Assembly: GCA_024867545.1 (NCBI GenBank)
Contig: JANFNE010000022.1
Span: forward strand, 682,001 to 746,000
Direction: 5' to 3'
DNA length: 64,000 nt
Source: Phytopythium helicoides
Lineage: Eukaryota > Oomycota > Peronosporomycetes > Pythiales > Pythiaceae
This document shows positions 1 through 64,000 of the stretch, in pieces. A program made the translations under genes and the position numbers. Below the pieces are notes generated by a model that was given only the letters and a program-made list of their open reading frames with translations, ran no database searches and was not told where the DNA came from. Within the stretch, counting starts at the first letter, position 1. Every line of letters starts with the position of its first letter.

Positions 1-928
1 GCTGCCTACGTACTCGCTGCACACAGGTCACCGGGAATTGGTTGTTAGCGGCAATATCCCAGATACGCAGTTGGCTGCCTGGCGCCGCGCTGTGTGTGGT
101 GAGTGGCCAGCTCGTCAGCTAGAACTTTCTTGATAAAGGAGTACTCGGCTGTCGGCACGCACCCGACGGTCGCGGCAACCGTGTCTCGCCCGAGTAGCTT
201 GACTGCGTGCAGCGGCAAACGACTAGTGTCCTTGTTCTCTGTGTCGCCGCATGGATCTAGTGAGACCACTGGTCGTAGCATCCTCGCGCCCAAAACTACC
301 ACGAACCGATGGTGGAGATGTTCATGGACTCGTCCAGCGAGATCCACGCGAGCGCGCCGCTCGTGCTGGCGCTCACAGGCGGCTCCGCCCGAGTCGCTCA
401 CGTCCAGACTCGTGGCTCCGAAGTCTCCGAAGACCTTGGCCCAGTGCGGCAGCTCGACGCGCGCGAGCATGGCCCCTCCGTCCTCCTGCACGCGGAAGGC
501 GCGCAGTCCGCCGGCCGAGGACGCCGAGACCAGCAGCCGCTCGCCTCCGTCCACGCGCACGAAGCGCAACGCGGCCACGTCTCCGTCGTGCTCGGCCTGC
601 GCCACCGGCGGCGAGCTCGCAGCCGCTGCCAGCGCTCGTGAGCTCCTCCCTGCTAACCTACACGAAAACGAAGCGCTGGAGACCCACCGGAGGTCGTCGA
701 GCGGCGTCGGCGCGTGCAGCGACACGTGGTTGACCTGTGGGCGGCGCTCGTGAGCGGAGACCGCGGCGAGTTCGGCGGCCACAGAGCGCGCACCCGGTTG
801 TCCCAGCCGCCGACGGCCACGAGCGGCAGTGAGGCGGCCGCGCGGCCGTCTGCAGACACGCGCAGGCCACTGGCGACGTCCAGCGCGGCCGCCTTGGCGC
901 TCACGAAGTGCGTCGACGCGCGGCTCAT
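1..928 (-). CDS. NUP43: Nup43-like WD40 nucleoporin, 3' part beyond window
   Basis: Likely component of the Nup107-160 (Y) complex of the nuclear pore, by family resemblance. Reading from the ATG at 928, a GGWDN blade is followed by HDGDVAALRF, SASSAGGLRAF, a LAWISLDESMN blade, then LHAVKLLGRDT and QLRIWDI at the left edge. The order matches the Nup43 propeller (GSWDN, HGDVMDLQF, LHAVTFL, QLKIWDF). Two short introns fit: one at about 235-305 starting GTTCGT and one at about 95-165 starting GTGCGT with acceptor CACACAG; splicing them restores the ENKD...LHAV and TVGAAPGSQLRIWDI joins. Two other frame breaks, near 785 and 375, are one-base changes with no splice signals. The C-terminal blades lie outside the window. 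A different small WD40 protein is possible. Confidence 0.6.
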
Positions 929-979
929 GGCGGCGGTTCAATGCTGCATTCAGGTGGGGGGAGGGCGTGGGGATGATAT

Positions 980-2346
980 TTACAGAATTGCATTTACGCG
1001 GCGGTGACCTAGCGCCGCGAGGGCGTCGAGCAGCACGCGGCGGTGCTGCATGAGCCGGTCGCGTACAGGCTCGCATCTCCTCCGGAGTCACGACCAGGGA
1101 CGCTGCTGTGCAGCTTGAGGAAGATGCTGCGAGCGAGGACCACGCGCGGCTGCCGGTCGAGGGCTCCGCGAACGGCGCGGACGCTGATGGCCGCCGACAC
1201 GTCCAATCGAAGCTGCTCGTCCGTCGCGTACGGACGCAGCTCGTCCTTCTCCACGGCGTGCACCACGATGGTCGCTTCTCTTCGTCGACGACGTCCGCCT
1301 CGCGGTGCTCGGAGAAAATGACGCCGTTCGACTCGACGAGCAGCCCACCGGGAAGAGAGCTCACCCGGCGGTGGTGCGTGATCCCGTGGCGCAGGAGCTC
1401 CGGTACCGCGTCCACAGGCCTCGGTGACGGTGCAGTCGCCGTTAACTTCCGAGATGACGACGTCTTGCTCAGCCAGCACGGCGCAGAGCGCATCGAAGAC
1501 AGCCTTGACACTCATGCTTGTGTCGAGTCGCAGTGCCGCGAACTCGGTCGAGCAAGTGTCCCCCGTCGGATGTCACGTGCGCCGACTGCTCATGGCATGG
1601 GAGCGTGTCTGGATCGAGGAACAATGTGCGGTTCTCCATAAAAATCCTTGCGTCTCGTAGGACGCGAGCGCGCATGCTCAAGAGCGTCTTCACGCGGCTC
1701 TCCGGGTCCTTTGGCAAGCAGATCGCGCGGTCCAGAGGAAGCATGAGTGGCTGTTTCAACTGCTCGACCACCCAACGAGATCAGTCGCTGCTACTTCAAA
1801 GACACGAGATGAAGGAAGCATGGCGCACCGAGAGATTGGACATGGCCGATAGCGCGCGAGCAACCGCCAATTGCTGCTGGTAAGCGAGCTCACGCATCTT
1901 GGAGTTGACGAGCAGCTGCTTGTCGATCGACGTCAGGTTTGCCGCTCTGGCGCACCGCCTGTTGCTTCAGGAGATCCGCGTACGCCTCTAGCTGTGGCAG
2001 CTCGCTCATGAGCCTCTCGATCTCGTTCTGCGCATACTCTCGCGTGAGCCGAAAGGTTAGGCGACGAACTCCATTACAGCGAGTCACTCACCCTCCGGGC
2101 CGTGTACGTGCGCAGCCTCAACGGCTGAGGCGACGGTGGTGCTCTGGCCTTCAAGCTCGCCTTCTTGATCTTCCCACTTCTTGTCGGGGGCTTCCGCCTC
2201 CGCGTCCACTCGGCCGAAGGCGACTCCCAGCCGTCCATCGACATGGCGGGTTCACAGTCCACCACCAGCCCCGTCACGCTGCCCACATCGCTGCACGTGC
2301 TGTCCGAGTCCTCGAGCATAGTCGGCGGGTTCGCGGTTGAGCGCAT
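980..2346 (-). CDS. Oomycete M96-like (mating-specific-like) family protein
   Basis: Member of a large oomycete-specific family, named after the M96 mating-specific protein; biochemical role unknown. From the ATG at 2346 an acidic and then basic N-terminus is followed, after an intron of about 55 nt (near 2086-2031, GTGAGT donor), by a coiled-coil stretch (NEIERLMSELPQLEAYADLL). A second intron near 1840-1765 leads to the family core PLDRAICLPKDPESRVKTLL and FLDPDTLP, then SVKAVFDAL, GGLLVESNGVIF, ATIVVHAVEKDELRPY and a helical end RVLLDALAAL. In the last exon the family pattern moves between frames four times, near 1545, 1420, 1275 and 1060, each by one base. Either the sequence has base errors or this is a recent pseudogene. 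The family call is firm, the intactness is not. Confidence 0.6.
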
Positions 2347-2648
2347 TTCCTGCCAGCGACCGCGAAAGTTGTCGAATGCGCATCGGAGGGCAGCAGGTTA
2401 CTGTACCGACTTTGGCCCAAGAAGAGTGAGTCATCCGAAATTGCCCCACGCACGCGCGTTCATAGGTCGATGCCACGATGACGCGCGACGACTGGCATCG
2501 ATTGCATCTCCGCTTTGCATCGCTTGACTGGACGCAACTTCTTCCTGCAGGCGCAGCAAAGGGATGAGCATTTGGGGGTTTGGCAGATCGATGAGTGACC
2601 ACTTTCATCTCTCCAACAATCCCAATCTAAGGCTCTCTCTTTCTCTCT

Positions 2649-4201
2649 CTACTGATTCCTCTGAGCTGCGTCGAAGACCTCGTCGACTTGCTCGGCGATG
2701 ACACGCGCGATGTAGGCGTCGCCGACCGCATTCCAGACTGTACGCACACGGTCGACGAACCAGTCCATGGGCACGAGATAGCTAAAGGATGCGGGCATTG
2801 GTGAGGCAGGGTACACGGTCTGCCACACCTGAGTAGATGATGGCGAGGCTCGAGCTCGTGATTGGCGCCGTACCCAGCGACCCCAATAGCGAGATAAGCA
2901 AGATGAGCGACACCTGCCACCAGCCAAGGTCCAGATCGTTTTCTGCTGTGGCTACGAGGAACACCTTACGGCCACAAGGAAGTACATGGCCGCACCGTAC
3001 TTGTGTGCGCTGCAGCCGATGGTGGCGACGAAGTGGAAAAGACCTCGAGACACTTCGCGGGTCGCTTCGACGCAACGCAGGCGTCACGGGGAGTGTTGCC
3101 CATGGACGAAGCACACCCGAGCGTGAATAGAGCAGCTGGGATCATGGCGCGTATGTACGGAAATGGGTTCGTGAGGATCGCGAGATAGAGCGCAATAGGG
3201 CAGACTACCAGCTCCACAATCGTGACGGCGATGAGAAACCCGAGCAGCATAACGCCGACGTGGGTTGGCTGGACAAAGATCCCGCTACGAGTGAGAGAAC
3301 AGCCAGTGGGCTCCAGTCGATCAGCGTCTTGATGATCACAAAGAAGATGTGGTTCATCTGCATCAGCACCGCGAGCAGTAGACTTTGCTCACGTGTACTG
3401 ACCTTGACGGCGGCAGTGCCGAACACAACTGAGAAGCCGATGACACTCAGCAGTCTGCCGTCCTGGAAGCTCTCAAAAATGTCGGCGAGGATACCGCTGA
3501 TCTGGCTCGTCACAGATGACCCAGAGCGCATAGCAGAGTTGCCAAGCACAACACTTGTGAGGTCGATCACCTGAAGTTTCGTGCTCTTCTCAGAGCTCAC
3601 GGAGGAGCAGCGGATGATGCCAGTCGAGTCATTTGCGGCCCAGAATCTGCCGTCTCCGCATTGCACGCCCAGGAATCCCGTTGCAGCGGCACTAGATCCG
3701 TGCCCAACACTCGAGTGGAGCTGGCGGAGCACCATCGCGATCCCCATGGACAGCATCGCTGACATCAGCGACATCCCGATGAAGTACACGGCAGTGCCTG
3801 TTCCGATGATAGAGACCTTCCCTACGAGCACCGTATCTGCGACTCCAGTGATGAGGCTCGTAACGATCATGGGCATGCCGAAGCACTTGAGCATGTGAAG
3901 AAACATGACTCCAGAAAGGTTGACCAGTGCAGTCACATCTGTCGACACTTGGAGGCTCGACAGCAAGGCGCCGAGAAGTACGCCGAAGGAAGTCACGATG
4001 AGGATCAGTTCTGTCGGATCTCGCAGCACGGCACAGCGTCGTTCCTCACCAGCATACAAAGTTTCGGGGAGCATTGGAACCGACGGCTTTCGGTGCAACT
4101 CCGTGAAATGTCCAGTCCGATGGATTCGCTCGGCGTCGAAGATCCGCATCGTCATCGTGGCCATCGACTGGGAACAGCACGACGTCCGAGTTCGTCTTCA
4201 T
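2649..4201 (-). pseudogene. SLC1-type dicarboxylate/amino acid:cation symporter, inverted and frameshifted copy
   Basis: Homologue of the two plus-strand symporters downstream, on the opposite strand. The N-terminal half (from ATG 4201 or 4164) is open and has the family landmarks MLKCFGMPMIVTSLITGVAD, VGKVSIIGTGTAVYFIG, the cysteine-bearing outer loop, and SFQDGRLLSVIGFSVVFG. The C-terminal half carries conserved blocks in successive frames: LTNPFPYIRAMIPAALF, TLPVT, FLVATAENDLDLGWWQ, LGSLGTAPIT and MPASFSYLV, with at least five one-base shifts between about 3250 and 2810. This is more damage than in the sister copies (one break each), so true decay is plausible; clustered base errors are the alternative. 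If expressed intact it would be a plasma-membrane Na+-coupled carrier. Confidence 0.65.
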
Positions 4202-4348
4202 GCTCACTTAGCAGTTACGGGGGACTTGATATCTCAAAAGTCAGTCACTATGACCAAGCAGTCTCGTTCACAACTTTTGCCTCCTCTTGGAGCCTTCTCT
4301 ATTTTCCTACTTGACTTCCCTGGCTGGTGGCTGTAAGGCTGTCGCGAT

Positions 4349-5318
4349 TTACTCGGCCTTGGGTGCGCGGCGGCGCTTGGGCTTGCCGTCCGCCGTGGGT
4401 GTCGAGGGCTTGCTACCGCTGTCGACCTTGGTATCCTCGCCCTCGTCCTCCGAGTCGCTGCGGATGTCCTTCTCGACGTTGCCGTCGCCGAGCGCCTTGA
4501 TAACCATGCGCACAATGAGAACGCCCCAGTAGATGTGCAGCACGAGCAGCAGCGAGAGGAAGGAGAAGAAGCCACACCAAACGTAGTACCAGATGTGGGC
4601 CTCGATGCCGTAGAAGACGCCGGCGTTGAAGATGGGCACGAGGATCTGGTCGTAGGCGTTGTAGTACACGCTGAGCAGGATGTTGGTGGCGAAGAAGTAC
4701 CAGCGCACGATGAACCAGACGAGCGCGAAGAACCCAAAGGTGATGTTGGCGATGAGCTCGTGCTCGAGGTAGACGAAGAACTTGGCCGTCTCGAGCAGCA
4801 GGTCGTTAACGTCGTGCAGCATGAGCACGCAGATGCCGACGCGCGTGAGGTCAAAGTAGTAGGAGAAGACCATGAGCGAGATGGTGGCGAAGTGGTGCAC
4901 GAGCATCTCTGCGTTGTCCTTTCGCTTGACCTTGTAGTGGCTGTTGGTGAGCTGCAGCATGAAGTCGACGCTCTGGAACCAGAACGAGAGGTAGATCATG
5001 TAGTACCAGCGCAGGTTCTCGGGGCGCCTCGTAGGGGAAGACCTCGAAGTACTCGTCCGGGTTGAAGAACCAGCTCTTGTCGTGGCCGACCGAGAACCCG
5101 AGCAGGAAGAAGGCGCCGACCGCCGCGTTCTTGTAGAGCGACTCGCGGCACTTGTCGCGCTTGTCAGGCGTGAGCCACCGGCGGCGGATGATCCAGTCCA
5201 CGAACGGCGAGATGAAGAGCTTGTCGGTCACCATGTGGTACGCGTACAAGCCCACGAAGGCCAGCGCCAGGCGCTGCAGCTCCCACGAGGGCTCGCACTC
5301 ACGGAAGAAGCACGGCAT
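4349..5318 (-). CDS. LAG1: Ceramide synthase (LAG1/TLC domain)
   Basis: N-acylates sphingoid bases to ceramide in the ER membrane. Several hydrophobic segments surround the Lag1 motif: VHHFATISLMVFSYYFDLTR followed by GICVLMLHDVNDLLLETAKF, with the two catalytic-type histidines (HH) and the LHDxxD block all present. Conserved upstream blocks are FVDWIIRRRWLT and WFFNPDEYFEVFPYEAPENL. The C-terminus is acidic and then basic (EDEGEDTK, PKRRRAPK), usual for ER-resident members. One extra C in a CCCC run near 5028 breaks the frame between the PYEAP block and LRWYYMIYLSFW; removing it gives one continuous protein of about 320 residues, near family length. No intron is needed. It sits between two symporter copies, with no obvious functional link. 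Confidence 0.9.
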
Positions 5319-5961
5319 GGGCCAAGGCGGGGGGAGTCGAGTCGACGTGGCGGCCGGAGGGCGAGTTCGAATGTGAGGGGGGGAGCGGGCACTGGCGGGA
5401 GGTGCCGGTCGCGGGCTTGTGGGAAGCGATAGCCTCTGGGAATAGATATGTCGTCTTGCGTTAACGTGACTATTTGAAATGGACTTGGTACCTGTGGGAA
5501 TAGATGGACCTCCAGCTTTGCGTCCGCGAGATTGCTGTCAGCATGGCATTTCGCAGACGCGGACATGCAAAGAGCGGACGCAATGGACGTATACAATAAA
5601 CAAGAGTAATCGGAGCGTAGCCATGTCGACCGCGTCACCTTCGAAATCCACCCGCCACGTACGCAATGTATCAGCGTATCATGCCAACTCCATCCAACCC
5701 GCCGACAGCTACAGGTGCGAGGATGCCTCGCACATGGAGGTGCACTGGGTGCGACGGCGGCAGCAATGGCGGCAGCAGTGGCGCCGTCATGAGCGCATTC
5801 CCGCGCTCGACGCCTCGCTGGCGCAAAGGGACAGCAGCAAGCGACGCCCCATGCACAGCGTGAGGCGGTTATCGCCTGCTCGGGTGAAGCGGCGCTCGTT
5901 TCGACCTGGACAGCTCTTGACCAAAGCCGTCACTTTCCTCGCCTGCACCATGGCCAAGCGC
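5319..5961. other. Intergenic, divergent promoter region
   Basis: This lies between the divergent ceramide synthase and second symporter genes. I see no conserved coding pattern, RNA gene or repeat. It should hold both promoters. Confidence 0.5.
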
Positions 5962-7659
5962 ATGGCAGGCATCGTGCTGCTCAACACCGGACCCGACCGT
6001 CGACCTCTCGGGCGAGGGCCACCACGGACACGATGGCCCCGACGTGATCACCCCCACCGAGTCGATCGGCATGCCAGGCGACTATACCCACCACGACGAT
6101 GACTACATGTACGCGCACGGACGCAAGATCGAAGACGCTGATCGGCTGTCCAAAGGGGGCGCGGGCACCCCCGAGCGATTCCTTCGCCGCCCCGAGGAGG
6201 CTCCCGCCGCGTATCCCGACCAAGAAGAGCGAAGCTGTGCCTTTCTGCGGCAGCCAACTGTGCAGATCTTGTTTGGGGCCTTCTTCGGCGTGCTTCTCGG
6301 CGCGCTGCTGTCGTCGCTTGGGGTTTCCAAGGACGTGAGTGCGCTCGTGAACCTGCCTGGCGCCATCTTCCTCCAAGTGCTCAAATGCTTCGTGATCCCC
6401 ATGATTTTCACGAGCCTCACAACAGGCGTCGCAGACCTCGTGCTGCTCGGAAAAGTCTCGGTTATCGGTACGCAAACCACCGCGTATTTCATCGGCTTCT
6501 CGACCGTCGCATCCGTCCTATCCATGGTGATCAGCATGTCACTGCGCACGTTACACCCAGACAGCGTACACTCGTCGATCGAAGAAGACACTGCACTTCT
6601 CAACGTCAAGTGCGCAGATGGCTCGGTTTGGGCCACCAACGGGACGACAGGCGTCATGACATGTTCATCAGTAATCAATGATGACTCCAGTGCAACCGAG
6701 GTGACGCTGCGAATGGTCGATCTGACAGGTGTCATTCTCGGAGACTCAACGGCGAACGCTGCCGCATCCATCACGACTCAGATCACCAGCATCCTTTACG
6801 AGTTGCTGCCGCAGAACATCTTCGCAAGTTTTCAAGATGGCACACTGCTGAGTGTAATCACGTTTTCGGTTGCTTTTGGCGCAGCGGCGGTCAAAGTTAG
6901 CCGTCGCGAGCACAGTCCGCTGCTTGCGGTACTATATCAGATGAACAAGGTCTTCTTCACGATCATCGGCGTCTGATTGATTTCAGCCCGATCTTCGTGT
7001 GCTCACTCGTCGCTGGATCGCTGTCAAGCCAGTCGCTCCTCGCTGAAGCCATCACACACGTCGGTATCATGATGCTCGGCTACTTCATCACGGTCTTTGT
7101 CTTCGAGTTCATCTTTCTCCCAGCCGTTCTGTGGTTCACGCTCCGAAAGAATCCATTCCCGTACATGCGAGCCATGATCCCAGCTGCCCTTTTCGCATTT
7201 GGGTGCTCGTCGTCTCTGGTGACCCTGCCAGTCACGCTTCGTTGCGTAGAGTCGTCCCGCGAGGTTTCGCGCCAGCTACTGCACTTTGTGCTCACGATTG
7301 GCTGCACCGCGCACAAGAATGGCTCTGCGATTTACTTTCCGGCAGCCATGGTGTTCCTGGTAGCAACCGCCGAGGAACAGCTTGAAATCGGTGGGGTCGA
7401 GGCTGCTCTGATTGTGATCGTCTCGATTCTCGGCTCTATCGGTGCGGCCCCTATCACCAACTCAAGTCTTGTGGTTATCTACTCCATTTGGGAAACGGTC
7501 TACCCAGGGGTTCCCATGCCGGCATCATTCAGCTATCTCGTGGCGATTGCGTGGTTTGTGGGCCGCTTCACCACCGTCTGCAACATCATTGGAGACACGT
7601 ACGTTGCGCGGATTATCGCCGAGCAAGTCGATGAGACCTACAGCATTGGGCAGGAGTAG
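5962..7659 (+). CDS. SLC1-type dicarboxylate/amino acid:cation symporter, copy 2
   Basis: Secondary carrier of the glutamate/neutral amino acid/dicarboxylate (SLC1) family in the plasma membrane. An N-terminal cytosolic tail ends in DVITPTESIG, shared with copy 3. Landmarks in order: LLGALLSSLGVSKDVSALV, FLQVLKCFVIPMIFTSLTTG, VIGTQTTAYFIG, an outer loop with two cysteines, SFQDGTLLSVITFSVAFGAA, FGCSSSLVTLPVTLRC (HP1 serine-rich loop), TIGCTAHKNGSAIYF (TM7), LGSIGAAPITNSSLV (HP2) and GRFTTVCNIIGDTYVARII (TM8). TM7 lacks the usual NMDGT. One base is missing near 6973, where TIIG should continue into LIDFSPIF; a possible second indel lies just after the ATG at 5962. Substrate cannot be told from sequence. 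Confidence 0.85.
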
Positions 7660-7861
7660 AATTGTAGGAGCGAAGAAGCTGGGTTGAACATGCACACCAC
7701 AAGGCGTGAGCACGTCACACCATGCATACCGATCGTTATTCCCCCGGCGACTGTCCGCGGGCTGTCTGTTGAGCAAATGCCAGCGCCAGAAAATATAACC
7801 GATGGCGCTTTGCGCAATTTGGTCGGGCAGTTCTTAGATAGAGCTCAAGAAGTCGCTTGCG

Positions 7862-9533
7862 ATGCGTCCAGGCAGTAGTCAACCGCGCTTCGTGCTTTAC
7901 GAAAACTCCGAGGCCATCAACAGACATGGCGAGGATGTGATCACACCCACCGAGTCGATCGGCGTGCCTGAGCACTACACCGATGCAAATACGTACACTC
8001 ACCTGCGCAAGTTCGGTCGCGAGTCCGCCTCGGGGCTAGCTTCGCCGAATCGGTTCCTCCAGTCGGACAGAGCAGACAACGCGTACCCAGACTATCCGGA
8101 GGAAGATCGACGCTGCGCCTTTCTTCGCCAACCCACGACAATGATTCTCATTGGAGCCTTTGCTGGTGTGCTGTTTGGTATCTTGTTGTCAAGTCTCAAA
8201 GTTTCTTCAGATGTTACCGCGATTGTGAGTCTGCCGGGAAGCATCTTTCTCCAAGTCCTCAAGTGCTTTGTGATGCCCATGATCTTCACGAGCTTGACCA
8301 CCGGTGTCGCGGAAATCGTTGTCATCGGGAAGGTGTCTGTTATCGGCACCAAAACAGCTCTGTACTTCATTGGTCTCTCCACGGTTGCGGCGATTCTTTC
8401 GATGGGGATCGCCATGATGTTTCGAAACTTGCACCCAGATACAGTGACCTCACAGGTCGAGTCCAGCACAGCTTTTCTCAAGGTCAAGTGCGCCGACGGC
8501 AAGTTTTGGGCGGCCGATTCGAAAACTGGAGCGGTCAGCTGCACTTCGGCGACGAACACTGCATCTAGCAGCTCTGTCACTTTACAGATGGTTGATCTGA
8601 CGGGCGTGATCCTAGCAGATGCAACCGAGAGTGCTGCAACGTCTATCACGACTCAAATCACGAGCATTTTGTACGAGCTCTTGCCGATCAACATCTTTGC
8701 GAGCTTCCAGGACGGCACACTGCTCAGCGTGATCTCGTTCTCGCTCATCTTTGGCGCAGCTGCAGTCAAAGTTAGCTCCCGCGAGCACAGCCCATTGCTT
8801 GCTGTGCTCAATCAAATGAACAAAGTGTTCTTCATTGTCATCAAGAACCTGATCGACTGGAGTCCACTAGCCGTGGTGTCGCTCGTGGCTGGGTCGCTGT
8901 CGAGCCAGTCGCAGCTCGCATCGTCGATCACGCATGTGGGCATCATGATCCTCGGATACCTACTGTCGGTGCTTATCTTCGAGCTGGTGTTTCTTCCGTT
9001 CGTCATTTGGCTCGCAATCCGCAAGAATCCCGTTCCCGTACATGCGCGCCATGCTTCCCGCGGCGATGTTTGCGTTTGGCTGCGCTTCGTCCATCGCAAC
9101 CCTTCCCGTGACGCTGCGGTGCGTCGAGACGACGCACGAGGTGTCGCGTGGGCTGCTGCACTTCGTGGTGACAATTGGCTGCAGCGCACACAAGAATGGC
9201 GCGGCCATGTACTTCCCAGCGGCCGTGGTGTTCCTGGTGACGACGTCCGAGGAGCAGCTGTCGCTGGGCTGGTGGCAGCTGTCGCTCATCGTGTTCATCT
9301 CGCTGCTGGGGTCGTTGGGCACGGCGCCGATCACCAACTCGAGCCTGGTTGTCATCTACTCGGTGTGGCAGACCGTGTACCCGAGTGCGCCCATGCCCGC
9401 GTCCTTCAGCTACCTCGTGGCCATCGACTGGCTGCTCGACCGCTTCAGCACGGTCTGCAACGTCGTGGGCGACACGTACGTCGCGCGCATCATCGCCGAG
9501 GGCGTCGACGAGACCTACGACGTCCCGCATTAG
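7862..9533 (+). CDS. SLC1-type dicarboxylate/amino acid:cation symporter, copy 3
   Basis: Closest sister of copy 2 and the best preserved of the three. The ATG at 7862 opens a tail with GEDVITPTESIG, followed by the SLC1 order: LFGILLSSLKVSSDVTAIV, FLQVLKCFVMPMIFTSLTTG, VIGTKTALYFIG, a cysteine-bearing outer loop, SFQDGTLLSVISFSLIFGAA, NLIDWSPLAVVSLVAGS, FGCASSIATLPVTLRC, TIGCSAHKNGAAMYF, LGSLGTAPITNSSLV and DRFSTVCNVVGDTYVARII. The single frame break is near 9030, where one extra C turns the shared NPFPYMRAM into another frame; the remaining 490 bases to 9533 are open. The unusual TM7 motif AHKNG and the arginine after the TM8 NVxGD block are shared with copy 2. A local duplication best explains the cluster. 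Confidence 0.88.
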
Positions 9534-9642
9534 CATCCAGCCGCTCGGTAATGAAGCGCAGCATGTGTTGCCTTTCTCGATTTGCTTTCCCCCCTTGGCA
9601 AGTTGAAGTGATGGATACAGGTAGCTGAAGCAGTGACGCTGC

Positions 9643-9728
9643 CACGGTAAACCTGCGCGTGCATTTGCACCGCCCGCAGGCGACGAAGTCGTTGTCCTCC
9701 CAATAGCTAGGGACATGGTAGTGGAGTC
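9643..9728. repeat. Left terminal inverted repeat of the Fanzor element
   Basis: Starts at ACGGTAAACC and runs to GGTAGTGGAGTC. It pairs with the right end at 12046-12146 over nearly all of its length, with scattered mismatches and one gap near the middle. Confidence 0.8.
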
Positions 9729-9730
9729 GT

Positions 9731-9878
9731 AGCAGAAGAAGTTGTGATGCTAGTGAGGATTCGAACGAGAGATCACGCCGTTGGAGAGCGAAAGAGCGGT
9801 GACAGTATCCGCCCCCTTCTCTCTCCAACGGTGCGATCTCTCGATCAATTCCTCACTAGCATCACAACTTCTTCTGCT
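9731..9878. repeat. Long palindrome between element end and Fanzor start
   Basis: The left arm is 9731-9790 and the right arm 9819-9878, with a loop of about 28 bases. The outer 29 bases of each arm are perfectly complementary (AGCAGAAGAAGTTGTGATGC and on); the inner 30 bases pair with a few mismatches. It ends 11 bases before the ATG of the nuclease gene, so a transcript would start with or contain a strong hairpin. It may be a regulatory hairpin, a nested miniature element or a structural RNA. Confidence 0.85.
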
Positions 9879-9889
9879 CTGTCGCGATC

Positions 9890-12037
9890 ATGAGGGCGGT
9901 CGTTCGGCACGAGCGTCCGCCAGATGAAGATGACTCCATGCTTGGCGTTGACGGTGGTGGTAACCCAAACGCAGATGATCATCCAGCCGAGGAGCCCGTC
10001 CAACAAGGAGTGCGACGGAATCGGCGACCGCGTTTGCTGGCTCGAATCCAGAGGAGGTTCCGCGATGCGTTTGCCGTCGTGCGGGGGTTCGTGTTCGTGC
10101 ACACGTCGGACGAGCTCGTCTGCATGCGGGTCCGCCACTTCCTGCAGTTCCACTACGCCAACATCTTGTGGATGGTGCTGTCTGCTGCGGTGCACCGGCA
10201 GGAGATTCGTCAAGAGCGGCAGCTGGATGATCTCCTACGAGAGCTCGCAGCTGCAGTGCCGACCTCTGAGCGAGCACCACTGCAGACACGCCAGCTACTG
10301 GTCTCGCTGGCAGAGCTCGTGGAGCACGTCCTGTTCTTCAACATTCGCGACTACAGCCCGCTGCAGAATAAGCTGACACCCGGTCAGTGGCATGCGATGG
10401 ACGAGCTCTTCGGTGCCGAGTACAAGCGTGAGATCTCAGCCGGAGGAGAGCTTCAAGAAGACACCAGCTTTCACTCATGGTTTAAGATCAGGACGCGGCA
10501 GCCGGAGATGCCCATCCAGCGCACGTTGCAGGACCTCGCTGTGTTTCCCCACACCCAGACATGGCCAGTCAGCAGGCAAGATCATGAAGCTCGGGCTCGT
10601 GCGTATGCGAGGCGCGGTGAGTTTGCATCAGGGCTGGCGGCGATCAAAGATCAAAAGGCCACAGCGACCGACGTGCGGGACATATTGATGGGGTTCAACT
10701 CGTGGGGGGAGGCGAACCAACTCGCGTACGCTCGGTTCAATGAAGAGAGAGATGCCGACAAGGCCCAAGTGCTCGTCGAGAAAAAGCTCTTGCTGACTCG
10801 CTCGCGACGCTACCGCCTCTTTCCGACACGCGAGCAACGGCAGACACTAAGGCGCTTTATGGGGACGTGCAGAGCAACGCACAACATGGCGGTCAACTAC
10901 TTCCGAGCAACCGGCGACCACAACTCCGGTAGCCTTCAGAAGCTGTTTGTTAGTAAGAATCATCGCCAACCTGTCGTGTACCCAGAAGGTATTGCACCTC
11001 CACCAGCTTGGGTGCACGAGACGCCCCACAATTTGCGTTACAATGTGATGCGGAAGTTTCATTCATCTGTCAAGAGCTGCTTCACGAACCTGAGCCGCGG
11101 GAACATCAAACACTTCACGATGCGCTTCTCCAACAAGAAGCTTGACCCCAACTTCACGCTGTCAGAGGATGCCCAACGTGTCAGTATTCGTGAGGTTCCG
11201 CCTCCCGTTTCGTCGGCTCCAGGAACCAAGCCTCAGTTCTTCCTATCCATCACGGGTCTCAAGGACATTCGAGTGAAGATGGAGTCACACGTTGATATTG
11301 CCCACCAGATCGAGATTGTGCTCGACAATGGCTCCTACTTTGTCGTTATCCCAGAGACGGTCGAGCCGGGACCGTATTCGGCGCCTCGGTCGTGTGTCGC
11401 GATTGATCCGGGTATCAAAGCATTTGCGACTGGCATCGACTTGCAGGGCAAGGTGTTGGAGTTTGGGCGAGGCACGAAGGACTACTTGAGCTCTCTTCGA
11501 CAGCGGAAGGCGCGAGCACAGAGTGTGATTGATCGATTTCACAACCAGAAAGGCAGAGCGACGCGGACCCAGTTCCGCGCGTACGCGAGATCCAAGCGTG
11601 AGTTTGCCTTTTGCTGTGCCAAAATGAAGAATTGCGTCAAGGAGCTTCACTACCAGACAGCGTCGGCCCTCGTCAAGAGCTACGACGTCATTCTCCTGCC
11701 GCGCTTTCAGACCCAACGCATGATTCTCCGCAGCTCGCGACGTACACACGCCTTCAACACTGCAATACTGAGCTTGAACCACTACGCGTTTCGTCAATTG
11801 CTGCGTGCCAAGTGTCAGCGGATGGGGAAGGGGCTCGTGGTGTGCTCCGAGATGTACACGTCCAGGACGTGTGCGCATTGTGAGCGGGTACACATGACAA
11901 TGCGGGATGAAGACATTTTCACGTGCCCGACCTGCTCGTTTACTGCCGGCCGAGACGAACACGCGGCCTTCAACATTTTGCGCTACGTGAGTGCAGGTGC
12001 ACTGGAGGTGTTTTCCGAAGGAGAAGGGAGCGAGTAA
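9890..12037 (+). CDS. Fanzor (eukaryotic TnpB-like RNA-guided nuclease)
   Basis: A single open frame of 715 codons, ATG to TAA, with no intron and no frameshift. The C-terminal half is a TnpB/Fanzor nuclease: an N-terminal WED-like start RRYRLFPTREQRQTLRRFMG, then RuvC-I VAIDPGIKAFATGID (Asp506), a helical insert, a RuvC-II strand YDVILLPRF (598-606) where the usual Glu is absent, then CSEMYTSRTC with Glu654 in the place of the alternative catalytic Glu known in Fanzor and IS607-type TnpB. A four-cysteine zinc ribbon follows (C661, C664, C679, C682), then RuvC-III GRDEHAAFNIL (Asp689). All three acidic residues are present. Family knowledge: such proteins cut DNA guided by an RNA from the element's right end. 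The first 300 residues are an extension I cannot assign. The stop is 8 bases before the right repeat. Confidence 0.9.
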   Translation: MRAVVRHERPPDEDDSMLGVDGGGNPNADDHPAEEPVQQGVRRNRRPRLLARIQRRFRDAFAVVRGFVFVHTSDELVCMRVRHFLQFHYANILWMVLSAAVHRQEIRQERQLDDLLRELAAAVPTSERAPLQTRQLLVSLAELVEHVLFFNIRDYSPLQNKLTPGQWHAMDELFGAEYKREISAGGELQEDTSFHSWFKIRTRQPEMPIQRTLQDLAVFPHTQTWPVSRQDHEARARAYARRGEFASGLAAIKDQKATATDVRDILMGFNSWGEANQLAYARFNEERDADKAQVLVEKKLLLTRSRRYRLFPTREQRQTLRRFMGTCRATHNMAVNYFRATGDHNSGSLQKLFVSKNHRQPVVYPEGIAPPPAWVHETPHNLRYNVMRKFHSSVKSCFTNLSRGNIKHFTMRFSNKKLDPNFTLSEDAQRVSIREVPPPVSSAPGTKPQFFLSITGLKDIRVKMESHVDIAHQIEIVLDNGSYFVVIPETVEPGPYSAPRSCVAIDPGIKAFATGIDLQGKVLEFGRGTKDYLSSLRQRKARAQSVIDRFHNQKGRATRTQFRAYARSKREFAFCCAKMKNCVKELHYQTASALVKSYDVILLPRFQTQRMILRSSRRTHAFNTAILSLNHYAFRQLLRAKCQRMGKGLVVCSEMYTSRTCAHCERVHMTMRDEDIFTCPTCSFTAGRDEHAAFNILRYVSAGALEVFSEGEGSE

Positions 12038-12045
12038 ATGAGAGC

Positions 12046-12146
12046 GGACTCCACCACCATGTCCCTAGCTACTGGGGGGACAACGACGAGAGCGAGGGGC
12101 TTCGTTGCCTGCGGGCGGTGCAAGTGCACGCGTAGGTTTACCGTAG
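12046..12146. repeat. Right terminal inverted repeat, candidate guide-RNA (omegaRNA) region
   Basis: Reverse complement of the left end, with an insertion of about 11 bases (GAGAGCGAGGGGC area). It begins 8 bases after the nuclease stop codon. In TnpB and Fanzor systems the guide RNA overlaps the end of the gene and the right end of the element, and the guide lies just outside it. By that model the guide here would start at about 12147. The RNA itself is inference. Confidence 0.6.
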
Positions 12147-12262
12147 CAAAAAAGTCGTGCAATGTCTATAAAAGTAATTACTGCTTTCTTCCCAGCCCAT
12201 ATCCGCAACACTAGCCAGCAACCCAGCCTGCTATTTTGCAAGCATCATCTTCAGATACGACA

Positions 12263-12347
12263 TGCACGTGGCGACCGAGGCGCCGGGCGAGGCCGCGCGC
12301 CGCGCGCCGCCCGCGTTCTTCGACTGCAACATCTGCCTGGACGCGTC
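12263..12347 (+). pseudogene. RNF5/RNF185-like RING E3 gene, truncated after the first RING cysteines
   Basis: The ATG at 12263 opens a short basic/acidic N-terminus leading to PPAFFDCNICLDAS, the start of an RNF5/RNF185-type RING domain (ER-membrane ubiquitin ligase family). At codon 28-29 the frame runs straight into a solo Fanzor-element end, and no further RING sequence (CGHLFCW block or membrane anchor) follows in the next kilobase. About 110 bases upstream look like a 5' leader. It is either a gene cut by insertion and rearrangement or a fragment captured between two element ends. Confidence 0.6.
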
Positions 12348-12387
12348 GCCTACGGGCGGTGTCAGTGCACGCGTAGGTTTACCGTAG
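12348..12387 (+). repeat. Solo right end of the Fanzor element family
   Basis: The stretch matches the last 40 bases of the element's right repeat in the same orientation (GCACGCGTAGGTTTACCGTA and preceding bases), with a few differences. There is no matching left end or nuclease sequence next to it. Confidence 0.75.
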
Positions 12388-12561
12388 TGTAGAGACACGC
12401 AAGGTGGTATGCCATGGTTCTCACCCCCGAAACCCATACTGAGTTCAAGAGAACGCGTCGCTGGCACCAAAGAACGGCATGGCGCCACTGGCGCCGGCTG
12501 CGCATGCGCCACAACCGAATTTGCCGCCCGCCGCCCGCGTCGCCGCGCCTCTCGCCTCGCC

Positions 12562-13366
12562 ATGTCGATCCACATGCGCGCGCAGCTCTGTGCGTCTGCC
12601 TCTGCCCTCGCCTCGCGGCCGCAAACGCGCGCTAACGAGTCGGAAATGACAATGCCCACCCCGCAGTCCTCGTGCGGCCGCAGCAGCTGAGCAAGCTCGG
12701 CGCGCGGTCGCTGTCGCTCGCCAAGAGCCGAAGCCAGGCGCTCGTCCAGCGCGCGCCCCGTACGCTCAGCGTATCGCGCGCGCCGCGGGTCGTGGCCATC
12801 GGCGCCGTGCTGAGCGCGGGCGCCCTCGCCGCGTTCTCCAACGAGGCGCTGAGCCAGGGCTTTGTCGTCTACGCCGAGGCGGTGAGTGCTGCTGGCAGCG
12901 TGGCGGTGGTTGAAGTGCTCGAGTGCTGACAGGAGGCGATCTTTGTCTTCTCCCGCTGCTGTGATAGTCTGGACCGAGCGGCAGCAGCGACCCCAAGAAG
13001 ATCCGCAACGACGCCATTGAGCAGTGGATTGATGAGGTCCTGAGCCGCGCTGGAGAGCTCACGCTCGCGGGCGGACTCGGCTTCTGCTCGGGCTACGCGC
13101 TCAAGACGGTGGGCAAGGCCGCGGCGGTGGCGGTCGGCATCGTCTTCCTCATGGCGCAGGCCGCGGCGTCCCAGGGATACATCGACATCAACTGGGGCAA
13201 GGTCCAGAAGGACGTCATCGCCAAGGTCGACTCGACGGGCGACGGCAAGATCACCAACGATGACATCAAGCTCTGGTACCAGAAGCTCATGACCATGATG
13301 CGCAAGAACCTGCCGTCCTCGGCGGGCTTCTCGGGCGGCTTTGCGCTTGGCCTTGCGTGCTCGTAA
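12562..13366 (+). CDS. FUN14-domain protein with an EF-hand-like loop
   Basis: FUN14 proteins (FUNDC1 relatives) are small mitochondrial outer-membrane proteins, in animals mitophagy receptors. Three exons fit: 12562-12589, 12667-12881 and 12968-13366, with introns of 77 and 86 nt (GTGCGT and GTGAGT donors). The N-terminus is basic and Ser/Arg-rich, then a hydrophobic segment VVAIGAVLSAGALAAF. The FUN14 core follows: GGLGFCSGYALKTVGKAAAV, VAVGIVFLMAQ and GYIDINWGKVQKD. Next is DSTGDGKITNDD, which fits an EF-hand calcium loop, and a final glycine-rich hydrophobic segment FSGGFALGLAC. The calcium loop inside a FUN14 protein is unusual to my knowledge. The start is the first ATG in frame; an upstream exon is not excluded. 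Confidence 0.82.
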
Positions 13367-13531
13367 GCGCTCTCGACTTGCCAATGCGTGGCGATTGCAT
13401 GTGCTGAATCGTGATGGATGGTAGTCAGCACCATCATAAGTGAAAACACACGAACACCATCCTGACTCGATAATTACAGCAGCTTTGTTTGTCATGTCGA
13501 CATGCCAGGTTACAATGAAGGAGTACAGTCG

Positions 13532-14761
13532 TCAATCGCATGGGAACGCCTTGGCGAGGAACCCGACGATGACGGACCGGTCCTCGGCGCTCACGCCCAT
13601 GTTCTTCAGCTCGCGCGAGAAGGCGGGCACGCTGCTGATGCCGTTGCTGATGAGGTTCAGCCCCATGGTCGAGTACAGGATCACCTCGGGGTTATCGAAC
13701 GACAGGAACATTTGCCGCGAGCTTTCAGAGCACGTCGGGAAGCAGTTCTGCCACAGCTGCTCTCGAATGCGCGCCTTCTGCGCGTCGTCAGCAGCCTGCG
13801 GTAACGCCCACGGCCCAGTGAGCTCCATGTTGATGAGAACATCCATCGGGGGGATTCCAAAAATGAACGCATTACCACCGCCGGAGGTGTAACGCGCTGC
13901 TCGCGAGGCGCTCGGTCTTCCATCTAGAACCAATCAGTCAGACAGCACAGAGTGACCGAGGTGAGGTTTACACAGCCAAGACGCGATAGCACCGGCGAGC
14001 ATGCGGCATGCGGCATCAATGCACTAGCCGACTCGTCCGAGTGCGCGAGGGCAGAGGCGATCTCCCGACCTTGCGGAGCGTTTGCGCGCGCAGATCCCAT
14101 CCTTGGGCCGAGAGATGCGACTCCTGGACAAGCGCACGTCGACGAGGCCGCATCGTCACTGTCTCCGTCGCCGCGAGGCCCGTCGGTCAAGCAGTGCGTC
14201 CGCGACTCCACCCCCGGAGCGCCGGACAGCACCACCCAACACGTATGAAAAAGGCAGCTCCGGAACGCACCGACGGGTCCTTCTCAATGTAGATGCGGTA
14301 GGCCTCGGCGGTCGTGAGCCTCGGCGCGTAGATCTTCCCTTTCCACTCCTGTCCGCAGCAGCAGCAGCGTCAGCTCCCCTCCCGCTCCTCGCCACCAACG
14401 AGTCCACCCGAAACGCACGTCGCAGCCGCTGGCGGACGGGTCAAAGGCGACCGGCGCGAGCCACTCGCGCACCAGCAGGCGCTCGAGGATGCGGCGCGCC
14501 AGGCGAGCGCGCGCCTCGGCCAGCAGCGTGGTGCTGTGCACGCCGTCGCCCGCAGGGCAGCGCGGCGGCCGATGGCATGGCGTCCGCCGCCGAGGCGCCC
14601 GCGCGGTTGGCGAGCACGGCGGGCGACGTGAAGAGCTCGATGCCGTCGCGCTCCAGCCACGCGAGCAGCTGCGCCTGCTCCACGAACTCGCGCGCGCTGT
14701 CGTCCGCCGTCTCGACGACGCCCGCGTGCTCCAGCAGCACCACGAACTCGTCCTCGCTCAT
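13532..14761 (-). CDS. Unrecognised protein, multi-exon
   Basis: I do not recognise this gene. From an ATG at 14761 the frame reads MSEDEFVVLLEHAGVVETAD with further acidic and helical sequence; near 14540 a one-base shift leads to TTLLAEARARLARRILERLL and LAPVAFDPSASGCDVRF, and another to GKIYAPRLTTAEAYRIYIEK ending at a GTGCGT donor. A clear short intron at about 13970-13923 (GTAAAC donor, CTGACTGAT branch, TTCTAG acceptor) precedes the last exon, which holds GGGNAFIFGIPPMDVLINME, AADDAQKARIREQLWQNCFP and VIVGFLAKAFPCD and is open to 13532. The middle (13970-14240) is uncertain, so this could be two genes. The exon contents look coding on this strand only. Confidence 0.45.
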
Positions 14762-15401
14762 GGTCGCTCGCCGGCCAAGTGGGAAGGAACTTCCTTCCAG
14801 GGATTGTTGTTGCCTCATAACGCCGCCTCCGATCTGGTTCCGCGGTCCTGATTGGACGACTCAGATCTGGCTCTCCACCTGGCTCTCCCACTGGCTTCAA
14901 CTCGTTAGGTCACATGGCCACCGTGTGGATGGCGAGACGCCTCCTAGTGGCGAGCCACAGCCGCGCGGCACTCACCGCTCACTCGCCACGACCGCCGCCA
15001 TGCTCGCCACCCGCCGCCCGCCGCTACTCGCGTTCCACTGTGTCCGTGGCGACTGCAAGAGCGTACGGTAGCGTCTTGAGGGGCGGCGCAGGTGGCGCCG
15101 AGGCAGACGAGCGCCAAATTTGCCACGTGGGCCTGTCGCCTCCGCTTTGGCTGGCGAACACAAAGATAGCAGCCACCGCGAGAAATAGCGGCGGGTTTTC
15201 AGCGGCGAGGCCTCCGATTGGAGCGCGAAAATCCAGAAGGCTCGGTGCGCGGAGGCGGTGGGAGCTCGTGTGGTCGGCCGGCAGCAACCCACCGCGGACT
15301 GATCCCGCGCCCGGTCACTTCCAAACGGAACTCCTCACTTGCGCACGGCGCGCAAGTATATACACAGCCCGCGCGGCTGTAGTATTCGACTCCACTCCCA
15401 C
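14762..15401. other. Intergenic, divergent promoter region
   Basis: This spacer lies between an unrecognised minus-strand gene and the expansin-like mucin gene. No conserved coding pattern, RNA gene or striking repeat was seen. Confidence 0.4.
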
Positions 15402-17493
15402 ATGGGCAAGCGGCCGCGCTGGGCCGCCGCGCTCCCGTTCGCGCTCGCATCCTTCTCCGCCGGCAGCGCCGCCACGCGCCACCAGGCGCAGGTGCTGCCA
15501 GCCGATGCGTACCGTGGCTTTGCAGGCACCTTCAAGCCTCCACACAGCTCGGCGGCGTGCGTCAGTTCACAGCACGAGGAGGATGTTGGGCGATGCGCCG
15601 AGGTCTGGTGCGACAGCAGCGCGGGGTCTTGCCTTGGCACTGAAGCGCAGCTAGTCCACATCACAGCGACGTGTCCACCGGAGACCAGCTTCGACTTGGG
15701 CGTTGCCGCAGAGATGGCGGAGCAGCATTTTGGCAGCGCCAACGTACTCGTCCCAGTTCGATGGCGATACGTGGAATGCAGAGTCGACTCGCAAACCAAG
15801 GCGTCGAGAGGAAAGCGTCGTGCGTTGCGTGGCGAGGCGTCAGGCAGTGGCGACAGCAGCGTCAGCATTGGTGAAGGACTGTTTCTTGGTAGCAGTAGTG
15901 CTTCTAGCTTCGCTGGTGAAAGCAGCTTCGACCCCGCAAACGTCACTGATGCTGGGGATAGCAGCAGCTCTGTTTCAACCACTACTACTACTACTACTAC
16001 TAGCAGCAGCAGCTCCAGCAGCAGCAGCAGCAGCAGCAGCAGCTTCAGCACAACCAGTCTGGATAACAGCGGGATCTCTAGTAGCAGCGGTAGCTCGGAC
16101 ACAAATTCGAGCACCTCCAGCTCCAACAGCAACAGCAACTCCACCACGGATCCGTCGACAGCTCCTGCATCTGGGTCTGTCACGAATGAAGTGACGATGA
16201 CCCCGATCCCAACGCCGACACCAACGCCATCGCCAACGCCGATGCCAACGCCAACGCCATCGCCAACGCCATCGCCAACGCCGACGCCGACGCCGACACC
16301 AACCATGGCACCTTCACTAGCAAACGAAGAATCTCTGGTTCAGTCGGAAGCAACCAGCTCAAGCCCAACACTCGAGCAGTCGAAAGACTTGGCAGTCGAT
16401 GCAACCACTTCTGCGTCGCAGTCTACAACAGATGTAGCAATAGCTCCGACGGCAACGCCAGAAGCGCTCACGATCGCCAAGGTGCTTACCACCGCTTCAA
16501 CAACGTCTCCAATGGCAGTCCCAACGCCAGCCGTGACTAGCACTGCCCCACCTCCAGCATCAACACCACCTTCAACATCAACACCAGCACCAGCACCAGC
16601 ACCAGCACCAACAGCAGCGGCCCTCTCTGTCGACACCAGTGTTCCCTCTTCAGCCCCCACGATGACAGCTTCCACCACCTCGACCCCTCCTGCTACATCG
16701 ACGGCCCCTGCTCCAAGCTCTAGTCCGTCTGCAGGCTCATTGGACCAGTCAAGCCTAGCTCCAGCAGTTGCTGCTGCTGCCGCAGCTGCAGCGACTACAG
16801 GCTTCACAACGCCGTCGGAAGCGTCTCCGTCGGAGGTGCCATCGTCTACCTCCTCAACACCATCGTCGGCATCACCTGCCACGACTTCAGAGCCATCCGC
16901 CTCAATGCGAGGAAGCGCGTCCGCTGACAGTAGTGAAGCGCACACGAACGCAGTGAGCAACACAACGCCATCTCAATCCGGCAGTTCGTCTCGAGGGTCG
17001 AGTCGAGGCAGCACCACGAGCGACGACGAGGCCTCGTCAACGCCGTTGCCGAGTTCAGGCTGCCGGAACATCCAAGCCCTCGGTCGACCAGTCTCAGTAC
17101 CAGCCCGAGAGCCCGACGAACAGCAGCCCCGACGCCGCCACGAGCCGCTCGAGCGACAAGGAGGACAGCGCCAGTGGCACAGGCAGCGCGAGCAAGAGCG
17201 CCGTCGCGAGCTCTGGGTCGAGCGTGATCAGCACGCTGCTCTTCACTGGCGCCATCGTGCTGGCGCTCGTGGGCGTCGTGGGCGCCGTGGTCGCGTACCG
17301 CGCCAAGCACCAGCGCGACCACCGCACCGAGTGGCGCCGCTTCCAGTCCAACATGTCGGCGCACGGCACGTCGCCGTCGCCGTCGCCGCAGTCGCCCAGC
17401 ACGCCGAGCGCTCCGGACGCGACACCGGCAGCCTCTGCGAGCGCCGGCGGCTTCTACGAGCGTCCGCAAGGCGAGAGCTTCGCCATCCTGTAG
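15402..17493 (+). CDS. Secreted expansin-like (double-psi barrel) protein with mucin stalk and C-terminal membrane anchor
   Basis: Probably a cell-surface protein with a wall-binding or wall-loosening type head. The ATG at 15402 starts a signal peptide (KRPRWAAALPFALASFSAG). A cysteine-rich head follows (about residues 25-130) with CAEVWCDSSAGSC, a HITATCPP strand, FDLGVAAEMAE and VPVRWRYVECR, the layout of the expansin/RlpA double-psi beta barrel. Then come about 400 residues rich in Ser, Thr, Pro and Ala, with poly-Thr and poly-Ser runs and TPTPSPTP repeats, expected to be O-glycosylated. The end has a membrane segment VISTLLFTGAIVLALVGVV, a basic stop-transfer AYRAKHQRDHR and a cytosolic tail. 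One extra base near 17050 (SSG/CRN against AGTSKPSVDQ) splits the frame. The catalytic Asp of expansins is not evident. Confidence 0.72.
16190..16305 (+). repeat. CCAACGCCRT-type tandem repeat coding for (PT/PS)n
   Basis: Degenerate 6-base units (CCAACG, CCATCG) repeat across the stalk of the mucin-like gene and encode alternating Pro-Thr and Pro-Ser. It is adjacent to poly-Ser and poly-Thr triplet runs at 15958-16050. Such arrays change length easily. Confidence 0.85.
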
Positions 17494-17586
17494 CCTTCCT
17501 GTACATCTAGAGTTCCCTCCCACGCCACCAAGTAAAGACCAAATGTAAATGCCCACTTTCAGATCCGCAACCTCTCCAGAAAGGAC

Positions 17587-18344
17587 ATGGAGCTCCCGCT
17601 TGGCGCCGTGCGCAGGGCCGACGGACAGGTGGAGATCCCGCAGTCCACGCGCGCCGACGGGTCCACGAGGCGCGCCGTGCGCATCCGCGCTGGCTACGTG
17701 CCGCAGGACGAAGGTGCGCGCGTACCGGACGCCGGTGCAGCGGGTGAGTTGCGGACTTGCAGGAAGCGGCGCATCCGGTGGCTGATGGCGCGCGTTGATC
17801 GCAGCGGAGGGAGGAGGAGCAGCGGCGGCGCGAGCAGGGCCAGGGAGGTGGCGCAGGCGACGACAGCAGAGCTGCTGCGAAGGAGGCGAGCAGCGCCGAA
17901 GCCGATCTGTCGCTGGCGTCGCTGTCCTTGCGCGACGCGCCGTCGTCTCCAAGGCAGCGCGGGGCACCACGACGCGAGCCCCAGCAGGAGAAGAGGGCAG
18001 CACCGAGAGTTGAACAGTTGAAGCAGCCAGTGCGGCAACCGCGCGGAGCTGACAGGCCGGCGAGCGCGAGCAAGCCGACGCATGAGGAGGAAGCAGCTGA
18101 TCGAAGCGCTGAGCTCAAGAAACAGATCACCAAGATCAACCGACTGCTTAAAGACATTGCGGCGCTGGAGAAAAGCGAGTCGGACGCGCTCTCGGACGCG
18201 CAGCGCAAGAAGGTGGAGCGCAAGAGCGAGCTGCAGCGGGAAAAGAGCGCCATCATTGCAGAGCTGAATGGCGCCACGGTGGACTCGAGTGCAGCAAGCA
18301 GCGCGACTAGCACCGGCAAGACCCGCGTCGCGATCAGCCTGTAA
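17587..18344 (+). CDS. PYM1: PYM (partner of Y14-Mago), exon junction complex recycling factor
   Basis: PYM binds the Mago-Y14 pair and strips the exon junction complex from spliced mRNA in the cytoplasm. The N-terminal Mago/Y14-binding motif is clear: STRADGSTRRAVRIRAGYVP followed by QDEVRAYRTPVQR. An intron of 71 nt (17744-17814, GTGAGT donor, GATCGCAG acceptor) joins to an acidic/basic linker RREEEQRRREQG and LSLASLSLRDAPSSP. The C-terminus has the expected coiled coil AELKKQITKINRLLKDIAAL with SDAQRKKVERKSELQREKSA. One extra A near 17711 breaks QDE/VRAY. The ATG at 17587 places the motif at the very N-terminus, as in other PYMs. The length of about 225 residues is normal. Confidence 0.88.
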
Positions 18345-18462
18345 GGACCACTGAAACCGAGGGAGCACCCATCTGCAGATAAGCGGCGACCACCGATTAG
18401 AGTGGATAGTGGCCGCACGCGCTGCGATTATCTCTTTTTGTTTTTCTCTGACTGGCACGCTG

Positions 18463-18495
18463 TCTCTCTCTCTCTCTCGCTCTCTCTCTCTCTTC
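18463..18495. repeat. (TC)n microsatellite
   Basis: About 15 CT dinucleotides with one GC interruption lie between the convergent PYM and CCCH genes. Confidence 0.9.
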
Positions 18496-18512
18496 TACCG
18501 CTACGATGCACT

Positions 18513-19862
18513 CTACTTCTTGCTGACGACCTTCTGGTCTAGCACGGGAGCTGTCGGGATCACAGCCTCAGGCTCCGTCATGCCGTCGACCCAACCCCAC
18601 GCGATAACCGAGATGCGGCCCTCCTGGCGCACGGGCACGTCTTGAAGGATGCCGTGGCGCCAGATGACGTTCGTGTCGCGCGCAAACGCGTACACGCAGC
18701 CGTCGGGCTGCGGAATGCTGACGGTCGTCTTGGTGCCCGCGTGCTCGAATGCGGCGTCACGCGTCGCGCCGAATGAGATGCCGACCGTGAAGTTCTGCTT
18801 GGCGGCGATCTCGGGCTTGACGGCGGCCGCGTCAAAGTGGAACGGCTTCCACTGCGACGTGTCGACGTACCAGTTGAAGCGCGTGGCCTTGATCGACAGC
18901 TTGAAGAACTTTTGCACGCGATCCGTGATGAGGTCGAACGTCGGGCACTTGTTCTTCCAGCTCGACCGGTCGTCCACGATGAGGTGCGTGCCGTCAATCT
19001 TGTCGTTGCCGTGCCACATCTTGAGCAGGTTGTCGCGCGGGATGCCGCACTCCTCGAGCTCCTTGACGAGCTTGGCGTACAGCTCGCCCTTCTTGAAGTC
19101 GCTGAAGAGGTTGGGCACGAGCACCACATCGCGCGACGTGAGCGGCGTCGAGAACGAGTCGTCCTTGCTGCCCAGGTCGTAGGTGATGCGCAGGTCCACG
19201 GGCTTGGTCATGGGGCTCGAACACCTCGGTGTTCTTCTTCTTCTTCTGGTCCTTCTTCTTGCCCTTGCCGCCCTTGCTGTCGCCGTACTCGTCGGCCTCG
19301 GCGTCGCTCGCGGGCTTGTCCTGCTTCTTGTCCTTCTTCTCCTTGGGCTTCTTCTCCCTGGGCTTCCTCTCCTTCTTCTCCTTCTTGGGCTTGTCCTCCT
19401 CTCCGTTCGCTTCGGCCTCTGCGTCCGCCTCCTCAACCGGCTTGCACCGTCACGAAGTGGTTGTTGCGGCACTCGTCGCCGAACTTGCACTCGCCCTGAG
19501 CGCCAGTAGTACCGGCACAGCTTGCTGTCGTGCACGTACTTGCAGGGCTTGTTCCTGCACTTCCTGGCCATGAAGGCGCGGCACACCGTCTTGAACAGCC
19601 CCTCGGGGTCCTCGAAGTGCGCGGGCCGCCGCTCCTCGCCCTCGCCCTCCTTCTTCTCCTTCTTGGGCTTCCTCTCCTTCTTCTCCTTCTTCTCCTTCTT
19701 CACCTGCTTGCCCTCGACCGCCACAACCGCCGTCTCCTCCACGGCCACCGCCTCCTCCACGGCCACCGCCTCCACCACCTTGATCGTCTCGACAGTCGCC
19801 GTCGTCGTCGTCTCCGTCACCTCCACGGCCGCCGTCGCGACCACCTCCTGCGAGTCTGCCAT
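18513..19862 (-). CDS. Tandem CCCH zinc-finger protein fused to a 2OG-Fe(II) oxygenase-like domain
   Basis: From ATG 19862: a Val/Thr/Glu-rich leader, a Lys-rich stretch, then two CCCH fingers. The first, VCRAFMARKCRNKPCKYVH, has spacing C-x7-C-x4-C-x3-H; the second, CRYYWRSGECKFGDECRNNH, has the classic C-x8-C-x5-C-x3-H. A long Lys/Glu-rich linker leads to a C-terminal domain beginning MTKPVDLRITYDLGS, with LKMWHGNDKIDGTHLIVDD, RFNWYVDTSQWKPFHFD and IWRHGILQDVP. The HFD pair and the later RHG histidine fit the HxD...H iron triad of double-stranded beta-helix oxygenases. I infer an RNA-binding (CCCH) oxygenase; the substrate is unknown. Frame breaks of one base lie near 19495 and in the linker (19210-19440). 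Family placement of the oxygenase needs a profile search. Confidence 0.7.
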   Translation of the reverse strand: MADSQEVVATAAVEVTETTTTATVETIKVVEAVAVEEAVAVEETAVVAVEGKQVKKEKKEKKERKPKKEKKEGEGEERRPAHFEDPEGLFKTVCRAFMARKCRNKPCKYVHDSKLCRYYWRSGRVQVRRRVPQQPLRDGASRLRRRTQRPKRTERRTSPRRRRRRGSPGRRSPRRRRTRSRTSPRATPRPTSTATARAARARRRTRRRRRTPRCSSPMTKPVDLRITYDLGSKDDSFSTPLTSRDVVLVPNLFSDFKKGELYAKLVKELEECGIPRDNLLKMWHGNDKIDGTHLIVDDRSSWKNKCPTFDLITDRVQKFFKLSIKATRFNWYVDTSQWKPFHFDAAAVKPEIAAKQNFTVGISFGATRDAAFEHAGTKTTVSIPQPDGCVYAFARDTNVIWRHGILQDVPVRQEGRISVIAWGWVDGMTEPEAVIPTAPVLDQKVVSKK

Positions 19863-20676
19863 GCCTATCAAATCAAATCGAGGAAATCCTCAAATGGCGC
19901 CACGTCGAGCGATCCTTGGCGTCGGCAGAGATCTAGAACCGACCATACATTTCCCAAAAGGTTTTTCAGACCTCGAGAGGGTACTGACGAAGTGTTAGGT
20001 GTTTTGCACACTTCCGCGGCAGTGACTTGAAGGGAGATTATGATGAGCAACGCGCTCTTCTCCAGCCCTCGATGGCTCGACATTCACGCAGGAACTGCCG
20101 CGGAAGAAGGCTCGAGGCTCCGCTTTGTTCCCCTAAATTGTCGACTAGGAAGCAGGCAATAGCAACCAGCAGCTTGAGATGCAAAGAACGATGGTTCTCA
20201 AACGCCTGATCGCGTGGCAACGCTGTGCCGTACACGGAGTATCGACAGGGGATGAATGGGTGCTTCCCGTGGTAGCCTCGTCCACGAGGAGCTACCAATC
20301 GACGTGACCACAAAATTGTTGCGTCACAACGACTTCGGGTCAATATAACCAGCCACGACACGGTCACCTCAAATGGTTTCGTCTTCTTTTGCGCGCTCTA
20401 CCTCGAGGTGATCTCACCGGAAATGCAAGATGGAAATGCGGACCGACGCAATCCTCACCGTCGATCAAGCAAGGCCTACTACATGGGGCACAGATCCACC
20501 ATAATGAAACTGTGTGCTTTGCTACAACATTTTCGACATTGAGGTGCAAATTTGCCGTACGGGACATGGCGCGGAATCGCATTTGCTGCAGTTGAGGCTA
20601 CAGCACTCGACGAGGACGGGTGAGTGATCGAGAGCGATGGCATGGCCGCTGTGGAGGTACTGCAGTCCTTGTAGCG
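19863..20676. other. Intergenic, divergent promoter region
   Basis: The spacer lies between the CCCH/oxygenase gene and the HTH protein. No recognisable gene or RNA was found. A GTGAGT at 20620 could be the donor of an upstream exon for the next gene. Confidence 0.4.
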
Positions 20677-22014
20677 ATGAAGGCGTGCCTAATCCACTCA
20701 GGGGTTGTCTTGTGCATGCACAGCATCCCCCTCGGCTTCATGCTGAGCGATTCGCGCCTCGCGTATGAGGTGTTCGAGCAAAGCGCTCCACCACAACAGG
20801 CCACGACGCACGTGCCCAATCTGCAGCCTGCAGATGTGGTTGTTGAGCAGAGCGCCGCATCACAACAGCTCGCTGCGCAGGCTCACGATTCAGGGCCGCT
20901 TACGACGCAAGAGCGCGGCCCACAACTTGCAAGTGAAGTGGTCGATCATATCGCTTGGCCGCAACAACTTGTCGCGCAGGGTCATTATGAGGGCCCTGGC
21001 GATAAGGCAGTCGAGCAGATTGCTCCATCGCAACTACCCATGGCGTGGACGTCCGATCGGCGACTCGAACGTGACGTGTTCGAGCAGAGCGCGTTGCCAC
21101 AACAGCTGACGGTGCAAGACTACACTCCAGAACAACTAATCACGATAGAGTTTGGCTCGGGGCTAGCGGACCAGTCAACTGGGCAAAGCACTCCAGTACA
21201 ACAGCCCCCGGCGCAGAATGTTGACCGTGAACCCGCTGATAAAGCGGGCGAGCAGACTTTTCCACCGCAACAGGTCACGGCGCAGGAGTTTGAAGACAAC
21301 ATTTTGAAACTCCGGCGCAAGGGCAAATCGATGCATGCCATCGCGACGGAGCTAGGTTCGACCTACGCAAAGGTCAATTACGCGGTGAAGCATCCAGTGA
21401 GTCAGCGCAATCCACGTGGACGGCCCAAGCGCCAAAGAAAGAAGTGCGACGGCGCGAACCCCAAGAAGAACCCCAAGACTGCGATCCCCAACAAGAACAA
21501 GCAGGTCCCAGGCAGTCGGCCTGTCGTTCTTGACAAACCACAGCGCTCTCGTGTCCGCGAGAGCCGAGAGCCAGGACGCTTGGAGAGCGATGAGCTGCAC
21601 GGTCGCGTCGCTGTGGAGACTGTGGCCTCGACTCTACCCGCCGAGGCGACAACTAGGAGCCTTCTCGAGGAGCGCGAGAATCTTGAGCCGGCAGAACACT
21701 TGGCACTGGCCCAGAGGTCCTCAGTGGCGCAGTTTGAGCGCCGATTGATTTGCGTCTACACCAAGCTTATGCTGGCTGAAGTGTACGTGTGTGCAGGTGT
21801 CGTCCTCCATGCTGCCAATCTGCTGTTGGAGGAAATGGGGATCTCGGCATCGGCGGCACCACGATATCTGTCGTGTCGCTGGCTTGTGGAGTATTTGAAG
21901 CGCCACCCGACCGATGAAGAAGAGGAGGATTCGGACATCAATGTCGAGGGCCTGGACGATTTTCAGCGCCGGGCCGTGGCAGCGGTGCACAAATTGGTTC
22001 GTCGTGGCGGGTGA
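20677..22014 (+). CDS. HTH/AT-hook-like protein with degenerate N-terminal repeats
   Basis: I do not recognise the family. The frame is open and intronless, about 445 residues. The first half holds some six degenerate repeats of 25-35 residues, each built around (V/F)EQSAPPQQ-like cores: FEQSAPPQQ, VEQSAASQQ, VDHIAWPQQ, VEQIAPSQ, FEQSALPQQ, GEQTFPPQQ, often followed by TAQ. After the last copy comes a helix-turn-helix candidate LRRKGKSMHAIATELGSTYA ending in KVNYAVKH, then NPRGRPKRQRKK, an AT-hook-like basic patch. The C-terminal part is mostly helical, with an acidic segment DEEEEDSDINVEG. Nuclear DNA binding is a reasonable inference; a domesticated transposon protein is one possibility. 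The first ATG in frame is at 20677. Confidence 0.5.
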   Translation: MKACLIHSGVVLCMHSIPLGFMLSDSRLAYEVFEQSAPPQQATTHVPNLQPADVVVEQSAASQQLAAQAHDSGPLTTQERGPQLASEVVDHIAWPQQLVAQGHYEGPGDKAVEQIAPSQLPMAWTSDRRLERDVFEQSALPQQLTVQDYTPEQLITIEFGSGLADQSTGQSTPVQQPPAQNVDREPADKAGEQTFPPQQVTAQEFEDNILKLRRKGKSMHAIATELGSTYAKVNYAVKHPVSQRNPRGRPKRQRKKCDGANPKKNPKTAIPNKNKQVPGSRPVVLDKPQRSRVRESREPGRLESDELHGRVAVETVASTLPAEATTRSLLEERENLEPAEHLALAQRSSVAQFERRLICVYTKLMLAEVYVCAGVVLHAANLLLEEMGISASAAPRYLSCRWLVEYLKRHPTDEEEEDSDINVEGLDDFQRRAVAAVHKLVRRGG

Positions 22015-22355
22015 CGTCTGCGAGCCGATTTCACTTCGCTAGATGTGATGGGTCGAGTCGAGCTTGCTGGTCGTGATGTGAGCGCAGTGATGCATGTGTC
22101 GGTCTGTCTTGCTGAATGACACACAGTCGCGTCTGTCTTGACCTCCGTGCCAGTCGACTGCCGCAGCCGACGCATCCAGACGATATCTGTCTGTGGTGTC
22201 ATGCGCTGTAGCAAACAGCAGGTACGATTGATTGATATCCATCTGACGACCGCTGTCCCCACCACTTCAACGTGTGGTTGCGTTTTCGTACCCTATCGGG
22301 ATCTCGTAATTTCCGCGATTGTGGGCGGCTAGATGCGCAAGCAGGGGTTATCATA

Positions 22356-22380
22356 GCGCTCCCCCGAGGTTTTTTCGCCG
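22356..22380 (+). repeat. CGAGGTTTTTT motif, copy 1
   Basis: Reads GCGCTCCCCCGAGGTTTTTT then CGCCG. Other copies are at 22461-22480 (reverse, divergent), 22906-22933 (reverse), 22971-22996 (forward) and 23146-23169 (forward). The copies share a C-rich start, CGAGG, a T run of 5-7 and a GC-rich end. Confidence 0.7.
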
Positions 22381-22489
22381 TTGCTGGTCGAGGGGTTCGC
22401 CTCCCCTCTCCTCTGTGCACCTTCTTTCCCGTTTCTCTCTGGCACGCCGCGTGTGCTAGCGGGCGAAAAACCTTAAAACAGGTCTTCTC

Positions 22490-22535
22490 GCGCGCTGATT
22501 GGCTGCTGTCTTTCTAATTCCGCCAATCAGCGCGC
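22490..22535. promoter_or_regulatory. Perfect palindrome containing CCAAT boxes
   Basis: Arms 22490-22503 (GCGCGCTGATTGGC) and 22522-22535 (GCCAATCAGCGCGC) are exact reverse complements around an 18-base loop. Each arm contains one CCAAT box, in opposite orientations. It could bind NF-Y-type factors or form a hairpin. Confidence 0.6.
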
Positions 22536-22905
22536 CGACGCAGCCGCCAGCCTCTTTTCCACGTGCAGCCTGCGGTTGGAACTGGCACTTTGGCTCTGGC
22601 CCGTTGGCGGCCTTCTCGCCCAGCGAGGCTCTCAACTTGCAACCGGCCGGCCGCCTGGGGCTGCGATTGTACTGCGCTTGGGTATACGCGCGGGCGGAAA
22701 TTGGCGCCTCGGGAACTCGACCGCCCCGCGGCCCCCAGCGCTCGCAGCGCGCTAATTAAAGGCCCGGGGCCTCGCTGCGCGTCCTGGGCGCGTCTGGGTG
22801 CGCGCCGCGAGGCTCGGCGGCTATTCTAGGCCCCGCGAGCGCGCGCGCGGCGAGGCTCCATAGTGGCGCCCGAGCCTGGGCAAGCATTGTAAATACCCCT
22901 ATTGC

Positions 22906-22996
22906 GGGCAAAAAACCTCGGGGGAGGAGCGCCAGCGTGGGCGTTGCCTCGCAATCTTCAACGTCTGGGCGGGAGCGCCCCGAGGTTTTTTTGCTG
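22906..22996. repeat. Inverted pair of the CGAGGTTTTTT motif
   Basis: Copies at 22906-22933 (GGGCAAAAAACCTCGGGGGA and on) and 22971-22996 (GAGCGCCCCGAGGTTTTTTT) face each other across about 37 bases and could form a stem. Confidence 0.7.
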
Positions 22997-23269
22997 GTAT
23001 TTTCCCGCAGGAGGGGGGAAACCCCACGCGCCTATACGATTCCCATAGTGCGGCGTTTGCTCGCAGGCGTGGGTGGAGCCGTCCCTCCCGTTGTCGTTGA
23101 CTTGGTTTCAGTATACCATTGGGCTGCGGCGCGCGCCTTTTTCCCTCGAGTACGAGGTTTTTCGCGCCACGCAGGGGGGCCGCCCAGTGTGAAGCGCCGA
23201 TAGTGAACGGCGTGCCCCAGTTCAAATTTCCTCCGGTGCCCAAGACCCAAAGCCAAGCGAGACCCGACG

Positions 23270-23999
23270 ATGGCGCGTGGACCTGGTCGCCCCAAGAAGA
23301 CGGACGCTGGCAGCGCGCCGGGCGTGCGCAAGCAGCGCCGTAAGAAGGACAAGAACGCGCCCAAGCGCGCGCTGTCGGCCTTCATGTTCTTCAGCAACGA
23401 CATCCGCGACACGGTCAAGCGCGAGATGCCCGAGCTCGAGTTCCTGCAGATCTCGATGGAGATCGGGCGTCGCTGGAAGGAGATCACGCCAGAGGAGCGC
23501 GCGGTGCGTGCCGGTGCCCGCGCGGTGCTGCGGGACCATGGACTCACGGTGTGACTTTTTGTTGTGGTTGATATGCAGCCGTATGACGAGCTCGCCGCCG
23601 CCGACAAGCGCCGCTACCAGGAGGAGAAGGAGGACTACGTGCCAGACCCGTCGCTCGAGACGACACGCTCCACGCGCAAGAAGAAGGACCCGCTGGCGCC
23701 CAAGCGCGCGCTGTCGGCCTACTTTTTCTACTGCAACGAGATCCGCCCCTGCCGTGCGCGCCGAGAACCCCAACAAGCGCATCACGGAGATCGCTACGCT
23801 GCTCGCCGAGAAGTGGCGTGCGCTGCCCGACAAGAAGCGTGCCAAGTACCACAAGCTGCACGAGGACGACAAGCTGCGGTACCAGCGTGAGATGGACGCC
23901 TACAACCACGGCAAGCTCGCACAGCAGGAGGAGGACGACGAGGCCGGCGAAGAGGAGGAAGTCTCGGACGAGGAGGAAGAGGACGACGACGACGAGTAA
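23270..23999 (+). CDS. HMGB/NHP6-like protein with two HMG boxes and an acidic tail
   Basis: Abundant-type nuclear DNA-bending protein. The ATG at 23270 opens an AT-hook-like GPGRPKKTD, then box A: KNAPKRALSAFMFFSNDIRD to WKEITPEERA. A 65-nt intron follows (23514-23578, GTGCGT donor, ATATGCAG acceptor), then PYDELAAADKRRYQEE closing box A. Box B runs from PLAPKRALSAYFFYCNEIRP through NPNKRITEIATLLAEKW to DKLRYQREMDAYNHG. The tail is Glu/Asp-rich to the stop at 23999, as in HMGB1. One extra C in a CCCC run near 23748 breaks RP/AVRAEN. Acting on chromatin is family knowledge; no partner is evident nearby. Confidence 0.92.
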
Positions 24000-24570
24000 G
24001 CCGGTGTCCGTCGCGGACGCGTCATCCTTTCCAGAGGAAGGCCCACCCTTATGAACTACTAGTCCTGCGGATAGGGAGGAAGGCGACCCGCGCGCGAGCC
24101 CGGTGGCTGCACACCCGCCGCTTTTGCAAGGCGCCCTACGCAGCGTTTTTTTTTTCATTTTCGCGCCCCGAGCAAGCGAGAGACGAGAGCGAGATTTGGT
24201 TGAGCTATTTTAACATCTACTGCCTTTTGCCGTGTGTGAGAGTGTGTGGTTCCTTTTGCATCTTGCCTGTTGCTAGCAGTGGAGGTGGAGACAGCTTCTC
24301 GTTGACATGACACGCATGACAGTTGCACGTCACCACCAACCGGTGCAGACCTGTTACGCTCTGTTGCGGTCGTCAACATGTAGCCATCTTGTTACGCGTG
24401 ACGTGTTGAGCGCTGTCAATCACACGTCCGACCTTCAATGTTACGGTACAAATAGAGAGCACGCCTCGATGGAATGCAACACCAGAACGGCTCGACAGCG
24501 TACGTGTACACGGGATTGCGTTCATTTGCTATTAGCTGGCACCACTACTACATAGTGTCGAGCTCTACGT
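24000..24570. other. Intergenic between convergent HMG and RPC4 genes
   Basis: Contains a T9 run near 24145 and probable 3' UTRs. I see no gene or RNA in it. Confidence 0.4.
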
Positions 24571-26012
24571 CTAAGCGAGCAGCGCGTCAAAGTCGGGCGT
24601 GACCACGAGGTGGCGCTCCACACCGCCCAGCACGAACAGCTGCTGCTCCTCAGGGTTGATCGAGTACACGTCCTCACACACGGACGGCGTCTGCGCCGTT
24701 GCGACGTCGAATTGCTTGTCGCCGATAACCAGCACCGTCTTGCCCGACTTGTGGATGCACAGCTACATAGCGAGCGATACATTGTGCGTGTCAGTATGAG
24801 GGCTCACGCTAAACATTCATGAAGCGCGCCGTACCTTTCCGATAAACCCGCCGGGGGCCGTCGCGATCGATCCGTCGAAGCGCTCGCCCGTGCTACATTG
24901 AGAGCACGATCCGGTGTCAGTCGGCGCTCAATATGCGTTAGTATCAGCTTTGCCAAACGTACGCAAACTTGACGGTGCCTTCCTCCTGCTTGCCGCTAGC
25001 AGCGGCGTCATCCGATCGAGACGCGCCGCTGCCGTCCATCTTGTCGTCCTCGCTCTTGGACGCGCTCGAGGTCGTCGCGTTCGCAAGCGGCAGCGTCGTG
25101 GGGAACTGGATGAACAGCAGCGAGTCGTCGTGCAGCGTCATCTGTCCGTTCTGGGGTCGACATCGCGGCGAGTCCATCAGCACACGATCCACCATGGCAG
25201 AGCACGCAGGCTCAACAAACACACCTCGTCGCAGAACACATCGCCCGTGTGTCGCGGCTCGGGCCGCCGCGGCAGCGGCAGACTCATGGGCTCCATGACG
25301 GACTTGACCACGGGCGGCCACTGCGTGGACGGATCGCCGAGTCAGCTGGTCGCTCCAAACCAAAACGTGAAAAGCTGCCAGCACGCGCACCTGCTCCTCC
25401 ATCGGCTCGTCCGCCTGCATGTCCCCGGGCAGGATCTCATGGTCTTCATCGTCGAGCACGCTGATTCCAAGTCCGTCCGCGGCCGCGTAGCTCGCCGGCC
25501 GCGGCGCGGGCGTCGCTGCTCCCGCGCTGTAGGACGAGCCTCCCGAGAGCGTGCCGACGAACGTGACCTTGCCCGTCGGCAGGCTGCCGCGTCCTCTCCC
25601 TCCTCTCCCGCCGCGTCCTCCGCGAGCGCCGCGTCCTCCTTCTCCGCGTCCTGCGCGCGCGCGATCCCCTCGCGGGAACTCGCCCCTCAGCGGCCGCGCG
25701 GCGGCGGCCGAGCCGCTCTTGGCGTCCTCATGCGCCTCTGAGGCGGGCGCGTCGCCTCCAGAGCGCCGCTTGGCCGCCTTGGGCACGAACTGCGCCGCAC
25801 ACCGCAACTGAGTGAGTCATCGGCCGCAAATCCAGGCGCATGGAGAGCGCGGCACCTTGGGGCGGCGCGCGGAGCCGCCGGCGTCGGCCGACGAGCCGCG
25901 GAGCGACCTGCAGCAGCGAGCGTGAGACGGGGCGCGACGTCATGAGCAGGAGGAGCGAGGCGCACGAGAGGCGAGAGCCCGAGGCGTCGACGCGCGATGG
26001 AGCGCCCGACAT
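24571..26012 (-). CDS. POLR3D: RNA polymerase III subunit RPC4 (RPC53/POLR3D)
   Basis: Part of the RPC53-RPC37 module of Pol III, needed for initiation and termination. The C-terminal signature is clear across short exons: DSLLFIQFPTTLPL, then GTVKFAYV, FDGSIATAPGGFIGK and KSGKTVLVIGDKQFDV, ending with VCEDVYSINPEEQQLFVLGG and LVVTPDFDALLA before the stop at 24571. Upstream are the basic FVPKAAKRRSGG, an Arg/Gly-rich stretch, PTGKVTFVGTLSGG and an acidic LDDEDHEILPGDM, as in other RPC4 proteins, and an EPMSLPLPRRPEP segment. At least four introns of 50-130 nt are needed. The N-terminal exon is uncertain: the ATG at 26012 gives one frame, but a splice near 25870 changes it. Confidence 0.82.
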
Positions 26013-26210
26013 GGCGGCAGGTTGGTGTCGCTTGGTGGAAAGATGGCCGAAGTTGCCTCGCCACCACCCGCCACGGGGCGTTTCATTGGCTGAAAATGGG
26101 CGGAAGGGAGGGCGGCGACGGTGATTGGCGGAGAGAGGGGAGGCGGATTTTGCTGAAACCGTAGAGGTTGAAGAGGAATGATGACTGTATACGTCGTTCG
26201 GTCCGATTTG

Positions 26211-26283
26211 ACTACCCAGTAGTTCATTTATTTATGCCATGGACATGGACATGGACCATAAATAAGATAAACTACCGGGTAGT
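26211..26283. repeat. AT-rich inverted repeat with ACTACCSGGTAGT arms
   Basis: The left arm is 26211-26236 and the right arm 26257-26283. Both carry the small palindrome ACTACCCAGTAGT or ACTACCGGGTAGT plus a TTTATTTATG block. The loop is a GGACAT tandem. A third ACTACCGGATAGT lies at 26300-26312. The size and AT bias resemble a miniature element or a hairpin. Confidence 0.6.
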
Positions 26284-27098
26284 TATCCACATACCTAGAA
26301 CTACCGGATAGTCATGATGTAAATGACACGAAAAGTAGTATTCCACAAATAAATGACAAAACTAGGCCCGTGTGTGTTCGGTCCAACTGTGAAATCATCG
26401 AGCGGGTCCGGAGAAAAAACGAAGCCATCGTGACTAGCTGCTGCGCGCGAGAGACCCGCCGGCTGCTCGGAACGGCAACTCGGCTGGCTCCTCCAGATGA
26501 ACCTGCGCCGAAAAGCTCACTCGCTTCTTTGACATGCGTCACCTCACATGACAGGGTCAGCAGTGCGGCGCTGGGATCCAGTACGTACAGTACGCAGATT
26601 TCAGCATGCATTGCAGCACATAATGCAGTGTATGCAGGGTGGCGTGCTGAAACGGTCGCATTGGGCCAGTTCGCGATTCCGTATAAGGTGCTGACTATAC
26701 TGTACAGTTCAGCAGCAGCTGAATATTTCGTGGCCATACGAATCTCAAGTGATCGGGTCCGCCCGTTGGCGCCCGCATCATCCCAGGGTTCGAGAGGCGA
26801 TGCGACAATAGTGAAATCTACAGTGTGGACTGGCATCCTGCGCTGCTTGTGCCTCTCTGACTTCAGGCGTGGGACGTTCCGCGGCGAGTCGCAGCTGCTC
26901 CTGCGCTCGCGGCGCCCTTTCTTGCTGCCATTTGGCTCAACCTGAGTCGCGAGCTTCTCGCCGGCCTCCGACATCTCGCTTTCACTATACCCGTACCGTA
27001 GATCTCCGCGCCAAACCGGCCCCGGTGGGTGGCGAGAAGCCTTCGCGAGGCAGCCAGGGGAGGATTTCAGTTCCCGATCCGTCCAAGTGAGCGAGCAA

Positions 27099-27128
27099 GC
27101 GCCGTCCGTCCGTCCGTCCGTCCGTCCG
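27099..27128. repeat. (CCGT)n microsatellite in the MYB 5' region
   Basis: About seven CCGT units lie 50-80 bases before the start codon and are followed by CG-rich variants. Confidence 0.85.
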
Positions 27129-27178
27129 CGCGTCCGCGCGGCCCACGGATCCGTTCGTCGCCGTCCACACCCGCGAGA

Positions 27179-29065
27179 ATGGCCGCGTCCCCGCCCACCA
27201 AGAAGCGCAAGGCGTCGGCCACAGCGTCCGCAGCGTCCGCAGCAGCTTCCGCGCCGGCCGCCGGCCGCTGCGCGCTCTGCGCGTTCGGCGCGTCCACGCT
27301 CGACCACCTGCTCACGCACGTGCGCGAGAGCCACAAGCCAGCCGACCACCCTGGTGCGTCCGCGTTCCCGCTGCGGCCGGCCAAGTCCGCGCCACTAACG
27401 GCCGCTGTCGTGTCCGCAGGGCTCGCTCTCGACGTCGGCCGCATGCTCATCGAGTCGGCGCTAGCTGGCGGCGCGCTCTCGGGCGCCACGAGCGACTGGC
27501 TTGCGGCCGTGCGCACGCAGTTTGAGACCGCGGCCCAGCTGCGGACGGCCCTGGCCCGCGCGGACGCCGCGGCCGCCGCTCCGCTGCTGCTGCCGCTCGT
27601 TGCCGGCCGCGAGGCGCTCGCCGCGCTGCAGCAGGCCGCGCAGACGCTGCTCGAGGATGACGAGGCTGGCGGCCGCACGTCCGAGCACGAGGAGGCCGCG
27701 GCCGAGGCGCTCACGGGGCTGCGCCGCTCCACGTCCACGTCGTCCACGACCGCGGCCACCACGGCCACGGCGTCCGCAGCGGCGTCCACGGCCGCGGGCG
27801 CGTCCTCAGCCGCGCCCTTCGCCAGCTTCCCGTCTAGCGCGCCGCTCACCATCACGGCGCCGCCGCCGCCGCTCTTCCCGTCCCCAGAGCTCTTCTCGCC
27901 GCACCGCGCGGCGCTGGCCACGCCCGGAGCCACGCCCGGCGCCTCGACGCTGCCCAGTTTGTTCTCTAGACGCGTGTCGCTCGCCCCGCTGACGTCCCCG
28001 GCCGCAGGCGGGGCCACGCCAGCCGCAGGGCCGCAGGTCTCGTCCACCGCCGCGAGCTTTGTCTACGGCGGGCTGCCGCCGCACCCGCTGGGCGAGAGCG
28101 CACCCGAGGGCTCGCCCACGTCGCTCACGCCCTGTCTTCTACCGGCCGTTCCCGACCGCAGGGCGACCAGAACGCCGGCAGCAGCGCCACCAACCGCCAG
28201 TCGCCCGTGCACCAGAAGCGCAAGAGCCTCGCGGCCAAGGGGCCCGCAGCCACAGCAGGGGGCCGCGACGCCCACGTCCGCGGGATTCCAGCTGCCCAGC
28301 GGCCGAGCCTTCCAGCTGCAGCAGATGGAGAGCGGTGCGGGCACGCCCACGGGCGGGGCCGCAACGCCCACGACGCCCACGACGCCCGGCGGGACGGCCA
28401 TCCCGTCGGCGGCCCGCAAGGCCACGCCGCGCCGATGGACCAAGGAGGAGGACGACGCGCTGCGAGCGGCCGTCGAGAGCCACAGGGAGAAGAACTGGAA
28501 GGCCATCGCGGCGCAGGTGCCCGGCCGCAACCACACGCAGTGCCTGCAGCGTTGGACCAAGGTGCTCGCGCCGGGGCTCGTCAAGGGCCACTGGTCGCCG
28601 CACGAGGACGAGCTGCTGCGGAGGCTCGTGGCCACCGAGCAGAAGAACTGGGGCGAGGTTGCCGCCAAGATCCCCGGCCGCACGTCCAAGCAGTGCCGCG
28701 AGCGGTGGCACAACCACTTGGACCCCAACATCGTGCGCGGCGCCTACACGCCGGAAGAAGACCGCATCATCCTCGAGGCGCAGGCGCGGCTGGGCAACCG
28801 CTGGTCCGTCATCGCGGCCATGCTCCCGGGCCGCACCGAGGACGCCGTCAAGATCCGCTGGAAGAGCCACTGCCGCGTCTGGCGCGCGCGCAAGTACCTG
28901 CGCAAGGGTGGCAACGCACCCGACGACGATGGCGGCGAGACCCCGCGCACGCCGCTCGTGCAGCTGGTGGGCGGCGAGTTCGTGTGGCCCACGGGGGCCG
29001 CACCGCTGCCGTCGCCCTCGGCGGCGACCGACGTCAAGAGTGAGCAGCTGCAGCAGGCGCAATAG
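27179..29065 (+). CDS. R1R2R3-type MYB transcription factor with an N-terminal C2H2 finger
   Basis: Nuclear DNA-binding protein. The ATG at 27179 opens a basic TKKRKA, then CALCAFGASTLDHLLTH plus VRESH, a C-x2-C-x12-H-x4-H finger. A likely intron of 66 nt (27354-27419, GTGCGT donor, CACTAACGG branch, GTCCGCAG acceptor) has no stop and keeps frame if retained. A long Ala/Pro/Ser/Thr-rich region follows. Three MYB repeats occupy about 28430-28870: RRWTKEEDDALRAAVESH, GHWSPHEDELLRRLVATE and GAYTPEEDRIILEAQARL. Each has the spaced tryptophans, with Tyr at the first place of repeat 3, as is common. Near 28135-28200 two compensating one-base shifts hide the segment NRQSPVHQKRKSLAAKG. Three-repeat MYBs usually regulate the cell cycle or development. 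Confidence 0.88.
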   Translation: MAASPPTKKRKASATASAASAAASAPAAGRCALCAFGASTLDHLLTHVRESHKPADHPGASAFPLRPAKSAPLTAAVVSAGLALDVGRMLIESALAGGALSGATSDWLAAVRTQFETAAQLRTALARADAAAAAPLLLPLVAGREALAALQQAAQTLLEDDEAGGRTSEHEEAAAEALTGLRRSTSTSSTTAATTATASAAASTAAGASSAAPFASFPSSAPLTITAPPPPLFPSPELFSPHRAALATPGATPGASTLPSLFSRRVSLAPLTSPAAGGATPAAGPQVSSTAASFVYGGLPPHPLGESAPEGSPTSLTPCLLPAVPDRRATRTPAAAPPTASRPCTRSARASRPRGPQPQQGAATPTSAGFQLPSGRAFQLQQMESGAGTPTGGAATPTTPTTPGGTAIPSAARKATPRRWTKEEDDALRAAVESHREKNWKAIAAQVPGRNHTQCLQRWTKVLAPGLVKGHWSPHEDELLRRLVATEQKNWGEVAAKIPGRTSKQCRERWHNHLDPNIVRGAYTPEEDRIILEAQARLGNRWSVIAAMLPGRTEDAVKIRWKSHCRVWRARKYLRKGGNAPDDDGGETPRTPLVQLVGGEFVWPTGAAPLPSPSAATDVKSEQLQQAQ

Positions 29066-29163
29066 GTCGCCCGCAGCAGCAGCAGTAGTAGCGTATGACA
29101 CAGTAGGTAGGACAACGAGTATTATCATGGTATATCAATAATGGTGGCATGTAAACGCTAACG
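29066..29163. other. MYB 3' region up to the Fanzor fragment
   Basis: Short spacer with a GCA-repeat tail after the MYB stop. Nothing else was seen. Confidence 0.4.
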
Positions 29164-29400
29164 CTACCGTAAACCAACGCGTGCACTTGCACCGCCCGCA
29201 GGCGACGAAGCTCCTCAGTGACTCTCGCCGTTGTCCCCCTAGTAGCTAGGGACATGGTGGTGGAGTCCTCGTTCACTGCCTTCACCCTCGGAAAACACCT
29301 CCAGTGCGCCGGCGCTAACGTAGCGCAAAATGTTGAAGGCCGCGTGCTCGTCTCGGCCGGCAGTAAACGAGCAAGTTGGGCACGTGAATACGTCTTCGTC
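29164..29400 (-). mobile_element. 5'-truncated Fanzor element copy (right end plus 3' coding end)
   Basis: On the minus strand this reads the last 55 or so codons of the Fanzor gene and then the right terminal repeat. Decoded, it keeps DEDVFTCPTCSFTAGRDEHA and FNILRYVSAGALEVFSEGEG, almost identical in protein to the intact copy at 9890-12037 although many third codon positions differ. The stop codon is changed (GGCAGTGAACGA where the intact copy ends GAGTAA). The right repeat (29164-29270) is full length. No left end or other nuclease sequence is near. Confidence 0.85.
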
Positions 29401-29578
29401 GGTGGCATTACCTTCAAGTTGAAGTGAGCTGCAACGTGAAATGGAATGGCTACATGGCTACAGGGGTACTTGACGTTGTACCCATTGGTTACGGATGGTT
29501 TCGCGAACTTGAAGAGGCGCAGGCGCCAGATCGCGACTTCCGGGTGCTCTCTGTGGGCTTCTGACTGCCGCTGCAGTC

Positions 29579-31084
29579 ATGGCGGACGACGCTGAAGACG
29601 TGGGCGGCGAGCCCAAGGCCGAAGTCGTGCGGGATGTACGTCCTGTTGATGTGCCAAGTGAGACTTTCAAGCGTGTCGAATGCTGACTCATCCGTTGTCT
29701 TGTCGTGCGTGACGTGCTTGTTGTCCATTTGTGCGCCAATGTAGGACGTGGCCGTGACGCTCATGGGCAATGTGCTCGAGAAGCTACGAGTGCTCGAGTA
29801 CGAAAAGGAGCTAGGCAAAAAGAAGCCCGCAAACCCCATCACTGAGACGCAGTTCGCCTTCCCGTCGACGTCCAACGCCAGGTAGGACGGTCAATCTCCC
29901 ACAACATGAATCTACGCAATAGCTGGTTGCTAATGCATGGGTGCGCTTGCAGCGCGCAGTTCAAGGCCTTCCTGGAGCTCGCGGGATTGCTGCTGCGGAT
30001 CTGCGGCCACGAACTCGCAGTGGACAAGTACGACGACCCGGGCACGAGCGTCAACAAGCTCATCCTGGCGCTCAAGGCACTCGGCTTTCCGCTCGACTTT
30101 CCTGCCGCGAGGCTTCGCACAGGAGCAGGCGAGGCCTGCTGTGCGGCACTCGACTTTCTGTCCGACCGGGCGTTGGCAGCTCGCGGAGTGGTCGCGTGGC
30201 CGAGACCTCAGTATCCCAAGGAAGACTTTGCGGACGAAGCCGAGGTGGATGACGAGGCCGAGGTCGTTGATGGAGACGAAAACGATGGTGGACCTCAGAC
30301 GCACGCCGACGAAGGCGACGAGCTGCTCTACAGCGATGTAGTCCAGCTACAGCGCTCGTCAAAATCACAGACAGAAGACCCGCTCGAGGCGTCAACCAAC
30401 CAGATGATTCTTAGCGAGGTCGACCCACTCCTGTGGCGCACCGAGCTCGAGCGTGTAGGGCCCAAACTGCGAGCACGCACAGCGGGGCTCACTGCCACGT
30501 CCTCCAAGGCTACAACGGTAGTAGACGGCAGTGGACCCGTGACGACCAAAGAATGGCGAGCACATCTCGAGCGCACCAAGACGCACGCAGACGCGATGAG
30601 TGCGTTGCGACCAGCAACCTCAGGGCAACTTTCAGCGATTAAGACGCAGCTTCAGCAGGCTGGCGCACGACTTGCGAGCGGAGAGGACAAATTATCAAAC
30701 CAGTACTTTGAGAACCGGCGGCTCGAGTGCAGAGAGCTCCGCGAACAGCTCACGCGTACCAGCGAGCGAAGCAAGGAGAGCGGTGACCGCGTAGACGCCA
30801 TGACGCGGGAGCTGGCGGCACTGGGTGAGCAGCTGCGCTTAGCCAAGGGCGAGTTAGATACGCGTGGTGCCAAAATGACAGACACATCGCCGCTTGTGCG
30901 CATCAAGGACGCTCTCAAGGCTCTCGCAGGCGAGATCAAGACTTTTGAGCTGCGCATCGGCGTGGTGGGTCATACACTGCTGCAAGCGAAAGCTCGACAG
31001 GCATCTCGCCGTGGAGGAAATCGCAGCAATGGCGGCGGATATCAAGATCCAGAGTTGGATGGTAGTGACGACGATGAGAGCTGA
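29579..31084 (+). CDS. IFT57: IFT57, intraflagellar transport complex B subunit
   Basis: Peripheral IFT-B protein needed to build flagella. Exons: 29579-29635, 29745-29881 and 29953-31084, with introns of 109 and 71 nt (GTACGT and GTAGGA donors, YAG acceptors). The N-terminal calponin-like half has MGNVLEKLRVLEYEKELGKK, FAFPSTS, the block YDDPGTSVNKLILALKALGF and CCAALDFLSDRAL, then PRPQYPKEDF and an acidic linker. The C-terminal coiled coil starts at DPLLWRTELERVGPKL, contains KEWRAHLERTKTHADAM and ends with the family signature MTDTSPLVRIKDALKALAGE and LRIGVVGHTLLQAK. The tail is acidic and Gly-rich. The frame is fully open. A flagellar role fits a zoospore-forming organism. Confidence 0.93.
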
Positions 31085-31958
31085 GAGTGTTGGCAATAAT
31101 ACAGCTACGACGAAGATTGACGGCATCCCTGTTGACCCTTGATTCTTACGACATAAGCCCATGAGCTGCGAGCGATTGTCTCTGCATGACACGCTTGTTT
31201 CTAATTAACATGGAGCGCCAGGAGCCCAGCAAGTAATCGAGCGGCATGAGGACAGCCTAGGCGACTCAAAGACGCTGCTGGAGTCCTCGGGCACGTTGAA
31301 GGTTTGCCGAGAGCTCATTGACCGCGTCGTGGATTCCATCGCAAGGTCAGAGCTGCCTAAGAACGATTGGCTGGCTGAGCAAGCCACAGCACTCGACGCG
31401 CAGCCTTTCTTCTCTCAGTCGTGAATTTACAAGATGGAGTCCAAGCGGCACCATTTCCCGGTTCACGACCCGGGGCCTTCCATCCAGACTCCAGATCCTT
31501 CCAAGGCCTTCACTGCGGCGACATCAGAGTCTGTCAAGCCAGCGGCAGGGATAATCGGCAACGAAGGGTGGCAAGCACGATATATTCAAGTCAAGGTAGC
31601 CACGCGTGGCTTCACGACTCGCATGAGTTCGAGATCGGATGCGGGAGTCAATGCGCTGCACGCTGTGCTTCCACTTGGGCAGTCGTCTTTCAAGACAGCG
31701 GGAGCACGCTGCCTTCGTCCTGGAAGCTCGTGAGCTGCGACGACCCCAAATGCGGGATCGTCGCAGCTCAAGATCATCGACGTTCACCGCAACCAGTTGT
31801 CGGGCGTTTTCCAGCGACCACACGCGCAACACAAGAGGCACCGCCTTTGTCTCGGAGACTTGTCGGCAGGGACTTTGCAGCTGCAGCAGCAGTAGGTTTC
31901 CTGCTACCGCTACAGGTCCGAGAGAACTTTGGTTCTATAGGCGTTATAGTATAGTAAC
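31085..31958. other. Region between IFT57 and the dynein gene; two possible unknown exons on +
   Basis: A plus-strand stretch 31230-31424 reads like an exon (VIERHEDSLGDSKTLLESSG, VCRELIDRVVDSIARSELPK) preceded by a TAATTAAC...CCCAG acceptor-like sequence and ended by TGA. A second open stretch from the ATG at 31434 to 31733 (HHFPVHDPGPSIQTPDPSKA, ARYIQVKVATRGFTTRM) follows. I recognise neither and cannot say whether they form one gene. Confidence 0.3.
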
Positions 31959-34900
31959 TTACATGGCATGGGGATCATCGTCCGAGGCCCACAAAGGGAT
32001 TCCAAGGGCAATGTGACTGCTAGTAGCTGTTGTCAGATCAGCGTGTTGCAAGTTGATGCCTGCTGTTGCTGGGTCAAACGCAACGTCCACATGATCTACG
32101 ATGACGGATGCATTTAGTCTTGACTGGAAGGGGGAAAGCGATGGAATAATCGCAAGCGGAACGTTTGAGTACGCCGACTGTGGATGGCTATCAGAATCGA
32201 TATCTCTACCAACGCAAAGCAAGCGGCATGTCGGAAGTGGGTGGATCGCTGTCAGGGCCTCCGTGTCTGACGGGTTGAGCTCCAGAAGAACAAGTCCTTC
32301 GACTACCAGTCCTTCCATGTCGATATCCCCCTCCAGTTGGCCTGCAACCAACACAAATTTCAAATCTTGAGCGGTCAAGCTACAGTGGATGGCACTATGG
32401 CATTTGAACTCTTGAACCAGTCTTCGTACATCGTGGACTCCTGCGAGATCCACAGCACGTGATCTTGACCCGCGGTTTGATTCCGCCAACCATTCCGAAA
32501 GCAGAGCAAAACGGTACGCAATTAGCAGAGCAAACGCAGCTACGGGCACTAGAGCTGATGGCCACAACGGTCGAGGTGAAAATTGGTCCAAAGCAGATGA
32601 AATCCATGCATGTGGAACATATCCTCTGACGAGGCATGCGGCCGCAGTGGCATCAGCGTGAGTATCAGACTGAGAGCGGTGTCTATCGATTGCTGACTGG
32701 ACGGCCGAGTAAATCAACTGGAAAAATCGCGTCTGAGCCTCAACCTCAGCACTCAATGACCACCAAGGTGGGGAGCAAGGCGAGGGGTTCGACAACATTG
32801 CTACAGTACACGCATTGACAGCGTCGGCGGTGTGAGCAAGAGCATCAAAAACCCTCAATACTCGGTCCAAGCAGTAGCTCTTAGCGGCCCGAGACAATCC
32901 AAAAGGCTGAGTATCGACCATCCGCAAAAGTGGTTGGCAAACAAGCGTCATGCCTGCAGCTATCGCTTGGGATACGATAAGGTAGCTCTCTGTGTCCTCA
33001 TCGATGCACACATCTTTGCCTGGGGATTCACTTGGCACATCTTCTGTACACAATCGATGAGGCAATAACGGGAGTTTGCTGCTCATAATTCGGAAAGCAA
33101 CAGGCAATGAACAAACAAGCAGCCATCGAGGTACGGCTAGTAAAGCATGATCACTCACAACCCGTGAAACGAGTGATACAATGCGATCAAAATGTTTCGC
33201 ATCCAGAAGGTGAATGGCAAAGGCAAATTCATGGGTTGTTGATGATGAAGACGTAGTTACAAGTTCCACGAGGCGATCGTAGTAGTTGCTGGAAGCAGCT
33301 ACGTTGGCTGACCACCACCACGTCAACAGAGCTGATTCATCTACAGCAGATCGAAGCACCCTTTTTGCGTTTTCTTTCGACGAGTAGATTAAAACGAAGT
33401 GGGTGTTGCAATGACTGATGGTTTCCCTTGCCTTCCACGATCTAAGGATGGATCCACATCTCTGATGAGTTTTACTGTCTGACTCCTTGTTCACCATCGT
33501 GCATCAATCAAGCTTGATGCAGAGACGTTTAGGAGAGTGCTACTGCTTGATTGTCTCTCTTGCTGGTACCCATGCAGTTTTGATGCCACCTAGCACACAC
33601 CAGCGATTCAAAGGCATAGCCATCTCACTTGGAAATAAAAAACTGGTGAGAAGGAGCCGTGCAAGTCCATCACTAATTGGGTCATTTTCTGAGACAGCAC
33701 CAAAGAGACTGAAGTCCGCAAGAGCGTCAGCAATATACTTCACACGCACAAAGTTGCCATTCGTTGTGTTCGTTGAGATACCAGTTGAGAGATCCATTTG
33801 GCGTAAAGATGCGCGTCGAGCTCGCCTAATACCTTGTGAGGCTAAAAGGCGCTCAAGCTCCCGTCGGCGCTGTGACTTGACAGCTTTCCAGTCGCCCCAG
33901 TAGTCCTCCACAATAGTGCATAATGCGGATAACGCATTTTCCAGACTCGCTGTTTCTTCCTGGAGCCTTGTCGGAATATTACTCGGATGTGTATCTCTAG
34001 CTAATGGATGTCGGCGTAATATAGACGAGGGTATCGACAACGGACGAAACGAAGAAGGCGTTTGTGGTGCCGGTAAAGAAGCTGGTCGACTTGTTGAAGA
34101 TTCAAAACAGTTCATAAGCAAAGCACCGAGTCGAACTTTGCGGCGGAATCGATCAACAAGAGATCCATTTGCTGGAGGAATTTGCTCCTGCTGCTCTTTG
34201 ATTGAAAAAGGAGTTTCACTACGTTTCTTCGCAGGGTTACCTACATTGTCATGCATTAGCTCGACGCTACTAAGCCACGACACTGCTTGCTGTAAAAACT
34301 CAATACAATTCGGCGTTTGATCGTCTGCTTCGTCAATACAGTTATGCACCGCTTGAAGAAATCGAAAGGTGGTTTTGTGTGCCTCAGTAAGAAGTTCACT
34401 TTCGACTGACGTGAGAATACTGTGGCCAATAAAAACTGCCTCTGAATAAGTTTTGCTCTTTAGATTATCCTCGTGCTCAGGATTTTGTTGGTTTCGAAGA
34501 CTGGCGAGTTGATCCCCAACTCGTTGCTCCAACCACCTATTGTTATGCGTGTACAAGCATGAGGATGACTTGGGCAATAGATATGGTAGAGACGAAATGC
34601 ATCGAATAGCCCTAGCGATGCACTCTCCTGCAGGATGATATACTGAGAGAGCCTGGTCAGCGCCGTGTCGCTCCATTCTCAATCGCTCGCAGCTCTGCTT
34701 CAATTGCCGCTCATGTAACTCTATCATGCTGAGCGTATCAGCAAGGTCAGAGTAGGGCTCGAGCGTGCCAACAAGCGACAAATGTGGCATAAAAGGTTTT
34801 CGCGTGGTCGGTCCTTCAAGTTGGGTAGTTGCTTTGCCGCGAAGTACCGTCCACAGCTTCTCACGGCTTTCCGTGACCACTGCGCAGCAATCGGCAGCAA

Positions 34901-37900
34901 CTCGCTCGGCGTCACGAACAGATCGTTGAATTTGACTTCCACAAGAATCATCCGATGACAACCAAATACGCGCGAAAAACTCATTTCCAAGTGTTGTTTG
35001 GTCTACTTGCATGTCGTAGAAGGCAAGTTGGTGAATCAAGCGATGCCTTGTTGAGTGAGATATAGACATGGAAGCCACAGCAACGATGCGAAACTCTAAC
35101 TTCCGAGCTCTCGTGTGGGTAGCCATTGAAATATGGTTGCGATGGTGATCTCTTGCTTGCGCGGGAATATTGCCAGGATTTGCCGTGGCCATGGCAGCCA
35201 AGGCTGCCATGTTTTCCACTCGACGATCAATACTATTGCGACGAGCATAACGTTGCGCACTCGTTGAAGACGAAGTTGAGACAGACGAGACTGTTGAATT
35301 CTCACCAGTCAATACTTGCACTCCGCCAAGTGCCCCAGCAATGGAGGCAATTGAAACTGATGCAGTGCGGCGATTTGAGCGGCGTGAGTTCTTTTCTGTG
35401 TGATGGGACAGATAATTTTCGATACCCAGGGTTTCAAGTACGCCCATCTCGCCTAAGTGATGGCTCTTACCATTTGTTGCGACTGCGGATAAATGGTTCT
35501 AAAAGCTTGAGTAGTCGCTCACTTGGTTCAAAATCAAGCAGCAGTACAGGTTTTTCGTGACGTAGGGCCTCGGAAAGCTGTGTTTGGAGATCAGGCGCTT
35601 GGCAAGACACAACGACACCCAAAGGCATGCTGGTATTCGAGGTTGCGCTTTTGTGGCGAACTTGGGCGCTTGTGCGTCCATTGTCTTGCCGAACCCGTAT
35701 TCCACCACTTTTCCTGTCGCGCACTGGACTATCATTTTCCCAAAGAACGGATTGCCCTGAGAAACAACGGACCAAGTATCGCTGTACAACCCCCGAACTA
35801 TCGACATATACTGGTAGTCGATCGAGAACACTGTCTCCAGCCACGAGGCTATCATACAAAGGCCCATTTACAAAAGGAAGCTCGGCGGTCATGATGAGTC
35901 TTGATAGAAAACGATTTAGCCCATTGGGAGTGATATCCTTCTCCAATGTTTCGGGCACTAACCAATCCGTTGAAAAAGGAGGATCCAAGGGTACTTCTTC
36001 GTCCATTAGATTCTGGAGAATACATTGGTGCCATTTTTCAGGATTGTATTGCCTTAAAAACCAGTAGTTTGAGTGAACAGCTTTGAGAATCGTTTCTCGA
36101 AGCAGGCTGCTCCAGGATTGAGCATTTCGACGCTTTTCAGCCTCAATCCGCCATGTCTCGACTAATCCAGTAGCATAGGGGAGTACTTGATGCCATTGCG
36201 ACGCGAAAATTGCCAGTGTTTGGCGTTCATTTTCAAGTTCGCAGAGCTTCATGCCCCTCTCTTCTTTTTTTGCGCGTACGCACCACGCAATGTAGTCATT
36301 TTGCCATGCCGGCGTCTGCTCCTGAATATTCTGTGCTATCAAGACTGTGGCATATACTATACCCTCAACAGAGGAGATCTCTTTTATCTCGAGGTCAAGA
36401 ATTCTACGCCTGGCTGCGACTCGGGGAGCATATCACTCGCGAGTAGCTCAATGTGGTAAATTGCGTTTTCCAGTCGAGAAACCGCCAACTGTTCTCGATC
36501 GACAGGTGTGCTGCCATTGCGTGATAAGATTGAGTCGAAAAGGCCAAGAAGCACTCAACGGAGTGTTCCGCTACAATAGGCACCGATTCATCGTTAAGAG
36601 TCATCATGCAGTGGTGAATAGACTGAAATGTATCGATAGGAATGGCAGGAGAACATGTGGCACTAACTGTGGTTGAAAATTCTTGACGAACTTGTTCAGC
36701 GATAGCCACGATAATCTCGTCAGCCTCGTTACTTGATAAATCAAATTCCAGCCACGAACAGTTCGGTCGAGAGCGCAGTGAAGACAATATCAAGTAAGGG
36801 TGGTAGTTGCTAAGAAGATGCGAGCTTTTGACGCGTATACTGAGCAAGCTGTTTCGTACCAAGCATATACGAAGATTACAATGCATCAGGGCACACATTT
36901 CTTGCATTAGCTCGAATTCGGATGCAACCTCCATTCTGCGCTTCTCTTGAATGACGGCCATGAGTAAAGTATCTCTCAACGTAGATGCCTGTTCGTCGAG
37001 AACAACTGATGGAATCTGCTTGAGACTCAGCTGGTCGATAAACGAGAGTAGCAGGGTGACACCGTCAGAAGTGCTATCTGCATTTATCTCTGGATGAGCT
37101 TCAGAATTGCGTCTAGCGTTGGAAATCTTGAGCGCAACATCATCCCAGTCAATCAAAAGCACTATCCGCTGTTTATTAACGCAAATTTGGTGCAAAACAT
37201 CTATCAAAAGCTCACGAACTCTTTCACCTTGTTCACCAACAGCGTGAATGCTTTTGGAGGCGAGCTTCGGAAACGGGGCACTGTTAGAAAAGAATGCGAG
37301 TTCAATTACTTGGAACCCGCAGACATCACACGCTAAGGTAGTCATGCGTGACATGATTGAAGCTCCACGACAGGTCGACATAACAAGTACTGATGACGCT
37401 TCAAGAGCGTTGATGAGATGCAAACTCTGAGTGAGAAGTGGACCCCTAAGCACTAGTTTTAGGTTCATGGTATCATAATTACCCGATTGGCGTTGAGAAT
37501 GGACGGCTCGCTTTGATTGCGATCTAGATGGGTCCGCAGTTTTCATGCTTATCACCATGTCAGCAATATTATCCCTAATCAAATATTGTTGGCTCGCAGC
37601 CGGCAGAAGGTACGTTTCGGAGTTTCGCTTTGAGCGAGAGAGCGTCCCGACAGACGGAGCAGAAGACGCTAGTGCCGTTAATACATCTTTGAGACGGAGT
37701 GCTTGGTCAGCGTATCGAGCAGAAAAGCTCGCCAATCGGAAAGAAAAGTAAGCAGCCGGAACAGACACAGGTAGGGTGCGCTCGTTTTGAAGCGCTGCAC
37801 TAAAATACTTTTCGCTGAGCGCTCGCACCACCACCCAGAGTTTCTTCGTCACGCATTCTCGATCGTCAATGTTGGTGTTTTGCCTTTCTACTGCACCAGG

Positions 37901-40900
37901 AGGTTCCCCAATCGGCAAAGGTGGCCAGTTGATAAGGAACACATTTTGTAGCTCGCTGAGCCAGCATTGATGAAGGCGCCCAAGGTCCACAAGAGATACT
38001 TCGCGCTTTTCGCTAGCAAGACTGCTCTGCGAAGAGACAAGTTCATGGGCAAATACTAGTGTACGAGACAAAATTGTGTCCAAATGGTGCCAACTAAAGA
38101 TCAGTGAGCTAGATACGCTGGCCCGTGCGCTTGGTGAAATACAGTCAACGCCCTGTGCTTGTAATGAGCTCCGAAGGGAAGACACTTCGCTCAACCACTC
38201 CGCACTTGCTCGTAGGATGACCTCTACGGCAGGGAGGGCTATAGTTGGAGTTGAGGCATTATATTGTTGATCTTTTGCATTCGCTTTGCTGTCGTCAAAA
38301 CCAAAGTAGGTGTTGTACTTGACACGAAAAATGCTAAACAAGTCTTTTTGGCTGTACTCGGGTGCGTGCAGTACAACGAAGTGTCGCAGTAGTCGAGATC
38401 CTACTGTCGAGAATAATCTGTTGGGGGACCAGTCAGGCTCGGGCAGCCTTGCGGCTCCACCAATATGCTTTTCTATCGGGAGGAACGTACCTCGCTCCGA
38501 ACAATAGCATATTCGGTGGTCAAGGATTGATCGAAGAACCTCTATTTTTGTGACCGCAGTGTTGTTTTCGTCATATGCCAGTGAGATGTCATCAACAAAC
38601 ACAAATGTGTACGATGCCGGTGGGGCGAATAACTTTTGTTCCTCTCTCGCACGGTTGCGGGTGTACGGGTATGTGCCGTTGTCACTGGTCAAGCTCGCAA
38701 ACCACGAGTCTGGCATTAGCATCCAGTCGAGAACACCGTTTGCCTGTCGTTGGTCCAATGCGCAATCGATCTTTGTTTCCAAGTTTTGGGCTAGATCATG
38801 CATTGTCAAGATAAGCCGCATTAGAGCCGACTTCCCACTTGCAGCCGACCCAGTTATAAGAAACGAAACTCCTGATTGGACCAGCCGATAGCACATACGT
38901 AAGAGTGGTACAGCAACTGGCTGGAGTGCAATGAACTGCGAGGCCGCAGGGTCAAATAGATAGCGTGGAATTTGAGAGTCTCCATTCACCTGCTGTGCCA
39001 CACCAGACGAAGATGTCATTGCCATCCAATCGTCATTTGCGACGACAGAGTCACTCGAAAATCTTGATGCATCGTAAAGACTCCCGATTGCGTCACTTAG
39101 GTGCTGCAGCTCAACGGATTCTTTTACTTTGGCGCGCAGGTAGAATTCTAATTTGTGCTGCATCGAATGACTTAGATGTCCACCAAATCCCCACAGCAAA
39201 GCAAATGCAACAAGCTTAGCTATTGTTGTTACTGACGGCAATGTATCATCGATTTTCCACGACTGATTTTGCGGAAAGCACCATAACGCCACGAGGTTTA
39301 GCGCGTTAAAGGTTAAGTGATTCAACGTTAAGCCGTCTAACGCTTGCTTCGAGTCGCCTGAAGAATCAGTGGCTGCCTTTTCCGCCTCAATAAATGCTAC
39401 GAAGACGTTTGAAAGCAAGAAGTCGACATATCCGAATAGGATAGCGAGACGTCTCGACCCGAAGTTTCCCACCTCGTCGTCTTTGTCATCTTCATCTTCG
39501 TCTTCATCTACTACAGTCAACGAGGCGGTGACTCCAAGTCGAAGCTGACAATTACGCTTCCATGCAGATACAATATCTTGTCTCGTTATGCATGCTGGAT
39601 AAATATAAATGGCAGCACAAGCTACAAGTGCCACCGGTGATAGATTCCGGAGATCCACAGATTCAAAAAGTATGCGATTCACACATTTCGAATCTATTGA
39701 AAGACGTTGCGATACACGTGATGAAGGGTCAAGTTCATCTTGATTGTTGCTTCCTAGTGATTCTACATGTTCAAGCAGCACTGGATCCTCGAGAGACCCA
39801 TCAATCAACACCCAGCGTGGTGGAGTGGCATCATAACTGGTGTCTGGTTCCGTTGCTGAAAAATATTCTTGTGCGGCGTGCTGCTTGATCATTTCAAAGA
39901 GCTTCATACGTGGTAGAGCCCTGGATGGAATAATGGTGAGGGCTGATACTTCACTGCAATTTCCTCTCGGAAGAGTCCGTGGTGAAGCTCCAAGAAATCC
40001 AACATTTCTTCTTTCATTGTTGACGCTAGAGCTAACCCAGTAAGTGCACGATGTAGCACCGTGATCGCTGTTGTCTTGCCGCTGCCACATGGTCCATAAA
40101 TAATCACTGAATTGGAAGCAGCTTAGAGCACTCCATATATCCATGATTCGTTCTAACTGATGCGATCGGGCTTCTTGTGGTTGAAATCCAGATTCCTCGA
40201 GGCAGATCGAGACCGCATTGGCAATAGCATCCTCAGTTTCGCCGTATTTTAGCCGAAGTGAAGCGGGAGACTTAGATGCAAGTGGGAGTAGTGCATCAAC
40301 AAGATTCGATAGTCTATTCAGTTGATTGCTCTTGAGAGTACCTCTAGCGCAACGCGAACCAAAGAGATTTTCGATAACTTCAATGAACGCAATGCGAAAC
40401 ACAGTCTCATCGATTCGTCGCTCGTGCATGCTGGTATCGAGATTTTCCCCGCCTTCTTTTTGCGTCGAGCCTGTTGATAGCTCTTTCTTGACGTAAGACG
40501 GCAAAGATAAAGATGCTCTTTTATCAGCTACATTTTCGGTAAGTGGTGTCAGTAGCACTTGATAGGTGGCGCGGATGCGCATGGCTCCACCTACAACGCT
40601 TGGTACAATACTATGAACTGCGACTCCACACGTTTCTTCAAATCTGCAAGTAGAAGCGGCAAGGGCCTCAAACACAGCTACAGCTCCTGTACGAGCACAC
40701 TGCTCGCGAGAGTATCCATAGGGCAGCATAAGGCATTCAAACAGAAAGTCGATGGGTGGTAAAAGGACTGCTATTGGTCGGAAATGATACTGAAGGGTGT
40801 CCAACAGGCCAGATTCATTGAGCGCAACTTGCGTTGGAAACGAGATAATGATAGCAGGAGATAGTGATGGAACGCACAAAGCCGTAATTCCTGCCGCCGC

Positions 40901-43900
40901 GGTGGGGCTTCGATGTGTTTGAATGTGATGAATGATATTTTCATGCATGCGCTGCTGAATTTCCCGCCCCAGCTTGTCAACATTGTCCAAGATCAGCAAC
41001 GCGTTCAGCGCTATTGCAGCCTCGATGTGGTGTTCCAATGTACTATGCAGATCTTGATCGTGAGTTTGCCCTGTCGAACAGTTCATTTTGAGCAGTGGGA
41101 CCATCATCAATTGTGTTAGTGAAGCAAGAAGTGATCGGGGAGCCCAAGTATTGTTGGATCTTTCATTGTGAAGTGAGAGCATAGCTGCAGGGGTTGACAA
41201 CTGAGGTCGGAGCGCGCTAAATAGCGTAAATGCACATCGCTGGGTCAGTGGTGATATGATTGGGACACGGCCCCAACCCATGAACTCGCGGCCAACAGCA
41301 AGCTGGATGTCTGCAATCTCCACGCACATGTCAACGCCTTCCAAGCTTTGTTGGGTAGCTTCTTGAATTGCGGTGCTAAGATCAACCGAGAGCTCAAGTC
41401 TCGTCACCTTTGGCGCTACTCGCGCACTCGTTGTCGATGATGTGCCACTTGGTGGCACTAAATGGCAAAGCTGCACTTTGTACTGTAGTGACCAGAAGTG
41501 AAGAGCTTCTTCTTCTCGACAAGTTTCTAACATGGAAAGTATATGATCAGTCACGTCCACATGGTGCCGGAGCAAAAGTATTAAATTGTCAAGATTTAAT
41601 AAAACTCGAGTCGCCATCGAGCTGCCGATGCCTTCGTTCAAAAGCTTCGTGAAGTGGCAAATACGAGCCATGTGTGAATTTCGTAATTCTTTGAGCCGTC
41701 GAACATGCTCAAGTCCTCGAATGCCGTTATGTCGTGCCCACCTAGCGTCTATTTCGTGTGTGAATCGATAAAGCGACGCAAGCACAATTGATTGTGGTAG
41801 AAGCTGCTCCAGTGACGATCGTGGCGCCTCACAATGCTCCTCACTGTCAACGCCAAATGCGTCATAATTCGAAAAACTCCACCGTAAGGCTGTCTTGGTG
41901 TTTGTCTTCACCATCAACAGCATTTCTTCCTCAATACGAGACAGCCAGAACTGGGCTCGACCTATCTTCGTAACTGGCATTCGGAACACCCAAGGTGCTG
42001 CGGAGGGAATCGGACTCTGCCTTGTATCTAGAATACCATCAACGACAATTGATGAGGTGCCACTGTCGGTGATGTGGATACTATCACTTGTGGGTGCACC
42101 TTCAGCTTCTAGCTCGTAGTGTGGACTGCACCGCATAATACGAAATCGGCTGACGTGAGGGAAGCAAGTTGTGAGTACACGATGGAACTGTGCGATATCC
42201 TGGTCGTGTGTTAGCAGATATAGCAAATCCAAATCGCTGACAAGATGGAGGCGCGGAGATTTGGTGCGCACCATACGCAAGTATCCACGAATAAGCGCCA
42301 TGCCTTGTTCGCAACTTGTTACTTGGAAATCAAAGTCGAAATCTTCAAAGCCCTTGACGATTTCATCAAGTGAGCAACTTCGCCTCTTGGAGCGCCTGCG
42401 ATCATCAATGTCAAAACCTGTTGTACCAGTGGCATCAGATGGTGCTTTCAAGGTTCCAGTTGCTCGTTTATTGCCCAAGATCCCGCGAGCTTTTAAACTA
42501 GCAACCGTATTACCCTCTGGGTTCACAGGGACAGCCTTCACTAGTGATCGAGCAAAGAAAATGCGACGCATGCAGTCCGACCAGCCCTGGCTCGCACCAA
42601 GAAGGGCCTTCCACATTGCTTGGTCGATATCATCAGTGGCGACGTTGGCGACAAGTTTTTGGAGGCTGATTGCGTATTCCTCGACGTCATGAAGCTTGAG
42701 CACATCAAAGAGTGGCAACCACTTTTTCTGAAACTGCAATAAATACTCGCATACGGCAACGTGCCGCTCAATTAATGCAAACAACTGTACACACGCTTGT
42801 AGCTCCGGGTTTTGTTGATACAGACACAACTTCACATCCATCTGAATGTCGTCGAGTTCTCGTAGTGCTGTGTCCACTCCGTCACATCGTACAACATAGC
42901 TTTCCTCACACAGAACCACTCGTATACGGTCAACTCGTTCTCTAGCTCGTTCCAACAAGACATGTAGTCGGGCCTCGACAATACATTCGTCAAAGAATTC
43001 CATGAGCTTTTCTTTTGTACCCGACAAAACTTCGTCGCGCAGCATCGTCGAAAGAGCAACGTCATTGCGAGCCACATCAATGTGTACTAGACCGCAAAGT
43101 TTTTCCCAATGTCTATCAGCGAATGATCCACCATTGATGGCCTGAAATACTTTGATGTTCATTGCTACTTCATCAATGCTCATGCGGAATGCACCGATAA
43201 GCTCATGGTCCGGTGTAGCAAAGCCTGTAGGGGACGAAGAAGTGGCATTGCCAAAAAGCGCCGACGACTTTATCAACAAGGAAGAAAGTCGATATATCCG
43301 TGAAGAAGATGTTGTCAAACGCTTTCGAAAGAGCTTGACACGATCAAGAATAAACCCCGGATGCACTTGCACGATGGGAGTAGCAAACCATTTCGTTCGA
43401 AGAGCCGTCCAAGACGTAAACCATTGACGTAGCTCTAGCGCAGTGATGACGTACTGCAATAGCAACTCTGTCGGCAGTGTCTCATCGTCTCGCTTCGAAC
43501 TAGCGGTGAGTCGTCGTCGTGCACGTTTGAGTGTCGAGACCCATTGGTCACTTGGCATCTCGCTGACCATTCGGTGTTCCCGATCGTACGCTAAGTAAAG
43601 TGCCACAACGCCTCCTCGCTCTATGTCGAGCTCCACGAGCTCTTCAAGTCGATTCACTACTTCAACTCGTGCGTCACCGGGCTCTGATGCTGGCGTCTTG
43701 TCCGTCTCAATTCCCGTCGGGATTGTGGCAAACAGTTCCAAGATGCTCTGAAGTTCGTCGCGGATATGGTCCTCGGTTTTGGTTGTGAGATCTTCAAGAC
43801 TACGGCGATGGACTCCATTGCGATCATGCACTTTTTCGAGGCATAAAATCAACGTCTCATACAGTGAATCCCAGGTCACCTCGAGCTTGTGGATCGTGTT

Positions 43901-46087
43901 GTCCTTGTTTTTTCCCTCTAGGTTTGCACTGGTGTGACTGTCATTTAGGGCAGCTCGTTCCTTAACAAGAATTTTCAGCCTCGCGAGGTTTTGACACTTG
44001 GCATCGAATAGCTTGCGCTCACTATGGGTTGGTAGCATCTCTATGACCTGCTCAATCCATGCTGCAGCGTCTTCTAACGTCCCTGGGACCTTCGTGACGC
44101 TTTCGATTCGAGTGTCAACATCGTGAACCAGTGATTCTAAAAGCGCGTGATATTCCCTCGGCAGTGCATCGTTCATTATCGATAGGTGACGCGTGATGTG
44201 ATCCCGAAGGTCCATCAAAAATTGCGACTGGTCGACAACTAAGAACCCAATGTAAAGCTCCAGCCCAGCATTGCTAGCGTACTGCTGAGTTTGTGCCATG
44301 TGCGTAGTGCACTTTCATGTGCTGTTGCGCTGGTAGTCGTGTTCCCAGTGGCAGTGTTAGTTGAGATCGAGAAGTCGAACGTTTCCACAGCCTGACTCTC
44401 GGCCACTTTGACAGCACGGATACACCGAAGGTGATCGACACGGATACTCTCAGCACGCTGAAAACAATCCTCGACGGTGACTCGCATAATTGACAGATCA
44501 CTTGCACTCGCCTCAAGCGCCAGGGCAGACGGTTTAATCATTGAGCGGCAAAAATGGGCTCGGTGTGATGGCTCGAACGGGGTTAGTACATGAGAAAAGC
44601 GCGCATCCATGATCTGAATTGAGAGAAGTGATTGTGACTCGTGCAGGCTCAACCATTATGAGTGAAACGTGACTTACCATACCCGGCAACTCGTCAAGGG
44701 CTGTCATATACCTCACAATGACCGAATGCAGCAGCTCCAGAATGCTGATTTTTGTAGGGAAGACTTCAAGTGGTGCAGTGACTGTCCCCGTAATTTGGAT
44801 GCGTAGAAATGCATGCTTATCATTCTCATCTATTTGAGCGTTGCTGCCACAAAGGCGACCACAGAGTTCTTTGACGACTCCAATCGCGTGCGTGCGCACA
44901 GCTTCTGATAATCATTAACTCGGTCAATCGGAGGAACGGAAACATTCTTTCACGAAGGTTTGCATCTGCCAGCTGAGCTGTGAGATTGGCTAGACTTGCA
45001 GGGGTGTAGCTTGCTCGTCGAACGGAAGACTGGTTTGGAGTGAGGAACTTCGCGACTTAAAGTTTCTCCAATCATGTTGACCTTGGATTGAATGTACGTG
45101 ATTCCAGCATGAAGACGCTCTAGGCAAAGCTGAACTCAAGAAAAGTTAGCTTACACTTTTGTTGAACCTTCACAGCAGCATATCGATGTACCCTTTCGAA
45201 CTCGACCGTGCTGTAAAACGTGTTCAAGTTATTGTCTTTAGCCGACCACTCCTTAATCTACCAGTGACTCCATTTAATGTTAGCTAACATCATCACTTTC
45301 ATCATCAACAACTACAGTTTGTACCTGCAAGCACTGAGCATTAATGTTGTGCAATACACGACAAGCAATGGGATGGCAACTGAAAGCACTCTCGCGTAGT
45401 CGCGCCTGGACTCTCTTGTGCTTGTTTTTGATTGCTTTGCGTTTCCACGAGAAGAAGAAGAGCATTTGCTGGATGCGTTCTAGCCCGCGCATGCTCGTCA
45501 TGTGGTCGAACGCGCGCTTTTCATCAACCCAGCTCCCAACGTCAACAAATTCCGTGGCAGTACCGTTTTCAAAGTGCGTCAGTCCGCGGCATGTGAGCGA
45601 AAAGTAGTCGCGTTGGTAAAACCGCGAGTCAACAGCCTGCCCCTCATCAATGAATGCCAGCCAGTAGATGTTGCGAAATCCGCATGGTGGCGTCGGACTG
45701 TAGCGCAAATAAAGTGCGTCTTCCGGTTCTCGCTGCTGCTGGATGTCACGGTAGTAGCTGGCGGTGCGTGTCTCGTGCTGAACGAAAACTGCTTATCTGC
45801 CTTCTCGATGAATTTCTCGGCAGACCCGTGTTTACCTTCAGTGCGAGGGATCTCTGTCCGCCGCACTGGACGCCCCTGCTGGATGACGTCAATCGCGTAC
45901 ACTAGCACTGGGTCCGTCTTGCCATACTCTGCCAGCAGGAAACCACTCGTCAGCTTTTCTTGGAAAAAAAAAAAAAAAAAATGCTAGCGCTGCCGTTCGA
46001 CTTGCTCTGCCGGAACGCGCTCACGCTCACGCCCATGCCCTTGCTGCTCGCTCCACGCCAACCGAACTCCATCTTCTCTGTCTCCAT
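31959..46087 (-). CDS. Divergent dynein heavy chain (AAA1 without Walker A, short stalk)
   Basis: One gene of about 14 kb and 4,300-4,400 codons, with short introns near the 5' end. The tail has the axonemal-type block RDYFSLTCRGLTHFENG with FEN...SWKRKAIKNKHKRVQ (45.3-45.7 kb) and SYTPASLANL (44.9-45.1 kb). The linker is at about 42.1 kb (FPHVSRFRIMRCSPHYELEA). AAA1 (41.3-40.8 kb) keeps LTQRCAFTLFSAL and MNCSTGQ but has no GxxGxGKT and reads LLILDNVDKLG where DEFNR is usual. AAA2 has GPCGSGKT (40095-40072, other frame). AAA3 has GSAASGKS and FVFVDDISLA. AAA4 lacks a P-loop. Only about 165 codons separate AAA4 from AAA5, so most of the stalk is missing. AAA5/6 and a Dynein_C-like end (GLVVEGLVLLELNPSD) follow. 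The start at 46087 is uncertain. Motor activity is doubtful; vertebrate DNHD1 is a possible relative. Confidence 0.85.
45964..45981. repeat. A18 homopolymer (T18 on the dynein coding strand)
   Basis: On the minus strand a T18 run is followed by CCAAG, a good polypyrimidine tract and acceptor, just before EKLTSGFLLAEYGKTDPVLV. It probably ends a short intron between the first two dynein exons; in frame it would give poly-Phe. Confidence 0.7.
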
Positions 46088-46473
46088 CTCTTGAGCTGCA
46101 GCGGAAGCCCTTGCGCGGTCGTCGCCGCCATCTTCAACCCTCGAGGCGCTCGAAGTTGAAGCTGCAGACGAAAAGTAGAGACCGCCAGGCGCCCTGGGCG
46201 GCGCTGCGCGCGTCAGCAGCAGGCGACCGAGCAGCGCGTCGGCCTGTGCTTCCTGCTGCTTGGGCTGTTGCTTGGGCTGCAGCTCGCGCTTCCTCGCGTC
46301 GCCCTGCGGGCTGCCGCATGCCGGCGGCTCGTCGCTTCTTCGATCTGACTGACCGTCATTCCAGGGGAAACGCAGGTTTTTCACCAATCTAATCTCTCCA
46401 TTTCTTACTTTCCGCCAATCAGCGCCCGGAAGCGTCGGCATTTCTCGATTTCCCCAGAAAGGACTCCAGGAGC
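46088..46473. promoter_or_regulatory. Bidirectional promoter region, dynein (-) and DOT1-like (+)
   Basis: Divergent genes share this spacer. CCAAT boxes lie at about 46384 and 46413, 90 and 61 bases upstream of the DOT1-like ATG. A minus-strand open frame covers part of it, so the dynein start could be further upstream. Confidence 0.45.
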
Positions 46474-47863
46474 ATGGCGGGGCTGCTGGGCGACGGACTC
46501 GCCGACCTGCAGCAACTGGCGCCGCGGCTGCGCGACTTCGCGCCGACGGACGCGGACTGGCAACGCGCCGAGACGCGCGCGCTGGAGGTGCGCGACCAGG
46601 TGGAGGCGCTGCTGCGGTCGCCCGAGGGCGTGCAGGAGCTGCGTGCGAGCGCGCTGCTGCCCGTCATGAAGCAGCTGGTGCCGCCCGTGACGCGCGACGA
46701 GGTGGCCGAGCTGCGCGTGGCCGACTTCGTGCTGGGCATCATGTTCGAGCGCCCGTACGCGACGTTCGCGACCGTCTACCGCGGCTACGGGACCGAGGTG
46801 CGGACTGCGGAGCTGGAGGGAGGGAGGCGGATGACGTGCACTCACGCATGCGGTCATGCAGTACGGCAAGGAGCTGTCCGAGGAGGCACGCAAGAGCGCC
46901 AACAACATCAAGTCATCGTTCGTGCGTGCGGGTTGATGTGGATGGAAGCGGACACGGACTGATTGAGCTGTCGCACAGATCTATGGAGAGATCCTCTTCT
47001 TCCCGTTCGCGGAGGCGCTGCGCTGGGTCGCGCCGTCCCTGCCGGAGCACGCCATCTTCTACGACCTGGTGCGTACAATGATGCTTCACCAAGTCTTCTT
47101 GTCGGGTGGCTGATAGTGTGTGAATGACTCGTCACTTAGGGGTCTGGCACGGGCAAGGCGGTCATCGCCGCGAGTTTGCTGCACCCGTTCGACCAAGCCA
47201 TCGGCATCGAGCTGCTTGAGGTAGGATCTCCATAACTCTGGAGTAAGCTCTTTCCACTCGATCTAAGCCTGTGGGTGGAAACTAGCCGCTAGTTGCGTGT
47301 GCCGAGAAGCGCAAGACAGTGCTCGAGCGCCTCCTGGGAAACCAGGCGCACCCGGACATCGACTTCATCACAGGAAGCCTGCTGACTGTCAAGTGGCAGG
47401 ACGGCGATCTCGTGTTCTGTCACGGAACTTGTTTCAACGACCAGTGCGTGTAGCTATCAGAATATTTTGTTTTAGACCGAACACTCATCGAGGTGATCAA
47501 ACCTTGCTGCAACTTGCAGGGAGTGGTCGCAGATCTCGCTGGCGGCCGAGAGTATGAAACAGGGAGCGTTCTTCCTCTCAACGTCTCATGTGCTGCAAAC
47601 GGCCATGTTTGAGGTCGTCAAGACTATCCAGTTCAAGATGAGCTGGGGCACTGCCACGCTTTACATTCATGTTTGTACCAGCATTTGCTGCTTCAACATC
47701 ATGGACCAGGGGATGCTAACACTTGTCCTAATTTCCACAGCGCCGGCGCAAGATTGGCAAGTGGGCGGCGCAAATGCTACGCGGTGGACGGGCTACAAGG
47801 ACCGATTTGCTCTCCGGCAAAGCAACCACGCCTTCGACGAAGGCTGACGAAACTCGTCAATAG
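46474..47863 (+). CDS. DOT1-like SAM-dependent protein methyltransferase
   Basis: Fold and motifs match the DOT1 (histone H3 Lys79) class. Seven short exons fit: 46474-46797, 46862-46921, 46979-47068, 47140-47220, then from about 47287, about 47520 and about 47744. They give LRVADFVLGIMFERPYATFA and YGKELSEEARKSANNIKSSF, then IYGEILFFPFAEAL, motif I split by an intron as FYDL/GSGTGKAVIAASLLHPF, the acidic post-I AIGIELLE, ITGSLLTVKWQDGDLVFCHG with TCFND (motif IV), and MKQGAFFLSTSHVL. The C-terminus is short and basic. DGDLVFCHGTCFND matches the DOT1 DVVFVNSTCF-type block. A nuclear histone target is family inference; a non-histone target is possible. Confidence 0.75.
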
Positions 47864-47952
47864 AGCAGGGACTGCGAGGAAAGCCATGTCATATCAAAAG
47901 GCACAACTCGATTTTTTTGAAACGATGATCAGATACATCCCAACTGAGGCGT

Positions 47953-49420
47953 CTACTTCTTCTTCTGCTTGGCGAGCTTCTTGTGGCGCTTCTTGATGTG
48001 CTTCGGGATTTTGTTCTGACGCTTGAGCTTTTTCTCCTCCTTCGTCTCGAGCTTCTTCGCCTTCTTGGCGGCCTTTTCCTCGCCTCGGAGGCGATCGCGC
48101 TCTTCCCGCCGTGCCAGGCGGAACGCAGCGCGCTGCTCATCCGTCATACCCTCTTCCTCCTCCTCATCATCGTCGTCCTCGCTCTCATCTTCATCGTCAT
48201 CATCGTCGTCATCGCTTTCGTCACTGTCGCCATCGTCGTCGTCATCGCGCTCCTTGTCAGGTCGCATCGTCGTCGTCGTCATCATCATCGTCATCCTCCA
48301 GGTCTGTCCGTCCCTTGAGCTCGGCAACGTTGAGCACATCCATCAACCGCGTACCCTGCAGAACAGGCGCTGGTGGAGCGCTGACATCTAGGCGCGAGAT
48401 GGCGTCGACAAATGCCTTCTCCATGCGGCCCTCCATGTAGTCCATCTGCTCGCGCTCAGAGTGCAGCACCTCGCCAAGCGAGCGCGGGATGAAGGTGTTC
48501 ATGAAGACGGCCTCGTCGATCTGCTCCGCCTGCCGAGCGCTCGACCGGACGGTTGGCGATTGCCTGCTGGATCCCCTCAAGGTGCGCGTCGACGTCCGGA
48601 ATGTTCGGGTGCGTGACAAAGTCGAAGAGCTCCTGCGTGGTCATAGGGTTGAGCCCGCCGTACTTGCGGAAGTAGTCGTTGACGTTGCGGCAGTCCTTGC
48701 GCAAAAAGTCCGCGGCGCTCGGGTGCTCGTGCTCGACCGACTGGGACACATCGATGAAGTATAGCCGCTGCTGGTAGTAGAGGATATTGTACTCGCTGAG
48801 ATCGCCGTGCACGAGCTTGCAGTCCTGGTACATGACGCGCATCATCTTGACGCAGTCGAGGTAGCACTCGCGGAAGCGCGTAGGGGCTGAGCTTGGCGTC
48901 CTTGAGTCGTCGGCGCGGCCCACCCGTCGCGGCCGACAAAGTCCATGAGCAGCACGTGGGAGCGCAGCAGCAGCGGCTCTGGCGCGCGCAGCCCCGCGTC
49001 TCGCAGGCGACGGAGGTTGCGCATCTCCTTCTCGGCCCAGAGCTTGACCATCTTGCGCGGGTTGCTCTTGGAGTAGCCGTGCCGGAAGCGGAACTCGCCC
49101 GTGACGTACTTCTCGCGGTCCTTGAAGACGAGGATGGAGGTCTTGTAGACCTTGATGGCGCCCTCGCGGCCGTCGGGCAGCCGCGCGTGGTACACGTTGG
49201 CCTCCTTGCCCGTGCTCAGGCAGCCGTTGATCTCCGTCACGATGCCGTGGTTGAGCATGCGGTAGAGGATCATGCGCGTGCGCGGGTCCAGCACCTGCTC
49301 GGTCGTCGCGCGGTCATCGCGGCCCGTGTGCTTGGTGCGGCCCGTCTCAGCGTTGCGCAGCGACCGCTGCAGCTGGTTCTGCGCCGCCTTGGACAGCCGG
49401 AAGCCGTCCGTGTCCGCCAT
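47953..49420 (-). CDS. RIOK1: RIO1 atypical protein kinase
   Basis: ATPase/kinase acting late in 40S ribosome maturation in the cytoplasm. The ATG at 49420 begins [20 protein letters not shown]. The RIO1 set is complete: [18 protein letters not shown] (P-loop), [54 protein letters not shown] (hinge), the catalytic loop [15 protein letters not shown], and [15 protein letters not shown] (metal Asp). Then come [18 protein letters not shown] and a long Asp/Glu-rich tail closing with basic [19 protein letters not shown]. One-base breaks near 48890, 48540 and 48270 move the pattern between frames; the order and spacing of all motifs are normal. No intron is evident. Confidence 0.93.
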
Positions 49421-49751
49421 GCTCGACGAGTCGGCGAGGTGTCGGCGAGGAGATGAATGCGCTTGTGCTGCGCCATCCAAGTGCGCGGCCCAGTGTACCC
49501 ATTTCTCATTGGTCGAAATGGGGCTTTTCAGAGTCGTCCATTGGCCGAAACTGCGGCTGCGAGGGGATTTGACAATACTGTACAAATACATGTACATTCT
49601 TTCTCCAAGTGTATCGGATGGTAGAATCAATTTAGAGTAGTAATTTATATACATAATAAAGTGAAATGGAGGGATATCGATATTAGCAGTTTGTTCCTGA
49701 CCAGCATCGCGGACATTGCCGGCCACTTTTGAACGCGCCATTCGCGCCGGC
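49421..49751. promoter_or_regulatory. Bidirectional spacer, RIOK1 (-) and Hsk3-like gene (+)
   Basis: The 331-bp divergent spacer carries ATTGG/CCATTGG boxes near 49508 and 49539, close to the RIOK1 start. Its middle (49560-49680) is AT-rich. No coding pattern was seen. Confidence 0.4.
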
Positions 49752-50020
49752 ATGGACGAGGACAAGGCGCGCGCGTACGCCGAGCTGGCTGCGCGCATGG
49801 AGGAGCTGCACGCGTCGGTGGCGCGGCTGGCGGACAACGTGGACCGCATGGCTCGCACGGACGCGCAGGCGGCGGCCATGACGCGCATCTTCCACGGCGT
49901 GTGCGTCCGCTCGAGCGCTCTCTCGCGCCGCACTTTCTCAATGCTAATGGCGCGTTCGTGGCGGCCGGCAGGTTCCGGAACGCGGCGGAGCAGAGCAGGC
50001 AAGCGGACAGGAGGGCGTAG
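49752..50020 (+). CDS. Small helical protein, candidate DASH/Dam1 subunit Hsk3-like
   Basis: A two-exon gene for about 65 residues. The ATG at 49752 gives [20 protein letters not shown] with [20 protein letters not shown]; an intron with a GTGCGT donor (from about 49902) and a GGCCGGCAG acceptor (ending about 49970) joins HGV to [15 protein letters not shown] before TAG at 50020. Heptad-like helices followed by a short IFHGVFRNAAE end resemble Hsk3 of the DASH/Dam1 kinetochore ring, whose C-terminus also has an LHGSLF-type block. This is pattern matching on a tiny protein, so treat it as a lead. Its stop lies 46 bases from the end of the convergent APC10 gene. A generic coiled-coil protein is the alternative. 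Confidence 0.45.
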
Positions 50021-50065
50021 GGCGCAGGGCCGTAATAGCAGCTCCGCGTTTCCCGACCGTTAGAG

Positions 50066-50775
50066 CTAGCGGATGCTGGCGAAGGCCCAGAACTGCGGCG
50101 TCGAGGGCTCGGGCAGCGACGCGTCCAGCGCGCCGCGCTCCCTCGGCGCGAAGATCTTGACCTGCCGCACGTGCGTGTCGCGGCCGTTCTGGTGCATGGC
50201 CACGACCGCGATCTGCAGGAAGAAGGTGCGCAGCGGCCGCTTGGGCGCCGGACACAAGCCAAGTCAGAGGTCCACACGGACACAAGCCAAGTCGGAGGTC
50301 CGCACGGACACAAGCCAAGTCGGAGGTCCGCACGGAGCCTCAGAAGCGCACGTACCTCGTCCCCCGCGGCCTCGTCGGCGAAGAGCGGGATGGAGACCCA
50401 GCCGCTGGGCTCGACCAGGTGCTCGACGCGCACCTCCTTGAGGTCGTGGGCCGTGCTGCCGGCGCGCACTGAGACCTTCTTGGGCGTGTAGCTCTCGTCC
50501 AGCTTGAAGTCGAGGTAGAGCGCCACCTCGCGCACGGCCACCTTGCGCAGGAACTGCACGTTGATGAGGTGCGGCTGCGTGCCGTCCGACTGCCAGTACG
50601 TGTCCACGCTGTCTGCTCGCGGCGCCGTCAGCCACATACTGAGCGCCACTCACTCTCGCGCCGACGCCGCACCGTCGCGCAGCTGGTCCACGCCGTTGCC
50701 TGGCTTGGCCGACGACAGCGACCACACGCCCTCGTCGCCGATCTCGCGCCGCTCGGCGGATCCGTCGGCGCGCAT
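50066..50775 (-). CDS. APC10: Anaphase-promoting complex subunit 10 (APC10/DOC1)
   Basis: Substrate co-receptor of the APC/C ubiquitin ligase. Three exons: the ATG at 50775 gives GDEGVWSLSSAKPGNGVDQL; an intron of about 60 nt (GTGCGG donor, GCGAGCAG acceptor) joins to RDDSVDTYWQSDGTQPHLIN, VQFLRKVAVREVALYLDFKL, DESYTPKKVSVRAG and LVEPSGWVSIPL. A second intron with a GTACGT donor (about 50236-50357) joins to RPLRTFFLQIAVVAMHQNGR, DTHVRQVKIFAP and the end FWAFASIR. The whole DOC domain is present, and the C-terminal Ile-Arg (IR) tail that docks on Cdc27/APC3 is intact. Splicing is supported by the exact DOC match across both joins. Confidence 0.95.
50251..50334. repeat. 28-bp minisatellite, three copies, inside APC10 intron 2
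   Basis: Unit GACACAAGCCAAGTCGGAGG plus TCCGCACG; copies at 50251-50278, 50279-50306 and 50307-50334. Copies 2 and 3 are identical and copy 1 has two changes. The array fills most of the intron. Confidence 0.95.
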
Positions 50776-50902
50776 GTTGGCTACTGGCGTCCCGATTGGT
50801 CGAAACCCCTGCACTCCCTCCTTCTCATTGGCCAAAATTACCTCGATCCCCCCGCGGATTGGTGGAAATCCCACCACCACCACCACTTTGGTAGCTGCTG
50901 CC
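50776..50902. promoter_or_regulatory. Compact bidirectional promoter with three spaced CCAAT boxes
   Basis: Between APC10 (-) and the CENP-B-like gene (+) are only 127 bp. ATTGG (CCAAT on the minus strand) occurs at 50795-50799, 50827-50831 and 50858-50862, spaced 32 and 31 bp, about three helical turns. This suits NF-Y-type binding. Confidence 0.6.
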
Positions 50903-52257
50903 ATGGCGGATGGAGACGGCGAGCTGGCGCGCGCCGTGGCCGACGTCATGGGCGCGCTGCAGGCCGCGGAGGGCGCGCAGGAGCCGCAGGAGGCCGGCGA
51001 GTTCGACAAGTACGCGCTGGAGCTGGCGCGGTGGCTGGACGACTGCCGCGTGGCCAACGGCGGCGGCGCGGCGAGCCACGACGACGTCTTCTTCTTCTTC
51101 GAGACGAGGTACCCGGAGGCGCTGGACCTGCTGCCGGCGCTCTTCCAGTGGATCTCGCTCTTCATGGACCACGTGCTGCCCTCGCGAGATGCTGCGGCTC
51201 AGGCGCTGCTCAGCCACGAGCCACCGGTGGAGCCCGCGAGGGACGCGGAGCGAGCCATTCCCGACTGGGTGCCAGACGCCGTCGAGAGGCTCGAGGCCTC
51301 GGGCGACCTGGCCGCCGTCGCCACCGAGAGCGGGCTCAAGAGCCCCGTCACGCTGCTGTACTGGAAGAACGAGCACGCCAAGCGAGAGCTGCAGAGGGAG
51401 CACGAGCAGGCGGTCGCGCTAGCGGCTGCAGGACGCCGCGGGCGGCGACGACGCGCACTCGAACGAGGCGGTGGACGTGGCCGCGGCACACCAAGCAGCG
51501 CTCGTTCGCGAGGAAGAGCTCGCGCAGTGGTTGATGCAGCGCCAGCAGACACAGATCACCAGGCAGGACGTCATGGACCACATCATGCAGACCTACCCGG
51601 CCTTCGCGGCCGCCAAGACCCCCGCCGCACTCAAGGTCTGGACCTCGCGGTTTCTCAAGCGACACCTCTCTACCTCCCCATCGAGCAATGTCGGCGTCAA
51701 GAGGGCTCGGACATCCAAAGCCAAGAGCGCTGCGCAGACCACGGGCGAAGCCAAGGCAGACAGCCCAAGGCAAGGACGGCAAGGACGCTCGAGTTCCGAG
51801 AAAGCGGAGGGGTGCGTGTGAAGGCGGCTATGTATTGCACTCGAACGAGTTCAAGCTCAACGCGCTGCGCAAGCTGGATGAGGGCAAGTCGGTCAGCGAG
51901 GTGGCGCAGGAGCTTGGACTCAAGAGCCAGAATTCGCTGACGTACTGGAACAGCATCCGCGACAAGCTCGTCACCTCTGAGAAGAAGCGGTTTCGCCTCG
52001 CAGGAGGCGGTCGACGCAGCAGTTGCACGTTCGAAGGTGAGCTGCTGTTGTGGGTCAGCGAGCGCCATCAAAAAGGGCTCGGCACGGATGTCAAGGCTGT
52101 GCTAGACTATATGCATGAGTTCCACCCGTCATTCACGGAGGGAAAGAAGGAGCCAACGCTGCGCAAGTGGATTCTGCGCTTCTTCAAGCGCTGCTGGCGG
52201 GCACCGCCTACCGTCACGACACCCCAAGACGCCACCAAAGCCTATATCTTTGTGTGA
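50903..52257 (+). CDS. CENP-B/pogo-type DNA-binding protein with repeated HTH units, no transposase domain
   Basis: About 450 residues once two one-base shifts (near 51430 and 51820) are corrected. Two kinds of module alternate. The psq-like HTH occurs as PDAVERLEASGDLAAVATES with GLKSPVTLLYW, and again as LNALRKLDEGKSVSEVAQEL with GLKSQNSLTYW. The CENP-B-type HTH occurs as LARWLDDCR to FQWISLF (divergent), ELAQWLMQRQQTQITRQDVM to WTSRFLKRH, and ELLLWVSERHQKGLGTDVKA to WILRFFKRC. The GGGRR link before the last module is typical of pogo-family N-termini. There is no DDE catalytic region after it; the frame stops at 52257. It looks like a domesticated transposase-derived DNA-binding protein with internal duplication. 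Its target and role are unknown. Confidence 0.65.
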
Positions 52258-52547
52258 TCCACAGATTTGCCCGAGGCAAGGGGTAATAAAGTTATATTGT
52301 AGAACACCGAATGCATGGGCGATTTGGTGGTGTCCGAAGAAGCAAAAAAGCCTACTGTCGAGTGGTGCTCGCATCCATGCTATGGCCGGGTGAAGGCGGA
52401 TTGCTGGCGTTTGGCGAGTCACAGGCTTCTGCAGGTGACTTTGTACTCAGCAGCGCAGAGCAGTAAGCTCGCACGCCAACCTTCCCGCTGCCAAGCACAA
52501 GCTCTCTTCTCTATTTACAAAATGTCACCAGTGAGTATTTGCTTCCC
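52258..52547. other. Intergenic between convergent genes
   Basis: An AATAAA-like TAATAAAG at about 52284 fits a 3' end for the CENP-B-like gene. Nothing else was seen. Confidence 0.4.
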
Positions 52548-54039
52548 TCAAGAAGCGGGATCGACTCGCACCTCGCTCAGAGCGTCTAGCTCGCGACGAG
52601 TCTCGCGCTGCAACTTTTGCAGCTCCTTTTGGCACTTCTCCTGCTGCCTGTGAGCCTCGACTGCGAAACTCGGATGGGCCTTGCGGTGATAGCTGCGAAC
52701 ATGAAGCAAAGAAAATCAGCTTCACTCCGGTTGACTTAGCATCCATTCAGGTCATCAGCTCATACTGTTTCTCGTAAGTATCCTCGCCTCCAACGCGGCA
52801 CTCGGCGGACGGCGCCGTACGCAGGAGAAAATAGGGCTTCTTGATACTCTTTGTTGGCGACTTGAAATAATCTTTCATGAGCGGACTCAATTGCGCTGCG
52901 TTGAACAACGTGCGGGGCTGATGGCGCCGCAGAGGTACTCGATGCTGTGTTATCAGGTCAGGTGAGGAGTTTCGCTAATCAGAGCAACCAGACTATGGAG
53001 ACTCACCATCATGAAATCGCTGTCTCTTGGCTCCACGGATCGATCCCCATGGTCCTCGAGAATCTTTTCGATAGTGTTGTCCTGTAAGTGTCTGTCGGCC
53101 AATGTATAAAGCCTCGCTCGCGGACTTTTGCAGTTGTCGACGCGACCCACTATCATCAAGCGCCAGCACTAGCGGCCAAACTTGATGCAGACGCCTGAGC
53201 CGCTAAGTGGTGGGAGAAGCGCGATATCACTCGTCTCGGGGGCCTGTCGACGGCTTGCTAGATCCCAATTTTCCTTTTCCAATAGCTTCGTCGAGTATTT
53301 CATCAGGAAATAGTTCTCGTCGCATGGTCTGGACAGATGTTGGGGACAGTTTGAGACCGAGAAGTAGCTGACACACGAACAGATACACCTGTAACGAGCA
53401 AGAACCAACAGCGTGTGAAAGAGTGGAAAGCGAGTAACAACTGAATCCGCATCGTAGTACCTCGTTTTTGAAGTCGGGCGAATAAAGGTGTCGCGAGCCT
53501 GGAAAAACGTAGTGGAAGGCCCAGCAGGCGCCACCACCAAGCGCGTAGGGAAAGATGCGGAAGATGAAGTCGAGATTAGTTGGGAGAGATGCGAGTACCT
53601 TGATATATCGTCCACTGATGGTATCGACGAGTGCATGTTGCAGTTCAGTTGATTGCTATGAGAGAGCCCAATACACGAGTGAGAAACAGAGCAGTAAGAG
53701 AGTAGGCAAAGTACAACCAAGTGAACTCACTTGCTGGAAGAAATGACAAAAGGTTAGCCAGAAAATATCTTCAAAGAGTGCTGCCGAGAGTTCAGACAGC
53801 AAGAACCGCTTGAACGCCTTACGTCCGTGGCTGATATGCATGCGCTCGAATGTGTAAAGTAGTAGCAATCGCGTGTTGACATGAATTCCTCCACCTCCAC
53901 CACGGTCCCCTTCTCCTGATCGATCGGAATACGTAAAACTCTCTACTGAGCGAGTAACGTGACCTTCAATGCTTGCCTGCAGCTGCTTCTCCATTTGTGT
54001 GCGCAAGTTGCGGCGATGTTCACCTTTGTGTAGTTCCAT
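52548..54039 (-). CDS. FAM227-like protein (cilium-associated family)
   Basis: FAM227 proteins occur in flagellated eukaryotes; their molecular role is not settled. From ATG 54039: a charged N-terminus, then the FAM227 core LLYTFERMHISHGRKAFKRF, ELSAALFEDIFWLTFCHFFQ, after an intron ELQHALVDTISGRYIKVLAS, FRIFPYALGGGACWAFHYVF and SPDFKNEVL. A further intron leads to VYLFVCQLLLGLKLSPTSVQ. Downstream exons give TLFNAAQLSPLMKDYFKSP with KPYFLLRTAP, matching the family block FN...SPLxxxFL, and a helical end EAHRQQEKCQKELQKLQRET. Stop at 52548. At least four introns are required and exact borders are uncertain, so a split into two genes is not excluded. A flagellar role would fit IFT57 and the dynein. 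Confidence 0.68.
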
Positions 54040-54090
54040 CTTTTTCTTTTTGAGCGTTAACGCTTGCTACACAAAAAGTGTGTTAGACGA

Positions 54091-54551
54091 TTACGCGTTC
54101 TCCTGCTTTTGAGATGCACGCAACCCACCGTTCGTGAGCGGGGATTTGTCATCAGGTCCAAAAAGTCTCTCCATCATAGCTTGTGTGCTAGCATTGGTGG
54201 ATGCAGCGCCAGCGCGAGCCTTTCCTATGCCGCTGTTCAATCGACTTTCATAGGGATCTTGAAGTCCCGGTACAAGCTTTGAGCAATATGTCGAGTGTAC
54301 GCGCATATCGCACTCCAGTCCGAGCTTGCGATTGTTTGCTGATCCAAGTCACAGGTGTCACGAGTTTTTCGTCTCTCTATTGGAAATGTTAACCCACCCA
54401 TGACTTGCAGCGCATTGAGCCGAGCTGAGATGATCCCGATCATCTGCGCAGTCAGAGCTTCCTTTTGGTTGAGCGACTGCTTGGCCTCGCCAAAGTCATC
54501 ACCGCCCCAAGCCATGCCCTTTGTCGCGCTCAGCACATCATTGAGCGCCAT
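54091..54551 (-). CDS. Small unrecognised protein
   Basis: Two exons give about 100 residues: ALNDVLSATKGMAWGGDDFG, QSLNQKEALTAQMIGIISAR and LNALQVM, then after an intron of about 130 nt (GTGGGT donor) DPYESRLNSGIGKARAGAAS and AMMERLFGPDDKSPL, with TGA/TAA before 54091. There is one helical segment and a low-complexity tail. I know no family for it. It ends about 50 bases before the FAM227-like start on the same strand. Confidence 0.45.
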
Positions 54552-54686
54552 TGCGGGTTGGACAAGTGGTGCATCTCGTTTATTTATGCTGGTCAGCTAA
54601 CTATATTTACTGCCTGTTTTGTATCAAAGTTACCTTTTACATTCCATAATATACGGTTTGAAAATGTCATTTGTATTTGAATCACT

Positions 54687-57677
54687 TCAACTTGCACAAC
54701 TCATTTCTTGCGATAGGAATGGCCACTTTGACGCCAGCATCGCTGCAACCTTTTCTGAAGGCATTCCACTTGAAGTGCTGTCCGCTCGAGTGAGCTCCTT
54801 TGACATAACGGTCTCAACGTCGACGAGATCCATGAAGTAGTGTCGAGCGGTCTGGTACAAACAAGTCCATGCAGTGCTAGTCTCCTGTTGCAATCGGTGC
54901 TGAGAGCTACTCGGATCGAAGCCAAGATTCAACTTGCTCGTCTCACTGCCACTCATTGTGCTTGAAGTCGCGAAGAAGCCATCAAGCAATCGAGAGGCAC
55001 TCATTTTGAGCGCATCAATCACAAGCCTCTCACTAACTTTTTGTGTTGAAATGAAGCCATCACAAAGCGCGACCGCAAGCTCAAACAACGGCTTGTCCCC
55101 GTCACTGGCAGTTCGATTGACCGAAAAATCACGCGAAATGTTTTTGCTCGGCCCTTTCGCCAGGGAAACGATGGAAGGGCGCCGAGTCTGAACTGATGGC
55201 AACGATGATGCCGCCAATGGTGTCGGGCCACGCTTGACAGCTTCATGTTGCGGTGGTAACTGAGACGAAACTGGTCTCCCCCAAGCTGCTCGAGCAGCTC
55301 GCATGCTGGAAGAATGATCGATTTCACACGATAGCTGACGCACAAGCACCGAGCGCATGCGTTCAAGAACTTGTTTTTGTGCTGCTTTGATCCCACCAGA
55401 CTGCCCATTCACAGGTTCGCTGTCGAGACGCTCCGAGACAGAGTACTCATCACTCACAATCTGCATAACAATGTCGGCAATAGAAACGGAAGTCCCTCCA
55501 TTACTCTCCAGGGCTGCAGAGAAGCAGCGCTCGAGACTACTTCCGAAACCACCAGACCTTAGAAAAGCTCGCGATCCGCTCCATAAAACCGGGTACGTCG
55601 GCGAGTGCGAACTCGACATGCTTGCATGCGACTTCGACATAGCCGCGCAAGTCATCAGGCAAGCGAACTTGAGCAGCTGCAAAGTATGCAGTTGCTTGCT
55701 GCCACTCTCGAACCCACGGACTCCCAGGAATGCTTTGCCGTCGACCGCGGCACCATCATATGCGGATTCTCAGAGCCAACTTGGATGCAATACCGCTCTT
55801 TGTCCTGAAAGCTCATCAATAGCTGAACGACACGAGAGTCTATTGCCGATCCTTGCTCTTGTGAACTCTCAACGAAAGAATTAATAGCAAACGCGATTCC
55901 TTCAGCATCTCCGCGCATCAAGAACTTGCGATAGTACCTTGTTCACATGAGGTAGGCTACGCGTTACTATGCCTCTAAGCTCGTGCATCTGTGCTAGCAA
56001 CAATCCAAGCTCAGTGCAGTGGTCTGGGAAATCGTGCTCGCTGCCAATGCTTCGATTTTAGGAAAGCAGGGAGCACGCGGTGATGCTGCCTGCACGCAAA
56101 ACTGTGTCGTGGGCAAACATCCACTCGATTTCTCCGTTAGCAAGAGTCAATGTTGCTACAAGCATGGGGAAGAGAGGCCCAGCAAGAGCTGGGTTATGTT
56201 GGAGCATTTTGGAAGCAGTGATGAGCAAATGACCAACGATTTCTCGCCGTTGTCGACGGCGGTCAGCACACTGACCAAGTGCTCGTTTCGCCAATTGCTT
56301 GATTTCTTTTTTGCCAGGCGGGGGCGGCGGTGTATTGCCCAAGCTCCCGGTGCCGCTGACACTACTGGATGCGCAAGATACCACTTGCTGATAGAGCAGA
56401 TCATGAGCGTGTACAACGTAGTCACGATGCAATATCATCATAAACTGGTCACTCAGGATCACTTGCACAGCCTCCCACAGTGTAACATTGATCTCGGCGC
56501 CGTGAGAATTTGAATTCGATGCACTAGGTGACGCCTTCAAGTACTGCGGGACGCACAAGGCAACACAGAGCACCCACTCCGGTACGCGAACAGTGTCGGC
56601 AATATCCAGAAACGCAGTGTGCGAAGCGTAGTTTCCTGCATGGTAAAGCGTGTCAACGTCAAATACACCTCGGTTGCGTAGCTCTGCGAGATCATAGCAA
56701 CGTAGCCAGCGTGGCAAGCTGGAGCGCAGCAACGAGATCAATGAGATAGCAAGATTTGATGCGCTCGAGTGCTGTGCAAAGTCTTGCTGGATCTTCAGCA
56801 AGGGCATTCGTACCAAAGCACAGCACAAACTCGCGTACACGGTGATCCGTGTGGTCCAGCTGCGAGAAGAGAGCAGGCGCGCTGTCACTTTGCGTTTGAT
56901 CGTGATCTCTAGACTTTTGGAGATACTGGCAGAAGCCGTACACGGAAAGTAGTCCAGGGATATATGAGAACGAAGACCACATCAAGTTGAGTTTTATGTA
57001 TCTCGCGACGGTATCCAGAAGCAGGGCCGCGATGCACTGATGATTGTCGAAAGTTAGCGCAGAGGAGTCAGCGAGATGTCGTGTTAGAGTCTCCCACGCG
57101 TTCTGTTGCCAATGGTGGATGCGCTTCATCAGATGATACGCGCAAGTAGCTAGCTCTCCTAAGAGAGCGTGTTGAAAAGTATCTGGGTGCGGAAGAGCGG
57201 CTTTGAGTTTGTCCACTCCGATAGGTTGGGAGAGCAGAAAGTGTTTTCCAAAGAACTTGATAGTTGTGCCAAGGCTGATCCCGGGCTGTGGAGCTGGCTG
57301 AATCATGGTTGCTTGAGGGCTCACTGTTCCCAGTTGATACAGACTCGCTCAGCTCTGACTGCCGGCCAGACGCCGTTCGATCTGCCTCCGATTTTCGATC
57401 GCGGTCCGTCCCATCTCGTGAGATCTGAAAAGTGTCCGCGAGCTGACCCAGTCTTGACATGAGCTCGTCCGCCTCATCGATGATACATGGGAGCTCATCT
57501 AGCAACGCCGAAACCATGTGCACGTTGAGGGAAGTGATGGATGTTTTGGGAAATCTCTCCTGCGCCTCTCCACGAAGCTGGTTTGAGAGAATTCTTGCAC
57601 TGGCACAACAACGGCCAATTGTATTTATATCGAACTGCGTGATGCAGCAACACCACTTCAGCCACCCACGCGCTCAT
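54687..57677 (-). CDS. NCKAP1: NCKAP1/Hem-family subunit of the WAVE (SCAR) complex
   Basis: Scaffold of the WAVE regulatory complex, which drives Arp2/3 actin branching. The Hem signature lies at 56.1-56.6 kb: VPEWVLCVALCVPQYL, then LWEAVQVILSDQFMMILHRD with YVVHAHDLLYQQV, then RRREIVGHLLITASKMLQHN and PALAGPLFPMLVATLTLANG with EIEWMFAHD, which fits NCKAP1 LWKLALQ, HIHKAAEDLF, and [23 protein letters not shown]. N-terminal exons (56.7-57.6 kb) hold HMVSALLDELPCIIDEADEL, FFGKHFLLSQPIGVDKL and YIPGLLSVYGFC. C-terminal exons (54.7-55.9 kb) run to the stop at 54687. Introns and one-base breaks prevent an exact model; about 950-1,000 residues are expected. The ATG at 57677 is a guess. Confidence 0.72.
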
Positions 57678-60242
57678 GAGCTCACCACCGATTGAGAGCT
57701 TGCATGAGCAAAAAGTGAGTGCGGCGTTCCGCGCTCAACGACTTGCCGCAGTTCCGTCGGATTTGCTCACGCTGCGCAATGTAGTGCATGTAGATCTTTC
57801 GCAAAATGAGCTCACTCGCTTTCCAGGCGCATTGGTGGCCTCCGAGTTGCCTCGCATCGAAGTACTGCTATTGCAAGACAATTTGCTCTTTGTTCTTGAG
57901 GATGTGTTCGCACTCTCCCAGGCCCCGCGACTTCGTGAACTCGACGTAAGTTGCAATCCGCTGCGTTTGCTGAACAACCGTGTGTACCTCCTGGAAGCTC
58001 TGTTGAATACTCCGGGTTGTGATGAGGAATTTCTGCTTATGGATTTCCATGACGTTGCACTCAAACACGCCGGAGAAGGTATGAACTCAGCATTGATGAA
58101 ATATCGGGGCAAGCTACCACGGAAGCGTGGATTTCCTATGCTAATGAAGATGAACAATGAGTGGATTACTGATCGCGAAGTACGAGAGGTGGAAGAAGAG
58201 AGCGGGATGCGAATCGAGTACTATCGACCGACAAAACACCAAGAAGAAGATGAAGAAACGCAAGCAACGGGCTCAAGGAAAACAGACCAGAGGTCTAGAT
58301 TGATGAGGATGATGACGATGACGCTTGGACCAAGCGACAAGAACGTTAAGCTCGAAGATCGGCACTTTGACGGCAGTCGAATGACCGTGCGGCAGATTGT
58401 AAGTATGTGTTCTTACTGTGCGATTTATGGATGTCCGCTAAATCCCGGCTGGATGCTGTGCATTGCTTAGATTGCCAATAATGCGCGAGGGTCAGCGATT
58501 CCAGCTCCACAAATGCCGCAGAGGTTTCAGATCGATATTACGACTGGGAACTCTATCAATGCAGAAAATAACGATGATAGTAAAGAACACGACAGCCACG
58601 ACGAGGAGGATACCGACGCGGAAGCCTTTGCAATCTCCAACCAGGCAATTGATGTTGATGATAGCCGCGCTCTTCATAGAAATGAACCCAACGAACTGGG
58701 GCTACTGCGACAGCTCTTTCGATCAAGCAACCAGTGCACTTTTGTTGCTGAGAAAGAAGAAACCAAGCCATATCAAAATGCTAGCGAAACCCAATCTCAC
58801 AGCAAGACAGATGACGACAAGCTCGAGCCGTGGAACTATCCCGCTAGCACATTTGACGCCCTCGCGAGCGAAGATCGACACTATGTGCGAAGTAAAAGCA
58901 AACAAACGGGGAAATGCTGGAGCGCGATGATCATTTCTTCGCGTCGACGCCGTTTGTTGATTGCGTTGTCCAGTGTGAGCGCTCTCGCCGTCTAACAATG
59001 CGTGCTGTTGATTTGCTTGCTTCTTCTTCCTCGGGAGGTGAAGGAAAATCGGTGCACCAAGAGGTTCCCTCCTGTGATCGAGCGGTAGGGCTAACTCAGG
59101 CGCTCAACGCGTCATTCAGCCGCGAGCAAGAACAGAAAAGCTTTGAGGTGACGCCACGTAGTGCGTGCTTCTTGGGAGATGCGCATATTTGACGACTGAA
59201 TGCACGCGCAGAAAGTAAAGGACTTTGAGACGAAACGCGTCGTCGTGAGCGGCTCTTCCGAGATTCGCGCAGGTGAGTAACCTTGTCCCAAGATGGAGGC
59301 ACGACTAGATGTTTTCTCATTCTTCATGGTGGTTGGTCGTGTCCAGCGGTGACCGACTACTTTCTTGCCGAACACATGGAGCGACATCAGGCAACTTCTC
59401 GATTGCTAAATGCTCCAATGATTTTCCAAATGCACCCTTTACCCTCACAAGCGACAGTACTCGGCGCTCCGGGCGGAATCTGGACGCTGCCACCGATGCA
59501 CAAACCGTCGAGATGTCGCTGAGCAAAGTGAAGCTTCAGAACGCTGTCGATCTGGCAAGCTCCCTTCTCGACCCCAAGCAGCAGCGGCGAATGATACAAA
59601 CGCTCATTGACGCAGATGCCAAGGTGATTGAAGAGGAAAGAGTCGCGCTGGACCAGATGACACACCGACGTCGACTCGCGCGAATCCGCAATGGGAAACA
59701 ATCCAATGGCCACGATGCATATGCCGAGACAAGCAATAGGTCCATGGTACGAAATGTGCTCATGAAAATGTTTGCAAAATGTCCTCGCTGACATGTTCCA
59801 CTTGTTGCGTCGAAAGTCTCCGTGGCAGGTCCGAAATTGGAAAGCAAAGAAGATGAAAAGCATGCTGAAACAGCAAGACCAGCCTGCTTCAGACTCGACT
59901 CCAGCTGTAAAGCCTTGTGCTCGGCCACTGTCTGCGTCTGCTTCTGCCCCGGCTTTCCGAGGCATCACTACTGTAGAATTGGCAGCGCAGGACCCGCTGA
60001 CCGACGTGAGCTCACACGAACTCCTCCTGCGATGTGCCAGCATCCGGCAGCATGCCGGTCGTCACATGCGCGGGCTCGCAGCATACCGCCATCATTTTCG
60101 AGAGGAAGAGGCCGAGTGGGAGCACATGCGGCACGAACCGGCCAATGTCGTGCGGCGCCATCTGCACCGACGGCTATATCGCGACGCGCCGCAGGTGCAG
60201 ATCGGCGGCACGCAATACTTTTTCTCTCCTCTATTTGAGTAG
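57676..60242 (+). CDS. Leucine-rich-repeat protein
   Basis: The ATG at 57676 opens IESLHEQKVSAAFRAQRLAA and four to five LRRs: LRNVVHVDLSQNELTRFP, LPRIEVLLLQDNLLFVLED, LRELDVSCNPLRLLNNRVYL. After a KYRGKLPRKRG segment and acidic runs, an intron at 58399-58470 (GTAAGT donor, TGCTTAG acceptor) joins ...TVRQI to IANNARGSA. A charged middle part follows; a one-base shift near 58913 and two more introns (near 59160 and 59274) lead to ERHQATSRLL and the helical end KLQNAVDLASSLLDPKQQRR, EEERVALDQMTHRRRLARI and RHLHRRLYRDAPQVQIGGTQ. The two halves could be separate genes. LRR proteins of this size near IFT57 and FAM227 may be flagellar, but that is only context. Confidence 0.6.
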
Positions 60243-61469
60243 CTGGCGGCCCTCGCTGTGCAGGTTCTCAAGACAAGTAGAGGTGCTGCTTGAGTGCTCG
60301 AGTGCGCCGTGCAGTTGGCTCACGGCGGACTGGTGCTCATGTCATGCCGCGTGCTTTCCGCCTTGACGTTGAAGTTGTCAGTGTGATGGTCCTTCCGGGT
60401 ACCTACTTTCCGTGTACCGCACACAGTTTCCATGCTGCATCACTCACCTCGTGTGAGCATAGTGAAGCCAAGAGAGACCGGTAATCGGGCCGGCGGACGC
60501 AAACAGCGCGCCAGAGCCACACGACGCGGCGCCGACGCGACGAACGCCGCTGCGCTATGTACCGTAGGGGCCAGCGGCAACTTGCCTCAAGGCTGAGAAA
60601 CGAAGCAAGCGCGCGAATTTTATCCCGGGATCGGAGTCGAGGGATGCCTGATGAGCGGCGGCCATGACGCCGCTCGGGTTGGATCCGTGCTCGTCGTACT
60701 GTACCGTACTGTAGACGAGTGCCGCCTACTGTACGCTTGTCGTGAAATTGCGAGGTGGACCTGCAAGCGGTACACCACAAAGCTGGGGCGGCGCTGGCTC
60801 ACTGGCGGAATGTATGGGCGAGGGATCTGCCACGCTGGCCATGGCGCGCCGCCCGTCTGTGCCGAATACGGTACGAATAATCATGGGTCAACTGCGCGGG
60901 CGCTTGCGCTGGCTGCTGGACCTCTGCAAGCAGACACCGGACCGCGCGGGGAAGCGTACGGTACGGAACGGCGGCGTACGGAGACTTTTTAGACTTTTGA
61001 GAAGCAAGTAGGGGCTGCGAGCGCTCTCGCGCTAAACACGGGGCGGCCGGCACTGCACACATCATCCGAGAGTAATGCTCTGGTGCGACTGGAGACTTGC
61101 GGCGGGCGGCCACCAGCTGCGCTGGCAAACACCCGTGCAGGTGTCCTGGACCGGACGCACGGAGCACAGTTCGCGGCGTCGGCCGATCCACCATCGACCC
61201 ACCGTACCCCGTACCGTAGACATCGCCCCGTCTCTGCGCCGAATTATACGGGAACAATGTATGCGGGTCGAGGAGCTACAAGTGGACCGCTGCTCCATTC
61301 GGCCTTTGGACCGCTCGCGCGCACGTCGATCCGCCACCGAGCGTCCCCGCTCCGCGGCTCCCGCTCCAGCAGCTTCGTCAGCTCCAGCTCCGTCGTCTCC
61401 GTCGTCTCCAGCAGCTCCAGCCAGCTCCAGCCAGCTCCAGCCAGCTCCAGCCAGCTCCAGACAGACAGC
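60243..61469. other. 1.2-kb spacer with clustered TACCGTA/TACGGTA motifs
   Basis: No gene is recognised. Short GTAC-centred palindromes cluster at 60559-60567, 60695-60714, 60865-60875, 60954-60982 and 61203-61220. It should hold the RING-H2 promoter. Confidence 0.5.
61411..61460. repeat. 10-bp tandem repeat CCAGCTCCAG
   Basis: Four exact units (61421-61460) preceded by one variant, ending 9 bases before the RING-H2 start codon, so it lies in the 5' leader. Confidence 0.95.
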
Positions 61470-62198
61470 ATGGACATCACGGTGCGCGTGGAGGTGCAGT
61501 ACGTGGCGCCGGCGCGCGCGCGCGTGCGCGATGTGCTGCACATGTTCCGCACGCCCGCGTGGGTGCGCTTCATGGTGCGCTACATCTCGCCGCACCTCAA
61601 GAACGCGGCGCCCGCCGACAAGTCGGTGCTCGACTCGCTGCCCTCGTGGCGTGTGGACGGCGGCGACGCCGACTGCCAGTGCGTCATTTGCATGAGCGAG
61701 CTGGCCCCGCGCGAGCGAGCCGCGGCCGTGCGCCTGCCATGCGGACACGCCTTCCACCAGCCCTGCATCCGCTCGTGGCTCGAGCGACGCAGCACGTGCC
61801 CGAGCTGCCGCTTCCAGTTCCGCAAGGCCTTCGCTGGCAGCTACGCCGTGCGCACGCTCAACTCGGCGCTGCTGCTCAAGCCAGAGCACCGCGCGCTGCG
61901 GCGCGACGCCGTGCTGGGCGAGCGCGTCGGCGGCGACACGGTGCGCGCCGTGGTGCACGTCACGCTCAGCCCCGTGCCGCCAGAGGCGCGCCAGCAGCAG
62001 TACCCGTGCGTGCTCAACGCGCTCATGATGCACGCCAACGGCGACCACTTCCAGGACGCGCCCGTGGACAAGGCGGACGCCGACGCGGCAGCGCCGGCAG
62101 GCCCCAGCGCAGGCACGCGGAGCCGCGCGCGGCGCGCCAGCGACCTCGAGGGCTTCGGCTGCGAGGACGGCAGCGCCAAGCGGTTGCGCGTGGCGTGA
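61470..62198 (+). CDS. RING-H2 E3 ubiquitin ligase
   Basis: The ATG at 61470 begins MDITVRVEVQYVAPARARVR, and the frame is open to 62198 (242 residues) without introns. The RING-H2 finger is complete: CVICMSELAPRERAAAVRLP, CGHAFHQPCIRSWLERRSTC and PSC, with spacing C-x2-C ... C-x-H-x2-H-x2-C-x10-C-x2-C. No membrane segment is present, so it is probably soluble. The C-terminus is Ala/Asp-rich and ends with a basic KRLRVA, a possible nuclear signal. The same frame is open upstream of 61470, but that part is low-complexity repeat, so I chose the ATG just after the repeats. The substrate is unknown. Confidence 0.88.
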   Translation: MDITVRVEVQYVAPARARVRDVLHMFRTPAWVRFMVRYISPHLKNAAPADKSVLDSLPSWRVDGGDADCQCVICMSELAPRERAAAVRLPCGHAFHQPCIRSWLERRSTCPSCRFQFRKAFAGSYAVRTLNSALLLKPEHRALRRDAVLGERVGGDTVRAVVHVTLSPVPPEARQQQYPCVLNALMMHANGDHFQDAPVDKADADAAAPAGPSAGTRSRARRASDLEGFGCEDGSAKRLRVA

Positions 62199-63723
62199 GG
62201 GAGCAGGTTGTAGACAGTAGAGCGAGCATGTACCAATAATGAAACCATAGGCCTGTAGCGATCTATCCATCATTCATCCTTCCTTCCTTCCTTCTATCTA
62301 TCTCTCCGCGCTCCCGCAGGGCCGGCGGCGCTTCATGTGCATCTTCCTGTGCTGCGCATCGCTCGTCGAGTCGAGCGTGGCATGGTGGGATCCACCGCGA
62401 TACCAGATCCTCCACGAGTACTGTACACGTGGCGCAGAGGTCCTGGACCGCGGGTCACCCACGGCCGAGACACCGCCGGCGAGCCCCGAAGCCATGAGCG
62501 GCCTCTGCAGCGGTCCAACTCGCCGTGCAGAAGACCGCGCCAGAGGGCACAGTGGCACGAGGTCATCACGCCTTGCCAAAGCGCGGCGGTCCCGTTCGCG
62601 ACCTTCACCCCTGCGACACGGAACTGTGGGAGCCTGGGGCGGAAGGATGGCGGAAAGGCCCGTGATGGCAGGCCGGACGAGTCGGATGATCACCGACGCA
62701 CCAGCACAAGCATCCCCTTTCAACCGCGGCGCCGCCCGCGGCCACTGAAAAAGCGGGAAAAAGTCGGTGGCCACTGACTGCGGAAGCTCACCCACGCGAC
62801 AAAGGGCGGCACGCGAGCAAATCCCAGCGGGACCATCCGTAGGCGATTACGTCCGCGGGCCGACTTCGGAATCATCAGCGTCGCCTCTGCTCCCGCGCAA
62901 CCGGGCGTCAGTCATCGCGACAGCCGGGACGTCCTCCTGCGGCCTGTCCATATGTCGCGCCAAGCTTCGCATGCTATCCTGCATATCGTCGGCCCGCTTC
63001 AACTTGAAGCGCTCGGTGCTGTCTGCGTGGCTTTTGCAAGGCATTCCACCGGGCAGCACACTCGTCGGTCGTATGCAGAGCTCGAGAAGACGAGTCGATC
63101 CGCTCGAATCTTTAGTATGTACCTGACGAGATCGGCGTCGTGAGACTGCACGCGACCTGGCTCAGTAGCCTTACCCACCGTCATGGACGATGTCGAAATA
63201 GCAAAAGCACGAGGACACCAACGTGTCGTTGAGACGTAAGACGAGTAGCACGCAGCTCTACACCGAGTCAGGGAGACTGTGCCTTGCCTCCTTCAGAGAG
63301 GATTTGACGAGTTCCAAGCATCACAACACGAAGAATGGAGCTTGCACGTGAGAATGGCAATGCCCTAGGCAAGCCAAGAGCACCTCCACCTCACACCAAG
63401 CGAGTCGAGAAACCCCACGAGGAGTCTCCTTGTCGAGAGAGATGCCGTGGAAACCGGATGTGCTCGCAGCCTATCCCCACCGTAGCACTCGTGACCTGGC
63501 ACCTATCATGGGTCCCATGGTGGTGCGGGAGGTTCATTGATAGCTTTATTGAAAGAGCCTCGTTGGCCCACGTTACCTGAGCAAGAGCCGATGGTGGAGC
63601 TGGCAAGGACCTAGAAAACAAGCAGTAGCAAATGCCGAGGACGCCGACGGAGTCGCTGCAGGTCAAGCCGATCTTACATGCCAAAAAAATCTCGACGGAC
63701 TGGATTGGGCAGAGTAGAAGCAT
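62199..63723. other. Spacer with no recognised gene
   Basis: A CTTCCTTC/CTATCTAT microsatellite lies at about 62275-62303. Frames up to 165 codons occur on both strands at 62.3-62.8 kb, but they overlap each other and show no domain, signal or conserved pattern. Confidence 0.4.
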
Positions 63724-64000
63724 TTATTCAGTGCCATGCAGCTCTTCATAGAGCTTGCACATGATTGCAGCGCGGTCGAATGGCGTCTGCGCTGAATTCT
63801 TACGGAAATAGCTACTCTAAAGAGCGTTCATGCACTCAATGGCGCGGTCGAAATCCTCGAGCGGAACAACTCTGTTGACTGGAACGGGTTTGAGTTTTTG
63901 TCTTTCCGCTGATGGTTGTGGAAAGCGTCCACACACTTCTGCACCAGCTTCTCTCCTTTCTTGAAGCTCTGGCAAAAGACACTGACTGAGTAGACGATCT
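63724..64000 (-). CDS. C-terminal end of an unrecognised gene, start beyond window
   Basis: The minus strand from the right edge reads YSVSVFCQSFKKGEKLVQKC with VDAFHNHQRKDKNS, then in other frames VPVNRVVPLEDFDRAIECMN and SSYFRKNSAQTPFDRAAIMC with KLYEELHGTE before TAA at 63724. The segments look like one coding tail interrupted by one-base shifts or a very short intron. I do not recognise the family. Confidence 0.5.

What the first reader, a model, noticed from the sequence alone, without database searches (positions are those of the whole stretch)
9643..12146. Intact Fanzor RNA-guided nuclease on an inverted-repeat element
Seen: one open 715-codon frame with RuvC Asp506, Glu654 (in CSEMYTSRTC) and Asp689, plus a four-Cys zinc ribbon, framed by 86-101 bp inverted repeats. 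Known: Fanzors are eukaryotic TnpB homologues that cut DNA with an element-encoded guide RNA, and occur as passengers of eukaryotic transposons. Inferred: the element is recent or under selection, because this frame is unbroken while many neighbouring genes show frameshifts.
Basis: partly seen in the sequence, partly recalled or inferred. Interest (0 to 1): 0.9.

Follow-up and report, generated by a model that had tools for sequence, protein, structure and literature searches.

The report
Fanzor copy with a borrowed guide
This stretch of a eukaryotic genome encodes an intact Fanzor protein, predicted to be an RNA-guided DNA-cutting enzyme, and its tail, which likely encodes the guide RNA, is nearly identical to that of a sister copy 106 kb away together with about 200 letters of that sister's neighbouring gene, so it was likely copied from there by DNA-break repair.

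Summary
The Fanzor is real. The 715-codon frame matches TnpB/Fanzor profiles, carries the Fanzor fingerprints (DPG with Asp506, displaced Glu654, Asp689, four Cys), and its modelled C-terminal part folds like solved TnpB and mimivirus Fanzor2. The inverted repeats are not terminal repeats of the element: both arms are copies of one ~100-bp right end (RE) that follows the stop codon. The left arm is the RE of an ORF-less mini-copy lying head to head with this one; of the two other full-length copies, one has only a degenerate trace there and one nothing.

The full-length copies are old (dS 0.33-0.38 to copy 3) but constrained (dN/dS 0.13-0.17). The RE changes at roughly a fifth of the synonymous rate, which fits a guide-RNA scaffold; covariation and unusual folding stability were not found.

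New here: this copy's RE plus 197 bp of a RING-finger gene match copy 2 on the same contig, where that gene continues through its RING domain. The block stops at a 44-bp leftover of an older RE. The likely reading is break repair templated by copy 2, which would have handed this copy copy 2's guide. RNA, activity and sequencing reads were not available.

The parts
9640..9728 (-).
9731..9878 (.). Palindrome: inverted left-end piece (9731-9792) facing this copy's own left end (9817-9878), 62-nt arms, 90% complementary, just upstream of the start codon
   Evidence: folds as one hairpin, z -14.7, 0 of 200 shuffles as stable
9802..9889 (+). Remaining left end (88 bp; about 165 bp are shared by copies 2 and 3)
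9890..12037 (+). Fanzor ORF, 715 aa: residues from about 300 on with TnpB-like fold; D506, E654, D689; zinc ribbon C661, C664, C679, C682
12047..12148 (+). Right end (RE), predicted scaffold of the guide RNA, ending GTAGCA
   Evidence: Conserved after the stop in the six copies; boundary fixed to about 2 nt by the C34 paralogue of copy 3's flank; 7 of 100 differences to copy 3 against 133 of 502 synonymous sites
12149..12163 (+). Predicted guide (length by analogy with SpuFz1, 14-15 nt), identical to that of copy 2
   Evidence: Position next to the RE; length from PMC10432273 passages; untested
12149..12345 (+). Host DNA shared with copy 2: upstream flank and first 28 codons of a RING-finger gene, cut short here
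   Evidence: No mismatch in 12149-12345; two places in the genome; RING domain at copy 2; junction
12344..12387 (+). 44-bp leftover of an older RE, 91% identical to the RE above
29163..29463 (-). 5'-truncated copy of the same family with its RE (29163-29268) and a coding remnant with a stop (29272-29463)

Best explanation
This is a eukaryotic element that encodes an intact Fanzor, predicted to be an RNA-guided DNA nuclease whose guide RNA is likely transcribed from the ~100-nt right end after its stop codon, and this copy's right end with 197 bp of host sequence, nearly identical to copy 2, was likely acquired by break repair templated on copy 2. Working model: the protein binds a transcript of the RE (scaffold) that runs on into the flanking DNA (guide) and cuts DNA matching the guide (inferred from the family, untested here). 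This copy once had its own RE, of which 44 bp remain at 12344-12387. A break inside that RE was likely repaired from copy 2, 106 kb away on the same contig: copying ran through copy 2's RE into the start of the RING gene, and the new end was joined to the leftover. The copy would thereby have exchanged its guide for copy 2's. The left 'inverted repeat' is the RE of an ORF-less mini-copy in the opposite orientation. Shown directly: the protein's fingerprints, the mosaic identity, the shared host flank at two places only, the leftover RE. Inferred: the break and its repair, RNA expression, binding and cutting, and what made the break.
For: Protein. RE after the stop in six copies, constrained against synonymous sites. 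Conserved sequence of about 118-185 bp right after the stop in three other Fanzor groups of the genome. Mosaic of copies 1 and 2: mismatches 82 of 849, 26 of 1379, 5 of 27, 1 of 90 and 1 of 202 from 5' to 3', the last one at 12346 past the junction; changepoint log-likelihood gain 39.7, reached by 0 of 2000 shuffles. Direction copy 2 to copy 1: the RING gene goes on through its RING domain at copy 2 and breaks off after 28 codons here. The block ends at an RE leftover although only 8 RE places are listed in 49 Mb, which an insertion at random would hardly hit.
Against: No compensatory change in 27 predicted RE pairs and no unusual folding stability (z 0.36), so the scaffold rests on position and conservation. 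Rate heterogeneity along the ORF is not confined to copies 1 and 2: copies 2 and 3 also show a changepoint (gain 8.2, reached by 1 of 300 shuffles; copies 1 and 3: 15 of 300). Unconverted patches (11353-11392, 12028-12049) mean more than one event. No guide was shown to match the broken RE. No reads to exclude misassembly. This copy's leader is rearranged into a hairpin and copy 2 has lost a zinc-ribbon Cys, so either may be inactive.
Confidence: 0.68

Rival explanations
1. The tail of copy 1 arose by ordinary replication template switching, non-targeted gene conversion or a small duplication between two similar sequences on one contig; Fanzor cutting had no part in it.
For: The two loci lie on one contig and share long similarity; the junction has about 2 bp of overlap, which template switching and end joining both give; no guide is known to match the broken RE.
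Against: The exchange begins around and ends inside the RE of the recipient, as expected of a break there; one event cannot show a bias.
Confidence: 0.45
2. Ordinary DNA transposon with terminal inverted repeats moved by a transposase in trans; Fanzor is a passenger.
For: Inverted repeats do frame this copy; Fanzor1 elements with TIRs and TA duplications are known, also in Pythium ultimum (PMC3627910, passages).
Against: Copy 3 has no left arm and copy 2 a degenerate one with C-terminal coding sequence; a fuzzy search for the RE end in the 1.5 kb left of each copy found it in copy 1 only. No transposase profile in the 30 flanking and window frames scanned; no genome-wide search for DDE transposases was made.
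Confidence: 0.12
3. Misassembly: the shared tail is a chimera or a collapsed repeat.
For: Both loci are on one contig and similar over 2.5 kb; no reads at hand.
Against: A chimera would not be expected to stop at an RE leftover of different sequence (91%); 26 mismatches in 10651-12029 and 5 in 12030-12056 show that the two loci are separately assembled.
Confidence: 0.1
4. Copy 1 is a transposition product of copy 2 that read through its right end into the flank (3' transduction) and landed by chance beside an RE piece; its 5' half was later exchanged with another copy.
For: Flank carried from copy 2.
Against: Landing at one of about 8 RE places in 49 Mb is improbable, and the 5' half of copy 1 is as far from copy 2 as from copy 3 (dS 0.28 and 0.33).
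Confidence: 0.1

Closest known systems
SpuFz1 / Spu-1 elements of Spizellomyces punctatus and their ORF-less 'ghost' loci (PMC10432273: sections on diversity and Discussion read, other passages seen)
   Same: Fanzor ORF followed by a conserved right end that encodes the guide-RNA scaffold there; ORF-less derivatives that keep the ends; multiple copies with intact ORFs
   Different: Spu-1 has about 30-nt terminal inverted repeats and many copies; here no terminal inverted repeat common to the copies, three full-length copies, and a right end with flank apparently copied from another locus
GtFz1, NlovFz2, MmeFz2 loci (PMC10432273, Discussion)
   Same: Fanzor loci reported to lack inverted repeats and a clear transposase association
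   Different: Not compared by sequence here
Fanzor1 elements of Pythium ultimum and Phytophthora, some in Mariner elements (PMC3627910, passages)
   Same: Fanzor1 families in oomycetes; several families per genome
   Different: The Mariner ones have TIRs and TA duplications; whether this host is an oomycete, or this family one of those, was not established
Mimivirus Fanzor2 (9b0l) and ISDra2 TnpB (8h1j, 8exa)
   Different: This protein has about 300 further N-terminal residues that the model does not resolve; canonical TnpB has its glutamate at another place
TnpB cut-and-copy and gene drive of insertion sequences (PMC11870625, abstract; PMC10432273, Discussion)
   Same: The logic of a guide that records the flank and of copying by break repair
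   Different: Bacterial, with TnpA and at the same site; here an exchange between two loci of a eukaryote is inferred from sequence alone

Membership tests
Fanzor (eukaryotic TnpB superfamily) | TnpB-type RuvC nuclease with zinc ribbon | tested here: met
Fanzor (eukaryotic TnpB superfamily) | DPG in RuvC1 and displaced glutamate (fingerprints given in PMC10711439, passages) | tested here: met
   IDPG at D506 and E654 before the zinc ribbon, both invariant in 8 of 8 aligned frames of the genome; where TnpB has its usual E-D-L this protein reads P-R-F (alignment)
Fanzor (eukaryotic TnpB superfamily) | Encoded in a eukaryotic or eukaryotic-virus genome | tested here: met
   Neighbours include dynein heavy chain and IFT57; species not named
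Fanzor (eukaryotic TnpB superfamily) | Guide RNA from the right end | tested here: inconclusive
   Constrained RE in the right place, but no covariation, ordinary folding energy, no RNA data
Fanzor (eukaryotic TnpB superfamily) | RNA-guided DNA cutting | not testable with these tools
   Needs protein and RNA
Fanzor1 (as against Fanzor2) | No IS607 serine transposase with the element | tested here: met
   PF00239: 0 matches in the genome, found in 10 of 14 control genomes
Fanzor1 (as against Fanzor2) | Large protein (about 600-800 residues; PMC10711439 passages) | tested here: met
   715 residues
Fanzor1 (as against Fanzor2) | Place in a tree of named Fanzors | not tested
   No named Fanzor1 sequences at hand; two searches found no relatives
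TIR DNA transposon | Terminal inverted repeats shared by the copies | tested here: not met
   Intact left arm in 1 of 3 full-length copies
TIR DNA transposon | Target-site duplication | tested here: inconclusive
   None seen by eye; left boundary uncertain; no clean empty site
Inter-copy gene conversion | Tract of raised identity with a sharp change, against a diverged background | tested here: met
   (0 of 2000 shuffles), with the caveat that copies 2 and 3 also show weaker heterogeneity (1 of 300)
Inter-copy gene conversion | Break made by Fanzor itself | not testable with these tools
   No guide or target motif known

The most novel reading that the evidence does not exclude
A Fanzor family that has outlived its transposase: it persists and spreads in a eukaryotic genome by RNA-guided cutting and copying between its own copies, each repair able to swap the guide, and copy 1 is a guide exchange caught in the sequence. 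That would give a biological role to Fanzor cutting and explain why each single copy stays under purifying selection.
Probability: 0.17. Interest if true: 0.85.

Novelty: new member of a known kind. Interest (0 to 1): 0.52.

Why it matters
The biological role of Fanzor cutting is stated to be unknown (PMC10432273, Discussion). Three full-length copies that each look constrained, one of them with a right end and flank that came from another copy, make the cut-and-copy idea testable in a eukaryote: one can ask whether right ends and guides are exchanged among copies more often than the rest of the element. It also warns that inverted repeats around a Fanzor can be two right ends and not transposon termini.

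Tried and rejected
Inverted repeats as TIRs: rejected on copies 2 and 3. Covariation in the RE: 0 of 27 pairs; folding energy not unusual. Relatives among predicted proteins, with the single protein and with an alignment of 8: none at E <= 0.001, though only the 7999 and 7998 candidates sharing most words were scored, so no outside tree. Viral contigs with the single protein: none. With a pattern of the displaced-Glu motif: 8 stretches, long TnpB/Fanzor-like frames in 7, five of them near-identical; two of the 7 read DCG in place of DPG. Rfam: 0 matches in the window at gathering scores. RE model over 17 held sources: 10 rows, of which one in a different Fanzor family was weak (12.9 bits, E 0.07). 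Empty site of copy 3: its flanks each gave one short partial match elsewhere; the C34 paralogue fixes the right boundary to about 2 nt and gives no clean empty site. A possible target motif CACT at the left ends of copies 2 and 3, seen by eye, is not claimed. Solved Fanzor1 structures did not appear among the rows shown; nothing is concluded from that. Transposase near the copies: none among 30 frames scanned (20 in the window; 10 beside copies 2 and 3); genome-wide only the serine recombinase family was searched. Literature searches; by title and abstract start the listing (15 of 17 papers shown) has no paper on gene conversion of Fanzor elements; one search failed.

Full report

THE INVERTED REPEATS. 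The genome (G000, 49 Mb, 100 contigs) holds three full-length copies: copy 1 (the window), copy 2 at C16:798331-800472 and copy 3 at C21:351035-353179. Four shorter pieces of the same family are listed: on C29, on C33, on C16:711272 (window 29272-29463), and an inverted C-terminal fragment at C16:798040 just left of copy 2. An RE of about 100 bp follows the stop, or the coding remnant, in six of these seven; the seventh, beside copy 2, runs into a degenerate RE that the search did not list. The RE search listed 8 places: these six, the inverted one at 9640-9728 and the 44-bp piece at 12344-12387. A pattern search of the RE core with up to 3 mismatches found 7 and no hit of its reversed control. 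Read in its own direction, the left arm is preceded by a left-end piece, and together they form a copy that kept the left end and the RE and lost the ORF, like the 'ghost' loci described for Spu-1 (PMC10432273, passages). Facing this copy's own left end it makes a palindrome with 62-nt arms that folds as one hairpin (z -14.7, 0 of 200 shuffles as stable). Copy 3 has no left arm, and a fuzzy search for the RE end within 1.5 kb to the left found it in copy 1 only.

CONSTRAINT. Pairwise dN/dS is 0.17 (copies 1-2), 0.13 (1-3) and 0.15 (2-3), with dS 0.13, 0.33 and 0.38. Changes private to one copy, counted only where a single base of a codon changed and the other two copies agree, are 19 synonymous to 6 replacement (copy 1), 28 to 16 (copy 2) and 97 to 38 (copy 3). 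Such changes may predate each insertion, so they do not prove that each copy is selected where it sits. Copy 2 has lost one zinc-ribbon cysteine (C664Y). The RE differs at 7 of 100 sites between copies 1 and 3 and between 2 and 3, against 133 of 502 and 148 of 500 synonymous sites (P 7e-6 and 3e-7). In the three truncated copies compared with copy 1, gaps set aside, the RE differs at 24 of 299 sites and the coding remnant at 85 of 649 (P 0.03, counts). That fits an RNA scaffold. Against it, none of 27 predicted pairs shows a compensatory change and the fold is no better than shuffles (z 0.36). Three other Fanzor groups of the genome also show conserved sequence of about 118-185 bp right after the stop (83-96% identity).

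THE BORROWED TAIL. Along the ungapped columns of copies 1 and 2 the mismatches are 82 of 849 (9802-10650), 26 of 1379 (10651-12029), 5 of 27 (12030-12056), 1 of 90 (12057-12146) and 1 of 202 (12147-12348); the last is at 12346, one base past the junction. The best single changepoint (gain 39.7) was reached by 0 of 2000 shuffles. Heterogeneity is not unique to this pair: copies 2 and 3 have a changepoint of gain 8.2 reached by 1 of 300 shuffles, copies 1 and 3 one of 4.9 reached by 15 of 300 (all). Identity runs past the element into host DNA: 12149-12345 is the upstream flank and first 28 codons of a RING-finger gene. At copy 2 the gene continues through its RING domain (75 residues from three exons, zf-C3HC4_2 1.5e-11); here it breaks off. 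The block is listed at two places in the genome. It ends where the 44-bp RE leftover begins, with 2 bp of overlap. The simplest account is that copy 1 had its own RE, suffered a break in it, and was repaired from copy 2 by copying through the RE into the flank, followed by joining to the leftover. If the RE is a guide-RNA gene, copy 1 now carries copy 2's guide. Patches at 11353-11392 and 12028-12049, where copy 1 was not converted or was changed again, show that the history is not one single event.

HOW IT WOULD WORK. From the family: the protein binds RNA made from the RE, uses the flanking bases as guide and cuts matching DNA beside a short motif (shown for SpuFz1 and others, PMC10432273 passages; not shown here). 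For TnpB, cutting the site that lacks the element lets the element copy itself by homologous repair (PMC10432273, Discussion; PMC11870625, abstract). The exchange here is of that general kind, repair between copies, but nothing shows that Fanzor made the break, and no guide was found that matches the broken RE.

NOVELTY. A new member of a known kind. Fanzor loci without inverted repeats or clear transposase, and ORF-less derivatives, are already described (PMC10432273). Replacement of a right end and flank by another copy's was not seen in the parts of papers I read (PMC3627910, PMC10711439, PMC10432273, PMC11423790: passages, the third also two sections) or in the listings; most subscription papers are outside that library.

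LIMITS. One assembly, no reads, no RNA, no named relatives. Genome search counts are lower bounds by the tool's own statement. Copy 1's hairpin leader and copy 2's lost cysteine mean that either may be silent or inactive.

Noticed in passing
window 7862-9533: An SDF (sodium:dicarboxylate symporter) gene just left of the Fanzor copy changes frame at about 9040; two more SDF frames lie at 3208-4164 (-) and 6044-6973 (+).
   Followed up: partly
window 29163-29463: A truncated copy of the same Fanzor family, with its right end, lies between a Myb-domain gene and an IFT57 gene.
   Followed up: partly
window 9731-9878: A nearly perfect 62-nt-arm hairpin sits in the leader of the Fanzor ORF; if transcribed it would be a long double-stranded RNA.
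   Followed up: partly
L006, L007, L008, L015, L019, L025: The genome holds at least three further Fanzor groups with six long open frames of 651-761 aa (stop to stop), all with DPG, each group with its own conserved right end.
   Followed up: partly
L002 (copy 2), residue 664: The full-length copy 2 has lost one of the four zinc-ribbon cysteines (C664Y) while its frame stays open.
   Followed up: no
window 32000-46000: GC drops from about 0.6 to 0.47-0.50 over a block that includes a 2631-aa frame with dynein heavy chain matches.
   Followed up: no
L003 near 3860-3915 and C16:627884-627937: A 54-bp piece just outside copy 3's left end recurs at 94% elsewhere; it contains an inverted motif and may be a small repeat element.
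   Followed up: no
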